From: Nitrosarchaeum sp.
Lineage (GTDB): Archaea; Thermoproteota; Nitrososphaeria; Nitrososphaerales; Nitrosopumilaceae
Reading direction: 5' to 3'
DNA: 64,000 nucleotides
NCBI GenBank assembly: GCA_021414365.1
Contig: JAIOOR010000021.1
Coordinates: forward strand, 1-64,000
Part shown: positions 1 to 64,000 of the stretch, piece by piece
Position numbering within the stretch: the stretch's first letter is position 1
How the letters are laid out: the number at the start of each line of letters is the position of its first letter
The notes under the pieces: generated by a model
What the model saw: the letters and a program-made list of their open reading frames with translations, nothing else
Told to the model about the DNA's origin: nothing
The model's database searches: none
Made by a program: the position numbers and the translations under genes

Positions 1-1
1 T

Positions 2-202
2 ATTTTTGAGCCGTTATTTACTACAAAACAAGAAGGTACTGGTCTTGGCTTGCCATCCTGTAAAAATATTGTAGAATTGCATGGCGGACAAATATCTGTT
101 AAATCAGAACAAGGAAAAGGTACGACATTTGTAATTACACTACCCATTCTAGCACCGCAAAAACAGGTGTCTGATTCAATGGTTGTATCTGCAATGAAAT
201 AG
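2..202 (+). CDS. sensor histidine kinase, C-terminal fragment
   Basis: Only the last 66 residues are in the window; the gene starts upstream. They form the end of a HATPase_c domain. [17 protein letters not shown] holds the F box and the G2 (GTGLGL) nucleotide-binding loop, followed by [16 protein letters not shown], which closes the ATP-binding fold. The family autophosphorylates a histidine and passes the phosphate to a response regulator. Only about 20 residues follow the kinase domain, so no receiver domain is fused at the C-terminus. The sensor domain, partner and signal cannot be seen. Confidence 0.9.
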
Positions 203-685
203 ATTGGAAAATACATCCAATCTGAACAAATAATTCCAAAAAATTATTTTATTTATTACAAACATGGATGCATGTATAGTTTCTACACCAATATCTACAC
301 ATTTTACACGCCAATCTGTACACATTCGACCTCTCTTTCAAATGTATAAAATGTATGCACGATGTATAAAATGTATAGATGTCATGTACGCACACATCTT
401 TCAAGTGTGTAAAATGTGTAAATCCGTATGCGTACATTTGGATGTGTTTGTAGAAAAATTTATTCCTCGATTTTTCTAAGATGTATACAATTGTACATAA
501 TGTGTATGCATACATGCTGTATACTGGTGTATGAAATATCTGACTTGACACTTACCCTGACACTATCTGTCAGATTTTAGGCACAAAAGTGACCGAAAAA
601 CTTATTTTAAAATAACTTTTGGTGTCACTCTTGAGTCTAATTAGTTACAAAAAAAATCCTGTCTTTATCATAAATATTCTGATGA
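203..685. repeat. gene-free TGTA/TACA-rich zone with direct and inverted repeats
   Basis: This 480-base gap between the kinase and a small membrane gene shows no convincing gene. ATGTATAAAATGTATG (342-357), ATGTATAAAATGTATA (362-377) and GTGTGTAAAATGTGTA (405-420) are near-identical direct repeats. ACACATTTTACAC at 296-308 is an exact 13-base inverted copy of GTGTAAAATGTGT at 407-419. TGTATGCATACA (503-514) is a perfect 12-base palindrome. ATCTGAC (538-544) pairs exactly with GTCAGAT (569-575). Open frames on both strands here are rich in Cys, His and Tyr, which follows from the TGT/CAT/TAC repeats and does not suggest coding. Confidence 0.6.
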
Positions 686-982
686 TTATGGAAATAATGG
701 TAAAATTACAATATTCATTATAGAATAGGTTGCAGCTATGCCCATTACAAAATAAGACCATGTAGGTCTGATGTGTATTTTTTTAAGTATGGTCAAAATG
801 AAAATACCTACAGAAATAACAGACGCACCTTTTGCTACAAAATTTAAAAAGTCTTTCTGAACATCTGTCTTGTTCTTGAGTATTATTTCAAATTCACTTG
901 CACCAAAAGATAGCAATATGCCTAAAATTATTCCTAAAACTAACAATACCAATTTGGTTCGAAGAATGATAAATCGCAACAT
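686..982 (-). CDS. small membrane protein, unknown function
   Basis: The 98-residue protein starts at the ATG at 982; a TTG lies one codon upstream. I see three hydrophobic segments: about residues 7-27, a second around 52-65, and a third at 77-97 reaching the C-terminus. A charged stretch rich in Lys, Asp and Glu separates the first two. No motif ties it to a known family. It is divergent from the patatin gene, with 25 bases between start codons, so the two may share a promoter region. Confidence 0.6.
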   Translation of the reverse strand: MLRFIILRTKLVLLVLGIILGILLSFGASEFEIILKNKTDVQKDFLNFVAKGASVISVGIFILTILKKIHIRPTWSYFVMGIAATYSIMNIVILPLFP

Positions 983-1007
983 CAATTCTACACAAATGTG
1001 AAATAAA

Positions 1008-2447
1008 ATGAAAAAAATACCTCTAGAAGAAAGGGCGATGATCCTTCAGGGAGGAGGTTCGCTTGGGGCATATGAGGTAGGAGCTTACAAAGCATCTTAT
1101 CAATTCATAAAACATAGAGACAAAGCAGCAAATCAAGAGAGACAAGTATTTGACATAATTGCAGGTACCTCTATTGGTGCAATAAATTCTGCAATACTTA
1201 CAAGTTATGTTGTTGAAAACAGGACTTGGGAAGGTTCTGTAGAGAGATTAATTGATTTTTGGAATTACCTTTCAACAGAATCTATCTCAGACAAGTTTTC
1301 AAACTATATGACAAATTGGTGGGATAATTATAGAAATTTTTTTACAAATATTGCATCTGGGGAAACTGCACGGAGGTATTATTCTTCAAAAGAATTCACC
1401 GTTACAGGAGTCTCCAAAGTATTTTCAAATCCCCAATTAGTTCCAGATAATCGATTTTTTGATATGTTTAATGTATGGTATAGATATGATTCTAAACCGC
1501 TCAAAGAAAGTCTAGAAAAATTTGCAAAGTTTCCTATTGCTACTAGTCGTGAAAATGATCAACCAAGATTGTTACTTGTTACCACTGACGTAGGAGAAGG
1601 CATGCCTGTTGTATTTGATAGTTATGAAAAAGAAGACGGTAGAAGACATAGTGGTTATGGGAAATTAATCGTAGACAAGAATGACAAAAAGAATTCAAAA
1701 ATTGGATTTGAGCATGTTGTAAGATACGATGATGGAATAACTGCTGATCATGTAATTGCTAGTGCATCCGTACCAGTAAGCTATGATTATGTCAAGATGG
1801 ATGCAGAACGTTATGATCCAAAGACCAAGAGCTATAAGAAAGAAGAACGTTTTTTCTGGGATGGTGGAATTCTAATCAATACTCCGTTAATGCAGGTGAT
1901 TTTGTCTCAAAGACAATATTGGTATTTTGGAAAAGGAGTGATAGATATGATGCCAAAGCTTAATGTATTTCAAGTAAATTTGAATCCTTCACGAATTGAT
2001 AATATTCCTTTAGATTTTGATGGTGTAAAAAATAGAGTCTCTGATATTGTTTTTGCGGATAGGACTAAGAATGACGAAACACTATTGCTGCTTATTCAAT
2101 CATATCAGGAGATAATAAAAAAATTAATTACATTATCAATTGAACACGGAGTAAAACAGGAAATAATTGATAAAATGCTTGACGCGCCACTGCCTATGCA
2201 AGAACGCTTTGTCGGTGCAATGGCAACAAAATATCGAGATTTTGTAGAGGGTGCACTAAACATAGGAGAAATCATAAGAATCGAAAGAGAACATGATGAA
2301 TATGCTGTTTCAAACAAAGTATACGATTTTACTTCAAACACAATAAAACATCTCATGCAGGATGGCTATGATGATACAATAGACTATCTAAAAACACGTT
2401 TTAGTCTAGAATATCTAAAAAAGATAGGTTTACAGATTAATGTTTGA
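1008..2447 (+). CDS. patatin-like phospholipase
   Basis: This 479-residue predicted lipid acyl hydrolase has the patatin signature. The oxyanion loop GGGSLG is at residues 15-20, the nucleophile elbow GTSIG at about 53-57 (Ser55) and the catalytic Asp in DGG at about 285. Patatins use a Ser-Asp dyad to cleave acyl chains from phospholipids or other esters. No signal peptide or membrane segment is visible, so it is probably cytosolic. The roughly 190 residues after the catalytic core are helical and unassigned. Archaeal membranes lack acyl-ester phospholipids, so the natural substrate is uncertain. Confidence 0.88.
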   Translation: MKKIPLEERAMILQGGGSLGAYEVGAYKASYQFIKHRDKAANQERQVFDIIAGTSIGAINSAILTSYVVENRTWEGSVERLIDFWNYLSTESISDKFSNYMTNWWDNYRNFFTNIASGETARRYYSSKEFTVTGVSKVFSNPQLVPDNRFFDMFNVWYRYDSKPLKESLEKFAKFPIATSRENDQPRLLLVTTDVGEGMPVVFDSYEKEDGRRHSGYGKLIVDKNDKKNSKIGFEHVVRYDDGITADHVIASASVPVSYDYVKMDAERYDPKTKSYKKEERFFWDGGILINTPLMQVILSQRQYWYFGKGVIDMMPKLNVFQVNLNPSRIDNIPLDFDGVKNRVSDIVFADRTKNDETLLLLIQSYQEIIKKLITLSIEHGVKQEIIDKMLDAPLPMQERFVGAMATKYRDFVEGALNIGEIIRIEREHDEYAVSNKVYDFTSNTIKHLMQDGYDDTIDYLKTRFSLEYLKKIGLQINV

Positions 2448-2667
2448 GATGTTTAATTAAAAAATAAACTATCTTTTGATGTTTTGTCTATTTGTGTAAA
2501 TCCCTTTGTTTGCTACTAATTCAATATGTAATAAGAGTTCAGACCTCTTGATAATCGTATGATTGTAGCCTCACGATTAAATTTGAAAACAGTGTATTAG
2601 GTATTGATCATTGTTGTATAAAAAACACATACAACAGTTCTAATAGAATTTTTAAAAAATTTGTATT

Positions 2668-2826
2668 ATGAGAGTCGATTCATGCCGTAATTGTGGTCAA
2701 ATGCTTGACGCTGTTAAATTATGTAAGGTTTGCATACAACCAATCCAGCTTAAATGCAATTCTTGTTCTAAATACGTTGATGACCCGATTCACTCTTTAT
2801 GTGAAATCAAATGTTTAATCTGTTGA
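2668..2826 (+). CDS. mini zinc-ribbon protein (52 aa)
   Basis: The short frame starts at ATG 2668 and encodes MRVDSCRNCGQMLD followed by further cysteine pairs. Ten cysteines occur in 52 residues, arranged as CRNC, CKVC, CNSC and C-x4-CLIC knuckles, enough for two zinc sites. Very small proteins of this type are common in Thaumarchaeota and are usually hypothetical. An AT-rich TTTAAAAAAT element about 15 bases before the ATG may be part of the promoter. Function is unknown; the regular cysteine spacing is the argument that it is real. Confidence 0.6.
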   Translation: MRVDSCRNCGQMLDAVKLCKVCIQPIQLKCNSCSKYVDDPIHSLCEIKCLIC

Positions 2827-3084
2827 TTCTAAAGCATCTTTTGTAAATCTAAATATCTTTGATTGGATCTTAAGACCAATAACGAGTGGTTATTTGGTGC
2901 AGCTCCAACCATGGTAATTTTATCAATATTATTTAGTTCTCACTGATGATTTCTACGTGAGTCTTTTATTCTAATCCAAATGATCTGCATTATAGATGGT
3001 TTGGGGTTTTTTCGACCATTACCTCATTCCGTCTATTTACAAATACTTGGAAGACTTTATGACCCTGTGATTCCATTATCGAAT

Positions 3085-3648
3085 ATGAAATACCTTGTAA
3101 TTTTCTTATTCTTGATTGTGCCAATTGGTGTTTCTTTTGCATTAGAGCCACAGAGTATGGCATCAGATAATCATGTTATGATAAACCTTCATCAAACTAA
3201 ATCCATGGATAATCTTGAAGTAACATTTTCTGAAATAGATGACTCAAGATGTCCTTCAGATGTAACATGTGTATGGGAAGGCCGGGCATCTGTCACACTT
3301 CATATTTATGATCATTTACAAAACCAAACAATAATTCTAACTACAAATGAAACTCCTTCAAAGAATGTTGGTGTTTATAAAATCAGTTTAATTGATATTT
3401 TGCCTTATCCTGTTAGTACAAAAAACATATCACAAGATTATGTTGTAATAATTAGTATATCTAAAAATCAATCCGAGACTATCTTACTCCCATTAAAACA
3501 ATTCAAAAATGGAGTCAAACCTGAACTAGTTGAATGCAATTCTGGTTTGTCATTGATCATAAAAAATAATGATGGTCACCCAGCTTGTGTAAAACCCGAG
3601 ACAAAAGCACGATTAATTGATAGAAATTGGGCAACAAATGTAACTTAA
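3085..3648 (+). CDS. secreted protein with N-terminal signal peptide
   Basis: The frame is open from 2980, but the likely start is the ATG at 3085, which gives a lysine, a hydrophobic core (YLVIFLFLIVPIGVSFA) and a probable cleavage site before LEPQS. The 187-residue product contains the motif CPSDVTCVWEG, a pair of cysteines in a beta-rich domain. Near the C-terminus is HPACVKPETKARLIDRNWA, a C-terminal pattern I recognise from other thaumarchaeal exported proteins. It is probably extracellular or held at the S-layer. No enzymatic motif is seen. Confidence 0.75.
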   Translation: MKYLVIFLFLIVPIGVSFALEPQSMASDNHVMINLHQTKSMDNLEVTFSEIDDSRCPSDVTCVWEGRASVTLHIYDHLQNQTIILTTNETPSKNVGVYKISLIDILPYPVSTKNISQDYVVIISISKNQSETILLPLKQFKNGVKPELVECNSGLSLIIKNNDGHPACVKPETKARLIDRNWATNVT

Positions 3649-3696
3649 ATTTATGATTATTGAAATATTGTTGTTTGATCAAATCTTTTCTTAAGG

Positions 3697-4710
3697 TTGG
3701 TTTATAATTTCCCCCAAACGAAATTGATCAATTTGCCAATAGAATCTGGAGTTATTACATCAGAGCTTTGGATTTTGTTTTTTGTAATTTTATCCGTCAC
3801 AATAGCCATAGATCTTGGCTTATTTCATAAAATCAAAAGAAAACTAAGCAAAACACAACAATCTGAAACAGAACATGTGTTGTCTAGTAAAGAGGCACTT
3901 GGCTGGACGCTTACATGGATTTCTCTTGCAGGCATCTTTGCAGGCGTGATTTTCATTTCATTGGGACATGACAAAATGATAGAATTTGTCACAGGATATG
4001 CTCTAGAAAAATCACTCAGTGTCGATAACATGTTTGTATTTTTGCTAGTCTTTACCACTTTAGGAATCCCACACCAATATCAACACCGAGTTCTCTCATT
4101 TGGAATTCTAAGTGCAATTGTTATGAGAATAGCACTGATTCTAGTTGGTGTTTCATTACTTGATAATTTTCACTGGATGATCTACATTTTTGGTGGATTA
4201 CTTTGGTATACTTCAATTAGAATGATAATCCAAAAAGAAGAAAAGAAAATTGAGCTAGAAAAAAATATTGCCGTTAGAATTCTAAGAAAATTTTTACCAG
4301 TAAATCTTTCTTTGGTTGGAAACAAGTTCATTGTATCTATTAACGGAGTGATGCATGCTACTCCTCTGCTTGTTGGACTGGCAATTATTGAGTTGACTGA
4401 TTTAGTATTTGCAATGGATTCCATTCCAGCTGTTTTGGCAATTACTAGAGATCCGTTCATAGTAATCACTTCAAACGTGTTTGCAATTTTGGGTTTGAGG
4501 GCATTGTATTTTCTAATTGCTGGAATGCTAGAAAGATTCCACTATCTAAAACCTGGACTAATTGTGTTGCTAATATTTATTGGAACAAAGATGATTATCT
4601 CAGAATACTATGAAATCCCAACTATCACCTCTTTGATTATTGTGTTTGCAATTCTGTCTACAGTCATTGCAGCCTCATTACTAAAAAAACCTCAAACTAA
4701 ATCTGACTAG
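3697..4710 (+). CDS. TerC family integral membrane protein
   Basis: The 337-residue polytopic protein has about eight or nine hydrophobic segments. The TerC signatures are present: EKSLSVDNMFVF in the first half and ELTDLVFAMDSIPAVLAI in the second, whose acidic residues lie within membrane helices. The family is linked to metal ion export (manganese, in several characterised bacterial members) and to tellurite resistance. The start is TTG at 3697; another in-frame TTG lies eight codons further on. It stands alone, downstream of the secreted-protein gene with a 48-base gap. Confidence 0.88.
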   Translation: MVYNFPQTKLINLPIESGVITSELWILFFVILSVTIAIDLGLFHKIKRKLSKTQQSETEHVLSSKEALGWTLTWISLAGIFAGVIFISLGHDKMIEFVTGYALEKSLSVDNMFVFLLVFTTLGIPHQYQHRVLSFGILSAIVMRIALILVGVSLLDNFHWMIYIFGGLLWYTSIRMIIQKEEKKIELEKNIAVRILRKFLPVNLSLVGNKFIVSINGVMHATPLLVGLAIIELTDLVFAMDSIPAVLAITRDPFIVITSNVFAILGLRALYFLIAGMLERFHYLKPGLIVLLIFIGTKMIISEYYEIPTITSLIIVFAILSTVIAASLLKKPQTKSD

Positions 4711-4776
4711 ATGTATCCTTTTATGAAATTGAGAATTTTATTTCTAAATTTATTTAAAATATTTTAATTTAACAAA

Positions 4777-5085
4777 TTAATTTTCATATATCTGTCTTTT
4801 AATATCTATGACATGATCATTGAAGATTTCCATTCCTTCATCAAATAATTCCATTGTGTCTTCAACAGTATTTGGTTGGCTCTCATCTATTCTCTTGTTT
4901 GTCAGGTATTGTCCTGAATCATGAATATATTTTTCAAAAACCATTCCAAAAATACATTCATGCATATTCTTAATCTCCCATCTTTCCTTTGTTGAATTTA
5001 CTAAATTGAAATACTTTGGAATTTGGCTAGTTGCAATTTTTAGCAAGTTTTCTAATTCTATTTTGTCTTCTGCTTTTAGTCTCAT
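4777..5085 (-). CDS. hypothetical helical protein (102 aa)
   Basis: The 102-residue soluble protein has no recognised domain. It is rich in charged residues and predicted by eye to be nearly all helix: an amphipathic segment at residues 5-25, and a second helix toward the C-terminus with Glu, Met and Asp around MELFDEGMEIFNDHV. It has a clear ATG start and is divergent from cdvA (184 bases between starts). The spacing does not show whether it shares regulation with the cell-division gene. Confidence 0.6.
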   Translation of the reverse strand: MRLKAEDKIELENLLKIATSQIPKYFNLVNSTKERWEIKNMHECIFGMVFEKYIHDSGQYLTNKRIDESQPNTVEDTMELFDEGMEIFNDHVIDIKRQIYEN

Positions 5086-5240
5086 GATTTGTGATTTGTC
5101 TGATATTGTCTCAAATTAAGAGTTTTGATTCTGAAAATTCTGTGATTTTTCTGAGGCTGGTTATTTATTTCAGAAATTATTTTGACAAAATATCTGTCAA
5201 AATAATCTTACCAAAACAAGTAACCTTTCTCACACTTTGC

Positions 5241-5269
5241 CGGTTATACAAATCTCTAAACCTTAAGTC
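5241..5269 (+). promoter_or_regulatory. TATA box of cdvA
   Basis: CGGTTATACAAATC at 5241-5254 places a TATA-like core about 27 bases before the cdvA ATG at 5270. That is the archaeal spacing expected for transcription starting at or next to the start codon, giving a leaderless mRNA. Confidence 0.55.
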
Positions 5270-6100
5270 ATGACACATGACGATATCGATATCATCGGTA
5301 AAAACGTCAAAGACATGTACGGAACATTCATGGGTAAAGTCATTGGAACTATAACTGACATTGATGGAAGCATCCAATCAGTCGGTATTGACTGCGGCTC
5401 ACAAGGATTACAGCAAATCCCATATGAGCAACTAGTAGTTCAAGCCAGTGTTGTTATATTTATTCCAAAATGGAGACTAGACTCTCAAAGACTTCTCCGC
5501 GAAAAACAACTGACTCTACGTCGTCTTAAGGCCTTGATTGATATTGTTTCTGAAAACGACGACATGAAAGAAGATGCCGAAATCATTCATGAGAAATACA
5601 AGTCAAAACTTGCATCATTGGATGAAGCAGAAAACCAAATCAAAGCCAAGCTTGAAGCACGATTAGCAGAGTTAGATGAGCAATTGAAGTCTACAAAGAT
5701 GTTGCTATTTGATGCCAAGGTGCAATACAAGAGCAATGAAATCTCTAATGATACATTTGAGGTAGTAAGGACATGCTCTGCAGAACTAATTGAGCACATA
5801 ACTCACGAAACTGCAGAAATCTCAAACGTTAAGAGAAGAATTTCAGAACTTGATGCAGAAGTAGTAACAGTAACGACCCCTCCACAAAAACATATCCAAG
5901 AATCTGCCGTTTCATATCTGGGCAATTCTGAACAAGAACAACTAGTTCAGAGCATACTTCCAGAGGCACCAACAGATCCAGTCAATTATTCAGCATCCCT
6001 TGCTGATGAATCCGAATCAAAATTTCCAACGCCACCCAAACAGGTGAAAACAGCAACATCACACGAAGACGACTGGCTTACCCGAATGGAAGCACAATAA
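5270..6100 (+). CDS. cdvA: CdvA, ESCRT-III-associated cell division protein
   Basis: The 276-residue protein has the CdvA layout. An N-terminal PRC-barrel-like beta domain (about residues 1-70, with GKNVKDMYGTFMGKVIG) is followed by a long coiled coil (about 80-205). A low-complexity linker rich in Pro, Thr and Ser leads to a short conserved C-terminal tail (EDDWLTRMEAQ). CdvA marks the division site on the membrane and recruits the ESCRT-III homologue CdvB through its C-terminal peptide, as known from Sulfolobus. cdvB and cdvC are not in this window, in keeping with the scattered cdv genes of Thaumarchaeota. Confidence 0.85.
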   Translation: MTHDDIDIIGKNVKDMYGTFMGKVIGTITDIDGSIQSVGIDCGSQGLQQIPYEQLVVQASVVIFIPKWRLDSQRLLREKQLTLRRLKALIDIVSENDDMKEDAEIIHEKYKSKLASLDEAENQIKAKLEARLAELDEQLKSTKMLLFDAKVQYKSNEISNDTFEVVRTCSAELIEHITHETAEISNVKRRISELDAEVVTVTTPPQKHIQESAVSYLGNSEQEQLVQSILPEAPTDPVNYSASLADESESKFPTPPKQVKTATSHEDDWLTRMEAQ

Positions 6101-6156
6101 TTTTTTAAATTATTTTTTCTTTAACATTTACAAGTTTGTTGCTCTAAGACATTTTG

Positions 6157-8070
6157 ATGTCTGATATTACCATCAGTCTTGGAAATAATGATACTAATAC
6201 TAGACAAGACGCCACCTCTGATTTTATTTCATTTTGGGAAAAACAAGCAAAAAATCTTTCATGGTTTTCATCATGGGATAAGACACTTGATTGGAATCCT
6301 CCATTTGCTAAATGGTTTGTAGGCGGTAAAATCAACGCTTCGTACAATACTTTGGATATTCATCAAAAAATCAAGTCTGACAAGCCTGCCATTTTATGGG
6401 AAGGTGAAAATGGTGAATCTAGAATTTTAACTTACGAAGATTTGTGGACTCGAGTCCAAAAACTTGCAAATGCTCTCAAATCCATTGGAGTTCAAAAAGG
6501 TGATAGAATAACTATCTATCTTCCAATGATTCCTGAACTGCCTATATCGATGCTTGCATGTGCTAGAATTGGAGCTACTCATAGTGTAGTGTTTTCTGGA
6601 TTTAGTGCAACTGCGATTAAAGACAGGATAGATGACTCAAAATCTAAAGTTGTGATAACTGCTGATGGCGGATATAGAAGAGGCAACGTAATTAATCTCA
6701 AAGAGATAATTGATGAGGCAATAAAAGACTTAGATTTTGTTAAAAATGTAATTGTAGTGGAAAGGACAAAAACCAAACTCCGTTTATCTTCTAAAGACAT
6801 CCTTTGGAATGATTTGATACATGATTCTTATGATTTGTGCATTGCAGAAAAACTGGATAGCTCTCACCCTCTTTTTATTTTGTATACTTCTGGAACTACT
6901 GGAAAACCAAAAGGTGTGTTACATGGAACTGGAGGATATCTCACACACTTGTATTCTACATTCAAGTGGGCATTTGACATAAAAGACTCTGATGTTTATT
7001 TTTGTACTGCTGATATTGGATGGGTTACAGGTCACAGCTATGTAGTATACGGTCCATTATTGCACGGTGCAACTCAAGTAATGTATGAAGGAGCTCCTGA
7101 TTTTCCTGACGCATCACGAATGTGGGAAATTATTCAAAAATATCGTATTACAATTTTTTACACTACTCCAACTGCATTACGAATGTTTATGAAGTTTGGA
7201 GATGATCTTCCAAACTCTTTTGATCTTTCATCTCTTAGATTATTGGGAAGCGTAGGAGAACCAATCAACCCCGAAGTATGGAAATGGTATTTTAAAATAA
7301 TTGGAAAAGAAAAATGTCCAATAATTGATACTTGGTGGCAAACTGAAACCGGTGGTATGATGATATCTGCTTTGCCTGGATTGGAAACAATTCCGCTAAA
7401 ACCCGGTTCTGGAACATTGCCTATTCCTGGGATTCATATCTCAGTGGTAGATGAAGTCGGAAATGAACTTCCACCTAACACTAAAGGTTACTTGGTGATC
7501 AAAAACCCTTGGCCTGGAATGCTTTTGACATTATGGGGTGATGATCAAAAATATCGTGATGTGTATTGGTCAAAGTACAAAAACTATTACTATTCTGGTG
7601 ATTATGCTCTAAAAGATACGGATGGATATTTCTGGCTATTGGGAAGAGCCGATGATGTACTCAAAGTATCAGGACACAGAATTGGAACTGCTGAACTTGA
7701 AAGCTGTATAGTTTCTCATCATGATGTGGCAGAATCTGCTGCATGTGGAATTCCAGATGAAATCAAAGGTGAGGTAATAATTGTTTTTGTTGTTTTAAAA
7801 CAAAATGCAACAACTGACACTGCAACACTGGAAAAGGAATTGATTGTAAAAATAAGAAATGATATTGGTGCAATAGCTACACCAAAGCAAATCTATTTTG
7901 TAACTAGATTGCCAAAAACTCGTAGTGGCAAAATTATGCGAAGATTACTGAAAGCAATATCTTCTAACGAAACTATTGGGGATGTCAGCACTTTGGAAGA
8001 TGATATTGCTGTATCTGAAATCCAATCTGCATTTGAAGAACTGCAAAAATCAATACAAAAAAAACCCTAG
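6157..8070 (+). CDS. acs: acetyl-CoA synthetase (acetate-CoA ligase, AMP-forming)
   Basis: The 637-residue protein belongs to the adenylate-forming family. The start is ATG 6157; a TTG just upstream is less likely. Visible signatures are the P-loop YTSGTTGKPKGV at about residue 245, WWQTETGG at about 392, and the C-terminal hinge and catalytic lysine in TRSGKIMRR at about 588. The tryptophan pair before QTETG is typical of enzymes restricted to acetate or propionate. It makes acetyl-CoA from acetate, ATP and CoA. A role with 3-hydroxypropionate in the thaumarchaeal carbon cycle cannot be excluded from sequence. The 3' end overlaps the convergent PAS gene by four bases. Confidence 0.9.
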   Translation: MSDITISLGNNDTNTRQDATSDFISFWEKQAKNLSWFSSWDKTLDWNPPFAKWFVGGKINASYNTLDIHQKIKSDKPAILWEGENGESRILTYEDLWTRVQKLANALKSIGVQKGDRITIYLPMIPELPISMLACARIGATHSVVFSGFSATAIKDRIDDSKSKVVITADGGYRRGNVINLKEIIDEAIKDLDFVKNVIVVERTKTKLRLSSKDILWNDLIHDSYDLCIAEKLDSSHPLFILYTSGTTGKPKGVLHGTGGYLTHLYSTFKWAFDIKDSDVYFCTADIGWVTGHSYVVYGPLLHGATQVMYEGAPDFPDASRMWEIIQKYRITIFYTTPTALRMFMKFGDDLPNSFDLSSLRLLGSVGEPINPEVWKWYFKIIGKEKCPIIDTWWQTETGGMMISALPGLETIPLKPGSGTLPIPGIHISVVDEVGNELPPNTKGYLVIKNPWPGMLLTLWGDDQKYRDVYWSKYKNYYYSGDYALKDTDGYFWLLGRADDVLKVSGHRIGTAELESCIVSHHDVAESAACGIPDEIKGEVIIVFVVLKQNATTDTATLEKELIVKIRNDIGAIATPKQIYFVTRLPKTRSGKIMRRLLKAISSNETIGDVSTLEDDIAVSEIQSAFEELQKSIQKKP

Positions 8071-8603
8071 TTTTTATTTTTTAATTTTTTTAAATCAGTA
8101 GTTAGTAACATGTCAAACATTTTCTTTAACCCGTCATACTCTGATTTGGAATTTTCATCTAATTTGTTGTATTCTGTATTTTTAATTTCGTCTAGTTTGT
8201 TTTTTGCCTCTCTGAAAAACTCTTCAAACTCTTTTATTTTTTCATCACTCATCTCTGTAAGATCAAAAATTACAGTATTGCTTCCTAGCAGGTTTTTCTT
8301 TTCATCATAAAGACTAGTTGCCTGCAGTATTCCGGGAAATATACTACCATCTTGTTTTTTAAACGTGATTTTTCTGTCACTTACATTGCCTGTCTCAAAC
8401 CATGCTTTTAGCGAGTCATTCATGACTTCCCACGAATCTTTTGGCACATGTTCAAATATTGATTTGCCTAGTATCTCTGACTTTGTATATCCTAACTTGT
8501 TTGCATACGTTGAATTGCAATCAAGAATAATTCCAATGGAGTTTATTCGCCTCCACATTACTGGCGCATCTTTGAGAATTTTTCGTGCCTCCGTTTGTTG
8601 CAT
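8067..8603 (-). CDS. PAS domain protein with C-terminal coiled coil
   Basis: The 178-residue protein starts with a PAS fold (about residues 10-120). ILDCNSTYANKLGYTKSEILG is the typical PAS core, followed by F-x-K-x-DGS and a PAC-like segment ending in VIFDLTEMSDEK. The last 55 residues are a highly charged helix, probably a coiled coil. There is no kinase, cyclase or DNA-binding domain, so it likely acts as a small sensor or adaptor that passes a signal to a separate protein. The ligand is unknown. It is convergent with acs and overlaps it by four bases. Confidence 0.82.
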   Translation of the reverse strand: MQQTEARKILKDAPVMWRRINSIGIILDCNSTYANKLGYTKSEILGKSIFEHVPKDSWEVMNDSLKAWFETGNVSDRKITFKKQDGSIFPGILQATSLYDEKKNLLGSNTVIFDLTEMSDEKIKEFEEFFREAKNKLDEIKNTEYNKLDENSKSEYDGLKKMFDMLLTTDLKKLKNKN

Positions 8604-8644
8604 TTTCTATTTTATCTTTGACTAGTTATTAAATTGAAATCCTG

Positions 8645-9667
8645 CTAAAACCACTGATCTAAATTATGACTCTTTTTCTCCATTGCTTTTTTGAGTCGAT
8701 TCAATGAAGATTGAATTCTATCTTCAGAAAAACTCCTTTCTTTGACTAGATAGTTTGTCATTCCTTCGTAATCCACATCTCCAAATACTATCTCATTTAC
8801 ATCTGCTACGATTGGCTCTAGAAATATTTTTCGTATTTGCTCGTAATCAATCTCATGCAGTTGTTCTTGAATTTGTGGAATGTCTTCTAATTGTAAATGT
8901 TGTTTTATCATTTTTAGTGCCGTTTTTGGTCCTATCCTATCAAAACCATTTGGATTAAAGTCAGTTCCAATTAGGATTCCAATGTCTACTAATTGTTCCC
9001 GTGTAATTCCTAAATTATCCAAAGTTTTTTGTGTTTCAATTATCTCCGGCTCGATTTCAACATACGTATTTCTGTTGGGAATCTTTCTTCTGCCGCTGTT
9101 TGTAAAATTTCTTATCAATCTTTTTGCTCCACACAATATAGAATCAAAATCTTGACTGGCAGATGCATAGGCCTGTCCAGTGTTTGTAAGATGAGCTGCC
9201 ATTGCCTCTCCTTCAGAAGGGGCATCAATATATGGAATTCCAAAATATGTCAAAATTTGTTTTGACTCTTTTACCATCCCATCTTTCATACTAGTTGTTT
9301 GCTGTGCGAATTTTCTTGCATCTTCCATATTTCCTTCTGCGATTGCTTTTTCATATTTTATCGTCGCATCTTTTTTAATCTGCTTTCTTCTTTCAATCTC
9401 TGCAGTTTTCAACGATGGAGGTTTTCCATCAAATACGTATACTGGTTTTATTCCCAAAGACAAGAAATTGATATTTCTGTAAAGCAATCCGCTGAGGTGA
9501 CTGGTAATCCTTCCTTCTGAATCTGATAATTGTAATCCATCCGGACCTCTAATACTTGCTAGGAATTGATATATTGCATTGTAGGCATCAATTGCAATTA
9601 CTTTGGATGAAAATGCCTCAAGTGTTGTCTTTTCTCTAACTACCAACTCTTTTAGATTCAGTCCCAT
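8645..9667 (-). CDS. fen: flap endonuclease 1
   Basis: The 340-residue archaeal FEN1 removes 5' flaps during Okazaki-fragment maturation and repair. The metal-binding acidic residues are visible in VIAIDAYN (N domain), [29 protein letters not shown] and IGTDFNPNG. The helix-hairpin-helix follows ([13 protein letters not shown]). The C-terminal tail SHNLDQWF resembles a PCNA-interacting PIP box, so the enzyme probably binds the sliding clamp. Length is normal for the archaeal family. It is transcribed away from the small membrane gene at 9738. Confidence 0.95.
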
Positions 9668-9737
9668 TGATCGGAGTTATTTTTAATGCTTTTTTGTATT
9701 TATCGTTTATGAATAGTACAAATACCTGTTTTTGCTA

Positions 9738-9947
9738 ATGTTTTTGCATATTATGAAAAATTGGTTATTTTGGGCTGGTGTGAGTTTTATTGTCGGTGGG
9801 ATAGTGAGTCTTGCATTAACTCTTGGTGCAACACAAAAACTTAGTCCTTCTGAAGACTTGACTGGGTATGCCATCGGTTGGATGCTTGTAGGTATTGTTT
9901 TGATTGCAGTTGGATTTATAAAAAAGAAAAACCCCGCAGAGCAATGA
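9738..9947 (+). CDS. small two-helix membrane protein
   Basis: About 69 residues from the ATG at 9738; an in-frame ATG at 9753 (giving MKNWLFWAGV) and a TTG at 9732 are alternatives. Two hydrophobic segments span about residues 9-29 and 43-60, joined by a short polar loop (TQKLSPSEDLTG). The C-terminus is basic (KKKNPAEQ), which suggests it faces the cytoplasm. Its stop codon overlaps the next gene's start (ATGA), so the two are probably translated together. Function is unknown. Confidence 0.6.
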   Translation: MFLHIMKNWLFWAGVSFIVGGIVSLALTLGATQKLSPSEDLTGYAIGWMLVGIVLIAVGFIKKKNPAEQ

Positions 9948-10207
9948 ATAGCCTGAATCTGCCTTGGAGTCTTAAAGAAAAAATCTATCAAATAAAGTTA
10001 AATTCTCAAAATAATTTTTCAAAAATTGTTTCTTATTTTCCATTATCTGAATCTGAAAAACAAACAATTGTTAGTCTAATGGGTGATTCAAAGTCATTTG
10101 ATGGCTTTGGTTCCATCTTCTCAGATCATGTCTCTGAAAAAGAGTGGAATGAATCTAAATCTCAGATAATACAGCGCTTTCAGGATGAATTATTTGATAT
10201 TGACTAA
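9944..10207 (+). CDS. hypothetical soluble protein (87 aa)
   Basis: The frame is open from 9878, but the likely start is the ATG at 9944, which overlaps the stop codon of the preceding membrane gene in an ATGA junction. The product, beginning MNSLNLPWSLKEKIYQIKL, is 87 residues, polar and mostly helical, with an acidic C-terminus (RFQDELFDID). No known domain is apparent. The overlap suggests that it works with, or is dosed to, the small membrane protein upstream. Confidence 0.6.
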   Translation: MNSLNLPWSLKEKIYQIKLNSQNNFSKIVSYFPLSESEKQTIVSLMGDSKSFDGFGSIFSDHVSEKEWNESKSQIIQRFQDELFDID

Positions 10208-10274
10208 TTACGTATCATTTTTTATTTTCAGTTATTTCTGATTTGCTTTATTATGTGGTACTTCCAATATTTCT

Positions 10275-10357
10275 TGCCAGGTTAGCCAAGTGGTACGGCG
10301 GCCGTCTCGAAAACGGCTACGCGCAAGCGTGCAGGGGCTCGAATCCCTTACCTGGCG
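10275..10357 (+). tRNA. tRNA-Ser (anticodon CGA)
   Basis: The 83-base class II tRNA folds cleanly. Acceptor GCCAGGT pairs with ACCTGGC, with G as discriminator. The anticodon stem is GCCGT/ACGGC with loop CTCGAAA, giving anticodon CGA (codon UCG). A long variable arm TACGCGCAAGCGTGC is the class II feature, and the T arm is AGGGG-CTCGAAT-CCCTT. The CCA end is not encoded. The gene is uninterrupted, with no intron after anticodon position 37. Its GC content is well above the surroundings. Confidence 0.93.
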
Positions 10358-10704
10358 CCCTTGAGTTTTTCTTTAAATATCCTGAATCTAAATTTCTTGT
10401 AAAATTCAAAACTCTGGTAGGGCGTTGACCATTTTCTCTCAAGCCCTAAGAGAATTGAATCTCTAGAGTACTAAACTAAAACATCCAGTCCCTTTGATAG
10501 ACTAATTTCTAATTGGTTCAAATTCGATAAAAAATTATTGTACAAAATTGATTAATTTTTGATTTTGTTATGCCTAGAGTTCAAATTGTAATGGGAGCAT
10601 CATTGATGCGGGGTATAGACAAGGTCGTCGCCGTTTGACTACATACTAACATTATAACTACAATTACAATTTTCAACCAAATTATCTTGATCGCAATTAT
10701 TATG
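10358..10704. other. gene-free stretch with two short hairpins
   Basis: No convincing gene. TAGGGC (10418-10423) pairs with GCCCTA (10443-10448), and AGAGA (10449-10453) pairs with TCTCT (10460-10464), which could be structure in a tRNA trailer or an unassigned RNA. A 22-codon frame at 10570-10638 (MPRVQIVMGASLMRGIDKVV, then AV) is unusually GC-balanced for the area and might be a gene remnant. Confidence 0.35.
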
Positions 10705-11151
10705 CTAGTTTAAGTTTTTACTAAAAGATAATGCTGTTTGTTCAAATCCTAGTTTTTTATAAAATTTATGAGATTCCTTCCTCTGATTTCCTGACTCTAG
10801 TCTGATTCTATGACATTTTTTCTCTTTAGCAATTACAATACATGTATTGATCAACTTTTTCCCTATTCCTTGATTTTGAAAACTCTTTGTTACTACAAGT
10901 TCCGGAATATACAACTCGGGATATTTTTGATTTAATCTAGAAAGAAACACCATACTTACCATTCCAACAACCGCTGTGCCTGTTTCAGCTAACCTGATTT
11001 CTTTATTGTCATCAGAAAAATATTCTTTGATTTGTCTTTGAAAAACATCATCATCTGAATTATTGTCTGGTTTGGGTCTTCCAAGTTCATAAAGCAGATC
11101 AAGAATTATGGAGATGTCATTTTTAGCAGCTTTTCTAATATGGATACTCAT
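10705..11151 (-). CDS. GNAT family N-acetyltransferase
   Basis: The 148-residue protein matches the single-domain GNAT fold. It begins with IHIRKAAKNDISIILDLL and carries the acetyl-CoA pyrophosphate-binding motif A as LVVTKSFQNQGIGKKLI (Q-N-Q-G-I-G). The C-terminal motif B region is ESHKFYKKLGFEQ, with the usual tyrosine and GF. The enzyme transfers an acetyl group from acetyl-CoA to an amine; the substrate cannot be told from sequence. It is a lone gene with short intergenic regions. Confidence 0.88.
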   Translation of the reverse strand: MSIHIRKAAKNDISIILDLLYELGRPKPDNNSDDDVFQRQIKEYFSDDNKEIRLAETGTAVVGMVSMVFLSRLNQKYPELYIPELVVTKSFQNQGIGKKLINTCIVIAKEKKCHRIRLESGNQRKESHKFYKKLGFEQTALSFSKNLN

Positions 11152-11322
11152 CTCTATCTTCTATGCTAATTATGATTTTAAGGATTATAGTCAAATTGTT
11201 ATTTTGAGATGCTATGTTTGTATCCTAAAATGGAAAGAAAGATTTTGACAAAACTCATGCAAATTTAGATTTACTATTACTATAATAGCCAATTAATTCA
11301 AAAATTACAATAAAAGATATTT

Positions 11323-11357
11323 CAATCACGCACAATAAGATTTTAAAGGTGTGATTG
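11323..11357. promoter_or_regulatory. inverted repeat upstream of the MFS gene, possible operator
   Basis: CAATCAC at 11323-11329 is an exact inverted copy of GTGATTG at 11351-11357. Between them lies an AT-rich core containing TTTTAAA. It is 60 bases before the transporter start, a position that could suit a repressor controlling an efflux pump. No regulator gene is adjacent. Confidence 0.35.
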
Positions 11358-11417
11358 TGAGAACAGCTTAGAACTTACTAAAAACAAGACAGTAAATTAA
11401 AACATCGAGTATAGATT

Positions 11418-12845
11418 ATGACAGATAACCAAAACAAGAGCAATTCTGGATGGAAAACACTCGCCATTTTGAGCTGTCTGGGCATAATAGTGATGTTTGA
11501 TGAAACCATGATCCTGCCTGCGATTCCGGATTTTATTCGCGACTTTGGCATCTCTTATAGTACATCGTCTTGGTTACTCTCGGCATACATAATTGCGGCA
11601 GCTGTCATGACACCGATTGCAGGTAGACTATCTGATATCTACGGCAAGAAAAAAATGTTGCTCATAGTGATGGCAATCTACACTGTAGGTGTGGTATCTG
11701 GACGATTTGCAACCAACATAGAATTCATGCTGTTTGCAAGAGTGTTGCAAGGTGTTGGAATGGCCATGTTTCCAATTGCATTTGGAATAATTCGCGAGTC
11801 GCTTCCTGAGAAAAATTTCGCTACAGGTCAGACAATATTTAGCTCCACGTTTCCAGCAGGAGCAATCATTGGTCTTGTAGGCGGTGCAGTAATAATACAA
11901 AACTTTGGCTGGCAGGCTACATTTTTAGTCATTTTGCCTGTTGCAATAGCACTTTGGATAACAATATTGAAGTTCATGCATGTTCCAAATATTACTCCGA
12001 GTGGAGAGGATCAAAGACTTGCAGACAAATCTATTGACATTAAGGGTACAATACTCTTGGCAGTAACAATAGTGTCGTTTCTAAGCGGCATTACTTTTTT
12101 AGAAAGCAAATCCACTGGATTCTACGTATCTGGACTCTTTGTAGTGTCTGCAATATCGTTTGCAGCATTTATCATAACAGAAAAGAAAACACGACAGCCA
12201 CTTCTTGATTTGAAACTAATGATCAGTAAAAACTTTCTTCCGCCAACTATTATTCTGATGTTGGTGTTTCTTTCTATTTTTACAGTATATCTTACGATTC
12301 CTGTAATGGTGAGAAGTCCTGTGCCACTAGGGTTTGGAGGCGATGCTTTGGCAGTAGCAAATGTACAGCTACCATTCATGGTTGTGTTTTTAGTAACTAC
12401 GGTTATTTCGGGGTTTATCCTAAACAAAATAAAAAACACCAATCTAACTCTAATTGGCACTATAGTATCCACTATAGGATTTTTTTTGCTAGTAATGTTC
12501 CACTCGACTGAAATCATGGTCACAATTGGGCTTACTGTACTTGGAGTAGGACTCTCGCTTTCTATCGCAGGTGGATTTAATGTGATACTGGTCTCTGTGC
12601 CAGTGCAAGTTACAGGAATTGCCTTGGGAATGACAATGCTTTTGGATCTAGTTGGAATGTCAGTAGGTCCAGTTTTTGCAGGAATATTTCAGGATGCATA
12701 TAGAGGAACTATTAATGGTGTAGCAGGAGAGTTTCCAACCGAAACAGCATACATCATGATATTTGTTGCCGCAGCCCTGATTTCGTTGACATCGGTAATT
12801 CTTTCGATTATCGTTAGCAGAAGAAAAATAATCCAACAACAATGA
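11418..12845 (+). CDS. MFS multidrug-type transporter, DHA2-like
   Basis: The 475-residue integral membrane protein has about 14 hydrophobic segments, as in the DHA2 drug:proton antiporter branch. Segment 1 carries the acidic MFDETMILPAIPDF, and motif A between helices 2 and 3 reads GRLSDIYGKKKMLL. LQGVGMAMFPIAFGIIRE fits motif B of helix 4, with its arginine. It would export small molecules using the proton gradient; the substrate is unknown. Codon use is slightly richer in GC than its neighbours. An inverted repeat upstream may be an operator. Confidence 0.87.
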   Translation: MTDNQNKSNSGWKTLAILSCLGIIVMFDETMILPAIPDFIRDFGISYSTSSWLLSAYIIAAAVMTPIAGRLSDIYGKKKMLLIVMAIYTVGVVSGRFATNIEFMLFARVLQGVGMAMFPIAFGIIRESLPEKNFATGQTIFSSTFPAGAIIGLVGGAVIIQNFGWQATFLVILPVAIALWITILKFMHVPNITPSGEDQRLADKSIDIKGTILLAVTIVSFLSGITFLESKSTGFYVSGLFVVSAISFAAFIITEKKTRQPLLDLKLMISKNFLPPTIILMLVFLSIFTVYLTIPVMVRSPVPLGFGGDALAVANVQLPFMVVFLVTTVISGFILNKIKNTNLTLIGTIVSTIGFFLLVMFHSTEIMVTIGLTVLGVGLSLSIAGGFNVILVSVPVQVTGIALGMTMLLDLVGMSVGPVFAGIFQDAYRGTINGVAGEFPTETAYIMIFVAAALISLTSVILSIIVSRRKIIQQQ

Positions 12846-12983
12846 TGACAAGAACTTGATACGTTAAAAATTATTGAATAGATCTCTCTTTTCGATTTTC
12901 TAAAAAAATCGATAACTGTTTTTCTAATTTTCTTTCGTTTTTTTTATTTTAGATGGATAAAATAAAAAGTAGATTTTTATTTT

Positions 12984-13074
12984 CCACACCTATCTGCGTA
13001 CATTTCTATCCCTGAAATGGTAGGTGAGTTCATGTGGAGTTAAGCCTAAATTTAGAAGAGTGTCAACTCTTTTT
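12984..13074 (+). ncRNA. candidate small structured RNA
   Basis: In the gap after the MFS gene, CCACA (12984-12988) pairs with TGTGG (13033-13037). Inside it, ACCTATC (12988-12994) can pair with GGTAGGT (13019-13025); the two pairings share one base, so only one of them can use it. The stretch ends in a perfect six-base hairpin and a T run. An ATAAAATAAAAAG element about 25 bases upstream could act as a TATA box. There is no matching RNA family that I recognise. The strand is inferred from the terminator. Confidence 0.35.
13056..13074 (+). terminator. hairpin plus T-run terminator
   Basis: AAGAGT (13056-13061), loop GTCA, ACTCTT (13066-13071), then further T residues to 13074. The stem is a perfect six base pairs. 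It lies more than 200 bases past the MFS stop codon, so it more likely ends a separate short transcript than the transporter mRNA. Confidence 0.45.
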
Positions 13075-13120
13075 ACCTCAACTCTTACCTGGCGTATTCA
13101 TATTTTTGCAATATTTTCTT

Positions 13121-13258
13121 CTAAACTTGTCGGTTTTCTTTAATTGATTTTTTTAATTCTTCATAGGATTTGGCATATTCCTTTCTCATTAGATTTTCAG
13201 GTTTTGTTTTATTGTTCTTGTTTTTCTGTGATGCACTTTTATTTTTTGATTTGGCCAT
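13121..13258 (-). CDS. tiny basic protein (45 aa)
   Basis: An ATG at 13258 begins MAKSKNKSASQKNKNNKTKP. The product ends EELKKSIKENRQV. It is lysine- and asparagine-rich with one short amphipathic helix in the second half, so it could bind nucleic acid or be largely disordered. No known family is recognised. Support is limited to an uninterrupted frame with an ATG start in a cluster of similarly small genes. Confidence 0.4.
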   Translation of the reverse strand: MAKSKNKSASQKNKNNKTKPENLMRKEYAKSYEELKKSIKENRQV

Positions 13259-13386
13259 GATATAATACATCTGATATGATATCTCCTTGTATATTTATGC
13301 TGGATGATTTGCTTTTAGAAAAGCATTAACTGAACTCATTATCTTTCATGATAAACCCTTAAAAATTCATAGAATATTGTAAATCA

Positions 13387-13554
13387 TTGAAAATTGATTC
13401 TAAAAAGAAGATAACTGATTCACTAAAAAAACTTTCAAAAAAAGAATTAATGGAAAAAAAGCAAAGTCCTGAAAATAAAGCAAAAGAAAACGCACGAAGT
13501 AGAAAATCCAGTCAAGATAACAAAGAAAAATTCAAGAAAACTTCATCGAGATAA
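13387..13554 (+). CDS. tiny lysine-rich protein (55 aa)
   Basis: A TTG start at 13387 gives MKIDSKKKITDSLKKLSKKE followed by a lysine/serine-rich tail that ends in KKTSSR. About a third of the residues are lysine or arginine, and no hydrophobic core is visible. It is probably disordered and may bind nucleic acid. Divergent from the 45-residue gene, with which it shares a promoter region of about 130 bases. The call is weak because lysine codons are common in AT-rich DNA. Confidence 0.35.
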   Translation: MKIDSKKKITDSLKKLSKKELMEKKQSPENKAKENARSRKSSQDNKEKFKKTSSR

Positions 13555-13607
13555 TTTCGTTCTATATCTTTTCATAATGCTTAAGTTCATACAATATATG
13601 GAATATC

Positions 13608-13763
13608 ATGGGATTATTCGATAAATTCAAAAAAGTCAAAGAAAAATCATCTGATTCTGAGAAAAAGGCCTCTGAGCAAGAAGAAATGAGAGAAGAACAA
13701 CATGAGCTTGATCTTAAAGAAAACTATGAAGCAGATGAAAAATACGATGAATCAGAAGATTAG
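13608..13763 (+). CDS. tiny acidic protein (51 aa)
   Basis: ATG 13608 begins MGLFDKFKKVKEKSSDSEKK and the protein ends in an acidic tail rich in Glu and Asp. The N-terminal MGLFDKFKK resembles an amphipathic helix of the kind that anchors small proteins to membranes. The gene 66 bases downstream also begins MGLF. There is no recognised domain. The charge split, basic then acidic, looks like a genuine protein and not random frame use. Confidence 0.5.
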   Translation: MGLFDKFKKVKEKSSDSEKKASEQEEMREEQHELDLKENYEADEKYDESED

Positions 13764-13828
13764 ATTCTGGATTCTTTCTTTTTAGAAATTTTGTAAGAGT
13801 TTTATTTGTAAGGGATTTGCAAAGAACG

Positions 13829-13978
13829 ATGGGTTTGTTTTCACGTAAAAAAGAGATCACAGTTGGTAATATTTGCCCAAAATGCAATATGGAGTTTTCA
13901 GATCCACAAAGAACATTACGCCATATTGAAAAAGCTCATCAACCTAAAAAGAAATTTGAATGCAATTCATGCGGATAG
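13829..13978 (+). CDS. C2H2 zinc-finger mini protein (49 aa)
   Basis: ATG 13829 gives a 49-residue protein with a single C2H2 finger: CPKC at residues 16-19 and H-x4-H in LRHIEKAH. A second CNSC pair lies at the very C-terminus. Single-finger proteins of this kind are common in Thaumarchaeota and may bind DNA or protein. The N-terminus MGLFSRKKE is similar to that of its upstream neighbour, so both may be derived from, or targeted like, each other. Confidence 0.7.
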   Translation: MGLFSRKKEITVGNICPKCNMEFSDPQRTLRHIEKAHQPKKKFECNSCG

Positions 13979-14040
13979 AAACTAATCTTAACTCTTTTTC
14001 TAAATCCTTAAGTTTTTAATTCATACAGCCAATTTGTAAT

Positions 14041-14280
14041 TTGGATTTTGAAGATGATTTAGAAGCACTAGAAAAAACCCTATTTGAAACAACTCAGAGA
14101 ATCAAAAAACTTGAAGAGCATAAAGAATCTGTAAATAAAGAACTCAGAGAAGGTAAATTTGATAATAACACAATTACAGAAACTCTCAGACGACTGGAAC
14201 GCAATTTAGATGAATTACATAAAAAATATGAATTTCTGATTAAAGAAAGAGATTCTAAATCCTCTTCGTCTCAACTATGA
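14041..14280 (+). CDS. small coiled-coil protein (79 aa)
   Basis: A TTG start at 14041 gives a 79-residue protein that is almost entirely coiled coil, with leucines at heptad spacing in DDLEALEKTLFETTQRIKKL and LRRLERNLDELHKKYEFLIK. A serine-rich tail ends the protein. It is likely to form a dimer or bind a partner; no known family is recognised. The TTG call rests on the lack of an in-frame ATG upstream of the heptads. Confidence 0.6.
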   Translation: MDFEDDLEALEKTLFETTQRIKKLEEHKESVNKELREGKFDNNTITETLRRLERNLDELHKKYEFLIKERDSKSSSSQL

Positions 14281-14310
14281 ATTATTAAGATATTTTGAGA
14301 TTGCAACTTT

Positions 14311-14502
14311 ATGGGCCCGAAAATTAATTGTCAATGCATAGAATGTCACTGTCAAGAAAAATTTGAAACTCTGAAAGCTGAAGAATTAATCAATCTAATT
14401 CAGCATGGGCGATTAACTCCTGATCAAATATCCTTTCTTAAGACTAGGGTTGGAAGTAAATTATGTAAAAAATGCTTTACTGGAATACATTGTAAATTAT
14501 GA
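14311..14502 (+). CDS. cysteine-rich mini protein (63 aa)
   Basis: The 63-residue protein begins MGPKINCQCIECHCQEKF and has seven cysteines: CQCIEC-x-C near the N-terminus and CKKC-x5-C at the end. Between them is a helical segment (AEELINLIQHGRLTPDQISF). The paired cysteines suggest one zinc site assembled from both ends of the chain. It follows the coiled-coil gene on the same strand with a 30-base gap. Its function is unknown. Confidence 0.65.
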   Translation: MGPKINCQCIECHCQEKFETLKAEELINLIQHGRLTPDQISFLKTRVGSKLCKKCFTGIHCKL

Positions 14503-14509
14503 TCTGATA

Positions 14510-14935
14510 TTATTCTACAAGTTCTTTAATTTTTTGTAAAACCATGTTCCATCCCTTATCTGAATGCTCTTGTGATGTCTTGTCTGCAAAACCATTTTGT
14601 GACACTGTTAATTTTGTAATTTTACCCTCTTCACTTAATTCAAATGTAACTAGAGAATAATTTTCCTCCTTGTCTTCCAAACCTGAAAATGCACTCCAGT
14701 ATGTGTATTGGAATAATTTTCCAATCTCACATTTTTCTATTATTCCTTTATCTCTGAATTTTTTTCCTTCCCAATTTCCTTGAAAAATTATCTCACTTCC
14801 AATCTCCCATGATGAAATTACTTTAATTCCAAAAAGATATTTTTTGATCATTTTTGGATTTGTTATTGCATCCCAAACTTTGGATGCACTAGCATTGATC
14901 TTTACTGTTTTTCTTATCGCTAAATCTATTTTCAT
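14510..14935 (-). CDS. SRPBCC (AHSA1-type) domain protein
   Basis: The 141-residue protein is a single START/Bet v1-like fold of the activator-of-Hsp90 type. It has the opening strand IRKTVKINASASKVWDAITN with the P/S-KVWDAIT turn, a central GSEIIFQGNWEGK, and a C-terminal long helix (KGWNMVLQKIKELVE) that closes the hydrophobic cavity. Such proteins bind small hydrophobic ligands or act as chaperone cofactors. It ends seven bases from the convergent cysteine-rich gene. Confidence 0.82.
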   Translation of the reverse strand: MKIDLAIRKTVKINASASKVWDAITNPKMIKKYLFGIKVISSWEIGSEIIFQGNWEGKKFRDKGIIEKCEIGKLFQYTYWSAFSGLEDKEENYSLVTFELSEEGKITKLTVSQNGFADKTSQEHSDKGWNMVLQKIKELVE

Positions 14936-15250
14936 AATTAATTATTTTTCATATTGTATATTAATTGATTAAATCTGCGTTTTTTCATAATCTCTATCTT
15001 TTTTTGTTTTTTTAAATTTAATTAATTTGTAGAATTTGATTGATTATCTCTTTGTAGATGTTTCTTGGTCGAAGGATAATTCATGTTGATATCAAGCCAG
15101 GTTTGCATGTATTAACCATCTTCTAAACAATTGACATCTTTTAATCTAATAAAATTATGGTCTAATCTCACCGATGAAAATAATATGTAGATAATTTGCA
15201 AAAGTTTGAATTAACAAATAATTAAAATACTGTACTAACGATGAATAATT
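14936..15250. other. gene-free AT-rich stretch
   Basis: I find no gene, tRNA or clear repeat here. It contains long T and A runs and presumably the promoters of the two divergent neighbours. Confidence 0.5.
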
Positions 15251-15619
15251 GTGGAACACTGCGAATTCTTAAACACGGTTTTGAAGCAAGAATCTACAAT
15301 TAGGTTTGCTGGCTTGTATGATGAAAATTTTCAGACAATTGTTGATGGGGCTCAGCCTGGCATTTTGCCTTATTTAAGTAGAGAAGAAACACAAAATTCA
15401 ATACGTTATGATATCCGACGATGGGAAACTTACAAAATGTTTCATGCCCAACTAGGTGATTCAGAATTTGCTATGGTAAAATATGACAAAGCAATTCTTC
15501 TGACGTTTTCACTTAGAGATGCAAAATATTTACGAGTCAGTATAGAACCCACTTCTGACTATAAAGCAATAATTGAGAAAATTCAAAAACTGATTAAAGA
15601 AAATCCAAAATTATACTAA
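15251..15619 (+). CDS. thaumarchaeal hypothetical protein, DUF6659-like
   Basis: A GTG start at 15251 gives 122 residues beginning MEHCEFLNTVLKQESTIRFA. The pattern of IRFAGLYDENFQTIVDGAQPG, then a helical middle with a conserved basic region (YDIRRWETYKMF) and a final two-strand segment (ILLTFSLRDAKYLRVSIEP), matches a family of small thaumarchaeal proteins that I recall as DUF6659. The fold may be profilin- or roadblock-like. Its function is unknown, and the family name should be checked by profile search. Confidence 0.6.
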   Translation: MEHCEFLNTVLKQESTIRFAGLYDENFQTIVDGAQPGILPYLSREETQNSIRYDIRRWETYKMFHAQLGDSEFAMVKYDKAILLTFSLRDAKYLRVSIEPTSDYKAIIEKIQKLIKENPKLY

Positions 15620-15650
15620 ATTTGGTGATTTTTAGCCTCGATTTAAAAAA

Positions 15651-17492
15651 TTAACCATATTTGTATTGAACACCCTTTTCACCACGTGGGTGTCGCCATT
15701 CGGTTTCTTGTGAGCAGGTACCACAATCCAAACATCCTTCGTGTTGTAAGATTATTTTTCCACTTTCTTCTGCATAGCATTTTGCCGGACACAACATAGT
15801 AATTTTTTTCATAAACTCATTAGTAGTTTCTTTAAGTTTAATGTGTGAAAGATGATCATCGTTATAACTTAATTTAGAAATTCGTTCACCGATTAAAGTA
15901 GTATTTGGAAAATACGTTGTTGATACAGTTTTTCCTAATCGTTCTGCTAACTGCATTGGAACTTTAACGTAAGTGTCTTCTGTTTCAATCATAGGTAAAA
16001 GTTTCTCATAACCAAGAATATTTGCAAACTTTATTGCGATTCCTCTAAACGTATTACTTGACATCATTTTCATTATTGGGCCATAACGTGAACCGATAAT
16101 ATCTGATGGTACATCTTTTGCTGCATCTAGAAATATTTTTAGATAATCCTTGTCGATTTGTTTCATGTCTGTTGTGTATGGACTTTCATCTACTAATTGG
16201 GAATAATATTCCCCAAGATAATTTTCAGAAAAGTCATCTTTCTCAAGAGCTCTTGCTACTGCATTAGCAGCTAAAACTCCATCATCAATTCCTACATTTA
16301 ATCCCTCAATTCTTGGACCGATAAAAATTCCTCTTCCTGCTGCATCGCCAACAAACAAAATGTTCTTGAAAAATGGTTTTTCCATTCTACATCGTTTGCC
16401 ATCTGGAATTAATTTTGCTCCGTATTCTGATTCTACATGTTTAATTCCAAAAGATATTCCAAATTTTTCTGTCATCTGTTCTTCAAGGGAATCCAATCTG
16501 GCTTTAACACCTTCAGGATCTTCACATGTGGAAGTATAGTAATACTCTCTAGCATCATTCCAATCTTTAATTAATTTTGCAATGTCAAAACGTGTTTTAA
16601 GCTGCTCTTCTTGTGGTAGGCTCTTATCCGGTTCTTTTGTAATTGGAACTGTATCTTTAATTAACTCGCTAACCATTGGATTGTTTAGTAAAGAATCAAT
16701 CAACGTGTATGGTTCAACAGGGTTTTTGAGAAGAGAATCAAAATGATAAACTGCACCTATGGATAATGTATCACGGTTGGTGTATAGAAATCCGCCACCA
16801 ATGTGATTCAGTGTAACGTCTCCTGCAAATAGGTGTGCTGCTCCTTCTTCTGAACTTATTTCGAATCGCTCATTGATTATTTTTTCAGGTAATTTGATAA
16901 TTACTTTGACTCCTTGATATAATTGGGAAGGGGTGAATTTTGATCTTGCACCTACCATTTCTGCAATTTCTGAATTAACCCCATCTGCTGCAATGATTGC
17001 CTTTACTTCAAAGTCGTCAAGCTCATCAGTATGTATGACTGCTCGCCCATTATCATTCCATGTAATTGATTTAACATGAACTCCTGGAATTATTCCGCCA
17101 CCAAATTTCTGTGATGTCTCTGTAGCTTGTTTTGCAAACCAATAATTGAGTTTGTTCATTAGAACTGTACATCCAAAATTGGATTGATAATCGTGTGCAG
17201 TAGTAAGATCCATTGAATAAATTTTGTCTTTGGATGTAGAATGAAGAATGTACTTGGTGATTTTTCTTTCAAATGGTGCGTCTTCTAAAAAATTATCGTA
17301 TAGATCCTCGACATTAGTTACTTTGCCTTTTTTTGGTTTTTTTGAATAAAGAATTCCACCTGATATGTTCTTAGAACCAATTTTATCTCCTGCTTCCAAT
17401 AGAATTGCTTGCTTTCCAAGTTTAGATAATTGTTTTAAAGCTGCTAGTCCTGCTGACCCACCTCCAATTATCGCTACATCATATTTTTCCAT
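15651..17492 (-). CDS. fixC: electron-transfer flavoprotein:quinone oxidoreductase, FixC-FixX fusion
   Basis: The 613-residue flavoprotein passes electrons from the EtfAB pair to membrane quinone. The N-terminus has the FAD-binding dinucleotide fold (VAIIGGGSAGLAAL) and the second FAD motif is FVGDAAGRG at about residue 370. The C-terminal 60 residues carry a FixX-like iron-sulfur segment with CPAKCY and HEGCLDCGTC, so FixC and FixX are one polypeptide. It is the last gene of a three-gene operon and starts two bases after etfA ends. The electron donor, perhaps an acyl-CoA dehydrogenase, is not seen here. Confidence 0.9.
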   Translation of the reverse strand: MEKYDVAIIGGGSAGLAALKQLSKLGKQAILLEAGDKIGSKNISGGILYSKKPKKGKVTNVEDLYDNFLEDAPFERKITKYILHSTSKDKIYSMDLTTAHDYQSNFGCTVLMNKLNYWFAKQATETSQKFGGGIIPGVHVKSITWNDNGRAVIHTDELDDFEVKAIIAADGVNSEIAEMVGARSKFTPSQLYQGVKVIIKLPEKIINERFEISSEEGAAHLFAGDVTLNHIGGGFLYTNRDTLSIGAVYHFDSLLKNPVEPYTLIDSLLNNPMVSELIKDTVPITKEPDKSLPQEEQLKTRFDIAKLIKDWNDAREYYYTSTCEDPEGVKARLDSLEEQMTEKFGISFGIKHVESEYGAKLIPDGKRCRMEKPFFKNILFVGDAAGRGIFIGPRIEGLNVGIDDGVLAANAVARALEKDDFSENYLGEYYSQLVDESPYTTDMKQIDKDYLKIFLDAAKDVPSDIIGSRYGPIMKMMSSNTFRGIAIKFANILGYEKLLPMIETEDTYVKVPMQLAERLGKTVSTTYFPNTTLIGERISKLSYNDDHLSHIKLKETTNEFMKKITMLCPAKCYAEESGKIILQHEGCLDCGTCSQETEWRHPRGEKGVQYKYG

Positions 17493-17493
17493 T

Positions 17494-18684
17494 TTATTTT
17501 ACTTCCATTATTATTTGCTGTTTTTTGAGTTCCTCTGATAATAGTGGAATTATATCTTCTAGTCTGCCTTTGAGAAAAATATCTGAAACATCTTTTATTG
17601 GAGCATTTTCATCGGCATTAACTGAAATAACAAACTGTGAATCTTCCATTCCAGAGACATGCTGCATTGCTCCGCTTACCCCAAACACTATGTATAACAT
17701 AGGGCTGATTTTACGGCCACTGGTTCCTACGACTCTGGCTGGAATCATGTATTTTGAACTAATGGCAGGACTTGCTGTGAAAACATTTTTTGCAATAGGT
17801 AGAGATACTCCAACTTGGGCATTGAGTTGTTTTGCAAATTCTTCAATTAGTTTGATGTTTTTCTCTGGCGCATCTTGAATTCCTCGTCCAAATCCAACCA
17901 CTGTCTTATAGTTATCAAAATCAATTTCATTTTCTACAAATTTTTGACTTAACACTTTAATTTTCAGGTCTTCTGTATCTATTTTTGGTGCGAACTCGAT
18001 TACATTTCCTACTCTTTGAGGAATTGGATTTATCGGCTGAAATGCACCTGGTATGATGTTACACGACTGTGGAGAGTATTCTCTCATTGAAAGATTTTCG
18101 TTGATATTATCAAGACAAAGAATCGTAGTCCATAAAAATCCAGAAAAGTCGACACGATACATCTCCAAAGTCTTTTTGTAAATAATGTGTTTGCCGCCTG
18201 TCTTGACTGGATGGCTTATATCTAAATCCGATATTATGAGTTGATTAACATCTGATGCTAAACCCGAATCTAATTCTGCTAAAACTGTAGATGATAAATG
18301 CCGTCCAATTCCATCTGCTGCAAAGAACATGTATCTTGGTCTTTTAAACTCCATTGCATAAGCTGGTTCAATTTTTGCAGCAGTTTCAATATCTAAACAA
18401 ATCTGACATATTACTTTGGTATGAATTTTGTTTATCAAAGCAGCAACTTCTGGACGATCTACAATTACTACTGAATCAGCACCATGCTCAATCAATGTTT
18501 GTGACAAATGTTTTACGTTATGTCCCAAAAGTATCGCAACAACTTTTTCTTTTGAAGCATATCTATTGTTAAAATCATCAAATAGCCTTCTTGCCTCTCC
18601 TAGCATTTCAAGACTTACAGGAAGTATGTGACCATCAATTTGTTCTATTACGACATATACATGACGATACTCTCCTTCTGTCAT
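17494..18684 (-). CDS. etfA: electron transfer flavoprotein, alpha subunit
   Basis: The 396-residue protein has an N-terminal ETF domain and the C-terminal FAD-binding domain of the alpha subunit. The latter shows VGTSGRKISPMLYIVFGVSG, QHVSGMEDS and VNADENAPIKDVSDIFLKG, which wrap the FAD. Length is longer than the usual 310-330 because of an insertion between the two domains (about residues 180-240). Its start codon overlaps the etfB stop by four bases, so the heterodimer subunits are co-translated. Confidence 0.9.
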   Translation of the reverse strand: MTEGEYRHVYVVIEQIDGHILPVSLEMLGEARRLFDDFNNRYASKEKVVAILLGHNVKHLSQTLIEHGADSVVIVDRPEVAALINKIHTKVICQICLDIETAAKIEPAYAMEFKRPRYMFFAADGIGRHLSSTVLAELDSGLASDVNQLIISDLDISHPVKTGGKHIIYKKTLEMYRVDFSGFLWTTILCLDNINENLSMREYSPQSCNIIPGAFQPINPIPQRVGNVIEFAPKIDTEDLKIKVLSQKFVENEIDFDNYKTVVGFGRGIQDAPEKNIKLIEEFAKQLNAQVGVSLPIAKNVFTASPAISSKYMIPARVVGTSGRKISPMLYIVFGVSGAMQHVSGMEDSQFVISVNADENAPIKDVSDIFLKGRLEDIIPLLSEELKKQQIIMEVK

Positions 18685-19571
18685 TTTATCACCATTGCAG
18701 AAAGCGCCTCTTTCATCGCTATGACTGTTTGTCGTATATGTTCTGGATTAGAACCGTCTAACACTTTGGCATTTCGAATAGCCTTTCCTTTTGGTACACG
18801 TTGTACATTGTATACTATTGTTGGCGAACCTACAAGTCCTATGAGTGTTTTTTCTGCACCTAATTGCTCTCGGTTAAATGTTTGAATGTATTTTTGATAA
18901 TTCTGAGATTTTTCATTAGCTTCTTTTTTATATTTTTCCGCAGATAGTCTTAAAGAAATTGTATTGAAATGATATTTGTATGAAGGATCAATGGCGATAA
19001 ACACAGGAAGTGGTGCCTCTATCTCTTGAATAATTTCCGGAATACCTCGTAAACTCATCAAACGCTTTGCAATTACAACTCTTCTCTCTAAATCTACGTC
19101 ATAACTAATTACATTACCAAGAAATGTTAATCCTAACTTCCATGCAATTTGTGGACCTGTCTGACCTGTTTCTCCATCAGTTGCACGATGTCCTGAAAAC
19201 ACAATGTCCATTTTTTGTCCTATGCCCTCTTCCATTTTTTCAACCCCTTTTCTTAAAACCTCGGCAGTACCGATTGTATCGGCACCTGCAAAACTAGGAT
19301 CATTATACAGATGAAGAACATCTGCATCACACGTTTCCATGGCTATTTGTAATGCATTGTTCGCTGCATGACCACTCATGCTTCCGACAGAAATTTTTGC
19401 ACCGTATTTGACCTTTGCATAAAATGCTGCCTGTGTGGCAATTTTACTGTGTGGGCCAAGAGTGTTTTTTGTTTTACTTCTGTTAAGAGTCCCATCTGGA
19501 TTATAGCTGATGCTACCGGCAGACAAATCAGGTTCTAGTTTAACTACAACGGCTAAGTTAAGTTCAGCCAT
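18681..19571 (-). CDS. etfB: electron transfer flavoprotein, beta subunit
   Basis: The 296-residue beta subunit forms the AMP-binding partner of EtfA. Visible features are the opening strand LNLAVVVKLEPDLSAGSI, the central VFSGHRATDGETGQTGPQIA (the adenine nucleotide loop, with a conserved TGQ-x-P), and ERRVVIAKRLMSLRGIPEI. The family normally shows a xxAK motif around LRGIPEI. It is the first gene of the etfB-etfA-fixCX operon. The operon's presence suggests oxidation of acyl-CoA or similar substrates feeding the quinone pool. Confidence 0.9.
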   Translation of the reverse strand: MAELNLAVVVKLEPDLSAGSISYNPDGTLNRSKTKNTLGPHSKIATQAAFYAKVKYGAKISVGSMSGHAANNALQIAMETCDADVLHLYNDPSFAGADTIGTAEVLRKGVEKMEEGIGQKMDIVFSGHRATDGETGQTGPQIAWKLGLTFLGNVISYDVDLERRVVIAKRLMSLRGIPEIIQEIEAPLPVFIAIDPSYKYHFNTISLRLSAEKYKKEANEKSQNYQKYIQTFNREQLGAEKTLIGLVGSPTIVYNVQRVPKGKAIRNAKVLDGSNPEHIRQTVIAMKEALSAMVIK

Positions 19572-19584
19572 GCAGCTGCTTTTT

Positions 19585-19605
19585 GAAATTCTGTTTATAA
19601 GTGTT
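19585..19605 (-). promoter_or_regulatory. TATA box of the etf operon
   Basis: On the minus strand the sequence reads CTTATAAAC, centred about 24-27 bases before the etfB ATG at 19571. This is the correct archaeal position for a leaderless transcript. Confidence 0.5.
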
Positions 19606-19632
19606 AATTAACATTAGTAACTTCTTTATCCA

Positions 19633-19821
19633 CTAGATCTGGGTTTTAGTTTTTTTACAATAATGAACCAATTGATGTTTTTCAAAATAAGATCCTGACT
19701 CTAAAATTTTTCTAGTGATAATAATCCTATTTTTGGTATTACCAAATGTAAAAAATAAATTAATTAATTCATACCTCTGTGCAATACTGTAAATTTCATC
19801 TGTGTGATTTATTCTAAACAA
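19633..19821 (-). CDS. doubtful small protein (62 aa)
   Basis: A TTG-started frame of 62 residues (MFRINHTDEIYSIAQRYELI at the N-terminus) lies between etfB and the mini zinc-finger gene. No domain is recognised. It is kept at low confidence because the nearby TATA element fits the opposite-strand mini gene better, and because the start codon is TTG. Confidence 0.25.
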   Translation of the reverse strand: MFRINHTDEIYSIAQRYELINLFFTFGNTKNRIIITRKILESGSYFEKHQLVHYCKKTKTQI

Positions 19822-19828
19822 TGTGGTC

Positions 19829-19840
19829 TTTATATAATTA
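19829..19840 (+). promoter_or_regulatory. TATA box of the 32-aa zinc protein gene
   Basis: CTTTATATAATTA is centred about 25 bases before the ATG at 19858, matching a strong archaeal promoter for a leaderless mRNA. It supports the reality of the short gene downstream. Confidence 0.55.
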
Positions 19841-19857
19841 AAACGCCTAATTCACTC

Positions 19858-19956
19858 ATGAGCTTCAGAGAATGTGTTCACTGTGGCAGAGAATATGAAG
19901 ATGTGTTTAATCGAAGGATCTGTTCTAACAAATGTTCCTTAGAGATTTCATCTTGA
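19858..19956 (+). CDS. mini zinc-finger protein (32 aa)
   Basis: The frame begins MSFRECVHCGREYEDVFNRR. The cysteine pattern is C-x2-C-x12-C-x3-C, a complete treble-clef-like zinc site within 32 residues. A strong TATA box sits at the right distance upstream. The 3' end overlaps the convergent malic enzyme gene by nine bases. It is too short for most gene finders. Its function is unknown; proteins of this size are likely protein-protein adaptors or nucleic acid binders. Confidence 0.6.
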   Translation: MSFRECVHCGREYEDVFNRRICSNKCSLEISS

Positions 19957-21114
19957 TTTTTTTTCTTTAGCAGTTGGTTTTTTTAAAATCGATGTAATTC
20001 TTTTTTGAAGAGTTTTGGTACTTATTTCTGGAATTATGTTATCTTCTCTAAGTTTATTTTTTGGTATGGTGTTTGCAATAACTACTGCAACTTTGTATAA
20101 TATGTCCAAAGTTATTTTACGAATTTTAAGATCCAGTATTGCTCTCATCAGATAAGGGAAAACCAGTGCATTGTTTACTTTATTTTCATAACTAAAGCTT
20201 CCAGTTGCAACAATTCTTGCACCTGCCTTTTTAGCAAGTACTGGATTAATTTCAGGATATGGATTTGTGAGGGCAAATACTATTGAATTTTTATTCATTT
20301 TTTTAATCATTTCTGCTTTTAACAGGTTCTTCATTCCTGAAACTCCGATAAACACATCTGCACCTACAATTGCCTCGTTTATGGTTCCACTCTCTTCTCT
20401 GCTTGTAAATTCCGCAATCTCTTCTTTGTATTTGTTCATGCTTTCCTTGCGACCTTTGTAAATTGCACCTTTTGAATCCAAAACCATAATGTTTTTACAT
20501 CCTGCAAAAGAAAGTAATTTTCCTATTCCATATCCTGCAGAACCTGCCCCAATTATTACAATTTTGACTTCTGATATTTTTTTGTTAACTATGACAAGTG
20601 AGTTTATGAGAGCAGCTAAAACAACTACGGATGTACCGTGTCTGTCATCATGAAAAACTGGAATATCTAGTATTTCTTCTAACTCTTGAGATATTTCAAG
20701 AACTTTTGGAGATTCAATGTCTTCTAAATTTATTGCTCCAAATACTGGTGATATAGCTTTTATGGTTTCAACTATCTGTTTTTTATCCTTGGTGTCAAGA
20801 CAAATAGGAAAAGCACTAATGTTTCCAAACTTTCTATACAATACAGATTTTCCTTCCATTACTGGTAATGCTGCATCTGGTCCAATATCTCCTAATCCTA
20901 ATATTCTTGTTCCGTCAGTAACGATGGCCACATTGTTTCCTTTTGATGTTAATTGATATTTTGATTTTGGATGATTGAAAATTTCTTTGCACACTGTTGC
21001 CACACCCGGAGTGTAGATTAATTGCAAATTTTCATCAGTAATTTTGTCAATTTTGGAACCTACAAATATTTTACCTTGAAGTTTTTTGTGAAATAAAATG
21101 GCGTCTCTTGGCAT
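19948..21114 (-). CDS. NAD(P)-dependent malic enzyme
   Basis: The 388-residue protein converts malate to pyruvate and CO2 with reduction of NAD or NADP. The order of signatures is correct: LIYTPGVATVCKEI with the catalytic tyrosine, INLEDIESPKVLEI and PVFHDDRHGTS with metal-binding acidic residues, and the nucleotide-binding VIIGAGSAGYGIGK. Length fits the short prokaryotic form without the C-terminal phosphotransacetylase-like domain. It could supply pyruvate or NADPH in an autotroph. Its 3' end slightly overlaps the mini zinc-finger gene. Confidence 0.92.
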   Translation of the reverse strand: MPRDAILFHKKLQGKIFVGSKIDKITDENLQLIYTPGVATVCKEIFNHPKSKYQLTSKGNNVAIVTDGTRILGLGDIGPDAALPVMEGKSVLYRKFGNISAFPICLDTKDKKQIVETIKAISPVFGAINLEDIESPKVLEISQELEEILDIPVFHDDRHGTSVVVLAALINSLVIVNKKISEVKIVIIGAGSAGYGIGKLLSFAGCKNIMVLDSKGAIYKGRKESMNKYKEEIAEFTSREESGTINEAIVGADVFIGVSGMKNLLKAEMIKKMNKNSIVFALTNPYPEINPVLAKKAGARIVATGSFSYENKVNNALVFPYLMRAILDLKIRKITLDILYKVAVVIANTIPKNKLREDNIIPEISTKTLQKRITSILKKPTAKEKKSR

Positions 21115-21202
21115 ATTGTTACTAAACCTGATGCCAAACGAACATTATTCAACCTATCTTGATGATTAGGTTTGACCTTTTGCATTATTTTCTAATATGT
21201 TG

Positions 21203-21754
21203 CTATGGTTTTGATTCTTTTTCTCGCAAAGAGTTGTAATCAAGCATTATCTTTGGAAGTTTATCATCAGGATTTGGTGTAATTCTATATTTTTCACAAT
21301 ACTGGAAATAATTTGGCCAGTTTTTTCTAGCAATCCAATTGAAATCTTCACCAATCATGTGATCATACCAATCAATTATTGTCAACCCGTATGCAAAAAA
21401 TCTGCTAAGATACTTGGCAATTCCCAATGGAATCTTTCTCTCTATTGCTAAAAATGCAATTTGATCAATTGTGTTCAGATAATCATTTGCATACCTGTGA
21501 CAGTCTTCAGTAGTTTTGAGAACTGAATTTTTATCTAATCTATTAGTGAGATCCTCGTGGAATCCTCGTAATAACTGTGAATATGTTACTTTTGTGTTCT
21601 CCCTGACATTTCTCCATGTAATTAGCAACGTAATTATGAAAATGGTGGCTGTAATCGAACTTATGATAATTGCCAATGTTGGGGTTTCAATTTTTTGTGT
21701 TGACTGTAAAAATATGCCTTCTAGACTTGGAAACATGGCGTCTGTTGATTTCAC
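21203..21754 (-). CDS. membrane-anchored hypothetical protein (DUF4760-like)
   Basis: The 183-residue protein uses a GTG at 21754, or an ATG at 21736 in the same frame. One transmembrane segment lies at about residues 26-46 (TLAIIISSITATIFIITLLI), followed by a cytosolic helical domain with TYSQLLRGFHEDLTNRL and a repeated aromatic pattern (WYDHMIGEDFNWIARKNWPN). This arrangement resembles small DUF4760 proteins. Function is unknown. It is divergent from the secreted-protein gene at 21938. Confidence 0.65.
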   Translation of the reverse strand: MKSTDAMFPSLEGIFLQSTQKIETPTLAIIISSITATIFIITLLITWRNVRENTKVTYSQLLRGFHEDLTNRLDKNSVLKTTEDCHRYANDYLNTIDQIAFLAIERKIPLGIAKYLSRFFAYGLTIIDWYDHMIGEDFNWIARKNWPNYFQYCEKYRITPNPDDKLPKIMLDYNSLREKESKP

Positions 21755-21937
21755 AGTTATTATAATATGTCTGGTTGTTTTTTTAATTTTTTTAATGGAT
21801 TATTCATTATAATTAAAAAACAATTCTTCACATGTTTTTACTATGTCTCAATTCATTTAAAAAATCACTCTTAGTTCCTTAATTAATGATTGAAAAAGTT
21901 GAAATGTTCACGTTTTCTACAACTTATGTTATAAAAA

Positions 21938-23530
21938 ATGTTAACAAGATTACTATTATTTAGTATCATTATCGCACTTTCTGTTACTTTTCCATTCTCT
22001 TTTGCTCAGCATCATGGTGGTGAACAAGCACCGCCAATTAGTTTTGGAACTGGCGAAGTAACAGTTAGCACATTTTTAACTCCTTCCGATTTTACCCCTG
22101 AAAAACACTCTGATGCAAATTTAAAAATCAGATTTTTTGATCCTAATACCAACACAAATATTGAAAATGTCAGTTACCGTGTTCAAATATTTTATGGAAC
22201 TCAGCTAGTTGCAAATCAAATGTTTTTTGATAATAATGGCGAACTTGAAATCAAAATACAACCTAAATCCGGATGTCAACAAGAGGAACTCTGGAAATGT
22301 ACTAAATATTTTGGAGATGTTGATCCTGTAGTGCCAAATGCACTTTCTTCAACTCCTTCTAGCATACCTGTAATTTCTGGACCTGTGTTTGTTAATAGTG
22401 GAGAATACACTGTAAAAACTGACATTATTGGTGCAAAAAATCCAAAAACACAGACTTCTCAAGATATCCACTTTGAAACTATCGTTACAATTCCCAACGA
22501 GCAAAACTTTAAGATTTCCTCATCCGGTACTGAATATTCTATCGCAGCAACAAATTTCCAAGAACTAATAAAAGAATTTCATTATGATGATTCTTCAAAA
22601 TCAATATCATTTCAAATTCCTTTTAATTGGGAACACGTAGATCATGTATCTTTTATAAAAAATTCTTTTGAAATCCCAAAAGATTTTACTCCTTTTCAAA
22701 ATGTTGATAGTTTTTTTGGCAAAGTCAATGATGTTTTAATTTTCCCCAAAGATTTACACTTTGACAAATATTCGAATCAAAATAACAACGTCCTACATTT
22801 TATGATTAACAATGATGAACTGAAACAGCTTAAAAATTCTGATTCTAAATTAAATATTGTGATAACACCTGAATCCACATCCTTTCTAGTATCTAAAGAT
22901 CTTTTGTTTGATAACGGAATCAAGGCTGTGGCATCTTATGATTCACGTTACTCTAAAAGCAATGATTTTCTCTTTACTATAGTGTTTTTTGATGCCAACA
23001 AAAACACTGTCTCTGATATCCGTTATGGATATGGTCTTAAAGATCCAACTGGAAAAGAAACTGCAACCATTGGTCCAAACAATTTAGGAATTATTCTCTC
23101 TGATGGCATTGATACGAGAATACTTGATTCTCCAACCCCTGGTAAGTATACTATGCAAATTGTTTTGTTAGGCATTGGAAATGATTCATTTGAGACACCT
23201 CTTTTTACAAAATTTGACTTTGAAATTGTAGATTCTGACACAACTAAAACTGTAAATTCTTATGGTGAAATTCCATCATGGATAAAAAACAATGCTGGAT
23301 GGTGGGCAGATGATAAAATTGATGATAATTCATTTATTCAAGGAATTCAATTTTTGATAAAAGAAAACATCATGAGTATTCCCTCAACTCAACGTTCAGG
23401 TAGTAGCACAAATGAAATTCCATCATGGATAAAAAACAATGCTGGATGGTGGGCAGATGATAAAATTGATGATAATTCATTTATTCAAGGAATTCAATTT
23501 TTAGTAAAAGAAGGTATTATCAATCCTTAA
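21938..23530 (+). CDS. secreted protein with tandem IPSWIKNNAGWW repeats
   Basis: The 530-residue exported protein begins MLTRLLLFSIIIALSVTFPF and has a signal-peptide cleavage region near FAQHHGGEQ. The body (about 30-440) is beta-rich, probably several Ig-like domains. The C-terminus holds two copies of a 39-residue thaumarchaeal repeat containing IPSWIKNNAGWWADDKIDDN and SFIQGIQFL. Similar repeats occur at the ends of many thaumarchaeal surface proteins and may attach them to the S-layer. The two copies share an identical 90-base DNA stretch, which implies a recent duplication or conversion. Confidence 0.82.
   Translation: MLTRLLLFSIIIALSVTFPFSFAQHHGGEQAPPISFGTGEVTVSTFLTPSDFTPEKHSDANLKIRFFDPNTNTNIENVSYRVQIFYGTQLVANQMFFDNNGELEIKIQPKSGCQQEELWKCTKYFGDVDPVVPNALSSTPSSIPVISGPVFVNSGEYTVKTDIIGAKNPKTQTSQDIHFETIVTIPNEQNFKISSSGTEYSIAATNFQELIKEFHYDDSSKSISFQIPFNWEHVDHVSFIKNSFEIPKDFTPFQNVDSFFGKVNDVLIFPKDLHFDKYSNQNNNVLHFMINNDELKQLKNSDSKLNIVITPESTSFLVSKDLLFDNGIKAVASYDSRYSKSNDFLFTIVFFDANKNTVSDIRYGYGLKDPTGKETATIGPNNLGIILSDGIDTRILDSPTPGKYTMQIVLLGIGNDSFETPLFTKFDFEIVDSDTTKTVNSYGEIPSWIKNNAGWWADDKIDDNSFIQGIQFLIKENIMSIPSTQRSGSSTNEIPSWIKNNAGWWADDKIDDNSFIQGIQFLVKEGIINP
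23266..23355 (+). repeat. 90-bp direct repeat, copy 1
   Basis: Identical over all 90 bases to 23413-23502, and in the same reading frame. It encodes most of the C-terminal IPSWIKNNAGWW unit; the copies start 147 bases (49 codons) apart. Confidence 0.95.
23413..23502 (+). repeat. 90-bp direct repeat, copy 2
   Basis: Second, identical copy of the 90-base unit. The flanks diverge at once on both sides, so the identity is confined to the repeat module. Confidence 0.95.
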
Positions 23531-23628
23531 TTTTTTTGAATTATCTCTATAATTAATTATTCCAAATGAACTTTAAAAGATTACAAAGTTAATGCCAAAT
23601 CTGTCTCCTCTCTATTTGTAGAAAATTT

Positions 23629-23790
23629 CTATGCGTTGACTTGCTGCCCTTTAGTTCTTTTAATAATCTCTGATCTTAACGATGCAAAGTCAGATGTAAT
23701 TTTTGTATTTTTCTTAATCTCTGTTACTTCGTTAAGGATTTTTTCTAGTAATTCAATTATTTTTTGCTGGCATTCCTGATCATTTGACAT
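23629..23790 (-). CDS. small coiled-coil protein (53 aa)
   Basis: ATG 23790 begins MSNDQECQQKIIELLEKILN, a clear amphipathic helix with Ile/Leu at heptad spacing that continues to about residue 30. The second half is polar with a basic end (IIKRTKGQQVNA). It is 53 residues, too short for many gene finders. It lies upstream of mscL on the same strand... but with its stop codon 148 bases after the secreted gene's convergent end; no functional link is visible. Confidence 0.5.
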   Translation of the reverse strand: MSNDQECQQKIIELLEKILNEVTEIKKNTKITSDFASLRSEIIKRTKGQQVNA

Positions 23791-23860
23791 GTGACTGATG
23801 TTTCTTGAACCATATTTTATATGTATAATTTTTCAAATTTGCAACTTTTTTGATGATGTT

Positions 23861-24220
23861 TTAGGCTTGTTTTGTTTTATCATCAACTAGTTTGAATCTT
23901 GATAATATTTTGTACATCATAAATACTATCAATGCAATTATTATAAAATCAATAATGTTTGCAATAAGATCCCCGTACTTGAATTCTGAAACAGCACCAG
24001 TTACACTATTGACTACATTGGCCTGAAGTGCTTTGAGATCCCCTGAAGGTAAAGCTAATCCTACAATCGGAGTAATAATGTCGTTTACTAGAGCTGTAAC
24101 TAATTTTGATGCCGCAGCACCAATCACAAATGCAATTGCTAATCCAATAATTCCAAAAGTTTTAAGAAAACCCATGAATTCTTGAACAAATCCTTGCTTT
24201 ACAGGAGGTGCATCTGTCAT
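23861..24220 (-). CDS. mscL: large-conductance mechanosensitive channel
   Basis: The 119-residue channel opens under membrane tension to release solutes during osmotic shock. The start is the ATG at 24220, since the upstream frame extension adds an unlikely hydrophobic tail. TM1 carries FGIIGLAIAFVIGAAASKLV and then DIITPIVGLALP, the conserved signature loop. TM2 is IANIIDFIIIALIVFMMYK. A charged cytoplasmic helix (LSRFKLVDDKTKQA) follows. Length is close to the bacterial family. Confidence 0.88.
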   Translation of the reverse strand: MTDAPPVKQGFVQEFMGFLKTFGIIGLAIAFVIGAAASKLVTALVNDIITPIVGLALPSGDLKALQANVVNSVTGAVSEFKYGDLIANIIDFIIIALIVFMMYKILSRFKLVDDKTKQA

Positions 24221-24596
24221 AAATTTCAAAAAACTATTTTTTAGTAAAAAACAAATGATCAAAAATACTTATTCTATTTAGTAAAACATCTTTCATATTT
24301 TCTTTGAGCGATCCATTTTAGATTAAATTCATCTATATTGTTTTTAATGATCTACAAAATAAAATGAATTTGGGAACTACCCCTAAGATTTTGTTTTTTC
24401 TTTATTTGATTTTATCTTGTTACAAATAGAACAATCTTGTATTATTGATTTGATTTTTTGTTTTAATCCCATGTGGATACTCTTATTATTCTGAATATAA
24501 TTTACAGATAGTTCCTTAATTTGACTCAAAATACCTATTTACAATGTTTAAAGGTCAGATCTAAACTTTGAAATATCACACTGCGTTTATCATGGT
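24221..24596. other. mostly gene-free; one doubtful 29-codon frame
   Basis: The only frame of note is 24383-24472 on the minus strand (MGLKQKIKSIIQDCSICNKI and a lysine-rich tail). It has one CSIC pair, too little to claim a zinc protein. The remainder is AT-rich and should hold the promoters of mscL and the AsnC-type gene. Confidence 0.35.
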
Positions 24597-24830
24597 ATGA
24601 CTATTGCTTATGTTATGATTAATTGTGAACTTGGTGCAGAGGAGGCTATTATGGAGAAGTTAAAAGAAATTGAACAAGTAAAGGACGTGTTTGGAACAAT
24701 TGGAACTCATGACATGATGGTAAAATTAGATGCTGAAAATTTTGAAAAAATCAGAGAAGTTGTATCAAGAAATATCCAAAAAATAGAAAAAATAAGAACA
24801 ATTTCAACACTTATTAAAAAAGACAGTTGA
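24597..24830 (+). CDS. stand-alone AsnC/Lrp ligand-binding domain (RAM) protein
   Basis: The 77-residue protein is the C-terminal effector domain of Lrp/AsnC regulators without a helix-turn-helix: TIAYVMINCELGAEEAIMEK, VKDVFGTIGTHDMMVKLDAE and a final IRTISTLIKK. The beta-alpha-beta-beta-alpha-beta order is complete. Such solo domains form ring oligomers and can bind amino acids or modulate full-length Lrp partners; they are abundant in Thaumarchaeota. It has no other gene in its operon apart from the small gene 19 bases downstream. Confidence 0.85.
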   Translation: MTIAYVMINCELGAEEAIMEKLKEIEQVKDVFGTIGTHDMMVKLDAENFEKIREVVSRNIQKIEKIRTISTLIKKDS

Positions 24831-24849
24831 AATTTGATAAGTGAACTAA

Positions 24850-25026
24850 ATGTCAAATGAAAAAAACGAAATTGAAAAATTAATAGATACTATGATATTT
24901 AGTGGCGATGAGCTGGTTCAAAAACTCAAAACTGTTTTGCCTGATTCTTTTTCTGAATCTATCGTAATGTTTCACGAGTCAAATGTTGTAAATCTTAAAA
25001 AAATTAAAGAACTTCTTAATAAATAA
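24850..25026 (+). CDS. hypothetical small helical protein (58 aa)
   Basis: ATG 24850 starts a 58-residue polar protein (MSNEKNEIEKLIDTMIFSGD) ending KKIKELLNK. Predicted by eye as three short helices. There is no known family. The gene follows the AsnC-domain gene by 19 bases and probably shares its transcript. Its compact, balanced composition makes it plausible as a real protein. Confidence 0.55.
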   Translation: MSNEKNEIEKLIDTMIFSGDELVQKLKTVLPDSFSESIVMFHESNVVNLKKIKELLNK

Positions 25027-25084
25027 GCACACTGCCTGAGAACTTCTTCTATATGCTTTTTAATCATTAAAAGAATAATTAGAT

Positions 25085-25462
25085 GTGATACGTTCACGTA
25101 CAATTTCCATTATGGTTAACCGTAAAACCGGTGACACTTTTGATGCTATTTTGAAGTGCCCCCCAAAAATAATGCCTGATGCTAAGTTGACATCTGATGG
25201 TTGGTGGTCTTTTTCCACATCTAGGGGAAATGCCAGATTAAAATTCAAAGAAAATAAATCCCTTGGAATTTTAGATCATATGTTTATTGATCAAGATTCA
25301 AAATGGGACGTTCCAATGAGAGTAGTTTCTAATGGTTCTGAATCTGAAGTAACAATCACTTTGATAAAGCCTGATGAGCTGACTGATGAACAATTCAATG
25401 AAAGAATAACTGAAATAGAACAAGTTTTTACAAATCTTAAAAAAATCATTGAAATCCCATAA
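25085..25462 (+). CDS. hypothetical protein, SRPBCC-like fold
   Basis: A GTG at 25085 gives 125 residues beginning MIRSRTISIMVNRKTGDTFD. The order of strands (SRTISIMVNRKTGDTFDAIL, GWWSFSTSRGNARLKF, WDVPMRVVSNGSESEVTITL) and a long C-terminal helix (ERITEIEQVFTNLKKIIEI) resembles a START/polyketide cyclase fold. No catalytic residue is obvious. It may bind a hydrophobic ligand; this is inferred from fold pattern only. Confidence 0.6.
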   Translation: MIRSRTISIMVNRKTGDTFDAILKCPPKIMPDAKLTSDGWWSFSTSRGNARLKFKENKSLGILDHMFIDQDSKWDVPMRVVSNGSESEVTITLIKPDELTDEQFNERITEIEQVFTNLKKIIEIP

Positions 25463-25613
25463 TTGGATTATTTTTCTTTAATTTTTTTCTATTGATATCA
25501 TTTATTTTCTGATATGATTTTTGATTTTATCCTTTCATTCAAAATTTTCAGGCGTGAATAAAAACAATCTATACTCAAGCTTAAATATAATTTTTGTAAG
25601 ATAAATCAGAAAA

Positions 25614-25700
25614 ATGCCATACGAAGAAGTATACATTCAACGATTTAGAGAAGACAACCCAGAAGAATTTGAGAAATTATATTTAAACAAAAATCCATAA
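25614..25700 (+). CDS. very small acidic protein (28 aa)
   Basis: The 28-residue frame begins MPYEEVYIQRFREDNPEEFE. A TATA-like TTAAATATAATTT (25581-25593) lies about 27 bases before the ATG, the correct spacing for a leaderless gene. The composition is aromatic and acidic with no low-complexity bias. No family is known. The promoter is the main support. Confidence 0.45.
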   Translation: MPYEEVYIQRFREDNPEEFEKLYLNKNP

Positions 25701-25718
25701 ACTGGTTTTAACATCTTT

Positions 25719-26048
25719 TTAATCTTTTTTTATATTTTTATCATTGCCTGGACCCACCATGTCTTCTGGTTTGACTTCATTGTCCCATTTTCCTTTAACT
25801 CCTTTGATCAAAAATATGATTCCTGCTGTAACCAAAACTATTACAAATATAAAAAATATGATTTGATCAAATATCATCTCTGAACAGTTAACTGCAACTG
25901 GATCTTTGTCTTCTTGATATCTATAACATTCACCAAATTCACTTGCTTGAATACTTGCAATTTGAAAATTTTGACCAAAAACTCCCAAAGTCAAAAAACC
26001 TGAAAAAATAAGAACTATACCTACAATGATATACCGCATATCGCTCAT
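25719..26048 (-). CDS. two-helix membrane protein, unknown function
   Basis: The 109-residue protein has transmembrane segments at about residues 6-25 (YIIVGIVLIFSGFLTLGVFG) and 60-82 (IIFFIFVIVLVTAGIIFLIK). Between them is an external loop with two cysteines (GECYRYQ and NCSEM) that could form a disulfide. The C-terminus is soluble and charged. No family is recognised. It is transcribed in the same direction as the SRPBCC gene upstream, 53 bases away. Confidence 0.65.
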   Translation of the reverse strand: MSDMRYIIVGIVLIFSGFLTLGVFGQNFQIASIQASEFGECYRYQEDKDPVAVNCSEMIFDQIIFFIFVIVLVTAGIIFLIKGVKGKWDNEVKPEDMVGPGNDKNIKKD

Positions 26049-26101
26049 AATTCTATTTTTATAATATCCTATTTACACTTTGATTCTGTCACTTCCTAGT
26101 G

Positions 26102-26563
26102 CTATTTTTCTATAATTTTTTTTAGATTTTCAAGCGATGTCTCATAAAATGTCTCCAAAGATGTTACAAAATCAACAAATTGTTTTTTTGTCATCTTTTT
26201 ACTGTTAAAATAAGATTGCCATGTTAGATGTGTATTTTTTTTATTTGTTGGTTTTATTGATAAAGTGGCAACATATGCTCTTAGAGGTAACCCATAGGTT
26301 GCAATGTATGTAAAATATTCTCCTTCTTTCCATGCCACTACATGTTCTTCAATAGTATTACCGTCTGCAAATGTAATCTTACGAATTGTTCCAACCTTTC
26401 TTTTCTTCTTAGACAGATATGTGGTTTTTTTAACATCTACTACCCATAATGGAAGTCCAACTATGTTGCTTATTTTCTGCCATACTTTTTCTTTTGTTGA
26501 ATTGATTGTAATTGTTTTTTTTACAGAATCCGTATGAAATGATTTTATCACTTTTTTTACCAT
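26102..26563 (-). CDS. SRPBCC family protein
   Basis: The 153-residue protein is a polyketide cyclase/dehydratase-like START fold: VKKTITINSTKEKVWQKISN, the central WVVDVKKTTYLSKKKRKVGT and GEYFTYIATYGLPLRAYVAT, a THLTWQSYFNS strand, then a long C-terminal helix. It may bind a lipid or other hydrophobic ligand. Several such single-domain proteins are in this window (14510 and 25085 as well); thaumarchaeal genomes carry many. Confidence 0.78.
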   Translation of the reverse strand: MVKKVIKSFHTDSVKKTITINSTKEKVWQKISNIVGLPLWVVDVKKTTYLSKKKRKVGTIRKITFADGNTIEEHVVAWKEGEYFTYIATYGLPLRAYVATLSIKPTNKKNTHLTWQSYFNSKKMTKKQFVDFVTSLETFYETSLENLKKIIEK

Positions 26564-26638
26564 GGCTGCTAATATTTCTGTGTGGTTTTAAATTTTATTT
26601 CTCTAACACATTTAATCCCCCATGACTCATCTGATCTA

Positions 26639-27913
26639 ATGGTTTTTGGATGGGGTAAAAAGAAAGAAGAACCAAAATCTGTGGACGCTCCTTTAATAAA
26701 GCGAATTCAATTATCTGATATACCTAGAATTATTCAACAAATTCTTGAATTACGAACCGCTCAAATTTTATCTGATATTAAATCCATTAGAGATAATACT
26801 GAACCATTAATTAAAGAAATAATCTTGATTGGTGATGCTCTTGAAAAAGATGATCTTCAAGTAGATGATATTGATAAACATCTAAGAATAATTGTTGTTA
26901 GAGGCAAACAACAAGTAATTGATATGATAAAAAAAGACGCGTCTCACCTACCTGATGTTGCATCCTACAGTGATGCAGAAAACATTAATGTTATTTTAAA
27001 TCAAATGTTAAAAAAAATTGGAGATGTATTAGGTAGACAAACAAGGGTAATCCATATTTTTGCAAAAAAATACGCAGAAAAATTAAAAGAGATTTTAATG
27101 CAAATGAAATCAAATCATTCTAAAATCCAACAAATGTTAACAAATTACGACAATACTCAATCTGCATCAACTGAAATTTTAGAATCTTTAAAAGAAATAG
27201 AAGATTTAGAAAATGAACTTTCCAAAAAAGAGCAGAGAATTTCTGAACTACGTTGCACTATAGACTCTCTTGATAAAAAAATTCTCACCAGTGAGGAGTC
27301 GATTAAAAAAATAAAAAATTCAGATGATTATGCAAAATTTTTAGATTCAAAACGAATCTTTGATGACTTTGCTGACAAAAAAAATCAAATAAAAACCCAA
27401 GTAGACTCACAGTTTACAAAAATCTCTAGACCTCTTGGCAGATATGAACATATTTCAGCAATGGATAAAGAACAAAAACTTCTACTGTCTAAATTGATTG
27501 AAGAACCGTTTGAAGTCCTACTTCTAAAAAATAGAGATTCCATAATACTTATTTTAGAAAATGTACGAAAAGGTATCTCTTCAGGCTCTATTTCTGTAAA
27601 GGATACTGAAAAGTCATTTTCTCAATTAACCGAATTAGAAGAATCACTAGATGGATTGATTCATCAAGTAAATGATTTTGAAGAAGAAAAGAAAAAAATT
27701 CAAAATCAAATGAATGCACTTGAACCCCGTGAATTATCTGAACTTACAAAAAATCTTAAGCACATGATGACTGACAAAGAGGACTCTGAGCTAAAAATTA
27801 AAACATTTCAATCTGAAATTAATGAAATTCACTCTAATACAACTAAATTAATTTCTAAGATTGAAAACAAACTAAGAACATTTACTAACACCGTTTATTC
27901 TATTGCTTATTGA
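26639..27913 (+). CDS. long coiled-coil protein (424 aa)
   Basis: The likely start is ATG 26639 (MVFGWGKKKEEPKSVDAPLI); a longer frame from 26582 lacks support. The N-terminal ~130 residues form a helical domain (IPRIIQQILELRTAQILSDI) and the remainder is coiled coil broken by two hinges, similar in outline to a small SMC- or Rad50-like arm but without ATPase motifs. It may be a structural or tethering protein. The JAMM-protease gene begins 37 bases downstream, so a functional link is possible. Confidence 0.65.
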   Translation: MVFGWGKKKEEPKSVDAPLIKRIQLSDIPRIIQQILELRTAQILSDIKSIRDNTEPLIKEIILIGDALEKDDLQVDDIDKHLRIIVVRGKQQVIDMIKKDASHLPDVASYSDAENINVILNQMLKKIGDVLGRQTRVIHIFAKKYAEKLKEILMQMKSNHSKIQQMLTNYDNTQSASTEILESLKEIEDLENELSKKEQRISELRCTIDSLDKKILTSEESIKKIKNSDDYAKFLDSKRIFDDFADKKNQIKTQVDSQFTKISRPLGRYEHISAMDKEQKLLLSKLIEEPFEVLLLKNRDSIILILENVRKGISSGSISVKDTEKSFSQLTELEESLDGLIHQVNDFEEEKKKIQNQMNALEPRELSELTKNLKHMMTDKEDSELKIKTFQSEINEIHSNTTKLISKIENKLRTFTNTVYSIAY

Positions 27914-27950
27914 TACTAAAATTAATTAGCTCTAAAGAATAAATCTTAAG

Positions 27951-28349
27951 ATGTTGTTTAAAAAGAAAAAATTTGAAAGAGAAGTTTCATTACAAAAAGA
28001 TGTTTTAGATAGCATTTTGTCTTATTGCCAAATGAAACATCCAAATGAAGGCATACTTATCTTAAAGGGTAAATCAAAACATGGACATATTTTGATTGAT
28101 GGATTGGTAATTCCACCGTTTAATTATTCTGGGCCTACATTTGCAGGATTTCCTCAATCTTTTCTGCCTTTTGATATGAGTTATGTGGGAATAGTTCATT
28201 CTCATCCAAGTGGCCCATCTGACCCCTCTCTAACTGATCTTCATAACTTTTTTGGGCTGGTGTCGATTATTGTAAAATCTCCCTATGGGGATGAGGATAT
28301 TTTTGCTTGGGACAGCAGTGGAAATCCAATAAAACTTTCAGTTATCTAA
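27951..28349 (+). CDS. JAMM/MPN+ metalloprotease
   Basis: The 132-residue protein has a complete JAMM zinc site: a conserved Glu in NEGILILKG, then HSHPSGPSDPSLTD, matching H-x-H-x7-S-x2-D. Archaeal members of this family remove ubiquitin-like SAMP proteins from targets or process sulfur-carrier precursors. The domain is at minimal length with no extra modules. It is downstream of the coiled-coil gene in the same direction. The substrate cannot be told. Confidence 0.85.
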   Translation: MLFKKKKFEREVSLQKDVLDSILSYCQMKHPNEGILILKGKSKHGHILIDGLVIPPFNYSGPTFAGFPQSFLPFDMSYVGIVHSHPSGPSDPSLTDLHNFFGLVSIIVKSPYGDEDIFAWDSSGNPIKLSVI

Positions 28350-28399
28350 TTCAAAACCCTGAAAATACTATAAAGAAAAATTGAGAAATCCTGACAAAA

Positions 28400-28410
28400 C
28401 TTTATAAGTA
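28400..28410 (+). promoter_or_regulatory. TATA box before the zinc-ribbon membrane protein
   Basis: CTTTATAAGT is about 27-30 bases before the TTG start at 28433, consistent with a leaderless mRNA and supporting the TTG start. Confidence 0.5.
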
Positions 28411-28432
28411 TTTTGAGTGTACTTTCATTGAA

Positions 28433-28744
28433 TTGTTTAATTATAAAACTTACTTGATATTTTTATTTGCATCACTTGCTGTTAGTATTGGGTTGCAGAT
28501 GATTCTCCCATTTCCATATGGGTTGGGTGCGGCTTTAGCTATTTTTATTGCATTTCCAATGTTATTGAGAAAACGATACATGAGTCGTATGAAAGGATAT
28601 GGGGATTCTGGTTCTGGTGGGGGTTTCTTTGGAATGAATTCAGGTGGTACTGGAGTACGTTACGTATGTTTGGTTTGCAGCAACAAACACAAAGGCGGTT
28701 CTTGTCCTCGATGTGGTTCTAAAATGCAGCGAGCTGACTTCTAA
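28433..28744 (+). CDS. membrane protein with C-terminal zinc ribbon
   Basis: TTG 28433 gives 103 residues: two adjacent hydrophobic segments (about residues 6-22 and 26-44), a glycine-rich linker (GDSGSGGGFFGMNSGG) and a C-terminal zinc ribbon with CLVC and CPRC. The zinc domain probably faces the cytoplasm. The glycine linker would let it reach a partner such as RNA or a ribosomal protein, but no function is known. The TATA box upstream supports the start. Confidence 0.7.
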   Translation: MFNYKTYLIFLFASLAVSIGLQMILPFPYGLGAALAIFIAFPMLLRKRYMSRMKGYGDSGSGGGFFGMNSGGTGVRYVCLVCSNKHKGGSCPRCGSKMQRADF

Positions 28745-28753
28745 AATATAAAA

Positions 28754-29068
28754 ATGTCCTTAGATGTAATTAGAAAAAAAGTACTATTTCACAATTCAAT
28801 TGATGTTTGGATTGCTACATGCACTGAAAAAAACATTGATTGGTCAAACACAGAAAATTACAAAAAATTTATTTCATATTTACTAAAAAATAATCTGAAT
28901 CTAAAGGCATTTTCATTATGTGCTCATGAAGCAGGTGCCACAGAACAAGAAAAAACAAAATTTGCTGATGCATTATCCGAGTTAAAGGATCCTAACGCTG
29001 CAACATATACAATAAAACTAAATGATTCTACCTTGGATGTAATTAGAAAATTTAGTTTGGACAGTTAA
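28754..29068 (+). CDS. hypothetical helical protein (104 aa)
   Basis: The 104-residue soluble protein (MSLDVIRKKVLFHNSIDVWI) is helix-rich with no membrane segment or cysteine pattern typical of zinc binding. The phrase LDVIRK occurs at both the N- and C-terminus. It follows the zinc-ribbon membrane gene by nine bases and is probably co-transcribed. It ends directly at the convergent ABC permease gene. No known family is recognised. Confidence 0.6.
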   Translation: MSLDVIRKKVLFHNSIDVWIATCTEKNIDWSNTENYKKFISYLLKNNLNLKAFSLCAHEAGATEQEKTKFADALSELKDPNAATYTIKLNDSTLDVIRKFSLDS

Positions 29069-30433
29069 CTATCTTTTGAGTTTTGGATTTACAACTGTAT
29101 CTAGGGCATTTCCTATAAAGACAAAGGCCAATCCAGTCACTGCAATCATTATTCCGGGAGGTACAATCCACCACCATAATCCTCTAGAAGCTGCTCCATA
29201 CACATTGGCATCGTGAAGTATTTGACCCCAAGTAGGAAACGATGGGTCGCCAAGTCCTAAGAAACTCAGTCCAGCTTCAGTGGTAATAGCAGCTGGAACC
29301 GATATGGCAATACTGGCAAACGCATAAGGCAGTAACTGCGGCAAGATGTGTCTAAACACGATCTTTGAATCTTTTTGCCCCATCATGTTGGCCGCATCTA
29401 CATATCCTCTGGTTTTAATTTGCAATGACATACTTCTTGAAACTTTAGCTATTCCAACCCAACCAAACACCATCAAAAAACCAACCAACACAAAAATACT
29501 GTTGCTAATTGTAATTGATAGAATAATTAAAAATGGCAGCGCAGGAAGTGCATAGATCACATCATTGAATCGCATCATTACTTCGTCTGTTTTTCTACCT
29601 TTGTATCCAGCATACACCCCATAAAGCAAACCCAATACTACAGATGCTATTGCCACTATCAATCCTATGAATAGCGCTAAAGGAGTTCCCCATAACAGTC
29701 CTACAACCAAATCCCTTCGTAATTCATCTGTTCCCATTATTCCAAATGCTTTACCTCCTATGATTAATTTTGATTCGGGAATTTGGTTTTCTGATTTATT
29801 CCCGTACATCTTTATCAAAAAAACATAATTCCCTTTTAGTGGCACATGTTGGCCTGTTTTGGAAAAAACAATGTCTTCTGAAGATAAATCATTTAAGGGA
29901 AATGAAAATTTATTTGATTGTAGATATAGATTTTTTTTAATCATGTCATCTGTTGAAAAAATTCTTTCATTATGAACTGTTATTGTGTTTGAATTTGGCA
30001 GAGATGCTGAGAACAATTTTAATTGTATTCCGTCTGGACGTGTCACATCCATTTGTAATAACGGAGTTCCTGTATATTTTGCAGAAAATTCATAAATGAA
30101 ATCATTTGGAAAATCCTCATAATCAAAATTTACCCCAAACTGATGATATGTAACTGCCATATCATCAGATATTACATCATTTATCTTTGGGCTGTTTAAA
30201 ATTTTATGCTCTGGAATCTTTTCACTCAAAAACAAATTAACCCATCCAGGTATTGCCACTTTAGGATATGAAATCCAACTACCTGGATTATTCCATTCTT
30301 TGAAAGTATCAACTGGAATTACAATTACCACCAAAATTGATATGACAATTAAAATCAATAAAATGCCAATTCCAACAATGCCTATCTTGCTTTTGAGAAA
30401 CTCCTCTTTGATTTCTTGTGCTGTACTCCTCAT
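29069..30433 (-). CDS. peptide/nickel-type ABC transporter permease (DppC/OppC family)
   Basis: The 454-residue permease has an N-terminal transmembrane helix (about residues 17-38), a large extracellular beta-rich domain of about 200 residues, and five further helices with the EAA loop (VDAANMMGQKDSKIVFRHIL). The C-terminal half matches DppC. The external insertion is unusual; bacterial DppC proteins have a much shorter segment. It partners the DppB-like protein, whose stop overlaps its start by four bases. No ATPase or binding protein is adjacent. Confidence 0.85.
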   Translation of the reverse strand: MRSTAQEIKEEFLKSKIGIVGIGILLILIVISILVVIVIPVDTFKEWNNPGSWISYPKVAIPGWVNLFLSEKIPEHKILNSPKINDVISDDMAVTYHQFGVNFDYEDFPNDFIYEFSAKYTGTPLLQMDVTRPDGIQLKLFSASLPNSNTITVHNERIFSTDDMIKKNLYLQSNKFSFPLNDLSSEDIVFSKTGQHVPLKGNYVFLIKMYGNKSENQIPESKLIIGGKAFGIMGTDELRRDLVVGLLWGTPLALFIGLIVAIASVVLGLLYGVYAGYKGRKTDEVMMRFNDVIYALPALPFLIILSITISNSIFVLVGFLMVFGWVGIAKVSRSMSLQIKTRGYVDAANMMGQKDSKIVFRHILPQLLPYAFASIAISVPAAITTEAGLSFLGLGDPSFPTWGQILHDANVYGAASRGLWWWIVPPGIMIAVTGLAFVFIGNALDTVVNPKLKR

Positions 30434-31482
30434 CCTGTTCTCACCCTTGGATCAAAATAACCATACAGTAAATCAGCAACAAAAATGCTGATGAGGAAAA
30501 ACACTGTCAAAATGTATGTAGCTCCAATAATTACTGGAAGATCCATGACTGTAATTGCCTCAAAATATAGTCTACCCATACCTGGCCAATCAAATACTGC
30601 CTCTGTAATTATTGCACCTCCTAAAGATCCTGAAAGACTCAGAGCCAAAATAGTGACAATAGGTGGTGCTGCATTTTTTAGAGCATGTGTGTAGATTATT
30701 TTTTTCTTATCAATTCCAATTATCTTTTTTGCAATTATGAAATCTTCTTGCATTATTCCTACTATGAAATTCCTAACTAAATACGCCCATGAACCAAATC
30801 CTATGATTACAATTGTAATCAACGGTAATGTCATATGGTATAGTAAGGATCCAATATAATTTGGATCTGATGATGGAATTAATGGAGTTGCTCTTGCAGG
30901 AAAAATATGATAAACAAACGAAAATAAGAATATCATCAACATTCCTATCCACCAAACAGGAAAACTAGAGCTGATTATTGCAAAACTTGATGTAATCCTG
31001 TCTATTATTGAACCTACTTTACTTCCTGATACTGCACCAAGAAAAATCCCTATTACTGATATTATTATCGTGGCAGTTGTAAATAACAAAATAGTTCTTG
31101 GTAATTTTTCTAAAATAATCTCTTTGACATCTGATGAGCCTGAATCACTTGTAAGAAATGTTGCATGACCAAAATCTAAAAACAATATTTTATACATTGT
31201 CAAACCTATTCTTTGTGGAGAATACCACGGCTGATCTAGCCCTAATGATTTAATTTTCTGTTGAATTTGAATTTGTACAAACGTCTCAAATTCATCTGTT
31301 GATGCAAATCCTTCTGAAATTTTAGGATTTTTTGTAATCCCGTCTCTGACTTCAAAAGCAACTCCTTGTTTTAGAATGCTGTCCATATTTGATCCTACTA
31401 GTGCAATTGTAATTAGTAATGTAATCATCAAAACTGCAAACATTGTGATTAAGCGAGTGACAACATACTTCTTTAAAGTCAA
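30430..31482 (-). CDS. peptide/nickel-type ABC transporter permease (DppB/OppB family)
   Basis: The 350-residue integral membrane protein uses a TTG start. An N-terminal helix (about 10-32) leads into a loop of about 100 residues and then five helices with the EAA-type loop (EDFIIAKKIIGIDKKKIIYT) and the DppB end segment (TEAVFDWPGMGRLYFEAITV). Together with the DppC-like gene it forms the transmembrane pair of an importer for peptides, nickel or a similar solute. The solute is unknown. Confidence 0.87.
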   Translation of the reverse strand: MTLKKYVVTRLITMFAVLMITLLITIALVGSNMDSILKQGVAFEVRDGITKNPKISEGFASTDEFETFVQIQIQQKIKSLGLDQPWYSPQRIGLTMYKILFLDFGHATFLTSDSGSSDVKEIILEKLPRTILLFTTATIIISVIGIFLGAVSGSKVGSIIDRITSSFAIISSSFPVWWIGMLMIFLFSFVYHIFPARATPLIPSSDPNYIGSLLYHMTLPLITIVIIGFGSWAYLVRNFIVGIMQEDFIIAKKIIGIDKKKIIYTHALKNAAPPIVTILALSLSGSLGGAIITEAVFDWPGMGRLYFEAITVMDLPVIIGATYILTVFFLISIFVADLLYGYFDPRVRTG

Positions 31483-31659
31483 TAAAATGAAATAATCCTC
31501 TCAGTTTATAATAATTCCATTAAAATGTCAATCTGTATTGCGATTACTCAATGTTTTGGTCTGAAAAACGTCTATCGTTTTTAGTATTCTTTTAAACATT
31601 TATGCATATAAAATTAAATTCATAAAAATTCTAATTTACTAGAGTTGTCTATACAATAC

Positions 31660-31962
31660 ATGGTAAAAAATACCTCATTTGATCCTGATAAGTTAGTACT
31701 AACAAAAGATGAAATTCTAGCATTTTGTGATAAAGTAATAGAAAAATGGAATAAACATCCAAGTAAAAACGCTAACAACATTTTAGCTATGACTGCTGTA
31801 AAGGCAAGTATTGTATGGACTGATGAGGATTCCCTCAAAGCCATATGGGGTGAGATAATTAACTGGGTTTTTGAATTACTTTATGAAAATGCTTTATCTC
31901 AGGGTAAAAACGACAATGTTGATTGGTCCACCGTCATGAAAAAATTAAAGAATAAAAAATGA
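31660..31962 (+). CDS. hypothetical helical protein (100 aa)
   Basis: ATG 31660 is chosen (MVKNTSFDPDKLVLTKDEIL); a TTG 15 bases upstream is an alternative. It is soluble, helical and tryptophan-containing (KAIWGEIINWVFELL), with a basic C-terminus. No known domain is seen. It lies directly before a SWIM-type zinc protein and is probably in the same transcript. Confidence 0.6.
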   Translation: MVKNTSFDPDKLVLTKDEILAFCDKVIEKWNKHPSKNANNILAMTAVKASIVWTDEDSLKAIWGEIINWVFELLYENALSQGKNDNVDWSTVMKKLKNKK

Positions 31963-31981
31963 CCCTATGGGAGATCATTTT

Positions 31982-32218
31982 ATGAGCGCAAGTACTATCA
32001 GAAAGGCAAAAAAGCTAGTTGAAAGTGGAGGAGTTGTTAAAATCGATGATGATTTGTATCAAATCAAATCATCATCTAATCCTGGGACATCCTATTTTGT
32101 GACCTCTGATTCTTGTGAATGTCCTGGATTCAAAAATTTCTACAAATTCCATCACGGTAAAGGTCTAAAAGCAAACTGCTCACATTTAGAAGCGATACGA
32201 ATTTTCAAAGAATCCTGA
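31982..32218 (+). CDS. SWIM-type zinc finger protein
   Basis: The 78-residue protein starts at ATG 31982; GGGAGATCA 7-8 bases upstream resembles a Shine-Dalgarno site and decides against the upstream ATG 31967. The SWIM signature C-x-C-x(n)-C-x-H is complete: CECPGF, a 14-residue loop with a histidine pair, then ANCSHL. SWIM domains bind DNA or protein. Length is just the domain with a short helix before it. The role is unknown. Confidence 0.75.
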   Translation: MSASTIRKAKKLVESGGVVKIDDDLYQIKSSSNPGTSYFVTSDSCECPGFKNFYKFHHGKGLKANCSHLEAIRIFKES

Positions 32219-32317
32219 TTTTATCTTTGTTTTACCCTTTTGAGTATTTTTTTAGTCTTTGATAAAAAAGAACCATTCTTTAAAAATCTATAAATATTAT
32301 GATCTTAGCCGAATTAT

Positions 32318-33208
32318 GTGTACATTCCAATTTTGATTATCTTGGCTTTTGCCTCGTTATCTTTAGTTGCTACTTCAAATGCAGAGTATATGCCTTGCAT
32401 GGATTGTGTCCAAATCCCATCTTATGAAGTTGATCACTATAAAGCAATGTTTCCAATAACTGTCTGGACTGATTCAACAGTTTATGATCATCACTCAATT
32501 ATCAAAGTAAGTGGGCATCTCAAACCACAAAACACTGTTTCTCCAATACTCGTTGTAGTGACAAACCCCACTGGAAATGTTGTAAGTATTCAACAATTCA
32601 CATCTGAAGGCGATGGTGATTTTTCTTTTGAACTAAATACACAAAGTCCATTATGGACACAAAATGGTGATTATGTTCTTAAAGTTCAGAGTGGTGTTGA
32701 CACTAGGCAATTTAAAACAAAGTTTACTCTTGTGTCTTCTCTTTCTGGCGCTGTTAATAATTGTAAATCCGATGAAATCTCTACACAAGCAAACAATGGT
32801 CGTATCTACTGCATTCCATTTAAAATTACATCCGGTACTGTAACTAGTACCAAAGGCACATTAAATTCTGACACAAATACATTTAGTTTTGAATTAAAAG
32901 GACATGATATTAGTTCTGTAATACTTCAAATTCCAAGATATGTGTTAGATTCAAAATCTTCTAACGCTGATTCTGTTTTTACTGTCATGTCTAATGGTAA
33001 AATGATTCAACCCAAAGAATTGGAAAGTGATTCTATTTCTAGAAATATTCAACTTGACTTTTCAACTACTAACAAAGCAACTATTAATGTAATTGGAACT
33101 CATGCAATTCCAGAATTTGGTTCTATTACTCTTTTGATTTTAATTGGTTCGATCATGTCCATTTTGGTTATCAGTAAGTCCTTTTCCAATAGATTAGTCA
33201 AGTTCTAA
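32318..33208 (+). CDS. secreted protein with PEFG-type C-terminal anchor
   Basis: A GTG start gives 296 residues: a signal peptide (YIPILIILAFASLSLVA), two beta-rich Ig-like domains, and a C-terminal anchor in which AIPEFGSITLLILIGSIM is followed by a basic tail (SFSNRLVKF). The PEFG plus hydrophobic helix plus basic end is the thaumarchaeal version of a sorting signal and may be recognised by an archaeosortase. Four cysteines are in the mature part, two of them in PCMDC. It is probably exposed on the cell surface. Confidence 0.78.
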   Translation: MYIPILIILAFASLSLVATSNAEYMPCMDCVQIPSYEVDHYKAMFPITVWTDSTVYDHHSIIKVSGHLKPQNTVSPILVVVTNPTGNVVSIQQFTSEGDGDFSFELNTQSPLWTQNGDYVLKVQSGVDTRQFKTKFTLVSSLSGAVNNCKSDEISTQANNGRIYCIPFKITSGTVTSTKGTLNSDTNTFSFELKGHDISSVILQIPRYVLDSKSSNADSVFTVMSNGKMIQPKELESDSISRNIQLDFSTTNKATINVIGTHAIPEFGSITLLILIGSIMSILVISKSFSNRLVKF

Positions 33209-33250
33209 AACACTATCAAGTTCTTAAACCCCTTAAGTAAATTTGAATAC

Positions 33251-33910
33251 ATGGATTTAGAGAAATTCCGTAATGATGTTTATGAAGTAACTGATAAACT
33301 ATCTAAAAATTTACGAGAAAATGATTTGCCCAAACTCAACTATGTGCGACAACAACTAATAGAAATGTATCAAAAAAACCTTGTAAAAATCAATCATTCT
33401 GTCTTGGAACTCATATGTGCATCAAATTTGATTGCACGTGGGCATTCAGTCGAAGTAGAAAAACAGATTTCTGATATTTTAGTATGTGATATTTTTGCAA
33501 AAAAGGGAGATGGAAATACCATTATTGAAATCGAAACTGGATTTACTCCACCTGACCATGCTATGGATACTATTGATTATTTTACTGCAAGAATCATGAG
33601 TAAAATTGCACGATATAGTCAGCATTGCACAAAATTCTCTTTGGCAACTCCAGTAATAGGACTGATCCCAATTCCAAAAATGTTCTTAATTCCACCAAAT
33701 GCTAGAACCGAATCAGATGTAAAAAAAATCAAAGATCTATGTGATCAATATTACAAAAATCCACCAGTAACAAATTATGATATTTTAAATGCCCATCTTC
33801 ACTCAATTTATCTTATAAATATTGATAAGGGATTTGCCAAAGAGCTTGATCCTCAAGGTTATGTGGATCTTACTGAAAAACTACTTCAAAGAAGTGAAGT
33901 AGAATACTAG
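33251..33910 (+). CDS. PD-(D/E)XK-like hypothetical protein
   Basis: The 219-residue protein has an N-terminal helical part (about 1-60) and a core that looks like a restriction-endonuclease fold: ISDILVCDIFAKK, then TIIEIETGF, which fits the D-(x)n-ExE/K strands, with the last K position changed to E-T. The remainder is alpha/beta. Activity is uncertain because the catalytic lysine is not in its usual place. It is about 340 bases upstream of the SNF2 gene; they may or may not act together. Confidence 0.5.
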   Translation: MDLEKFRNDVYEVTDKLSKNLRENDLPKLNYVRQQLIEMYQKNLVKINHSVLELICASNLIARGHSVEVEKQISDILVCDIFAKKGDGNTIIEIETGFTPPDHAMDTIDYFTARIMSKIARYSQHCTKFSLATPVIGLIPIPKMFLIPPNARTESDVKKIKDLCDQYYKNPPVTNYDILNAHLHSIYLINIDKGFAKELDPQGYVDLTEKLLQRSEVEY

Positions 33911-33963
33911 TACTGTAATTCAAAATAGAGAAAATACAAATTCATCTTCATTTTACTACTAGT

Positions 33964-34098
33964 ATGATCTGTGCTGCATGTGAACAAAGAAAACATTACG
34001 AATGCATTGATTGTTTAAAGAATCATGAGACTCATCTTTGCCATTGTGACTGCCATGATGAAAATACAAAGCCACATCCTGTCGATAAACCTCATTAA
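33964..34098 (+). CDS. cysteine/histidine-rich mini protein (44 aa)
   Basis: ATG 33964 gives MICAACEQRKHYECIDCLKN, and then HETHLCHCDCH. Seven cysteines and several histidines in 44 residues, in CxxC pairs and a CHCDC cluster, indicate one or two metal sites. It ends in a proline/histidine tail. Unknown function. The dense metal-ligand pattern supports a real gene. Confidence 0.55.
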   Translation: MICAACEQRKHYECIDCLKNHETHLCHCDCHDENTKPHPVDKPH

Positions 34099-34252
34099 TA
34101 ACACACATTTTCTGTCCCCCCCACTTCAAATTTTAGGGTCTAATTTTAAAACTCCATTCATATTTTAACTATTGGAGATTTTAGATGATTTGTCCTCTGA
34201 TCGTAAGAAACATCAAGATTCATAAGGCAAAAAAACATTCTATCGACAAATT

Positions 34253-35977
34253 ATGGCGACATCAATGGAAAATTTTGGTACATTGGAGTATGTTTTAGAC
34301 AAATACTCAAAAATTTGGTGCTGGAAGATTACTGGTGAACGTGCTGTGAGCATGATTTCTAGACTTGTGCCTGAAGCATGGTATGGTGAAAACATCAATG
34401 AGGTTATTATTCCTGACAGTGTAGAAAGTGTAACTCAGATCAAATTAATCATGGATAGATACCCACTTGAAATTCTGTCAAAATCTGCATGGCAAAGAAA
34501 AATTGTGAAAACATATGCTCCAAAACCCACCCTTCCGCCAATTAAATACAATCTAAATCGCGCTAAAGCTGGAGAACAGTTTAGAGGGAAATTACTGAAT
34601 TTCCAAAAAGAAGGCCTTGATTTTTTGTTAAAATCATCTGGTAACGCATTACTTGCAGATGAAATGGGACTTGGAAAAACTGTTCAAACTTTATCATATG
34701 TTGCCACTGAAAAACAAACTTTTCCAGTTCTAGTTGTAGCACCGTTAGTTACTCTGAATAACTGGGAACGAGAAATTTCTAAATTTATGAAGAAAAAAAG
34801 TAAGAATGGGCGTATAATTGAATCTGATTCATCCACATCAACAATAATCCGAACAGGAAAATCTAAAGAACTTCCAATAACTGATTTTTACATTATAAAT
34901 TATGAATTACTTTACAAACGTCTTTCTGATTTGTCAAAACTTAATATTAGAACTGTCGTATGTGATGAGGTTCATAACTTAAGATCTAAAACAACTCAAA
35001 AATACAAGGCAGTTAAAAAATTAGCTGCACTTCCATCTGTTTCATACAGGATTGGTCTTTCAGGTACTCCCATTTACAATCGAGGTTCTGAAATTTGGCC
35101 CATTGTAGATATTTTAAAACCTGGGCTGCTTGGCAGTTTCAAAGAATTTTGTGAATATTTTTGTTATGTTAATGATAAAGGTAAAGCAATAGTGCTTGAA
35201 AATAAAAGGGCATCTCTTCGAAATGAATTACAAAAACATGTTATGTTAAGACGAAAGAAATCAGATGTTCTTAAGGAGTTAAAAGATAAAGTTCGTTACA
35301 AAGAAGTTATTGATGCTGATACTGACTATTACTTTGATGAGCTAGCAAAGATATGGACTAAATTAGAATCAGAACAAAAGGATGCTGAAACTGCCTTTGA
35401 TAAATCAGCATCATATCAAAGAGCAATTCAAAGTGAAAGACAGATTGCAGGTATTGCAAAATTACCTCATGTAATTAATTTTGTTAAAAATATCATGGAA
35501 ATTGAAGAAAGCGTTGTTGTATTTTGTCATCATAAAGTCATTCACAAATTACTCCATGAACGTCTTGAAGAATTCTCTCCTGTTTCTATTATAGGTGGTC
35601 AATCTGACAAAATGCGTCAAGATGCAATTGACACATTCCAAAAAGGTGAATCAAAATTATTGATAGCTGGTCTTAGGGCAGGAAACGTAGGAATTAATCT
35701 TACTAGGGCAAAATATGTTATTTTTGCTGAACTCGATTGGAGTCCCGCAATTCATAGACAAGCTGAAGATAGATTACATAGAATAGGTCAAAAGAACACT
35801 GTTTTTGCATATTATCTAATTGGCAAAGGTACCTTAGATGATCACGTAGCAAATATTTTAGTTGATAAAAGCTATGAAATAGATTCTATCATGGATGAGA
35901 CTGCTGACACTTATGAAAACAAAGATAAAGCTGAATTAATTCTTGCACAAATTCATGATAAAATAAAATCAAAATAG
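34253..35977 (+). CDS. SNF2-family ATPase, SMARCAL1/HARP-like
   Basis: The 574-residue DNA translocase has motif I LADEMGLGKTVQTL at about residue 134, motif II DEVHNL at about 237, motif III LSGTPIYNRG at about 268, the C-terminal lobe with GLRAGNVGINLT at about 472 and motif VI AEDRLHRIGQ at about 504. It lacks chromatin-reader or nuclease domains, and length and motifs recall SMARCAL1-type annealing helicases that act at stalled forks. It differs strongly from the second SNF2 gene in the defence island (53435), which has a different motif I. Confidence 0.88.
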   Translation: MATSMENFGTLEYVLDKYSKIWCWKITGERAVSMISRLVPEAWYGENINEVIIPDSVESVTQIKLIMDRYPLEILSKSAWQRKIVKTYAPKPTLPPIKYNLNRAKAGEQFRGKLLNFQKEGLDFLLKSSGNALLADEMGLGKTVQTLSYVATEKQTFPVLVVAPLVTLNNWEREISKFMKKKSKNGRIIESDSSTSTIIRTGKSKELPITDFYIINYELLYKRLSDLSKLNIRTVVCDEVHNLRSKTTQKYKAVKKLAALPSVSYRIGLSGTPIYNRGSEIWPIVDILKPGLLGSFKEFCEYFCYVNDKGKAIVLENKRASLRNELQKHVMLRRKKSDVLKELKDKVRYKEVIDADTDYYFDELAKIWTKLESEQKDAETAFDKSASYQRAIQSERQIAGIAKLPHVINFVKNIMEIEESVVVFCHHKVIHKLLHERLEEFSPVSIIGGQSDKMRQDAIDTFQKGESKLLIAGLRAGNVGINLTRAKYVIFAELDWSPAIHRQAEDRLHRIGQKNTVFAYYLIGKGTLDDHVANILVDKSYEIDSIMDETADTYENKDKAELILAQIHDKIKSK

Positions 35978-36586
35978 GTTAGTCTCTAACTTTTCTTTTA
36001 ATTTGTCAAGTTTTAAAATTATTTCTTTCTTTTTATTAAATTCTATTTCATTTATTTCATTTATTATTTCATCAATTAATGCAAAAATTTCCTTTTTTGG
36101 TTTTATTTCATCTGAATTCATGTTTTGAAATCCAGATTCCTCTATTTCTTTAATTCTCTCAATTCCTTCTGGAAGAATTTCATACATTTTGATAATTTTT
36201 GATTCTTGCCTTAGTGGCGACATTAGAATCAGTTGATTTTTTCTCAACTTTTCAATTTCATCAAATAACTGGTTCTCTGGATTTTTTAAAATGTCTGAAA
36301 TTGATTCTAAACTATATGATTTTATTTCTAATAATCGTAAAATTCTAACGCCTAGTGGAATCTGCTCACTCCATAACGTATGTCTTGCCAAGTCTGTTAC
36401 ATAAAATGTTCCATCTTTATTCAAATCAATTAATTTTCTATCTTTTAATGATGCTAATGAATCTAGTATTCTGCCTACTCCTAATCTTTTTAATTCCGAA
36501 TCTTCAATATCTTTTTCATTAAAATTTCTACCATTTTTAATTCCTAAGTGTAGTATCTCTAAGTCAATTTGCCCTATTTTTGTCAT
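35969..36586 (-). CDS. winged-helix-like transcription regulator
   Basis: The 205-residue protein carries a probable winged helix-turn-helix near its N-terminus (LKRLGVGRILDSLASLKDRK, then a YVTD wing) and a second similar segment (SISDILKNPENQLFDEIEKL). The C-terminus is a coiled coil (IEFNKKKEIILKLDKLKEKL). It probably dimerises. The target genes are unknown; sod is divergent, with 73 bases between starts. It overlaps the convergent SNF2 gene by nine bases. Confidence 0.6.
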   Translation of the reverse strand: MTKIGQIDLEILHLGIKNGRNFNEKDIEDSELKRLGVGRILDSLASLKDRKLIDLNKDGTFYVTDLARHTLWSEQIPLGVRILRLLEIKSYSLESISDILKNPENQLFDEIEKLRKNQLILMSPLRQESKIIKMYEILPEGIERIKEIEESGFQNMNSDEIKPKKEIFALIDEIINEINEIEFNKKKEIILKLDKLKEKLETNLF

Positions 36587-36628
36587 TAATGTTATTTTGT
36601 TCTAACCATTATCATCTTTTCCACTGGA

Positions 36629-36640
36629 AAAATATATGTG
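36629..36640 (+). promoter_or_regulatory. TATA box of the superoxide dismutase gene
   Basis: AAAAATATATGT is about 25 bases before the sod ATG at 36660, consistent with a leaderless transcript. Confidence 0.5.
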
Positions 36641-36659
36641 GACTTTAATTGATTAGAAT

Positions 36660-37283
36660 ATGGTCAAATACGAATTACCTCGATTACCATATGCGTATGA
36701 TGATCTTGAACCATATATTGGTAAAAAAACGCTAGAAATTCATCATCAAAAACACCATCAAGCATACGTTGATGGTTTAAACAAAACACTGGCAAAAATA
36801 TCTGGCGAATTTCATCCTCAGTACATTACATCTGTTTTATCTGATCTGACTGTAATCCCTGAATCTGTTCGAAATGATATTGTTTTTTTTGGTGGTGGAT
36901 TTGAACACCATAAGCTATTCTGGGAAACTATGACTCCAAAAAATGATGGTGGTCCAGTCGGTAAACTATCTGATTCAATTGATGTGTATTTTGATAACTT
37001 TGAAAATTTTAAAAAAGAATTCACTAACAAAGCACTATCTATTGAGGGAAGTGGATGGTGCTGGCTTGTGTTTAATCAAACTTTTAATAAAATAGAATTG
37101 GTAACTACTGCTAATGAAGATAGTCCATGGTCCATACGAAAAATTCCTTTACTTGGATTGGATATGTGGGAGCATTCGTATTATCTGAAATATCAAAACA
37201 AGAAATCTGATTATATCACATCTTGGTGGAATGTGGTAAATTGGGATTATGTTGGAAATCGTTTCTCTGAATTAATTGATTAG
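36660..37283 (+). CDS. sod: superoxide dismutase (Fe/Mn)
   Basis: The 207-residue enzyme converts superoxide to oxygen and hydrogen peroxide. Its metal ligands are visible: His in TLEIHHQKHHQAYVDG near residue 28, His in GGGFEHHKLFWETM, and Asp and His in GLDMWEHSYYLKY. The GSGWCWLVF segment is the normal hydrophobic core. Metal preference (Fe or Mn) cannot be set with certainty by eye. The protein is expected in the cytosol of an aerobic ammonia oxidiser. Confidence 0.95.
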   Translation: MVKYELPRLPYAYDDLEPYIGKKTLEIHHQKHHQAYVDGLNKTLAKISGEFHPQYITSVLSDLTVIPESVRNDIVFFGGGFEHHKLFWETMTPKNDGGPVGKLSDSIDVYFDNFENFKKEFTNKALSIEGSGWCWLVFNQTFNKIELVTTANEDSPWSIRKIPLLGLDMWEHSYYLKYQNKKSDYITSWWNVVNWDYVGNRFSELID

Positions 37284-37328
37284 TGGTTTTTGATTTTATT
37301 TACATTCGTTTGTTTTTTTTAAGAAAAT

Positions 37329-37766
37329 ATGATAAACATTCAACATCTAAATGGACTATCTTATCTAATATGTTCACTAAATAATGGCATGAGTACTACG
37401 GGTTTGTATCGTATACAAAAGCAAGGACTAGATGACAATAAAATAAAACAAGCATTAGATATGTTACTTGTAGACCGAAGAAATGAATTTCGCGAATTAT
37501 CTGAAGTGCTATTAAGAATGCCAAAATCTTTAGAACCGATACCCAATTACGAGGAATTCATTTTAAATTTCTGTCTGGAGGTTAATGATGCATTTAAGAC
37601 TTGGTCCGGACAAATGAGTTTGTCTATGAATTCTCCCCAAAAAGCACTGACTATTTTACGACAATTATCACGAGATAAAACTACAATGAATCAATTGGCA
37701 CATCTTTTAAACATCTCGTATACACTTGCAGATGAATTCAAAGAAATCTATCGACGTCTAAAATAA
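37329..37766 (+). CDS. hypothetical helical protein (145 aa)
   Basis: The 145-residue soluble protein (MINIQHLNGLSYLICSLNNG) appears almost entirely helical. The C-terminal segment (MNQLAHLLNISYTLADEFKE) could be a helix-turn-helix but lacks a clear wing. It follows sod by 45 bases in the same direction and may be co-transcribed. No known family. Confidence 0.6.
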   Translation: MINIQHLNGLSYLICSLNNGMSTTGLYRIQKQGLDDNKIKQALDMLLVDRRNEFRELSEVLLRMPKSLEPIPNYEEFILNFCLEVNDAFKTWSGQMSLSMNSPQKALTILRQLSRDKTTMNQLAHLLNISYTLADEFKEIYRRLK

Positions 37767-37852
37767 TACCTTTTTTATCACTTGTTGGACTGAGTTTTAT
37801 TCCTGTTATCACAATAACCAATTCTTCATAACTGTAAAAATCAATTTTTTAT

Positions 37853-37960
37853 ATGATTTACAGGTGTCTTATTTGTAAGGCTGAATTAAAATCACCAGAA
37901 AAATTAGATGAGCATCTGCAATTTGAACACAAATGGGGTCAAAAAAAAATAAATTTTTAA
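37853..37960 (+). CDS. C2H2 zinc-finger mini protein (35 aa)
   Basis: ATG 37853 gives MIYRCLICKAELKSPEKLDE with the rest of one complete C2H2 finger: C-x2-C-x12-H-x4-H (CLIC...HLQFEH). The finger fills nearly the whole protein. It resembles the 49-residue finger protein at 13829 in spacing. Too short for most gene finders. Likely a DNA- or protein-binding mini protein. Confidence 0.65.
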   Translation: MIYRCLICKAELKSPEKLDEHLQFEHKWGQKKINF

Positions 37961-38424
37961 TAATGTTAAACCTGATTTACCATTTTTTGTAGTGTTCAAT
38001 ACCGTTAATCTTAAGTTTGTATAAAATATTGTAATTTAATGAAAGATGACTTGGCGACTTGTGAGAATTACGATGAACAGGTTTATGCTGTCTTTCATTA
38101 TTTTATTCTTAATGATTTAATGTGATTAAATCACTAAACCCTGTCTGTTTTTTATACACATACCATACTAAAAAATTATACTTAAAATAATTATGACATG
38201 ATTAAAAAAATTTAATGTGTTACTCTGAGATAATTTTACCTTATGAAAGTTCTATCTCAAAGTTTGAAAATTAATTCAATACATGAAATCAAAAATTGTT
38301 AAAGGAAAACAGGTGTAATTGTCCTATTTGTAACTTACCTGAAAAAGAAATCGAAGATGAATACTGAATTCAAAATTCCAATTTAAAAATTATTTACTAT
38401 GTTTTGTTTTTATAATTTAAAGAA
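37961..38424. other. no firm gene; two doubtful tiny frames
   Basis: A 28-codon frame at 38039-38125 (MKDDLATCENYDEQVYAVFH...) has a TATA-like TGTATAAAATA, but too close to its ATG. A 23-codon TTG frame at 38296-38367 includes CNCPIC and could be a minimal zinc knuckle. Neither is supported enough to call. The rest is AT-rich with no repeats that I can see. Confidence 0.35.
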
Positions 38425-38988
38425 TTACTGATCATATACCATCAAACCTTTTTCTTCTAATAACGCATGTAAGTTATGAACAGATCTAAATACATCTGCT
38501 TCATTTTTTGCACCTGTACAGACAAGTTTTCCAGAAGAAAATATCAATATCACAGTTTTAGGGTCTAACATTCTATGAATTAATCCTGGAAATTGCTCTG
38601 GCTCATACATACTTCTTGGTAAGGTTCTAGCTGCTTTTTCCAAATGAACTTTCCCTCCTAGATTTATTGATGCTACAATATTTTGAACTGTGACTACTGC
38701 ATCTTTTTTTACTTTAATCCCCTCTTTTCGAAGTTTCTGCACTACTGTTTTTACGGCATTTCTTGCCATTTCTTCTGATTTTGAACCTGTACAAACCATT
38801 TTTCCAGTTCTAAAAATCAATGTTGCTGTTTTTGGATTTTTTAATCTAAAAACCAACCCTGGGAATTGATCTGGGTGATATTCTGTGTCTGGAAATTTTT
38901 TAGTTATATCGTTCAAGTCAAATTTTTGGTCTACTGATGCTGAAGCGACAACATTTACGATGCTAACCATGGGTTTTGACTGAGGCAT
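38425..38988 (-). CDS. tbp: TATA-binding protein
   Basis: The 187-residue general transcription factor consists of two direct repeats of the TBP fold (about residues 5-95 and 96-187). Each has FPGLVFRLKNPKTATLIFRT-like strands: the second reads FPGLIHRMLDPKTVILIFSS. Each repeat continues with GK-x-V-C-TG. It binds TATA boxes and recruits TFB and RNA polymerase. The whole protein is the core domain with almost no N-terminal tail, as in other archaea. Confidence 0.96.
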   Translation of the reverse strand: MPQSKPMVSIVNVVASASVDQKFDLNDITKKFPDTEYHPDQFPGLVFRLKNPKTATLIFRTGKMVCTGSKSEEMARNAVKTVVQKLRKEGIKVKKDAVVTVQNIVASINLGGKVHLEKAARTLPRSMYEPEQFPGLIHRMLDPKTVILIFSSGKLVCTGAKNEADVFRSVHNLHALLEEKGLMVYDQ

Positions 38989-39008
38989 ACTGAATTGTTG
39001 TAAATTGC

Positions 39009-39020
39009 TTTATATATTCT
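39009..39020 (-). promoter_or_regulatory. TATA box of tbp
   Basis: On the minus strand GAATATATAAAG is about 26 bases before the tbp ATG at 38988, a textbook archaeal leaderless promoter. Confidence 0.55.
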
Positions 39021-39106
39021 GGATCTATTTTGCGTATTTTCTTACAAATTATGGCCATCTATTTGATATGTGTAAAACTAGTGATTTTTGAGAAAAATAT
39101 TGTATT

Positions 39107-39526
39107 TTAGTCTTTCAACTCTTCTTTTACTCTGTCGAATTCATCTTTTGTGATTTCTCCTTTGGCATACCTCTGTTTTAGAATTACTAGGTAATCTGGT
39201 TCTTTTGCCTTTTTGTTTTTTCTTAAAATCCACACGATAATCAAAATGGAACTAACTTGAATAATCGTTCTGTATGGATAATGGAAAAACATGTCTGCTC
39301 CAAGATAAATGAGTACAGATAATGTTGTCCCCAAAATGATTTTGCTAAACCTGAATTCTGATTTCATCAAAGCTCCCCTCATAATTGATCCTATGCCAAC
39401 TACAAACACTATTGCTGTGATGACTAAATATGGAGTAGATACTCCAGCATTATTCCAATTTGATGCTAGAATTTCTATGCCGATAAGCATCAAAATTATT
39501 CCAGAAACAAAGATAGGCCTATTCAA
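39107..39526 (-). CDS. membrane protein with C-terminal SHOCT domain
   Basis: The 139-residue protein (TTG start) has four hydrophobic segments in the first 105 residues and a short C-terminal SHOCT motif (LKQRYAKGEITKDEFDRVKE). SHOCT domains are oligomerisation helices at the ends of many small membrane proteins. No catalytic or transport signature is visible. Role unknown. Confidence 0.75.
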   Translation of the reverse strand: MNRPIFVSGIILMLIGIEILASNWNNAGVSTPYLVITAIVFVVGIGSIMRGALMKSEFRFSKIILGTTLSVLIYLGADMFFHYPYRTIIQVSSILIIVWILRKNKKAKEPDYLVILKQRYAKGEITKDEFDRVKEELKD

Positions 39527-39800
39527 TATACTCGTAAATTTTATATTGTTTTTAGGTTATATAGAAAAGCTTTTTTCTTGTGGAAAACTAGCCTTGATTA
39601 TTGGACTTTATGCTTGAAGTCAAATAAAATAATGTACTTCACACGTTTGAACTTACTATGTATGATGTTTGAATGATGCCTGAGTGAGTTTTATCAGATC
39701 AGTTTGACACCATCATTTTGGGATTAAATTCAGACAAGTTTTTTCATACACTTAATACAAAAAACATAGATTTCATATAGATAATTTAACTACATACAAC

Positions 39801-40064
39801 ATGGATGATAAAACAAAAGATAGTCCATTTAAGAAAGCAATGGATGATTCTGTCAAGCTTTGTGAATGTGGTCACAACAAATATCATCATACGTATTTAG
39901 AAAAAAGAGATCAATCCAGATCATCTTATGCGGGTTCCTATACTTCGAAATGCAAGCAATGTGAAGAAAAGGGTAAAACATGTGAAAATTTCAAAGAAAT
40001 TAAATATGAAAAATCCAGTTTAATTAACAAAATTAAATGGTTTTTCAATAAAAAAAGAAATTAG
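39801..40064 (+). CDS. small cysteine-containing protein (87 aa)
   Basis: The 87-residue protein has CECGHNKYHH followed by CKQCEEKGKTC, together a possible zinc site. Most of the rest is charged and basic (INKIKWFFNKKRN at the end). No family is recognised. It is the last apparent core-type gene before the defence island, 81 bases upstream of the SIR2-like gene and in the same direction. Confidence 0.6.
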   Translation: MDDKTKDSPFKKAMDDSVKLCECGHNKYHHTYLEKRDQSRSSYAGSYTSKCKQCEEKGKTCENFKEIKYEKSSLINKIKWFFNKKRN

Positions 40065-40145
40065 GATTGATTCTGAGAACTCTAAAAAATTTTATTTTTG
40101 AGATAAAACTGTGATATTTTTAACTAGGTTGCTTTACACAAAAAT

Positions 40146-41162
40146 ATGGAAACTCATCTTTTATTTCTTGGAGCTGGATGTTCAGTACCTTTAGGTTTTC
40201 CTGCAACTTCTCAATTAGCTTCAGAATTTGAAGAAAATACAACTAACTACTATTCTACATTATTTAAGGCAAAACATGATATTGAAATTAATGGTTTTAA
40301 TTATGATGTTGAAAATCTGTTAGAATATTTTCAAGGATTTTCAAATCCACGATACTATCTTACTAGAAAAGGATCTTTTGCATCCTCGCTTTGTAAAACT
40401 CAACCTATTTCTAAATTAAATCCTGATCAATATTGTTTGTATTTAAAAAATGAACTAGAAGAACATTTGATTACAAAATGCTTTAAAGAAGGACCTGAAA
40501 TAAAAAAAGGTTTTAAAGTTTTTTATGACAGATTGTTTGCAAAAATTTCTGGAATTTCTGATTGGAAAACATCTGTTCCAAATTGGAATAACCACACATT
40601 TGAAATATTCACTACCAATTTTGATAACTCTCTTGATACATATGCTGTTGAATCAGATACGGAATATACACGAGGATTTATAATAAATGGAAATGATGAG
40701 GTTTGTTTTAATCCTGAACTTTTTGATAGAACTGCATATGGGATAAAAATTATTAAAATTCATGGTTCAGTCGAATTTTCAAAATTAGAAGACGGAATTA
40801 TTATTTCTAAAATTCCTCCCACATTACCTGGAAATCTACATTGTGATAAAAAAATTGAATCAAAAGTGATGGTTTATGGTATTGAAAAAATTTTAACTAT
40901 CGAACCATATCTTGAATTATTGTTAAAACTAAAAAAGTCCCTATTATCTGCAACAAAATGTACTGTAATAGGATATTCTTTTAGAGATGAGTGGGTTAAA
41001 ACTATGTTTGAAGAGGCAGTTAAAGAGAAAACTCCTGAAAATTTTTCAATTGATCTGATTGATCCTGGAGCTACTAAAATCAAAGAGAGTTTGCCTAAAC
41101 TAAAATCTTTTATTAATGCAATAGATATGCCAGGTCAAAAATATTTAGAATTAGAATCATGA
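40146..41162 (+). CDS. SIR2-like domain protein
   Basis: The 338-residue protein has the NAD-binding features of the SIR2_2-type defence family: LFLGAGCSVPLGFPA at residues 6-20 (the GAG-x-S loop), TTNFDNSLD at about 155, KIHGSV at about 202 with the catalytic-type His, and VIGYSFRDEWV at about 272. There is no zinc-binding Cys module, unlike true deacetylases. In known systems such proteins deplete NAD+ upon phage infection. It overlaps the next gene by four bases and is the first of a probable three-gene unit. Confidence 0.8.
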   Translation: METHLLFLGAGCSVPLGFPATSQLASEFEENTTNYYSTLFKAKHDIEINGFNYDVENLLEYFQGFSNPRYYLTRKGSFASSLCKTQPISKLNPDQYCLYLKNELEEHLITKCFKEGPEIKKGFKVFYDRLFAKISGISDWKTSVPNWNNHTFEIFTTNFDNSLDTYAVESDTEYTRGFIINGNDEVCFNPELFDRTAYGIKIIKIHGSVEFSKLEDGIIISKIPPTLPGNLHCDKKIESKVMVYGIEKILTIEPYLELLLKLKKSLLSATKCTVIGYSFRDEWVKTMFEEAVKEKTPENFSIDLIDPGATKIKESLPKLKSFINAIDMPGQKYLELES

Positions 41163-42145
41163 CTGAAAATTGGAAAGGAGTTCGGCCTATAAGATACTCT
41201 GAAGATATTTTTGATGTTTTAGATTATCTGGTTTCAAATAATTCTACAAAAATTGAAAATTTACGTATACTTTTAACCAAAAAAAGAGAAGAAAGAGAAA
41301 AAAGACGATTAACTGCTTTACAAATACGTAGAACAACAGAATCAAAAATTAGGAAAAAAGAAGAATTTCTTACTAAAACAGAACAACTAATTCGTGTTTT
41401 GCTTAATTTAAAACTAATTAAAAAAGAAAAACTATCTTTCATTTCTACTCCTCCAGCTAAATCCATAGTTGAATTGATTAAAAATGGTAAAAAGCTTGAT
41501 GCACAATCAAAATTTTTAGAAATGTTGTTTGATTCCACTTATCCTGCATATTTGTTATTTATTAAACAATTAACTAAAACTCCAATAATTATTCCAAAAG
41601 AGAAAAACAAACGTAATAAAGAATTTAGTGATTTTTTGAAAAAACAAAACATGTTTCTTGATTCATGGTCGTTTTTTGTAATTCGAGATTTATTTTATGA
41701 TTTTAATTTATTAAATTATTCAAATAAAGAAAATGAACAACAAATATTTGCAGTATGTACATTTGATCCTAAAAAAATTAAATTCAAACAAAAAATTAAA
41801 ACAGCATCTGGATTTTTATACAATTATCCTATAATATGTAAAACTGATTTTATAAAAAATTTAACTGAGTCTTATCTAACACTTACCGATAGACGTTGGG
41901 GAACACTGGTGAATTTTTTAGATTTACGTGAAAATTTCACTGAACGCTTTACCATTTCAGATAATCAATTCAATGAATTGATCTCTGAATCCTTTTCAAA
42001 AACCATTTTATCCATAAAAATTGTTCCTAGTGTAGGCTCTATTAGACCTAGTGAAAGAAAATCAAATATGGTAAAGGTCTTAAATTTACCTATGGACAAA
42101 TCTGGTATACCCTACACATTGATAAGGATGACGAAGGAGATGTAA
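41159..42145 (+). CDS. unknown helical protein of the SIR2 operon (328 aa)
   Basis: I do not recognise this protein. The N-terminal ~100 residues are a charged helical region with a likely coiled coil (KKREEREKRRLTALQIRRTT). The middle and C-terminal parts mix helices and strands, ending in a basic segment (SERKSNMVKVLNLPMDKSGI). It has very AT-rich codons. The position between the SIR2-like gene (4-base overlap) and the ATPase (3-base gap) suggests it is an adaptor or sensor between the two. No catalytic motif is visible. Confidence 0.7.
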   Translation: MTENWKGVRPIRYSEDIFDVLDYLVSNNSTKIENLRILLTKKREEREKRRLTALQIRRTTESKIRKKEEFLTKTEQLIRVLLNLKLIKKEKLSFISTPPAKSIVELIKNGKKLDAQSKFLEMLFDSTYPAYLLFIKQLTKTPIIIPKEKNKRNKEFSDFLKKQNMFLDSWSFFVIRDLFYDFNLLNYSNKENEQQIFAVCTFDPKKIKFKQKIKTASGFLYNYPIICKTDFIKNLTESYLTLTDRRWGTLVNFLDLRENFTERFTISDNQFNELISESFSKTILSIKIVPSVGSIRPSERKSNMVKVLNLPMDKSGIPYTLIRMTKEM

Positions 42146-42148
42146 ATA

Positions 42149-43252
42149 ATGGTCACATGGGAAGACTATGAACTAACCGATATTCCATTTCGTGAAACGG
42201 GACACATAGATACTTCGTTAATGGATGTTAGACTTAACGGGAAAATTTTTAGTAAAGATGGATTTGAACCAACTTTTGATAAATTATTATCTTTAATTAG
42301 CAAAGACAAATCTGTTTGTTATTTACGTTCTCATAAGGAAACACGCGGAACTGGAAAATCTACTTTACTAGCTGCAGTTTATTGGCACTTGAAAGATGAA
42401 TCTTCAAAAGAATATTTGCCAACTTGGGTAACAGTACATGATTATAGGACCGTAACGCATTTGTTTTCACGAATTCTTGATACTTTTGTTACAAATGGAG
42501 TTTTTACAAAGATTCATGAAAAACTAGAAGAAGTTACTGTAGATTCAATTTCATCATTATTAAGTAAAAAAATTTCATCTCCCTCCCCATCTGTAATAGA
42601 TGCTGTTGCAAAAATATTATCAGTACCTGATGGTCAATTAGCATGGAAATATCAAAACATTAGAAGATCTATTCCATTTGTTTCACCTTTTGAAATTTTT
42701 TCATATATTATGATGATGTATTCTGAAATTGATTCTAGAAAAATCATTGTTTTCATAGATCAGTTTGAAGAATATGTTCAATTTCAACGCCAATCACGAA
42801 AACTCCCACAATTGGCAGAAGATTTGAAAGACATCTACAGAATGTGTTCACAACTCCAAAACATGACTTTTGTTCTTACATTACATCCTGTCTCTGAAAG
42901 TGATTTTGAAAGTGCTGGAAAAGAACTCCTCCACACATATGGAAATATTAGTGAAAATGCAGCTGATTTAGAAGAAATCACAAATAAACAATTGGTAAGT
43001 GTAGCTGTAAAATATTTAAAATATTATAGAGCTCCTAATGCTCCTAACGATATTGAAAAATATCACCCTTTTACAAAAGAGGCAATAGACTACATTGCTG
43101 AAAAATCCCATCTTAATTGTAGGACTATGATTAGATTATTGCATAATGCTTTGATGGAAGCGCGTGAGGAGGGCCAATTGAAATTGTCTTTGGAGTTTAT
43201 TAAAGATCCCAAAACTCATGAAGCTATTGGTTTAGGTGTTTTAGAATCCTAA
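42149..43252 (+). CDS. P-loop ATPase of the SIR2 operon (AAA/STAND-like)
   Basis: The 367-residue protein contains a P-loop RGTGKSTLL at about residue 66, preceded by KET where a Gly or Ala is normal, so Walker A deviates from GxxxxGK. Walker B is VFIDQFEEYV at about 202, with DQFEE typical of STAND and Orc1/AAA ATPases. A C-terminal helical part follows (about 280-367). It most likely uses ATP binding to sense or transmit an infection signal to the SIR2-like protein. Gene overlap and spacing support a complex of the three proteins. Confidence 0.72.
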   Translation: MVTWEDYELTDIPFRETGHIDTSLMDVRLNGKIFSKDGFEPTFDKLLSLISKDKSVCYLRSHKETRGTGKSTLLAAVYWHLKDESSKEYLPTWVTVHDYRTVTHLFSRILDTFVTNGVFTKIHEKLEEVTVDSISSLLSKKISSPSPSVIDAVAKILSVPDGQLAWKYQNIRRSIPFVSPFEIFSYIMMMYSEIDSRKIIVFIDQFEEYVQFQRQSRKLPQLAEDLKDIYRMCSQLQNMTFVLTLHPVSESDFESAGKELLHTYGNISENAADLEEITNKQLVSVAVKYLKYYRAPNAPNDIEKYHPFTKEAIDYIAEKSHLNCRTMIRLLHNALMEAREEGQLKLSLEFIKDPKTHEAIGLGVLES

Positions 43253-43257
43253 TAAAA

Positions 43258-43464
43258 ATGCCATCTAACAAGGAAATTAAAGAATATGTTAAATCAAAAT
43301 ATGGATTCAGTCCTAAAAATGCCTGGATTGCTCATGCAAAAGAACATTATGGAATTTCAGTTAAACGAGCTCACAATAGAAAAAGCACTAAAAGATTATG
43401 GCCTTGTCCTAAAAAACGTCTAGTAGAGTTTAAAGAAATCTTTGAACATTTTGGTATATTGTAA
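43258..43464 (+). CDS. small conserved protein, CWIAHVKE-like family (68 aa)
   Basis: The 68-residue protein contains AWIAHAKEHYGI followed by KSTKRLWPCPKKRL and a final EIFEHFGIL. I recognise the combination as that of a short family found in many bacteria with the core CWIAHVKE and CPPEKR. Its function is unknown. Its last base overlaps the DUF5615-like gene (TAATG), so the two are translationally coupled. Profile search would settle the family. Confidence 0.6.
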   Translation: MPSNKEIKEYVKSKYGFSPKNAWIAHAKEHYGISVKRAHNRKSTKRLWPCPKKRLVEFKEIFEHFGIL

Positions 43465-43760
43465 TGTCTAGAAAAATTATTCTTGATGTACCTTTAGAAG
43501 ATTTAAAAGATATTTTATCTGATAAAGGATGGGAAGTAGAAACTGTTACAAAAAAACTAGGTCCTACTAAAGAAGATAGAGCAGACAAAAATATTCTCAA
43601 CTATGCTTTACAAAATAAAGAAATCATCGTAGTTACTGTGGATAAACCATTTGTTTCTAGACTACGTTCTTCTGGAATTAAGGTAGCTGCATTGACTCTT
43701 GAAGATAAGGCAAAAATCATTAATGAAAAATTAATTTCCATTGATTCTGAATTTGATTAA
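43464..43760 (+). CDS. DUF5615/Mut7-C-like PIN-fold protein
   Basis: The 98-residue protein begins IILDVPLEDLKDILSDKGWE and continues ADKNILNYALQNKEIIVVTV, then DKPFVSRLRSSGIKVAAL. The conserved acidic residues at D-x(n)-ADKN and VTVDKPF match the PIN-like DUF5615 group, of which some are ribonucleases. The first acidic residue is in ILDVPL. In many genomes DUF5615 genes follow a DUF433 antitoxin; none is seen here. The preceding 68-aa gene may be its partner. Confidence 0.7.
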   Translation: MSRKIILDVPLEDLKDILSDKGWEVETVTKKLGPTKEDRADKNILNYALQNKEIIVVTVDKPFVSRLRSSGIKVAALTLEDKAKIINEKLISIDSEFD

Positions 43761-43796
43761 GATCATTGTATTATATTACTAATTTCTAGTAAAATC

Positions 43797-44321
43797 ATGG
43801 CAAAACGAAAAGGTTCACATGCACATTATGAGATAATGTTTGAAGACTTTCTGAGAGAAAATAATATTTTGTATATAGCAGTAGATGAAACTAGAAGACC
43901 TGTTATTGATGGCGGGTCTGTAAAGAATTTTGATTTCATTGTAAGTTCCTTTAATGGAAAATATCTTGTTGACATAAAGGGAAAAGATTTCTCATCTAGA
44001 ACTTGGGATAATTGGGTTCATGAATCTGATTTGACTGGATTGAAAATTTGGGGGAATCACTTTAATGCATTTATTCCACTATTGGTAATCCCTTATTTGA
44101 TAACAAATACTAAAGATATTCAAGTTTTACAACCTTATGCGGATATAAGAAAATTCAAAGGCAAAACTTATGGAATTATAGGGGTAACTTTAGCTGATTA
44201 TTACTCTAGAGCAAAAATTCGCTCAAAAAAATTTACTGCAATATATGTAAGCAGGCAAGATTTTTTAGAAATCTGTAAACCTTTAAGCCATTTTATTCCT
44301 GAATTTAAGAAGAATTGGTGA
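43797..44321 (+). CDS. PD-(D/E)XK-like nuclease
   Basis: The 174-residue protein has the pattern HAHYEIMFEDFLRENNILYI, then AVDETRRPVI, NFDFIVSS and KYLVDIKGKDF. The last two fit the D-(x)n-DxK catalytic core of the PD-(D/E)XK superfamily, and the HYE-type start occurs in a widespread family I recall from other bacteria. It may cut DNA. The helicase-nuclease gene begins one base after its stop, so the two are probably co-translated. Confidence 0.7.
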   Translation: MAKRKGSHAHYEIMFEDFLRENNILYIAVDETRRPVIDGGSVKNFDFIVSSFNGKYLVDIKGKDFSSRTWDNWVHESDLTGLKIWGNHFNAFIPLLVIPYLITNTKDIQVLQPYADIRKFKGKTYGIIGVTLADYYSRAKIRSKKFTAIYVSRQDFLEICKPLSHFIPEFKKNW

Positions 44322-44322
44322 C

Positions 44323-47300
44323 ATGAGCTATAATCTTAATTCTCAACAACAAGAAGCAGTATCTCATGTAAATGGACCATTACAAGTAATTGCAGGTCCT
44401 GGCAGTGGTAAGACCTTTGTCATTGTTGAAAAAGTAAAAAATCTAGTAACTTCTGGAATTCCTCAATCTGCCATTTTGTGTATGACTTTTACTGAAAAAG
44501 CAGCAGGAGAAATGCGTCAAAGACTAGAAAAGTTTGGAATTTTGGATGCTAAAATTAACACGTTTCACTCCTTTGCTAAAGAAATACTGGAAGATAATTT
44601 CATAGAGTCTGGACTTGGCAAGTCTACTAAGATTTTTAAAAAAACTTCTCAGCTTGTTTGGTGTATAAGAAACACCGACAGATTTAATTTCAATACTGAT
44701 TATTTAGATATTGGAAACAACCAGGTCAGAATTTACACTGCAATTTTAGAAGCAATAAGCTCATTTAAAGAAGAGATGATCTCCCCTGATGAACTACAAA
44801 ACTACATAATTAAGAATTTAAAAAAATTAAAAACTGATGATCAAGATGACATTGAAGTAAAAAAACAACTCAAATTTTTTCACAGATTAAATGAATTTAA
44901 CAAAGTTTATCATGAATATGAAAAATACCGTGATGAAAAAAATTTAATTGACTTTGATGATATGGTAACTAAAGCCATCTCATTACTAGAAAAAGACCTT
45001 GTAATCTTACAACATTATTTGGACAAATTTAATTATATTCTAGTTGACGAGTTTCAGGATAATAATTATTCTCAGCTCAAACTGGTAAAAATACTAGGAA
45101 AAGGAAAAAATGTTACAGTTGTAGGCGATGACGATCAATGCATCATGAGATTTCAGGGTGCATACTTTGGTATTTTTAGAGACTTTCAAAACACTTATCC
45201 TGATTTTAAGAGAATCGAGCTTAGCCAAAACTATCGTAGTACAAAAAATATTGTAAATCTTGCAAATAGCCTCCTAGAGCCAATCCCAAACAGAGAGGCA
45301 AAGTCATTATTTTCAAAAGAAGAGGAAGGTGAACTTGCCAGAGTAGTCAAAACGCCAACTGAGAAAGGCGAGGTAGAATATGTTGCAAAAACAATCCGAA
45401 CACTAATTGACAAACCCCTAAAACGAAGAGATGGTACAACATCCCCAATAACGTTCAAAGACATTGCAATATTGTCTAGAAGAAAAGTTGAAGGACAAAA
45501 ATTTACAAAATCATTGCGTTCGTTTGGAATTCCAGCTACTTTTATTGGTGAGACAAACATCTTTACCAGTCCTGCAATATTAGACCTTGTCTCATTTCTA
45601 AATATTGCAAATTCTCCTACATCTTCTGGTGCAGAAATTTACCGTCTACTCAAAAGCCATGGAATCTCTGAACAGAATATTGCAATTTTAACAAATGCAG
45701 CTCATAAAAAAGCAAGACATATCTATGCAGGAGAGCAAGATTTTGTCCTTGACACAATAAAAAAAGTGCAAGAGTTTGATGTAACACAAAAATCAGAAAT
45801 TACTGAATTAATTGAACAGATAGATAAAGTAGTTGAAATTTCCAATCATTCTACAATTAGTGAACTTGTTTACAAAATAATGTTTAATGTATCCGATTTA
45901 TACAAAAAATCCGTAAACTCTGATAAGGCTTTTGATAAAAAAAATATTTTATTGTTAAATAAATTTTACGAGATTACACAAGAATATCAGGACATTTATC
46001 CAACAAATCCATTATCTGATTTTTTAGAACACATTTCCATAATTAGTAATTTTGAAATTGAGATTGAAGATATAGTTCTTGAAAATACTGTTAATGTACT
46101 TACAATGCATAAAAGTAAAGGAAAACAATTCCCAATAGTTTTTGTAACTGATCTGGCAGACGGTAGGTTTCCTGGTCACTGGAGAGAATTACTCTTTACA
46201 ATGCCCACTGAGCTAATGAAAGGTGTAGATAGAACAGCTGATTCTGAGGCTTTACACATTGATGAGGAAAGAAGACTGTTTTATGTAGCCATGACTCGAG
46301 CCATGAATCTCTTGTTTTTACTTTACCCAAAGCGATATTCTGAGAATGTAAATGAAAAACCACCGTCTCAGTTTTTGCGTGAATTAGACTATGAAAATAA
46401 TTCACTAATTGAAGTAGTAGAGTTTGAAGAATCTTCTGACTTTAACATGGAAGCAGAAGATGTGCTTGAAAGAGAAAAAGCAGATTTGCAAAGAGAGGCT
46501 ACTAGTGCAATCAATCAACTACATCTTACAACTGCAATACATAGAATCATAGAGTTATCGAGAATCAAACATTATGAAAAATATGGAAGTTTTGATGACT
46601 TTGATCCCACTTCAATTATGAAAATTGATGTTTCTGATTTGGATTTCTCATCTGATATAACTGGCAAAAAGCAACCGCTAATCAACAAAGATGAGTTTAC
46701 TTTGTCTCCAAGTAGCATCAAAGCATATGATGACTGTCCATTAAAATTCAAATTTCAAAAAATCTTACGTGTTCCTCAACCTGCAAGTGTTGCAACTGAT
46801 CTTGGAACTGTAATTCATGCAGTAACTGAAGAGATGGCAAATGAAAAAGCTAAAGGACAAAAACTAGACAAGCAAAAAGGCATTGAGAAATTAAAAGAGA
46901 AATGGATCTTCCGTTCATATCAAAACAAAACTGATGAAAATAGGGCAATGAACAGGGCAGAACAAATGATTGATGCTTATCTTAAATGGGAAAATTCTAC
47001 GAAAAATACTCTAGTTGAAACTGAATTACCTTTTGAAGTAAAAATTGGTGAGATTACATTTACTGGTAGAATAGATAGACTGGAAAAAAACAAAGATGGT
47101 AAATTTGAGATTGTTGATTTCAAGTCTGGCTCTTCAGTTAAATCCAAGAATAAAGCCAAAATTGATCCTCAGCTAAACATTTACGCAAAGGCAGTGGAGA
47201 AGATAAAAGGAGAACTTCCAGTCAAGGCTTCTTTGTTTTATGTAGAAAAAGACAAGATGGTTGAATATGATGTGTCTGTAGAATCTGTAAAAGAGGCACT

Positions 47301-47424
47301 AGAACCAATAGAGGAGATGACAAAAGAGATTCTAAAAGAGAATTTTGAGCCTACACCAAGCACTCAGGCATGCATGTTTTGCTCCTATCAGAGCATATGT
47401 GATGCTAAAATTTTGGATGAATAA
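44323..47424 (+). CDS. UvrD-type helicase fused to a RecB-like nuclease with Fe-S cysteines
   Basis: The 1033-residue protein has all SF1A motifs: IAGPGSGKTFVIVEK (residues 23-37), CMTFTEKAAGEMRQR, LVDEFQDNNYSQL, VVGDDDQCIMRFQGA, LSQNYRSTKNIV, TMHKSKGKQFPIVF and RRLFYVAMTRAMN. The C-terminus from about 790 is a RecB/AddB-type PD-(D/E)XK domain with GRIDRLEKNKDGKFEIVDFK and a cysteine set (YDDCPLKF and CMFCSYQSIC) likely to hold a 4Fe-4S cluster. It is the size of an AddB- or AdnB-like subunit; no partner subunit is visible. It may process foreign or broken DNA ends. Confidence 0.85.
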   Translation: MSYNLNSQQQEAVSHVNGPLQVIAGPGSGKTFVIVEKVKNLVTSGIPQSAILCMTFTEKAAGEMRQRLEKFGILDAKINTFHSFAKEILEDNFIESGLGKSTKIFKKTSQLVWCIRNTDRFNFNTDYLDIGNNQVRIYTAILEAISSFKEEMISPDELQNYIIKNLKKLKTDDQDDIEVKKQLKFFHRLNEFNKVYHEYEKYRDEKNLIDFDDMVTKAISLLEKDLVILQHYLDKFNYILVDEFQDNNYSQLKLVKILGKGKNVTVVGDDDQCIMRFQGAYFGIFRDFQNTYPDFKRIELSQNYRSTKNIVNLANSLLEPIPNREAKSLFSKEEEGELARVVKTPTEKGEVEYVAKTIRTLIDKPLKRRDGTTSPITFKDIAILSRRKVEGQKFTKSLRSFGIPATFIGETNIFTSPAILDLVSFLNIANSPTSSGAEIYRLLKSHGISEQNIAILTNAAHKKARHIYAGEQDFVLDTIKKVQEFDVTQKSEITELIEQIDKVVEISNHSTISELVYKIMFNVSDLYKKSVNSDKAFDKKNILLLNKFYEITQEYQDIYPTNPLSDFLEHISIISNFEIEIEDIVLENTVNVLTMHKSKGKQFPIVFVTDLADGRFPGHWRELLFTMPTELMKGVDRTADSEALHIDEERRLFYVAMTRAMNLLFLLYPKRYSENVNEKPPSQFLRELDYENNSLIEVVEFEESSDFNMEAEDVLEREKADLQREATSAINQLHLTTAIHRIIELSRIKHYEKYGSFDDFDPTSIMKIDVSDLDFSSDITGKKQPLINKDEFTLSPSSIKAYDDCPLKFKFQKILRVPQPASVATDLGTVIHAVTEEMANEKAKGQKLDKQKGIEKLKEKWIFRSYQNKTDENRAMNRAEQMIDAYLKWENSTKNTLVETELPFEVKIGEITFTGRIDRLEKNKDGKFEIVDFKSGSSVKSKNKAKIDPQLNIYAKAVEKIKGELPVKASLFYVEKDKMVEYDVSVESVKEALEPIEEMTKEILKENFEPTPSTQACMFCSYQSICDAKILDE

Positions 47425-47452
47425 TTTTTTCTAAAAATGGAGTTTTCAAAAA

Positions 47453-49207
47453 TTGATTAATAAAAAAGACGTTGAAATTGGTTTTGGTGGAGCACCATTT
47501 CACAAAGATCATGGACTAATTCGTTTTTATCGATATAGCTGGACTCCTAAAGTTCTAGAAATAGGATTTGATAATAAAAAATTAATTTGGTATTATAATT
47601 TCTCACAAAATAACTATTCAAATTTTTCCATTTCCACTAACCCTGATTCATTTTTTAAAAAAAGTATTCTGGGAAAATTTCAGAGTCAAGAGTATGATGA
47701 TGTTTTTCCAGATGACTTGATTCAATCTGTAAATGTTTGTCTTAATCGTCTTTTGGCTTATTATCATATAGGGGCATATGAAAAAATGATTGAACTATGT
47801 GATACAATCATAAAAAAGAAAATTGAATCAGGCCTTACAAATCATTCAAGCTTCTCTATGGAAAATTCAGAAAAAGCCAAAGCTTTGTGTAAACTAGACA
47901 GATATGCTGAAGTAATTCCTCTTCTTGACAAAAATACTGGAATATATGATAATCATCTAAAAATTTTTGCCTTGTTGAAATTGGGAAGAGAAGATAGAGC
48001 AATTGAAATTATAAAAAAACTTACAAAGTCACGTGGTAAGTCTGGTCTATATGTTGGAAGATTTGAATTTCCAGAAGTACATCAACTGTTTGTTGAAATG
48101 TCTCTTGTTTCAATTAAAAAAAGACTACTTACAGTAGATGAAAAATATCTACTAAAAAATATTATTATAAATAAAGTTGTGCCTATTTATAACCGAGATT
48201 TTGTCGAACTAGCTTCTAAAGAAAGTAAAAAATTAACTCTGGACATTAATTTAGATGAATTAGAAAAAATTTATCCAACATCGAATCAAGCAGATGTTAA
48301 ACCATCACAATACTTGTCTTTTGATGAATCACGCAAGTATACTCAAAAACTTGATTTGAAAAATGAAAAAGATTGGAAGAAATACTGTATATCAGGCACA
48401 AAACCTGACAATATTCCTCTAAATCCAAAAAAAGAGTATTCTTTTGAGTGGCAGGGCTGGGATGATTGGTTAGGAATCACAAAGAGCAAATATCTTTCTT
48501 ATGATGATGCAAGAAAATTTGTCAATAATTTAGAACTTGAAAATGAAAAAGAATGGAAATTATTTTGTAAAACTGGTAAATTGCCAAATAACATTCCTAC
48601 GAATCCAAAAAAAGTTTACACTAGTGAATGGACTAATTTCTCTGATTGGCTTGGAATCTTTGATCGAGAGTATCTGTCTTTTGAAAAAGCCAAGGAATCT
48701 ATGGCTACGTTACTTTTGGAATTTCCTTCTGATTGGAAGGAATATTGTAAATCTGGTAACAAACCAAAGAATATCCCAACAAAACCTGATAAAATTTATG
48801 CAAAACAGTGGGTTGATTGGGATGATTGGTTGGGATTGTATGATCGTGAATATCTGTCATATGCAGAACAGAAAAAATTTGTATCCACTTTAAAGTTTGA
48901 TCATTCTTTTCAATGGAGTGAATATGCCAAATCTGGTAGTAAACCAAAAAACATTCCTGCAAGACCTTTTCAATATTATGGTCATAAAAAAATTGAATTT
49001 GACATTTATGATTGGTTTGGACTTAATGAGCGAGAATACTTGCCATTTGAAGAAGCCAGAATAATTGTTAGAAGTCAAAAATTCAAAACTCGAGAAGAAT
49101 GTTTAGAATGGGAAAAAACTCAAAAACCTGATAATATTCCTGGGAATCCTAGTTATGTTTATCGAGAAAAGGGTTGGTATGGTTATACTGATTGGTATGG
49201 AGTGTAG
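47453..49207 (+). CDS. protein with TPR-like part and five 60-residue integrase-type repeats
   Basis: TTG 47453 gives 584 residues; an ATG upstream is in another frame. The N-terminal domain (1-85) is unassigned. A middle part (about 100-270) has TPR-like helices (YHIGAYEKMIELCDT, LALLKLGREDRAIEII-like). From residue 287 there are five repeats at 60-residue spacing, starting near 287, 347, 407, 467 and 529. Each has YLSFDEA-like, W-x-x-Y-x-SG-x-KPxNIP and DWLG motifs. They match the so-called phage-integrase repeat unit and may bind DNA or protein. Confidence 0.75.
   Translation: MINKKDVEIGFGGAPFHKDHGLIRFYRYSWTPKVLEIGFDNKKLIWYYNFSQNNYSNFSISTNPDSFFKKSILGKFQSQEYDDVFPDDLIQSVNVCLNRLLAYYHIGAYEKMIELCDTIIKKKIESGLTNHSSFSMENSEKAKALCKLDRYAEVIPLLDKNTGIYDNHLKIFALLKLGREDRAIEIIKKLTKSRGKSGLYVGRFEFPEVHQLFVEMSLVSIKKRLLTVDEKYLLKNIIINKVVPIYNRDFVELASKESKKLTLDINLDELEKIYPTSNQADVKPSQYLSFDESRKYTQKLDLKNEKDWKKYCISGTKPDNIPLNPKKEYSFEWQGWDDWLGITKSKYLSYDDARKFVNNLELENEKEWKLFCKTGKLPNNIPTNPKKVYTSEWTNFSDWLGIFDREYLSFEKAKESMATLLLEFPSDWKEYCKSGNKPKNIPTKPDKIYAKQWVDWDDWLGLYDREYLSYAEQKKFVSTLKFDHSFQWSEYAKSGSKPKNIPARPFQYYGHKKIEFDIYDWFGLNEREYLPFEEARIIVRSQKFKTREECLEWEKTQKPDNIPGNPSYVYREKGWYGYTDWYGV
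48311..49207 (+). repeat. five in-frame 180-base coding repeats
   Basis: The YLS(F/Y)-(D/E) start of each unit occurs at about 48311, 48491, 48671, 48851 and 49036, a period of 180 bases except for the last interval. Each unit ends in DW-x-G. They differ at many codons, so this is an old protein repeat and not a recent DNA duplication. Confidence 0.85.
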
Positions 49208-49345
49208 AGTTAGATAATTATTTTTTAATTAAAGTCATCTTTTTTTAGTATTTTTTACAACTGTTTATAATTGCAAACAATATTGATTTTGTACCAAGAT
49301 ATTTATGTTCTAAACTTACAGTATCTTCAAATTATTCAATTAGTG

Positions 49346-52099
49346 CTAATGGATATTTCTTTCAATGATTTCTATGTCATTTTGTTTAAGATCATATTCA
49401 TCATAAATTAATTGACATAATTTTTTTTCTATCTCATCAGTTTTAAAACTATCTTCTTTTTTTAATTGAATTAATTTTTCAGTAAGTGCTATGATTTCAT
49501 CTTCATGTTTTTTTCTTTTTGGAATTGGAACATTTTCCATATATTGTGATTTATAGATATAATATCCTCCTCGTAAATATGGGCATATTTTTTTCATATA
49601 ACAATCTATAACAGTTGAATTTAAAATGGATAGTAACCATAAATCATTACTTTTGATTTGATATAATGCAGCGCTTGGAAAATAATTATTATCATTAATT
49701 GCAAAATTTGGTTTTGTATTCATATCTGGATATACGATTCCTTTTTCTAAGAAAATCCCCCAATATGCAGTAGAATCTTGTATTTCAAACCATTTGTACT
49801 TTCCTGGTTTTCGTCCTATTGAATTTGTATTCTTTTTTGGAGTTAGTTTTTCTTTAAATTTTAAAAGATGTTTTTTTATTGCAGGATATTTGTCTATATC
49901 TATTCCTCTTCGTGTGAAAATGATGTATTTTTCATCCCATTTGATATTATAGCTTTTTACTTCTCTTCCAGTAATGTACGGAAAAATTATTTCTTTTGAC
50001 TTTGGATCATCTTTGATAATCTCATAATACTGCTCTTGTGTTATTACAAATGCTTCATTTAAACCCGTAGTAACACCTCTGTAGAACTGATTATCTTCAA
50101 TTTCTTTTAATGGAATTGTTTGTTCTATAATTTTATCTATTAATTTTTCAAGTTCTTGATCTTTTAGATCCCAACTATTATCTGTAAGTAATTTTTGAGA
50201 AAATTCTTTTTTATTTTTTTCAACATAATTTTGTAAGTTATTGGGGATTTCTTTTACATTGCAAACTTTTATTTTCAAATTTTTCATATGTTTTTTTTTA
50301 ATTATAATTATACATGGATAAGTAGTTGCCCCTGGAAAAATTTGTAAATCCCCAAAATCAATTATTTCTTCAATCCAAAAATCTTTCAAAAAGTTTCTAA
50401 GATTCCGTCCATATTCTCTTTTTAACCATTTATTTGAAACTACTATTCCCAAATATCCTCCATCTTTAAGTAATTCCAAACTTTTTTCAATAAAATAAAC
50501 AAAAAGATCTGCTGTTCCTACATGAGTTTGATAATTTTCTTTTAAATATGGTTTTATTTTGGTCAATTTTTCTTGTCTCACATAAGGTGGGTTTCCTATG
50601 ATGATATCAAAACCCTTTTCGTTTTCTAATACTCCGTGAAATTCTTTTTTCCATACAAAAGCCAATGGGTCTATGTTGTAATCTTCTATAATCGAATTCC
50701 CATGTCTAATATTTTGTTGAAGAATCGGTAAATGACGTTTCTTTTCTGTGATTTTTAAAAGAAGATTTAGTTGGATTATCTCAGTAGCTATTTTATCGAG
50801 ATCTACTCCAAATAGATTTTCTTTGAGGATTTGAACTTTTTTAGAATAAACTCCGCCTTCAATTTCTGAACTTAGTTGTGTTTGATGGAAATCAGTATCT
50901 TTTCTAATGTTGTAATGATATAGAAAATCATAAGCTTTAATCAAAAACGAGCCTGAACCGCATGCAGGATCCAGTATCCTTATTTTTGTGTAATCAATTT
51001 TTTTACCTTCAATTAACTTGCCCAATGTATTTTTTACAATATACTCCACAACAAATCTTGGAGTATAGAAAATTCCTTGTTTTTTACGTTCAGTTTCTAT
51101 ATTTGTTATGTCTGTAGTTCTAAAAAATCGTAAATATTGTTCATACATTTGTCCTAAAACATCTGATTCAATAATAGAAAAATCATACTGAATTGATTTG
51201 TCTTCTGATATATACAATCCTTCAATAATTTCCTGTAATATAGAATTACTAATTTCTAATTTATCGCATAAGTGATCTGAAAATATTGTCCCACCATAAT
51301 TTTCTTCAAAATAATCAAAAATTTTTCTAAGATGTTTTACTAATCTCTCATCTTTTGTCTCTTCCCACTCTCTTAGGTGTGTGATTAAATGTTTCTGCTC
51401 TAATCTTCTATCTCCACATGCCCTGATGAAAATTAATCTGTTCAATATTTTATGGACTGATTCATCAATCTCTTCTATGGAAAATTTTTTTGAATTATTT
51501 TTTTGAATATCATATGATAACTTATTTGAAAATTTTAAAAGATCTTCTAGTAATTGTTCATCTATTGGAGTTTTCTTTTGTTTTTTTGAGAAATATTCAG
51601 CTTCCTTATCTATAATATCTAATTCAAATGATTTTTTTAAAAGATATGCCAGTCTATCGTATTTTGATATGAATTCTTCAAAAGTAATTTCAAAAAATTG
51701 CATCTGCATAGGTGTTTTTCCTTTGACTTCTGAATTTAGAATTTTAATTTTCTTAAAATTTGTAATTATTGCCCATGTTATACCTTTGTTAAATGCAAAA
51801 GTTGTTACTGGTACTATCCATTTTTTATCATCAATATTTTCATCTATAGATGCAATTTTGAGAACAAATTTTGTTATGCCGTCTATCTCAAAAGAATAAT
51901 CTGCTCTGTCTTTTGATGTTGTGGTAACATCAATAACTGATGGATTTTTACCCTCGAATTCCCAACCTAAGCCTGAAAATAATGGAATGATAAATTCACT
52001 AGCTGTCTTTTTTTTATCATATTTGCTGGTGTCTGGAATTTCGTTGAATTTTTTAATTAACCCATTAAGAAAACTCTCCATATTTGATGTGGGTTTCAT
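49346..52099 (-). CDS. Eco57I-like DNA methyltransferase, type IIG-related, with degraded nuclease domain
   Basis: The 917-residue protein has a gamma-class N6-adenine methyltransferase core with motif I DPACGSGSFLIKAYDF (about residue 375), motif IV IIGNPPYVRQEK (about 500) and a C-terminal specificity region ending GGYYIYKSQYMENVPIPKR. The N-terminal domain (1-130) resembles the restriction part of type IIG enzymes, but where an ExK would follow DYSFEIDG the strand reads KFVLKIASIDE. Without that site it may be a solitary modification enzyme. Start is ATG 52099; TTG 52102 and ATG 52081 are alternatives. Confidence 0.82.
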   Translation of the reverse strand: MKPTSNMESFLNGLIKKFNEIPDTSKYDKKKTASEFIIPLFSGLGWEFEGKNPSVIDVTTTSKDRADYSFEIDGITKFVLKIASIDENIDDKKWIVPVTTFAFNKGITWAIITNFKKIKILNSEVKGKTPMQMQFFEITFEEFISKYDRLAYLLKKSFELDIIDKEAEYFSKKQKKTPIDEQLLEDLLKFSNKLSYDIQKNNSKKFSIEEIDESVHKILNRLIFIRACGDRRLEQKHLITHLREWEETKDERLVKHLRKIFDYFEENYGGTIFSDHLCDKLEISNSILQEIIEGLYISEDKSIQYDFSIIESDVLGQMYEQYLRFFRTTDITNIETERKKQGIFYTPRFVVEYIVKNTLGKLIEGKKIDYTKIRILDPACGSGSFLIKAYDFLYHYNIRKDTDFHQTQLSSEIEGGVYSKKVQILKENLFGVDLDKIATEIIQLNLLLKITEKKRHLPILQQNIRHGNSIIEDYNIDPLAFVWKKEFHGVLENEKGFDIIIGNPPYVRQEKLTKIKPYLKENYQTHVGTADLFVYFIEKSLELLKDGGYLGIVVSNKWLKREYGRNLRNFLKDFWIEEIIDFGDLQIFPGATTYPCIIIIKKKHMKNLKIKVCNVKEIPNNLQNYVEKNKKEFSQKLLTDNSWDLKDQELEKLIDKIIEQTIPLKEIEDNQFYRGVTTGLNEAFVITQEQYYEIIKDDPKSKEIIFPYITGREVKSYNIKWDEKYIIFTRRGIDIDKYPAIKKHLLKFKEKLTPKKNTNSIGRKPGKYKWFEIQDSTAYWGIFLEKGIVYPDMNTKPNFAINDNNYFPSAALYQIKSNDLWLLSILNSTVIDCYMKKICPYLRGGYYIYKSQYMENVPIPKRKKHEDEIIALTEKLIQLKKEDSFKTDEIEKKLCQLIYDEYDLKQNDIEIIERNIH

Positions 52100-52170
52100 C
52101 AAATTCTTGATTATTCAAGTGCCTAAATTCTTTGCTCAATTTTTTCAATAATCTTATTTACTCAAAAGTT

Positions 52171-53430
52171 ATGAACTTAATATTGAAAAATCCTGAGAAT
52201 AAAATGGCCTTACAGGAATACATTGACAAAAATAAAGACAAATGTCTGACTCCTGAACGGGTTCCTGTACTCCTGAAAGGAAAAAAAGAATTGTTATTTG
52301 TATACAACATTCCATTAGACTATCTCTACTTTAACATCAAAAACGGGAGATTCAAGGCTGAATATTTGGAATTGGTTCGTAAAAATGGAGGAAAAGAACT
52401 AGATCCAACCAAAAAAGATGATGCAAAAAAAATCCAAACACTACTTCTCAATTTGGATCTTATAGAAACCAAAAGAACCACACTTGACATCAAACAACGT
52501 GGTCAGTGGAATCCAGGAATTATGACCCATGATGGGTTTGTAATTGACGGAAATAGAAGATTATCTATTTTACAAAATCTCGCAAGAGAAGATTCAAAGT
52601 TTAATGTAATGAAAGTGGCAAGACTACCTTCAACTGTAGACAAAAATGATCTTTGGAAGTTAGAAGCTGGAATTCAATTAGGCAAAGATGAAATTGTTCG
52701 ATATGGTCCTATTAACGAATTATTAAAATTAAAAGAAGGTGTTGATGCAAATTTATCTCCAAGTGAAATTGCCAATACGCTTTATGGATTCAAAGATGAT
52801 AGTGAAATTATACGAAAACTTGACAGACTAAAACTCATTGAAGAGTATCTTGAATTCAATGGTGTCCCTCAAAAATACAGTAAAGTCAAAGGTAAGGTTG
52901 AACATTTCATTAATGCTCAAAATATTCTAGATTTTTACTATGCACGAGAAGCAGATATGGTACTTCGAAAAGCACTGAGACGTGCTATATGGGCACTAAT
53001 TAGTGACGGTCGCTCTCATTTAGAAATAAGAAAAATCAGAGATATGATAAAACTAGAATCTGAAAAAGCGTTAGAGTGGATTAAAAAAATTGCAGAAAAA
53101 TCAAAACCCATTCCACCAAATTCTGTCGTTACTACACCTGAAAAAACACTTGCAGAACATGTATCTGAAACAATAGATCATGAATTTGAAGCACAAGAAG
53201 TAGAAGAGGACGATTCAAAACCTAGTGAGGTTAAAACAATGTGGATTAATGCAATTGAAGCATTAAATGTTGTAAAAAATAAAAATGATCTTCCAAGACT
53301 TTTAGGAAATGCACTTGAAAATTTGGATGGATTGGATTACACTAGTGAACAGCTAAAAACAAAGCAATGCAATGAGTTAATTCAGCAAATTCTTAGACAT
53401 GCTGAAAAACTCAAAACAAAATTAGGTTAA
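52171..53430 (+). CDS. ParB/Srx-fold protein of the SNF2-methyltransferase operon
   Basis: ATG 52171 gives 419 residues. The ParB-type motif HDGFVIDGNRRLSILQNLAR is near residue 117 and the family normally binds nucleotide or cuts nucleic acid at this place. C-terminal to it are helical parts including a possible helix-turn-helix (LSPSEIANTLYGFKDDSEII) and an acidic linker (EAQEVEEDDSKPSE). It is the first gene of the operon and is divergent from the methyltransferase on the minus strand by 71 bases. I infer a DNA-binding or regulatory role; a nuclease role is possible. Confidence 0.72.
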   Translation: MNLILKNPENKMALQEYIDKNKDKCLTPERVPVLLKGKKELLFVYNIPLDYLYFNIKNGRFKAEYLELVRKNGGKELDPTKKDDAKKIQTLLLNLDLIETKRTTLDIKQRGQWNPGIMTHDGFVIDGNRRLSILQNLAREDSKFNVMKVARLPSTVDKNDLWKLEAGIQLGKDEIVRYGPINELLKLKEGVDANLSPSEIANTLYGFKDDSEIIRKLDRLKLIEEYLEFNGVPQKYSKVKGKVEHFINAQNILDFYYAREADMVLRKALRRAIWALISDGRSHLEIRKIRDMIKLESEKALEWIKKIAEKSKPIPPNSVVTTPEKTLAEHVSETIDHEFEAQEVEEDDSKPSEVKTMWINAIEALNVVKNKNDLPRLLGNALENLDGLDYTSEQLKTKQCNELIQQILRHAEKLKTKLG

Positions 53431-53434
53431 TCAA

Positions 53435-55411
53435 ATGAGTTCTCTTACCATTGATGATACTGGAAGTCTAGTTTTAGAATATGATTTTACAGGGGATTAT
53501 GAAGTTGATTTTGATTTAATGGATACAGTAGGTAGTGGAGATTTTAAAAAAATTCAACAGGATGAAAAAAAAGTAATCTTTGCTTATCCTAAAACAAGTA
53601 ATAAAGTGAAATTTTTTAAAACTGCTCAATCTTTGCAAGATTATTTTGATAATAATCCAAAACTCGGTACTCTTGAAATTAGTGATGAGATTGAAAAAAA
53701 TCTCGTTGAGCAACAACAGGAAAATGAATTATTTCAAGAAGCATTAGAAAAAGGAGCATCTGTTAAAAATAAAAAACAACATGATCCCGTTTTAGGTTTA
53801 AATTTTAAGAGAAAACTTTTGCCTTTTCAAAAAGAATCTGTTGAACATCTGTTGGCTGTGAATAATGGTGCAAATTTCTCTGTTCCTGGAAGTGGGAAAA
53901 CAACTATGACATATGCAGCTGTATCAAAATGGTTAGAAGATGGAATCGTTGAAAAGATTATGGTTATTGGACCTACTGCTTCGTTTGTACCATGGGAAGA
54001 AGAATATTTTGGTTGTTTTGGAAAAAAACCTAGATCACTTAGAATCAAAGGGGACATTGCTGAAATTTTAGAAAACATTGGAGATAGTTATGATTTATTT
54101 CTATTACACTATCAAACATCAAATTCAAAAAGAATGGAAATCATGAATTTTCTTAAAAAATATAAAACTGTACTTATAATTGATGAATCCCACAGAATTA
54201 AAAATCCAAATCTTGGAGCTTGGGCAAACGCAGCATTGTTTCTCGCCCAATTTGCTACAAGACGAATTATTCTTTCTGGAACACCTGCACCAAATAATTA
54301 TCTGGACCTGTGGAATCAAATAACATTTTTGTGGCCACATGATTTCCCATTAGGAAATCAAAGTAGGTATAATGATTATGTCAAAAAACGAGGATTAAGT
54401 CCCGAGCATCGAACTACGCTACAATCTTTGTTCTGTAGAGTTATGAAAGGTGATCTTCATCTACCTGAACCAAAATTTATTCCAATTATGGTTGATCTTG
54501 GAGAACATCAACGACAAATCTATGATGTAATTGCTGCTAATACTCTGGATGAAATTGAAAGTCTAGAAGAACAATCGAGATTACAAAGATTTAGGATTGC
54601 AAGAATGATTAGATTACTTCAATCCGCCTCTAATCCATCCTTATTATTTGAAATGTCTCATGAGTTTAATGTACACAGTCCTCTCTTTAACTCTCCAAGA
54701 GAAATGGTAAGTGCACAACTAGGTTTTGATGTTGACTCTATTGATAATAATGAATTGAAAAGTCTGTCAATATCCGATAAAATAATGCGATATTCTGATC
54801 TTGAAATTCCTAGTAAGATAAGAAAAGTTGCATCGCTAACAAAAGATCTTGTCAATAAAGGAGAGAAGGTCTTGATTTGGAGCTCCTTTTTACTCAATAT
54901 GCATATCTACGAAGAAGAAGTTCTAAAAGAATTTGAACCAATTTTGATTTATGGTGATGTATCTAAAGATCCAGACGTTCAACCAAATAGAGATGATTTG
55001 GTAAATCGCTTCAAAAATGATCCTGATTGTAAGGTGCTTATAGCTACTCCTGCTTCTCTTGGGGAATCTGTCTCTTTACATAAAAATGCAAATGAAGAAT
55101 CTGTATGTAGAAATGCAATCTATCTGGATAGAAATTTCAACGGTGCTCAATTCATGCAATCAGTTGATAGAATTCATAGAATAGGTATGCCTGAAGATGT
55201 CACTGTAAACTATCATCTTGTTATTGGAAGAGATACAATTGATGAGCAAATACATCAACGATTATGGGAAAAGTGGGAAAATATGACTCATGCTCTTGAT
55301 GATCCATTTCTTCAAACAGTTGAGTTTGATGTAGTTAATGAATCTCAAGATGAATTTGAACAAGATTATGCTGCACTGGTTAAACACTTGCGTGAATTAA
55401 AAAGCAAATAG
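53435..55411 (+). CDS. SNF2-type helicase of the methyltransferase operon
   Basis: The 658-residue ATPase has motif I as FSVPGSGKTTMTYA (residue 148 on), not the LADEMGLGKT of common SNF2 proteins. Other motifs are IDESHRIKNP at about 249, ILSGTPAPNNYLDLW at about 280, LIATPASLGESVSL at about 534 and QSVDRIHRIGMP at about 575. The N-terminal 130 residues are unassigned. This SVPGSGKT type belongs to a defence-associated branch as far as I can judge. It starts four bases after the ParB-like gene and two bases before the DUF3883 gene, so the operon is continuous. Confidence 0.85.
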   Translation: MSSLTIDDTGSLVLEYDFTGDYEVDFDLMDTVGSGDFKKIQQDEKKVIFAYPKTSNKVKFFKTAQSLQDYFDNNPKLGTLEISDEIEKNLVEQQQENELFQEALEKGASVKNKKQHDPVLGLNFKRKLLPFQKESVEHLLAVNNGANFSVPGSGKTTMTYAAVSKWLEDGIVEKIMVIGPTASFVPWEEEYFGCFGKKPRSLRIKGDIAEILENIGDSYDLFLLHYQTSNSKRMEIMNFLKKYKTVLIIDESHRIKNPNLGAWANAALFLAQFATRRIILSGTPAPNNYLDLWNQITFLWPHDFPLGNQSRYNDYVKKRGLSPEHRTTLQSLFCRVMKGDLHLPEPKFIPIMVDLGEHQRQIYDVIAANTLDEIESLEEQSRLQRFRIARMIRLLQSASNPSLLFEMSHEFNVHSPLFNSPREMVSAQLGFDVDSIDNNELKSLSISDKIMRYSDLEIPSKIRKVASLTKDLVNKGEKVLIWSSFLLNMHIYEEEVLKEFEPILIYGDVSKDPDVQPNRDDLVNRFKNDPDCKVLIATPASLGESVSLHKNANEESVCRNAIYLDRNFNGAQFMQSVDRIHRIGMPEDVTVNYHLVIGRDTIDEQIHQRLWEKWENMTHALDDPFLQTVEFDVVNESQDEFEQDYAALVKHLRELKSK

Positions 55412-55412
55412 T

Positions 55413-56405
55413 ATGGTAATTAAATTAAAACAAATTCCTAAACTTTTAGGAATTATAAAAAAATTTGAAAAAAACAAAAATACAAAACCAATTATTGAAT
55501 ATGTTGCAAAAACTTTCAATAATTCTCCCGTTGAAGAAGCAATATATCCTGATTTTGATGAACTTGGAAAATTTTGTAAAGATATAGAAATTTTAAAATT
55601 TGAAAATGATGTAATTACAATTACTTCTTTGGGTAACCAAATATTTGATGAATATGAAAAAAATCTTCAATTAAGTTCTGAATTAAAAAAACTTTTTCGT
55701 GATCAATGCTTTCTAAAAGGCTCATTTTCAGAATCTGTTAACGATGGTCTATCTCGATTCTTTAAAACAAGAAATGAGGTTTGGGCACCTTCTGATCAGG
55801 TTTATGATTTATTTCAAAATAAAGAACTTTTACCACTTTTGTACGAGTGCGAATTACTTACATTAGTAGGTGATAAAGTACTTCTTAATTCTGAGTATAA
55901 TGATAAGATCTCAACCAAAAAAACTGCTAATCAGGTACGAATAACTCAGAAACAAATTGATAATCAATTACGATTGATGAAAAAAATTGGAGAAATTGCA
56001 GAAGAGTTAGTCGTTACATATGAGAAAAATAGGCTCAATGCAATTGGGTGTAAATTTGAATCAGATAAAGTACAGCGTATTAGTATTGGACATGCAAATG
56101 CAGGATATGATATTGTATCGTTTAATGACTCTCCGACTGATGGGGATTATGATAGGTTCATTGAAGTCAAGGGTTCTTCTGGTAGTGAAATTGACTTTCA
56201 TTGGTCAGAAAATGAAATAAAAACTGCTGCTGAATTACAAGACAAATATTGGATTTATTTTGTTCCTGATATTGATGTTGAGACCCGGAATACCGATTCT
56301 GAAATTAAGAAAATTCAAGATCCTCATAAAAATATTTTTGAAAATAATCTATTCTCTAAAACCACAGAGAACTTTCATATAAAAAAAATAAATGACATTA
56401 ATTGA
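55413..56405 (+). CDS. DUF3883 domain protein, probable nuclease
   Basis: The 330-residue protein has a helical N-terminus (about 1-180) and a C-terminal DUF3883 domain: KIGEIAEELVVTYEKNRL, HANAGYDIVSFNDSP, DRFIEVKGSSGSEIDFHWSE, NEIKTAAELQDKYWIYFV. The D in GYDI, E-V-K and the following region fit the PD-(D/E)XK catalytic pattern D-(x)n-ExK. It is a likely cutting component if this operon is a restriction system. Its stop codon overlaps the TTG start of the methyltransferase (TTGA). Confidence 0.82.
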   Translation: MVIKLKQIPKLLGIIKKFEKNKNTKPIIEYVAKTFNNSPVEEAIYPDFDELGKFCKDIEILKFENDVITITSLGNQIFDEYEKNLQLSSELKKLFRDQCFLKGSFSESVNDGLSRFFKTRNEVWAPSDQVYDLFQNKELLPLLYECELLTLVGDKVLLNSEYNDKISTKKTANQVRITQKQIDNQLRLMKKIGEIAEELVVTYEKNRLNAIGCKFESDKVQRISIGHANAGYDIVSFNDSPTDGDYDRFIEVKGSSGSEIDFHWSENEIKTAAELQDKYWIYFVPDIDVETRNTDSEIKKIQDPHKNIFENNLFSKTTENFHIKKINDIN

Positions 56406-57385
56406 AAAAACCTATAAGACATGATCCTAATGACAAATTGATCAAGTTGCCAAAATCGACTCTGAATTTAGATAGGATTTATCGTTGTGATTGTTTAAGT
56501 GCACTCAAAAAACTAGATCCTAATTCTGTGGACCTTATTGTTACATCTCCACCATATGCTGATAATAGAAAAAAAACATACGAAGGTATTCCTGTTGATA
56601 AATATGTGGATTGGTTTTTGCCAATCTCTAAAGAATTAAAACGAGTTTTAAAACCACGTGGTTCTTTTATTCTCAACATAAAAGAACGAACAATAAATTA
56701 TGAACGTGGAACATATGTTTTAGAATTAATTTTAGAAATGAGAAAACAAGGTTGGTTGTGGACTGAAGAATATCTATGGCACAAGAAAAATTCCTATCCT
56801 GGAAAATGGCCAAATAGATTCAGAGATTCTTGGGAGCGATGTCTTCATTTTACTAAACAGAAAAAATTCAAAATGTATCAAAAGTCTGTAATGGTTCCAA
56901 TGGGAAAATGGGCTGAATCTAGACTCAAAAATTTATCTGATATTGATATGGAGCGTGATCAATCCCGTGTAATGAGTGGATTTAGTAAAAATGTTTCAAA
57001 TTGGATGGGTAGAGACATGGTATATCCTACAAATGTACTTCATATGGCTACTGAATGCTCAAATGTTAATCATAGTGCCGCATTTCCAATTGCATTGCCT
57101 GAATGGTTTATCAAATTATTTACTAAAGATGAAGATATAGTGCTAGATCCATTTATGGGAAGTGGCACAACTGCGGTTGCAGCAATTAAATTAAATCGTC
57201 ATTATATTGGAATGGAAAAAAATCAATTATATCGCAAATATGCCAATCAAAGAATAAAAGATTTCAAACAGGAAATGAAGTTGAATCTTAATAAATTCAA
57301 ACAATGCATTGTAGAACTTGATGATGTTTATTCAAAACAGTTAGTTTTAAAAAATAATTACCAGAAAAATAAAAAATCTATTTGA
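56402..57385 (+). CDS. beta-class DNA methyltransferase (N4-cytosine or N6-adenine)
   Basis: The 327-residue enzyme has the motif order of beta-class methyltransferases: motif IV TSPPYADNRK near residue 47 precedes motif I DPFMGSGTTAVAAI at about 247. SPPY favours N4-cytosine methylation, though N6-adenine cannot be excluded. It should protect the host sites read by the SNF2/DUF3883 pair. The TTG start at 56402 overlaps the upstream stop codon. Target specificity (about 120-230) is unknown. Confidence 0.87.
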   Translation: MKKPIRHDPNDKLIKLPKSTLNLDRIYRCDCLSALKKLDPNSVDLIVTSPPYADNRKKTYEGIPVDKYVDWFLPISKELKRVLKPRGSFILNIKERTINYERGTYVLELILEMRKQGWLWTEEYLWHKKNSYPGKWPNRFRDSWERCLHFTKQKKFKMYQKSVMVPMGKWAESRLKNLSDIDMERDQSRVMSGFSKNVSNWMGRDMVYPTNVLHMATECSNVNHSAAFPIALPEWFIKLFTKDEDIVLDPFMGSGTTAVAAIKLNRHYIGMEKNQLYRKYANQRIKDFKQEMKLNLNKFKQCIVELDDVYSKQLVLKNNYQKNKKSI

Positions 57386-57620
57386 TAATTCATACATGTG
57401 TCATATGGCGTGTAATTGGTCATTATCATAACTTATTTCATTTAATAGAGAAATTCCAAAAAACCAAACCTGTTCGTCATTCGTAAATTCGCAGAACAAA
57501 CATTATAGTAAATACCTCGAATTTGCGAATTTGCGAAATGTTTTGTGCCTGTCAATTCTGGAATTATTCTCAAAAAATGTCTCTTTTTCGTAAATTCAGG
57601 TACAATTCTCTCAAAAAATA
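57386..57620. repeat. TTCGTAAATTC repeats at the island/element boundary
   Basis: TTCGTAAATTC occurs at 57480-57490 and again at 57587-57597. TTCGTAAATTCGCA (57480-57493) is an inverted match, 13 of 14 positions, to TGCGAATTTGCGAA (57524-57537). CGAATTTGCGAATTTGCGAA (57518-57537) is itself a tandem repeat of GCGAATTT-like units. It lies between the ends of two convergent genes, where a promoter is not expected. Confidence 0.6.
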
Positions 57621-59363
57621 TTACGCTGGAATTGATTCAAACGTCTTTTTCCAGGAGCGGAACTTGTCAGAGCACCATTTGCCATCTTTTTCATTAAAAT
57701 CAAATCCATAAACAATTCCGTCTTTTTCCATCTGGATCAAATCATCCAATATATTATTCCAGTTTTTCTTTTCTACTTCTCTGAGATAGTTCATTTTGTT
57801 AAAAATTAGTTGCTTCATTTGCTTTTTCTTACTTCGTTCCTCTTTGAGTTCTTTTTTTCCTTTTGGTTCTTCTGCCTCTGGTTTTTTCTCCATGTTTACA
57901 GTCCATCTGATTCCAGTATCTAGCATCACATCTTCAAGTGATAGTTTGTGATGGAATCTTCCCATTCCGTTTCTCACCAATGTGAACTCGTTGTTTTCCC
58001 AAACAACATATGCCATATCTGGAGATAGCTCACTAATTCTGGGTCTGCGCTGATCAATCCAGTCTTTTAATTGAGGAAATTTTTTCTCATAGTGCCTCAA
58101 ATACGTAGTGTCATCACATCTGCCCCGTGTCAGTCTTCTCATAAAGCCAAATCTGTCAGTTTCAATCCTTTCAAAGAGCCACTTCCAGTCACCTCCTGCA
58201 AGATTTGGCGATGTTTGTTTGATAATTACAAAATTGCTCTGTGGACGAATCCCATCATAAATGTCACTGGGGTTTTGAAAGTCTGTGTGATACCATGTCT
58301 TCATGTGTCTCATCTCTGGTACCAAATCATATACGCTTCTCTTACTTTTTCCTGCACCTGTCTCGCCATGCATTTTGCTTGAAGGGGTAACGCTTCTTGC
58401 CTCATTCATAAAAATCGCAATTTTGTGCCAGTTTTTTTGTTTTTTACTCCAGTACTTTCTTTCCTTTCCCACATCACTTTCTGTCAGTGGTTTAAAGTGA
58501 CCCGACATGTTGACCAATGTTTTGTGATATTTGAAAATCTCTGATATTACTTCAAACTTGTCCATTCCTTCAAACATTAGTGGAGTGATTATCAGTGGTC
58601 TGTGCTCTTCTCTTGCTTGCAATACTGCATCTGTCCATTCTTTTCTGAACTTTTCTTTTCTTGCCTCTGTTGTTGGAATTGTTATCTTTCTAATCTTTAT
58701 CAAAGGATTTGATCTCAGATATGATGGTTTTTTTAATTTGCCTTGAAGCAAAAGTTGTTTGTCATCACTTTTGATTTCAGATAGATGTTGTTTGTATTCA
58801 TTCATGTCTTTCCAAAATACGCCATTGAATCTATCAACCGTATTTTGATCAAAATCAACATAGTCTGGTGCAACCAACAATATTGGAATTGCTCTATCAC
58901 ATGTGCAGTGAACAAGCATGTTGCGTATAAGATCAGAGCCTTTTTTTGTCAGTTGGAAATCACTCCCAAATAATTCCAAGAATCCTCCCTGGATGGCAAG
59001 TTTTTGATAGAATTCTTTTTCTTCCCTTGAGAATACATGAATTCTTTCACCGTTTGGATTTTGTAGTTTGATAAATTTTTGAGTAAGTAATTGTTTTATC
59101 TTTCTAAAATGTAATCCACAATCCTTGTTAATCATCCAGTATAGATTTTCACCTGACCTTGCAGCCCAGATATGCAGGACGGTAAAATATTCATCAAAAT
59201 ATCTTTGAGCCATATAGTCCATCATGCCTCCTTTTCCGCCACCGCGCATCCCCATCACAGGAGCAATTACTGGTTCTTCAAAATCCATCCAGTCTCTTCT
59301 ACTTCTTTTCTGATGTTTTCTTGATTTAGAATTTGGAGTAAACGATCCTACGTCAAAATCCAC
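57621..59363 (-). CDS. P-loop ATPase of the mobile element, possible DNA translocase
   Basis: The 580-residue protein (GTG start) has a P-loop-like GMRGGGKGGMMD near residue 38, with Gly where Ser or Thr is usual after GK. A Walker B-like IAIFMNEARS lies at about 315, followed by SVTPSSK, and FVIIKQTSPNLAGG (about 385) may be a sensor segment. The layout resembles FtsK/HerA- or Zot-like ATPases of archaeal viruses and plasmids. The C-terminus is a charged coiled region (KGKKELKEERSKKKQMKQ). The gene may drive DNA packaging, transfer or segregation. Confidence 0.55.
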   Translation of the reverse strand: MDFDVGSFTPNSKSRKHQKRSRRDWMDFEEPVIAPVMGMRGGGKGGMMDYMAQRYFDEYFTVLHIWAARSGENLYWMINKDCGLHFRKIKQLLTQKFIKLQNPNGERIHVFSREEKEFYQKLAIQGGFLELFGSDFQLTKKGSDLIRNMLVHCTCDRAIPILLVAPDYVDFDQNTVDRFNGVFWKDMNEYKQHLSEIKSDDKQLLLQGKLKKPSYLRSNPLIKIRKITIPTTEARKEKFRKEWTDAVLQAREEHRPLIITPLMFEGMDKFEVISEIFKYHKTLVNMSGHFKPLTESDVGKERKYWSKKQKNWHKIAIFMNEARSVTPSSKMHGETGAGKSKRSVYDLVPEMRHMKTWYHTDFQNPSDIYDGIRPQSNFVIIKQTSPNLAGGDWKWLFERIETDRFGFMRRLTRGRCDDTTYLRHYEKKFPQLKDWIDQRRPRISELSPDMAYVVWENNEFTLVRNGMGRFHHKLSLEDVMLDTGIRWTVNMEKKPEAEEPKGKKELKEERSKKKQMKQLIFNKMNYLREVEKKNWNNILDDLIQMEKDGIVYGFDFNEKDGKWCSDKFRSWKKTFESIPA

Positions 59364-59382
59364 CGTTTTTCCTCCTTTTTGA

Positions 59383-59395
59383 ACCTGTCACAGGT
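59383..59395. promoter_or_regulatory. perfect palindrome upstream of the ATPase gene
   Basis: ACCTGT-C-ACAGGT, 6+1+6 bases, 20 bases before the GTG start at 59363 on the minus strand. It is centred about 26 bases upstream, over the position of a core promoter, where a bound repressor would block transcription. Confidence 0.5.
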
Positions 59396-59483
59396 ACGAA
59401 TCTATCCATTTTGAGATAATCTTGGAACACAAAATACTGTGAAATACCCAATGTGGGTTTTCAGATGACATCATGTTTTATGC

Positions 59484-59510
59484 ATGGCAATTATGGCAAG
59501 GATGGCAATT
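59484..59510. repeat. three tandem 9-bp iteron-like repeats
   Basis: ATGGCAATT, ATGGCAAGG and ATGGCAATT follow each other without gap directly after the stop codon of the MCM-like helicase gene. Their position next to a replication gene suggests an origin or a regulatory binding site. Confidence 0.6.
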
Positions 59511-61936
59511 CAATCAATAACTTTTGAGATTATATGTCCTGGATTACCAAGTTGGTGTTCTTTTTGAATTTCAACTAATGTCTTTGCAGTATTTTTCCAC
59601 ATTGCAAAGCAATTATTGCATTTATAATTTGATTCCTCGACAGGTTTGCCTTCTTTGCCATACTCAAAAAAAGATACTCCTTTATTTTTACAATCCACAA
59701 TAAATTTGCCAACCATGATTAGTTTTTTTGTAGGAATGAAACCTTTTTTGCTGTTAAGTAGTCCTTCTGCCTTTAGATAAGGAATTAACCGTCTGGTCTC
59801 ATTTTTGTCAGCTAGGTTGTATTTTGTCATTAGTGTATCTTTAGTAAATTGTGACTGCCCTGCCATCCATTCAATCATTTTGAGTATGTCGTCATTTATC
59901 ATTTCTGGAACATGATTTTCAAGAATTTTACTAATATCTGACACTATTTCTTGAATCAACTCTTTGTCAACATCTACATCTGCGTTAATTTTTGATAGTT
60001 TGTCCAATCCCGCTTCAAAATAATTTGACCTGAGGTAATTTGATACAAATTCTATGTGTTCACGCGTTACTCTTAACTCTGTAAAATCTGAATTAAATGA
60101 TATACAAAAATTTGCAACCGATACTCCAAGTCTTGCAAGTTTTATCTTTTGATCATTTGTGATTAATGGAATATCTTCATCCTTAAACAAATTTTCAAGT
60201 TTTGTTGCTTCTTCTAATATTGCATTAATTGCATCGTCTTCAAAAACAATATCGTATTTTTGTAACCAAACAAGTTTGAGTAAATCCGCATAGCATTCAA
60301 TCATTTTGTCATATTGTTGGTCACATCTCACATTTCTATCTGAGGAGGATACATTATCTGTGACAAATACTGCAACATCTTGTCTGGCAATGCTTTGTAT
60401 TTGTAACGAGTTTACAATTGCTTGTGCAGGATAATAAAAATTCTTCATCGCCTTTGTTGTTTTGTAATCCTCACCTATGGGATTCATCACTTTGACTTGC
60501 CTTGTTCTGGCATGTGTTTTTCCCTTGCTTGCCTTTTGAATATTTAAAATCCCATCTCGCTCAGTTTCAGCTATTGTGTCCCAGTGTTCCTTTGAGAGTT
60601 TGTGGGCGCCATCGATTACTAGGAGTCGTTTGTCATTAAGTGGTAATACTCCCCATTCTACAAACCATTGATTACCAGAGGATTGTGATGCAGTTGCAGT
60701 CAAGCCTACAATACTTGCAGTTTCAGCAGAAATCATTTGGCCTGATTTGAATAAAAGAATCAATCTTCGCATGATTTCTGATTTTCCAGTTGTGGAATCC
60801 CCCATGATGAGTGTTTTTACCCATCCAGAGTATCTTTTTCCTTCAAATTCAAAAACAATTGAACTAAAAAAAGCCAGTATTCCTGCAATAGTGATTGTCT
60901 GTCTTTTTACAATTTTCGAATATGTTTGAAATTCGTCTGCAAACCATCTTGTTATTTGTTCTGTGCTCTTAAAGTGATAAAAGTCTCTTAGTTTTCGAAT
61001 GTTTTCAAGAGAATAATGCTCGTCATCAAGTTTAGATATTTTAGTTGCAATTAGCGTAACTTTTTGGGATTTTGGATCTGGAATTATCCTTCCAGTTATT
61101 TCTACCTCCTTTCCTGCTTCTAATGACTGTACCTCATTTTGTTCAAGAAAAATATCGTAATGTTTGTATTCATTTCCTTCATCATCAACTAAATTTCCAT
61201 CCCTGTCTTCAATAATTGTAGTTACAATGGGCTTTATTCTTAATTTTTTTATTGTTGAAGTTTTTATCTCATCCACAGTAATGTTGCAATCATTTTCAAA
61301 CAATGTTTCTGCTAAGAATTTCTTTCTGTTTAATCTGGTTATCTCATTTACTTCCGTAAACCCAGCTTTGGTATCTAAAGAAATTTTGTATAAATGATAT
61401 CTTATGCAATTATGGTTATCCCTGTTATTTTTGCATTTGAACTCTATTTTGTCAGGTACATTGTAGGAAATCGTGTTTGATGCAACTACTGCTTTTACTT
61501 TTACTGCTTTTCCTGTGTATTCTGGATTTTCAATCTGGATTAAATTTTTTAGCTCAATAATTTCATCAGATTTTATTGGGTCTTCATTATGTGGACTATC
61601 AAATATTTTGCTGTTAAGCCCTACTGCGTTTGTAATTGTAAATTTTATTTTATTTTCTTCTTTTAGTCCAATAATTGATGAACCGTATCGTACTTGAAGC
61701 ACTTCACAAATTGCTCTATAAAATACACGATGAATTACATCTGTATTTAGGCTTGAAATCATTTGTTTTATTTCTTCAGTAAAATCATCATGATTAATTT
61801 CAATTATTTTGTTATCTGTGATGGAAGAGTCAATCATATCCACATACTTGTAATTTCTGTTTGAATCTTTGAATGTGTTAAAAAAATTCTTTAGATTATC
61901 TGACATCGCAGATTCTGTATATGTAGTATCAATCAT
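59510..61936 (-). CDS. MCM-like replicative helicase of the mobile element
   Basis: The 808-residue AAA+ helicase has an MCM-type core: Walker A MGDSTTGKSEIM at about residue 376, ETASIVGLTATA (the canonical GLTA segment), Walker B LLVIDGAHKLS at about 433, and an arginine finger in ARQDVAVF at about 514. The N-terminal 330 residues include an OB-like part and a cysteine/histidine segment. A winged helix follows the ATPase (QFTKDTLMTKYNLADKNETR). Walker B reads IDGAHK where host MCM has IDEFDK. ATG 61906 is a second possible start. Confidence 0.85.
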   Translation of the reverse strand: MIDTTYTESAMSDNLKNFFNTFKDSNRNYKYVDMIDSSITDNKIIEINHDDFTEEIKQMISSLNTDVIHRVFYRAICEVLQVRYGSSIIGLKEENKIKFTITNAVGLNSKIFDSPHNEDPIKSDEIIELKNLIQIENPEYTGKAVKVKAVVASNTISYNVPDKIEFKCKNNRDNHNCIRYHLYKISLDTKAGFTEVNEITRLNRKKFLAETLFENDCNITVDEIKTSTIKKLRIKPIVTTIIEDRDGNLVDDEGNEYKHYDIFLEQNEVQSLEAGKEVEITGRIIPDPKSQKVTLIATKISKLDDEHYSLENIRKLRDFYHFKSTEQITRWFADEFQTYSKIVKRQTITIAGILAFFSSIVFEFEGKRYSGWVKTLIMGDSTTGKSEIMRRLILLFKSGQMISAETASIVGLTATASQSSGNQWFVEWGVLPLNDKRLLVIDGAHKLSKEHWDTIAETERDGILNIQKASKGKTHARTRQVKVMNPIGEDYKTTKAMKNFYYPAQAIVNSLQIQSIARQDVAVFVTDNVSSSDRNVRCDQQYDKMIECYADLLKLVWLQKYDIVFEDDAINAILEEATKLENLFKDEDIPLITNDQKIKLARLGVSVANFCISFNSDFTELRVTREHIEFVSNYLRSNYFEAGLDKLSKINADVDVDKELIQEIVSDISKILENHVPEMINDDILKMIEWMAGQSQFTKDTLMTKYNLADKNETRRLIPYLKAEGLLNSKKGFIPTKKLIMVGKFIVDCKNKGVSFFEYGKEGKPVEESNYKCNNCFAMWKNTAKTLVEIQKEHQLGNPGHIISKVID

Positions 61937-62038
61937 GTTTTTGTCCAGTATTTTTCTGATCGTTATTGACCACAGATCTTTGTATTCTATAGGTAAATTT
62001 TTGATCGTAATTTTTGATAAAATACACTGCTAGAAGAG

Positions 62039-62281
62039 TCATTTCCAATCTCTGTTAATTATGCTGCTTGCCATTGGTTCTGTGGAAAAATCCACAAATA
62101 GATTCACTAGTGTTTGCCTGCTTAGAGATTCAGGGGATTTAACTAAATTGTTCAAAACAAAAATAGACACTAATTTCTCTGTGGATTTTGTTAACACATG
62201 ATGTAAGAAATGCTTCCTCTCACATAGAGTGGGCTCATTACTTTTTGGACAATTAGAATCAATGCATCTGCGTCTACGCAT
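62039..62281 (-). CDS. small Cys-containing protein of the element (80 aa)
   Basis: ATG 62281 starts MRRRRCIDSNCPKSNEPTLC, a basic N-terminus with three cysteines and a nearby histidine (ERKHFLHH) that could form a zinc site. The rest is helical (LVSIFVLNNLVKSPESLSRQ). A longer frame upstream to 62323 overlaps the next gene too far to be likely. It is the gene directly upstream of the MCM-like helicase. The start overlaps the preceding gene by eight bases. Confidence 0.6.
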   Translation of the reverse strand: MRRRRCIDSNCPKSNEPTLCERKHFLHHVLTKSTEKLVSIFVLNNLVKSPESLSRQTLVNLFVDFSTEPMASSIINRDWK

Positions 62282-62492
62282 CAATTTTTCCCTCTTTGAT
62301 GTTATTATCAAATTCAATAGCATTCAATTCTTTTACAAACAAAATATTTTTGTCAAATGGCTGTTTGTTTAGATGAAGTTTACAGAGTAAAACAGAATAG
62401 TCTGATGATGGGGCTCCATTGAATCTTACAAGATATTCTGGAGTATCCTCACAACATTTACCTATAATGGGTTTGTAAAAGATTTCATTCAT
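62274..62492 (-). CDS. small hypothetical protein of the element (72 aa)
   Basis: The 72-residue protein begins MNEIFYKPIIGKCCEDTPEY and has three cysteines (CC and LLCKLH). No domain recognised. Its ATG shares a base with the stop of the gene before it (TAATG), and its own end overlaps the following gene, so it sits in a translationally coupled string. Confidence 0.55.
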   Translation of the reverse strand: MNEIFYKPIIGKCCEDTPEYLVRFNGAPSSDYSVLLCKLHLNKQPFDKNILFVKELNAIEFDNNIKEGKIDA

Positions 62493-62791
62493 TAGACAAT
62501 CATCCCAAGTTTGAAACCCATTGTATTTTCTAGAGATGCGTTGCTTCTTTTAGCCAAACAAATTTCTTCAAGTGCATTGACTGCAACATCTTTTGTAGGA
62601 TATGCTATTAGACTAAAATTTTGACACTGGTGAATATGCGCCCAAAGAGTTTGTGGACGAGGAAACGAAATAGAATGTTTTGTGTTTCTTTTCAATAACT
62701 CACAAGCAGGACACCGTAGTTTAATTCGAATTTTATCTTTTCTGCAAATCACAACCTTGGTTTTATAATACTGTGGTTCGTATACTGTCAT
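62492..62791 (-). CDS. small protein with CxxC and H-x-H (99 aa)
   Basis: The likely start is ATG 62791 (MTVYEPQYYKTKVVICRKDK); it overlaps the stop codon of the 40-residue gene in an ATGA junction, which decides against the upstream ATG at 62815. RCPACELLKRNTKHS and LWAHIHQCQNF give CxxC and H-x-H ligands resembling a divergent C2H2 finger. A helical end follows. It may bind DNA and regulate the element's replication genes. Confidence 0.62.
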   Translation of the reverse strand: MTVYEPQYYKTKVVICRKDKIRIKLRCPACELLKRNTKHSISFPRPQTLWAHIHQCQNFSLIAYPTKDVAVNALEEICLAKRSNASLENTMGFKLGMIV

Positions 62792-62910
62792 AGGGTTTTC
62801 CTCTTGTTGTTCCAATTGGGAAATTCTCTAAGTGAAGGTGGTTGGCAAAACTCCTCACCATTTTTTTTGATAACCTTTTGAAATGAAATCGATTTTACAA
62901 TGGATATCAT
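62788..62910 (-). CDS. tiny protein in the overlapping string (40 aa)
   Basis: ATG 62910 gives MISIVKSISFQKVIKKNGEE, 40 residues, basic. It overlaps the previous gene's stop (ATGA) and its own stop overlaps the next start (ATGA). The two coupled junctions are the support; sequence alone shows no domain. Confidence 0.55.
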   Translation of the reverse strand: MISIVKSISFQKVIKKNGEEFCQPPSLREFPNWNNKRKTL

Positions 62911-63059
62911 GATTTCATCTCCTTTGCATTCAAATCCAGTTTCTCGTAGTTGGCAAACAATTCTGATATTCCATCATCAAAACTTGAAATGGACTTTTTT
63001 AGAAGAATGTGTAGTTTGAGATAGTTCTCAAAGGAGATATTCGTTAGGATTTGTTTCAC
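62907..63059 (-). CDS. tiny helical protein, first gene of the string (50 aa)
   Basis: GTG 63059 starts MKQILTNISFENYLKLHILL, 50 residues, predicted as two helices with a basic turn. It ends in an ATGA overlap with the next gene. It is divergent from the 63118 gene by 58 bases, so the intervening region is a two-way promoter. The function is unknown. Confidence 0.5.
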   Translation of the reverse strand: MKQILTNISFENYLKLHILLKKSISSFDDGISELFANYEKLDLNAKEMKS

Positions 63060-63086
63060 AAACAGTATAACCCAATGAGTTTATTA

Positions 63087-63128
63087 ATTCCGACTGTTTC
63101 TGTTAATTTATAGTGAAATGGTCGGAAT
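63087..63128. promoter_or_regulatory. inverted repeat in the divergent promoter
   Basis: ATTCCGAC (63087-63094) is an exact 8-base inverted copy of GTCGGAAT (63121-63128). The second arm begins directly after the ATG of the + strand gene, so binding there, or an mRNA hairpin, could shut that gene off. Confidence 0.45.
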
Positions 63129-64000
63129 ACCTGTAAAACCCGCCTGGCAAAGGCGAAAAGATCCTGAGTTAAAGACAAAAATAATGCTCAAATTAGCAAT
63201 TGGAAATTGGTCTGTGGCATCACTATCGCAAGAATTTGGATATACTATACAAAAAAAGGGACAAAAAAAAGAATACCTTGATTACGAAATTGTTAAAAAG
63301 GCTCTAACCTCTCTTAGCGATTTTTCTGGTGAAGGAGACGGGTTTGTAAAAAAGACTACTGATTTTACAGAGGGGAATTGGAAGGGAGAGCATAACAGAG
63401 TATGGATTTTAACTAAGAAAGGGATTTTGGCACTAACACAAATTCAAGAACCATCTGAATTTTTTGAAATGATTTTTTTTCAATATGATAATAATTATAA
63501 ACATTACAAAACAATAATTGAACTTTCAAAACTAATAGAAAACTATGAGTTAAATCATCAAATGTTCAGAGATAAAATAAATTCGGAAATAAATATTGTA
63601 TTATTGAATAAAGTAAAAAACTTATTTTTTACAGAGGATTTCAAAACAAACATTGTTCCAATTCTTAAAAGAATTGGACTTAAAAAAGAAATGACTTATG
63701 CAGAAATTAAAGAATATTCTGAAAATCAAGAATATGAAAAAACTCAATATGGTATTTTAATATCCTGTGTGGACGAAGGATTGGTCATGCAATTAGATAA
63801 CAATTATTGTTTATCTTTGTTTGGATTCCTTTCATTAATTAGTACATATTCAATAGATAGAAATATTTCTAACAAAAAACTTGAAAATGAAATCCATCAA
63901 ATTATTGATAATCATAAATTTTTATTCCCAAAAATACTAAACAAAAAAGTTGTTTCAATTATCGAATTAACTCAAATTTTTAGAAAGATCTTCTTTGGTA
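63118..64000 (+). CDS. winged-helix-like protein, cut at the window end
   Basis: The frame runs from ATG 63118 to the window edge without a stop (294 codons). It begins MVGIPVKPAWQRRKDPELKT. The first 110 residues could be winged helix: IMLKLAIGNWSVASLSQEFG, a KALTSLSDFSGEGD loop and VWILTKKGILAL. The remaining part is helical with alternate charge. It may be the regulator of the divergent string of small genes, but no relative is recognised. Confidence 0.65.
   Translation, partial: MVGIPVKPAWQRRKDPELKTKIMLKLAIGNWSVASLSQEFGYTIQKKGQKKEYLDYEIVKKALTSLSDFSGEGDGFVKKTTDFTEGNWKGEHNRVWILTKKGILALTQIQEPSEFFEMIFFQYDNNYKHYKTIIELSKLIENYELNHQMFRDKINSEINIVLLNKVKNLFFTEDFKTNIVPILKRIGLKKEMTYAEIKEYSENQEYEKTQYGILISCVDEGLVMQLDNNYCLSLFGFLSLISTYSIDRNISNKKLENEIHQIIDNHKFLFPKILNKKVVSIIELTQIFRKIFFG

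Follow-up and report, generated by a model that had tools for sequence, protein, structure and literature searches.

A conserved archaeal three-gene unit predicted to join a SIR2-like effector to an ORC/Cdc6-type ATPase and a putative winged-helix DNA reader

The window analyzed here, a 64,000-nucleotide stretch at the start of contig JAIOOR010000021.1 of a Nitrosarchaeum sp. genome, contains three closely spaced genes on the forward strand. They encode a 338-aa SIR2-like protein (positions 40146 to 41162), a 328-aa middle protein (41159 to 42145), and a 367-aa ATPase (42149 to 43252). The open reading frames confirmed the spacing given in the original prediction, with a 4-base ATGA overlap between the SIR2 and middle genes and a 3-base gap between the middle and ATPase genes. 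The host genome encodes an archaeal amoA (match at 5e-117) and, as identified by this sequence, is that of an ammonia-oxidizing archaeon.

The SIR2-like protein carries the motifs expected from the original prediction, namely, GAG at residue 9, TTNFD at residue 156, and KIHGS at residue 204 (H206), and it has no CxxC pair, in agreement with the reported lack of a zinc module. It matched the Pfam family SIR2_2 above the cut-off (2.5e-8) as well as SIR2-like defense models, and its nearest NCBIfam model, below the cut-off, was a SIR2 anti-phage protein. A profile of the three SIR2 proteins found in such trios (see below) matched the SIR2-like proteins 8w9l (5.5e-7) and 8j4u (1.5e-6) in the PDB, in alignments spanning the TTNYD and LHG motifs. 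The catalytic residues N158 and H206 are kept in all three proteins, as are G9-G11; loss of the active-site histidine, named beforehand as evidence against the prediction, was thus not seen. Judged by these motifs and matches, the protein is likely an NAD+-cleaving effector. Deacylases also occur among SIR2 folds, and ORC/Cdc6 ATPases, to which the third protein is related, have their role in replication, so the SIR2-like protein could instead be a deacylase or another NAD-dependent regulator of a DNA transaction of the ATPase rather than a toxin. We consider this improbable given the SIR2_2 membership, the matches to SIR2-like defense models and PDB entries, the missing zinc module, and the nucleases that occupy the SIR2 gene position in related units.

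The middle protein had been described as belonging to no recognizable family, and indeed no match was obtained in Pfam, PADLOC, NCBIfam, or PHROGs. Structure prediction had been proposed earlier as a check on this 328-residue protein. The AlphaFold2 model (pLDDT 73, pTM 0.74) consists of three successive helix-rich blocks, each closing with a strand pair, as in winged helices, while a Foldseek search of the model against the PDB returned weak matches, several of them winged-helix proteins and none at an E value of ≤0.001. A homologous middle protein from a nuclease-type unit (described below) matched the Pfam AAA-associated C-terminal domain just below the cut-off (4.3e-5). Middle proteins of SIR2-type and nuclease-type units matched each other over most of their length in a profile comparison (E value of 2.5e-22), whereas those of SIR2-type and Dpd/Csa1-type units matched in the C-terminal winged helix only (80% probability). 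From the model, we infer that the middle protein is a DNA reader with three tandem winged helix-turn-helix (wHTH) domains. As it is predicted to have three tandem winged helices, it likely supplies the DNA binding of the unit, and the earlier suggestion that it may be the sensor fits such a reader.

The ATPase contains a Walker A motif, RGTGKST (residue 66), and a Walker B motif, IVFIDQFEE (residue 200), the latter including the DQFEE noted originally. The accompanying label "STAND-like" is not the best name for this protein. Pfam gave weak matches to AAA, NB-ARC, and nSTAND1, all below their cut-offs (13.0 versus 27.1 bits for nSTAND1), and the AlphaFold2 model (pLDDT 85.9, pTM 0.85, from an alignment of 13 sequences) had as its best PDB fold matches Aeropyrum ORC2 and archaeal Orc1/Cdc6 (E values of 5e-6 to 1e-4). 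A STAND identity, which would call for a STAND NTPase core and long C-terminal sensor repeats, was therefore rejected on the grounds of these fold relatives, the subthreshold score, and the length of 367 aa. RdrA, BrxC, and TnsC were also among the fold matches. The protein is thus predicted from its model to be an AAA+ protein of the ORC/Cdc6 clade. In the model, the chain ends soon after the AAA+ lid, with terminal helices and no strand pair, and the C-terminal winged helix of true ORC/Cdc6 initiators was not found. Matches to acetyl-CoA carboxylase (down to 8e-4) were discarded, as they disappeared when a profile was used, and PDB sequence searches with the ATPase profile and with the middle profile gave nothing usable.

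The unit lies in a defense-rich stretch (40 to 57 kb) that includes a UvrD helicase-nuclease, a Type IIG restriction-modification (R-M) enzyme, an SNF2 helicase, a NOV_C protein, and an N4/N6 methyltransferase. Upstream, positions 38425 to 38988 encode an apparent archaeal TATA-binding protein, judging from the sequence. Downstream, a 68-aa protein of no family (43258 to 43464) begins after a 5-base gap and overlaps by 1 base a gene for a 98-aa DUF5615/PIN-like protein (43464 to 43760; 4e-4, below the cut-off); neither gene was seen at the other two SIR2 units. Positions 43797 to 47424, possibly a separate defense unit, encode an HYExAFE-family protein (8.6e-38) and, immediately after it, a fusion of a UvrD helicase and a PD-(D/E)XK nuclease that shows similarity to GajB. 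A 584-aa protein with a KTSC domain and integrase-repeat units follows (47453 to 49207), and the Type IIG enzyme (PADLOC, 6.8e-110; secondary match to PglX) is encoded on the opposite strand (49346 to 52102). The apparent operon at 52132 to 57385, which looks like an R-M-like defense system, encodes a 432-aa protein of no known family, the SNF2-type helicase, the NOV_C-domain protein, and the N4/N6 DNA methyltransferase. No methyltransferase adjoins the three-gene unit in the window, the nearest being in these other apparent operons (49346 to 52102 and 56402 to 57385). Finally, positions 57621 to 61936 encode a 580-aa protein without a Pfam match and an MCM-type helicase (59510 to 61936; a relative of phrog_18685), possible signs of an integrated element. 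The UvrD-type gene is missing in 16 of the 17 other genomes of the genus, and the region is therefore variable.

The full trio was found in identical order and strand in a distant archaeon (G368), with 28/29/32% identity to the window proteins (SIR2/middle/ATPase); G368 and "Ca. Bathyarchaeota" palsa_989 (G457) are members of one class. A further full trio lies on IMG/VR contig 3300025546_000003. These two copies share 50/48/55% identity with each other and approximately 28 to 32% with the window. The recurrence, which had been named in advance as support, indicates that the unit is real, and the parallel identities of the three genes indicate that they diverged in step. A DNA methyltransferase is located next to two of the three SIR2 units, on the IMG/VR contig and, divergently oriented and short (201 aa), in G368. 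IMG/VR yielded no match when searched with the window ATPase or the window middle protein singly, nor did plasmid records, queried with the middle protein and with four ATPases, or phage records, queried with one ATPase.

As one full copy is on a contig catalogued as viral, the unit could serve a mobile element, either by defending its carrier, whether a virus or an integrated element, against rivals or by killing cells that lose it. The variable region, with the UvrD-type neighbor so often missing, and the PHROG-related MCM-type helicase are in keeping with such a role. However, no viral hallmark was present in the scanned parts of the IMG/VR contig, and the other copies are on genome contigs with defense genes, which makes an element-borne weapon or addiction system unlikely.

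The middle and ATPase genes form a pair that was found in 13 units, of which 3 include SIR2; as the survey drew on samples from a phylum and from classes (398, 257, 400, and 300 genomes), the contig scan used narrow patterns, and the pair profiles were seeded from earlier finds, this share is not an estimate of prevalence. Of the other units, five have PD-(D/E)XK-like nucleases, two have a Csa1-like nuclease with a methyltransferase, two have DpdA-type modification genes, and one (G118) has an unassigned neighbor. SIR2 is thus one exchangeable effector, and we infer that the pair is a mobile, general DNA-reading module. Its ATPases are homologous across the unit types (E value of 1e-16). In G457, G437, G709, and G639, the SIR2 position is occupied by a PD-(D/E)XK-looking protein with the motif HQ[FY]D..ECK, and an SMC-like ATPase adjoins the pair; a related PD-(D/E)XK-looking protein accompanies the pair in G590. 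The nuclease assignment of these proteins is motif based, with a subthreshold NERD match as the sole Pfam result. BrxL comes after the pair in G457 and, judging from sequence resemblance, in G709 as well. The Csa1-like nucleases are encoded in G744 and G156 (2.7e-25 and 1.2e-28), each with a methyltransferase, identified by Pfam in G744 and by sequence reading in G156. In G249 and G590, a TGT-like gene lies between the pair genes, and DpdA is next door (5.9e-87 and 1.9e-89). Two candidates were set aside: the 1,388-aa ATPase at L022 (G095), which is not part of a pair, and L046 (G641), with a weak match to the middle profile alone and no adjacent ATPase.

According to the original prediction, finding the middle and ATPase genes mostly without SIR2 would argue against a functional unit. 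Taken literally, this is the situation in 10 of the 13 units, 9 of which have nucleases or DNA-modification genes instead. Nevertheless, the SIR2 unit stands, because in the ATPase tree the SIR2-linked members group together in a single, fully supported clade (100/99), sister to the nuclease-linked members; support for monophyly of the SIR2 trio was weak (65/62). SIR2 genes found elsewhere in the phylum (G154, G077, G215, G053, G295, and G287) have no pair alongside and were matched far more weakly by the trio SIR2 profile. That most pair units lack SIR2 could also mean that SIR2 is independent of the pair and adjoins it by accident, but the gene order and tight spacing common to three distant loci, together with the single ATPase clade, make chance adjacency hardly credible.

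We regard it as moderately probable that the trio is an antiviral unit in which a DNA-reading ATPase switch releases a SIR2 NADase on invading DNA. This proposal builds on the conservation of the unit, the preserved active-site motifs, the predicted ORC/Cdc6 fold, and the exchange of effectors around the pair. The three proteins would form a complex in which the triple winged-helix middle protein and the ORC/Cdc6-like ATPase jointly read DNA, with the middle protein supplying DNA binding in trans to an ATPase that lacks the C-terminal winged helix of the initiators. Invader DNA would be recognized, probably via its sequence, its replication state, or missing host modification. On such DNA, the ATPase would assemble and release the SIR2-like enzyme, which would destroy NAD+ and halt the infected cell. 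If this is true, NAD-depleting immunity in ammonia-oxidizing archaea gains a new trigger, in which an ATPase resembling origin-recognition proteins works with a DNA reader encoded separately. Since the pair is wired to nucleases and modification genes elsewhere, effector swaps would directly test its sensing.

Many of the pair units have methyltransferases or DpdA alongside, which makes it plausible that modification is what the pair senses. A narrower form of our preferred explanation, to which we give somewhat less than an even chance, is R-M-like: the pair would read the missing modification of a cognate methyltransferase, and SIR2 suicide would replace cutting. The methyltransferases beside the SIR2 units of the IMG/VR contig and G368 point this way, as do those found with a Csa1-like nuclease and the pair (G744 and G156) and the DpdA genes near the pair (G249 and G590). 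However, the window unit has no adjoining methyltransferase, the G368 copy is short, and colocalization is no proof of a trigger. More broadly, and tentatively, the units may represent an undescribed archaeal family in which an ORC-type ATPase and a triple winged-helix reader check self modification and drive differing outcomes, namely, SIR2 destroying NAD+, PD-(D/E)XK or Csa1-like nucleases cutting, or DpdA-type enzymes modifying bases.

The closest parallels to the switch proposed here are operons of an Orc/Cdc6 ATPase, a DndG-like triple-wHTH protein, and a restriction endonuclease (REase), predicted to be anti-element systems in PMC10853773 (NAR 2024). They share with our unit an ORC/Cdc6-clade ATPase, a multi-wHTH protein (putative in our unit), an effector, and a predicted counter-invader role, but their effector is an REase fused to ASCH. 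SIR2 is absent from the main text of that paper, and the text consulted for comparison contains no description of the archaeal pair, its SIR2 arm, or its Dpd/Csa1 links. The same text draws a comparison with SspB/SspC of the Ssp phosphorothioate system, which likewise combine a triple-wHTH protein and a Cdc6/Orc ATPase. A distant pair member (G744) matched SspC weakly (4e-6); in contrast to our unit, Ssp involves sulfur DNA modification and no SIR2, and SspC models have ~1,040 positions versus 367 aa for the window ATPase.

Kinship to HerA, AVAST, or DSR systems, as suggested originally, did not fit, given the ORC/Cdc6-like ATPase and the 338-aa SIR2 protein. As in SIR2-HerA and other SIR2-ATPase pairs, an effector of SIR2_2 type is encoded with an ATPase; however, the window ATPase had no HerA family or fold match in Pfam or the PDB fold search, and a third protein, of predicted DNA-binding type, is present. 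A DSR1/DSR2 identity was rejected, as these are single large proteins with an N-terminal SIR2; the IMG/VR homologue alone matched Dsr2, far below the cut-off (0.03). BrxD, a small standalone ORC/Cdc6 ATPase in DNA-modification-linked BREX defense (PMC12839542), is a precedent for a standalone protein of this clade. Distant pair members matched BrxD weakly, and the window ATPase did not match it in the defense-model search. Unlike the ATPase studied here, BrxD partners the BrxHI helicase, with no wHTH partner and no SIR2.

Of BREX, whose core comprises BrxC, PglZ, and PglX, the other traces are the BrxL beside the nuclease-type pair of G457 and the secondary PglX match of the Type IIG enzyme in the window. 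At L008 and L042, BrxL follows a nuclease-type pair adjoined by an SMC/LmuB-like ATPase, possibly an undescribed BREX-like assembly in archaea. The pairs beside DpdA and a second TGT-like gene in G249 and G590 resemble Dpd 7-deazaguanine systems, whereas the SIR2 units have neither DpdA nor TGT. Two archaeal loci, L020 (3890 to 9031) and L044 (2438 to 7579), encode a middle-like protein, a TGT-like protein, an ORC-like ATPase, and DpdA with a DpdC-like tail, with QueC also present at L020, which suggests that the pair also serves DNA base modification. Farther along L044 (8642 to 13319), a nuclease-like protein and a long middle protein are encoded with two tandem ORC-like ATPases.
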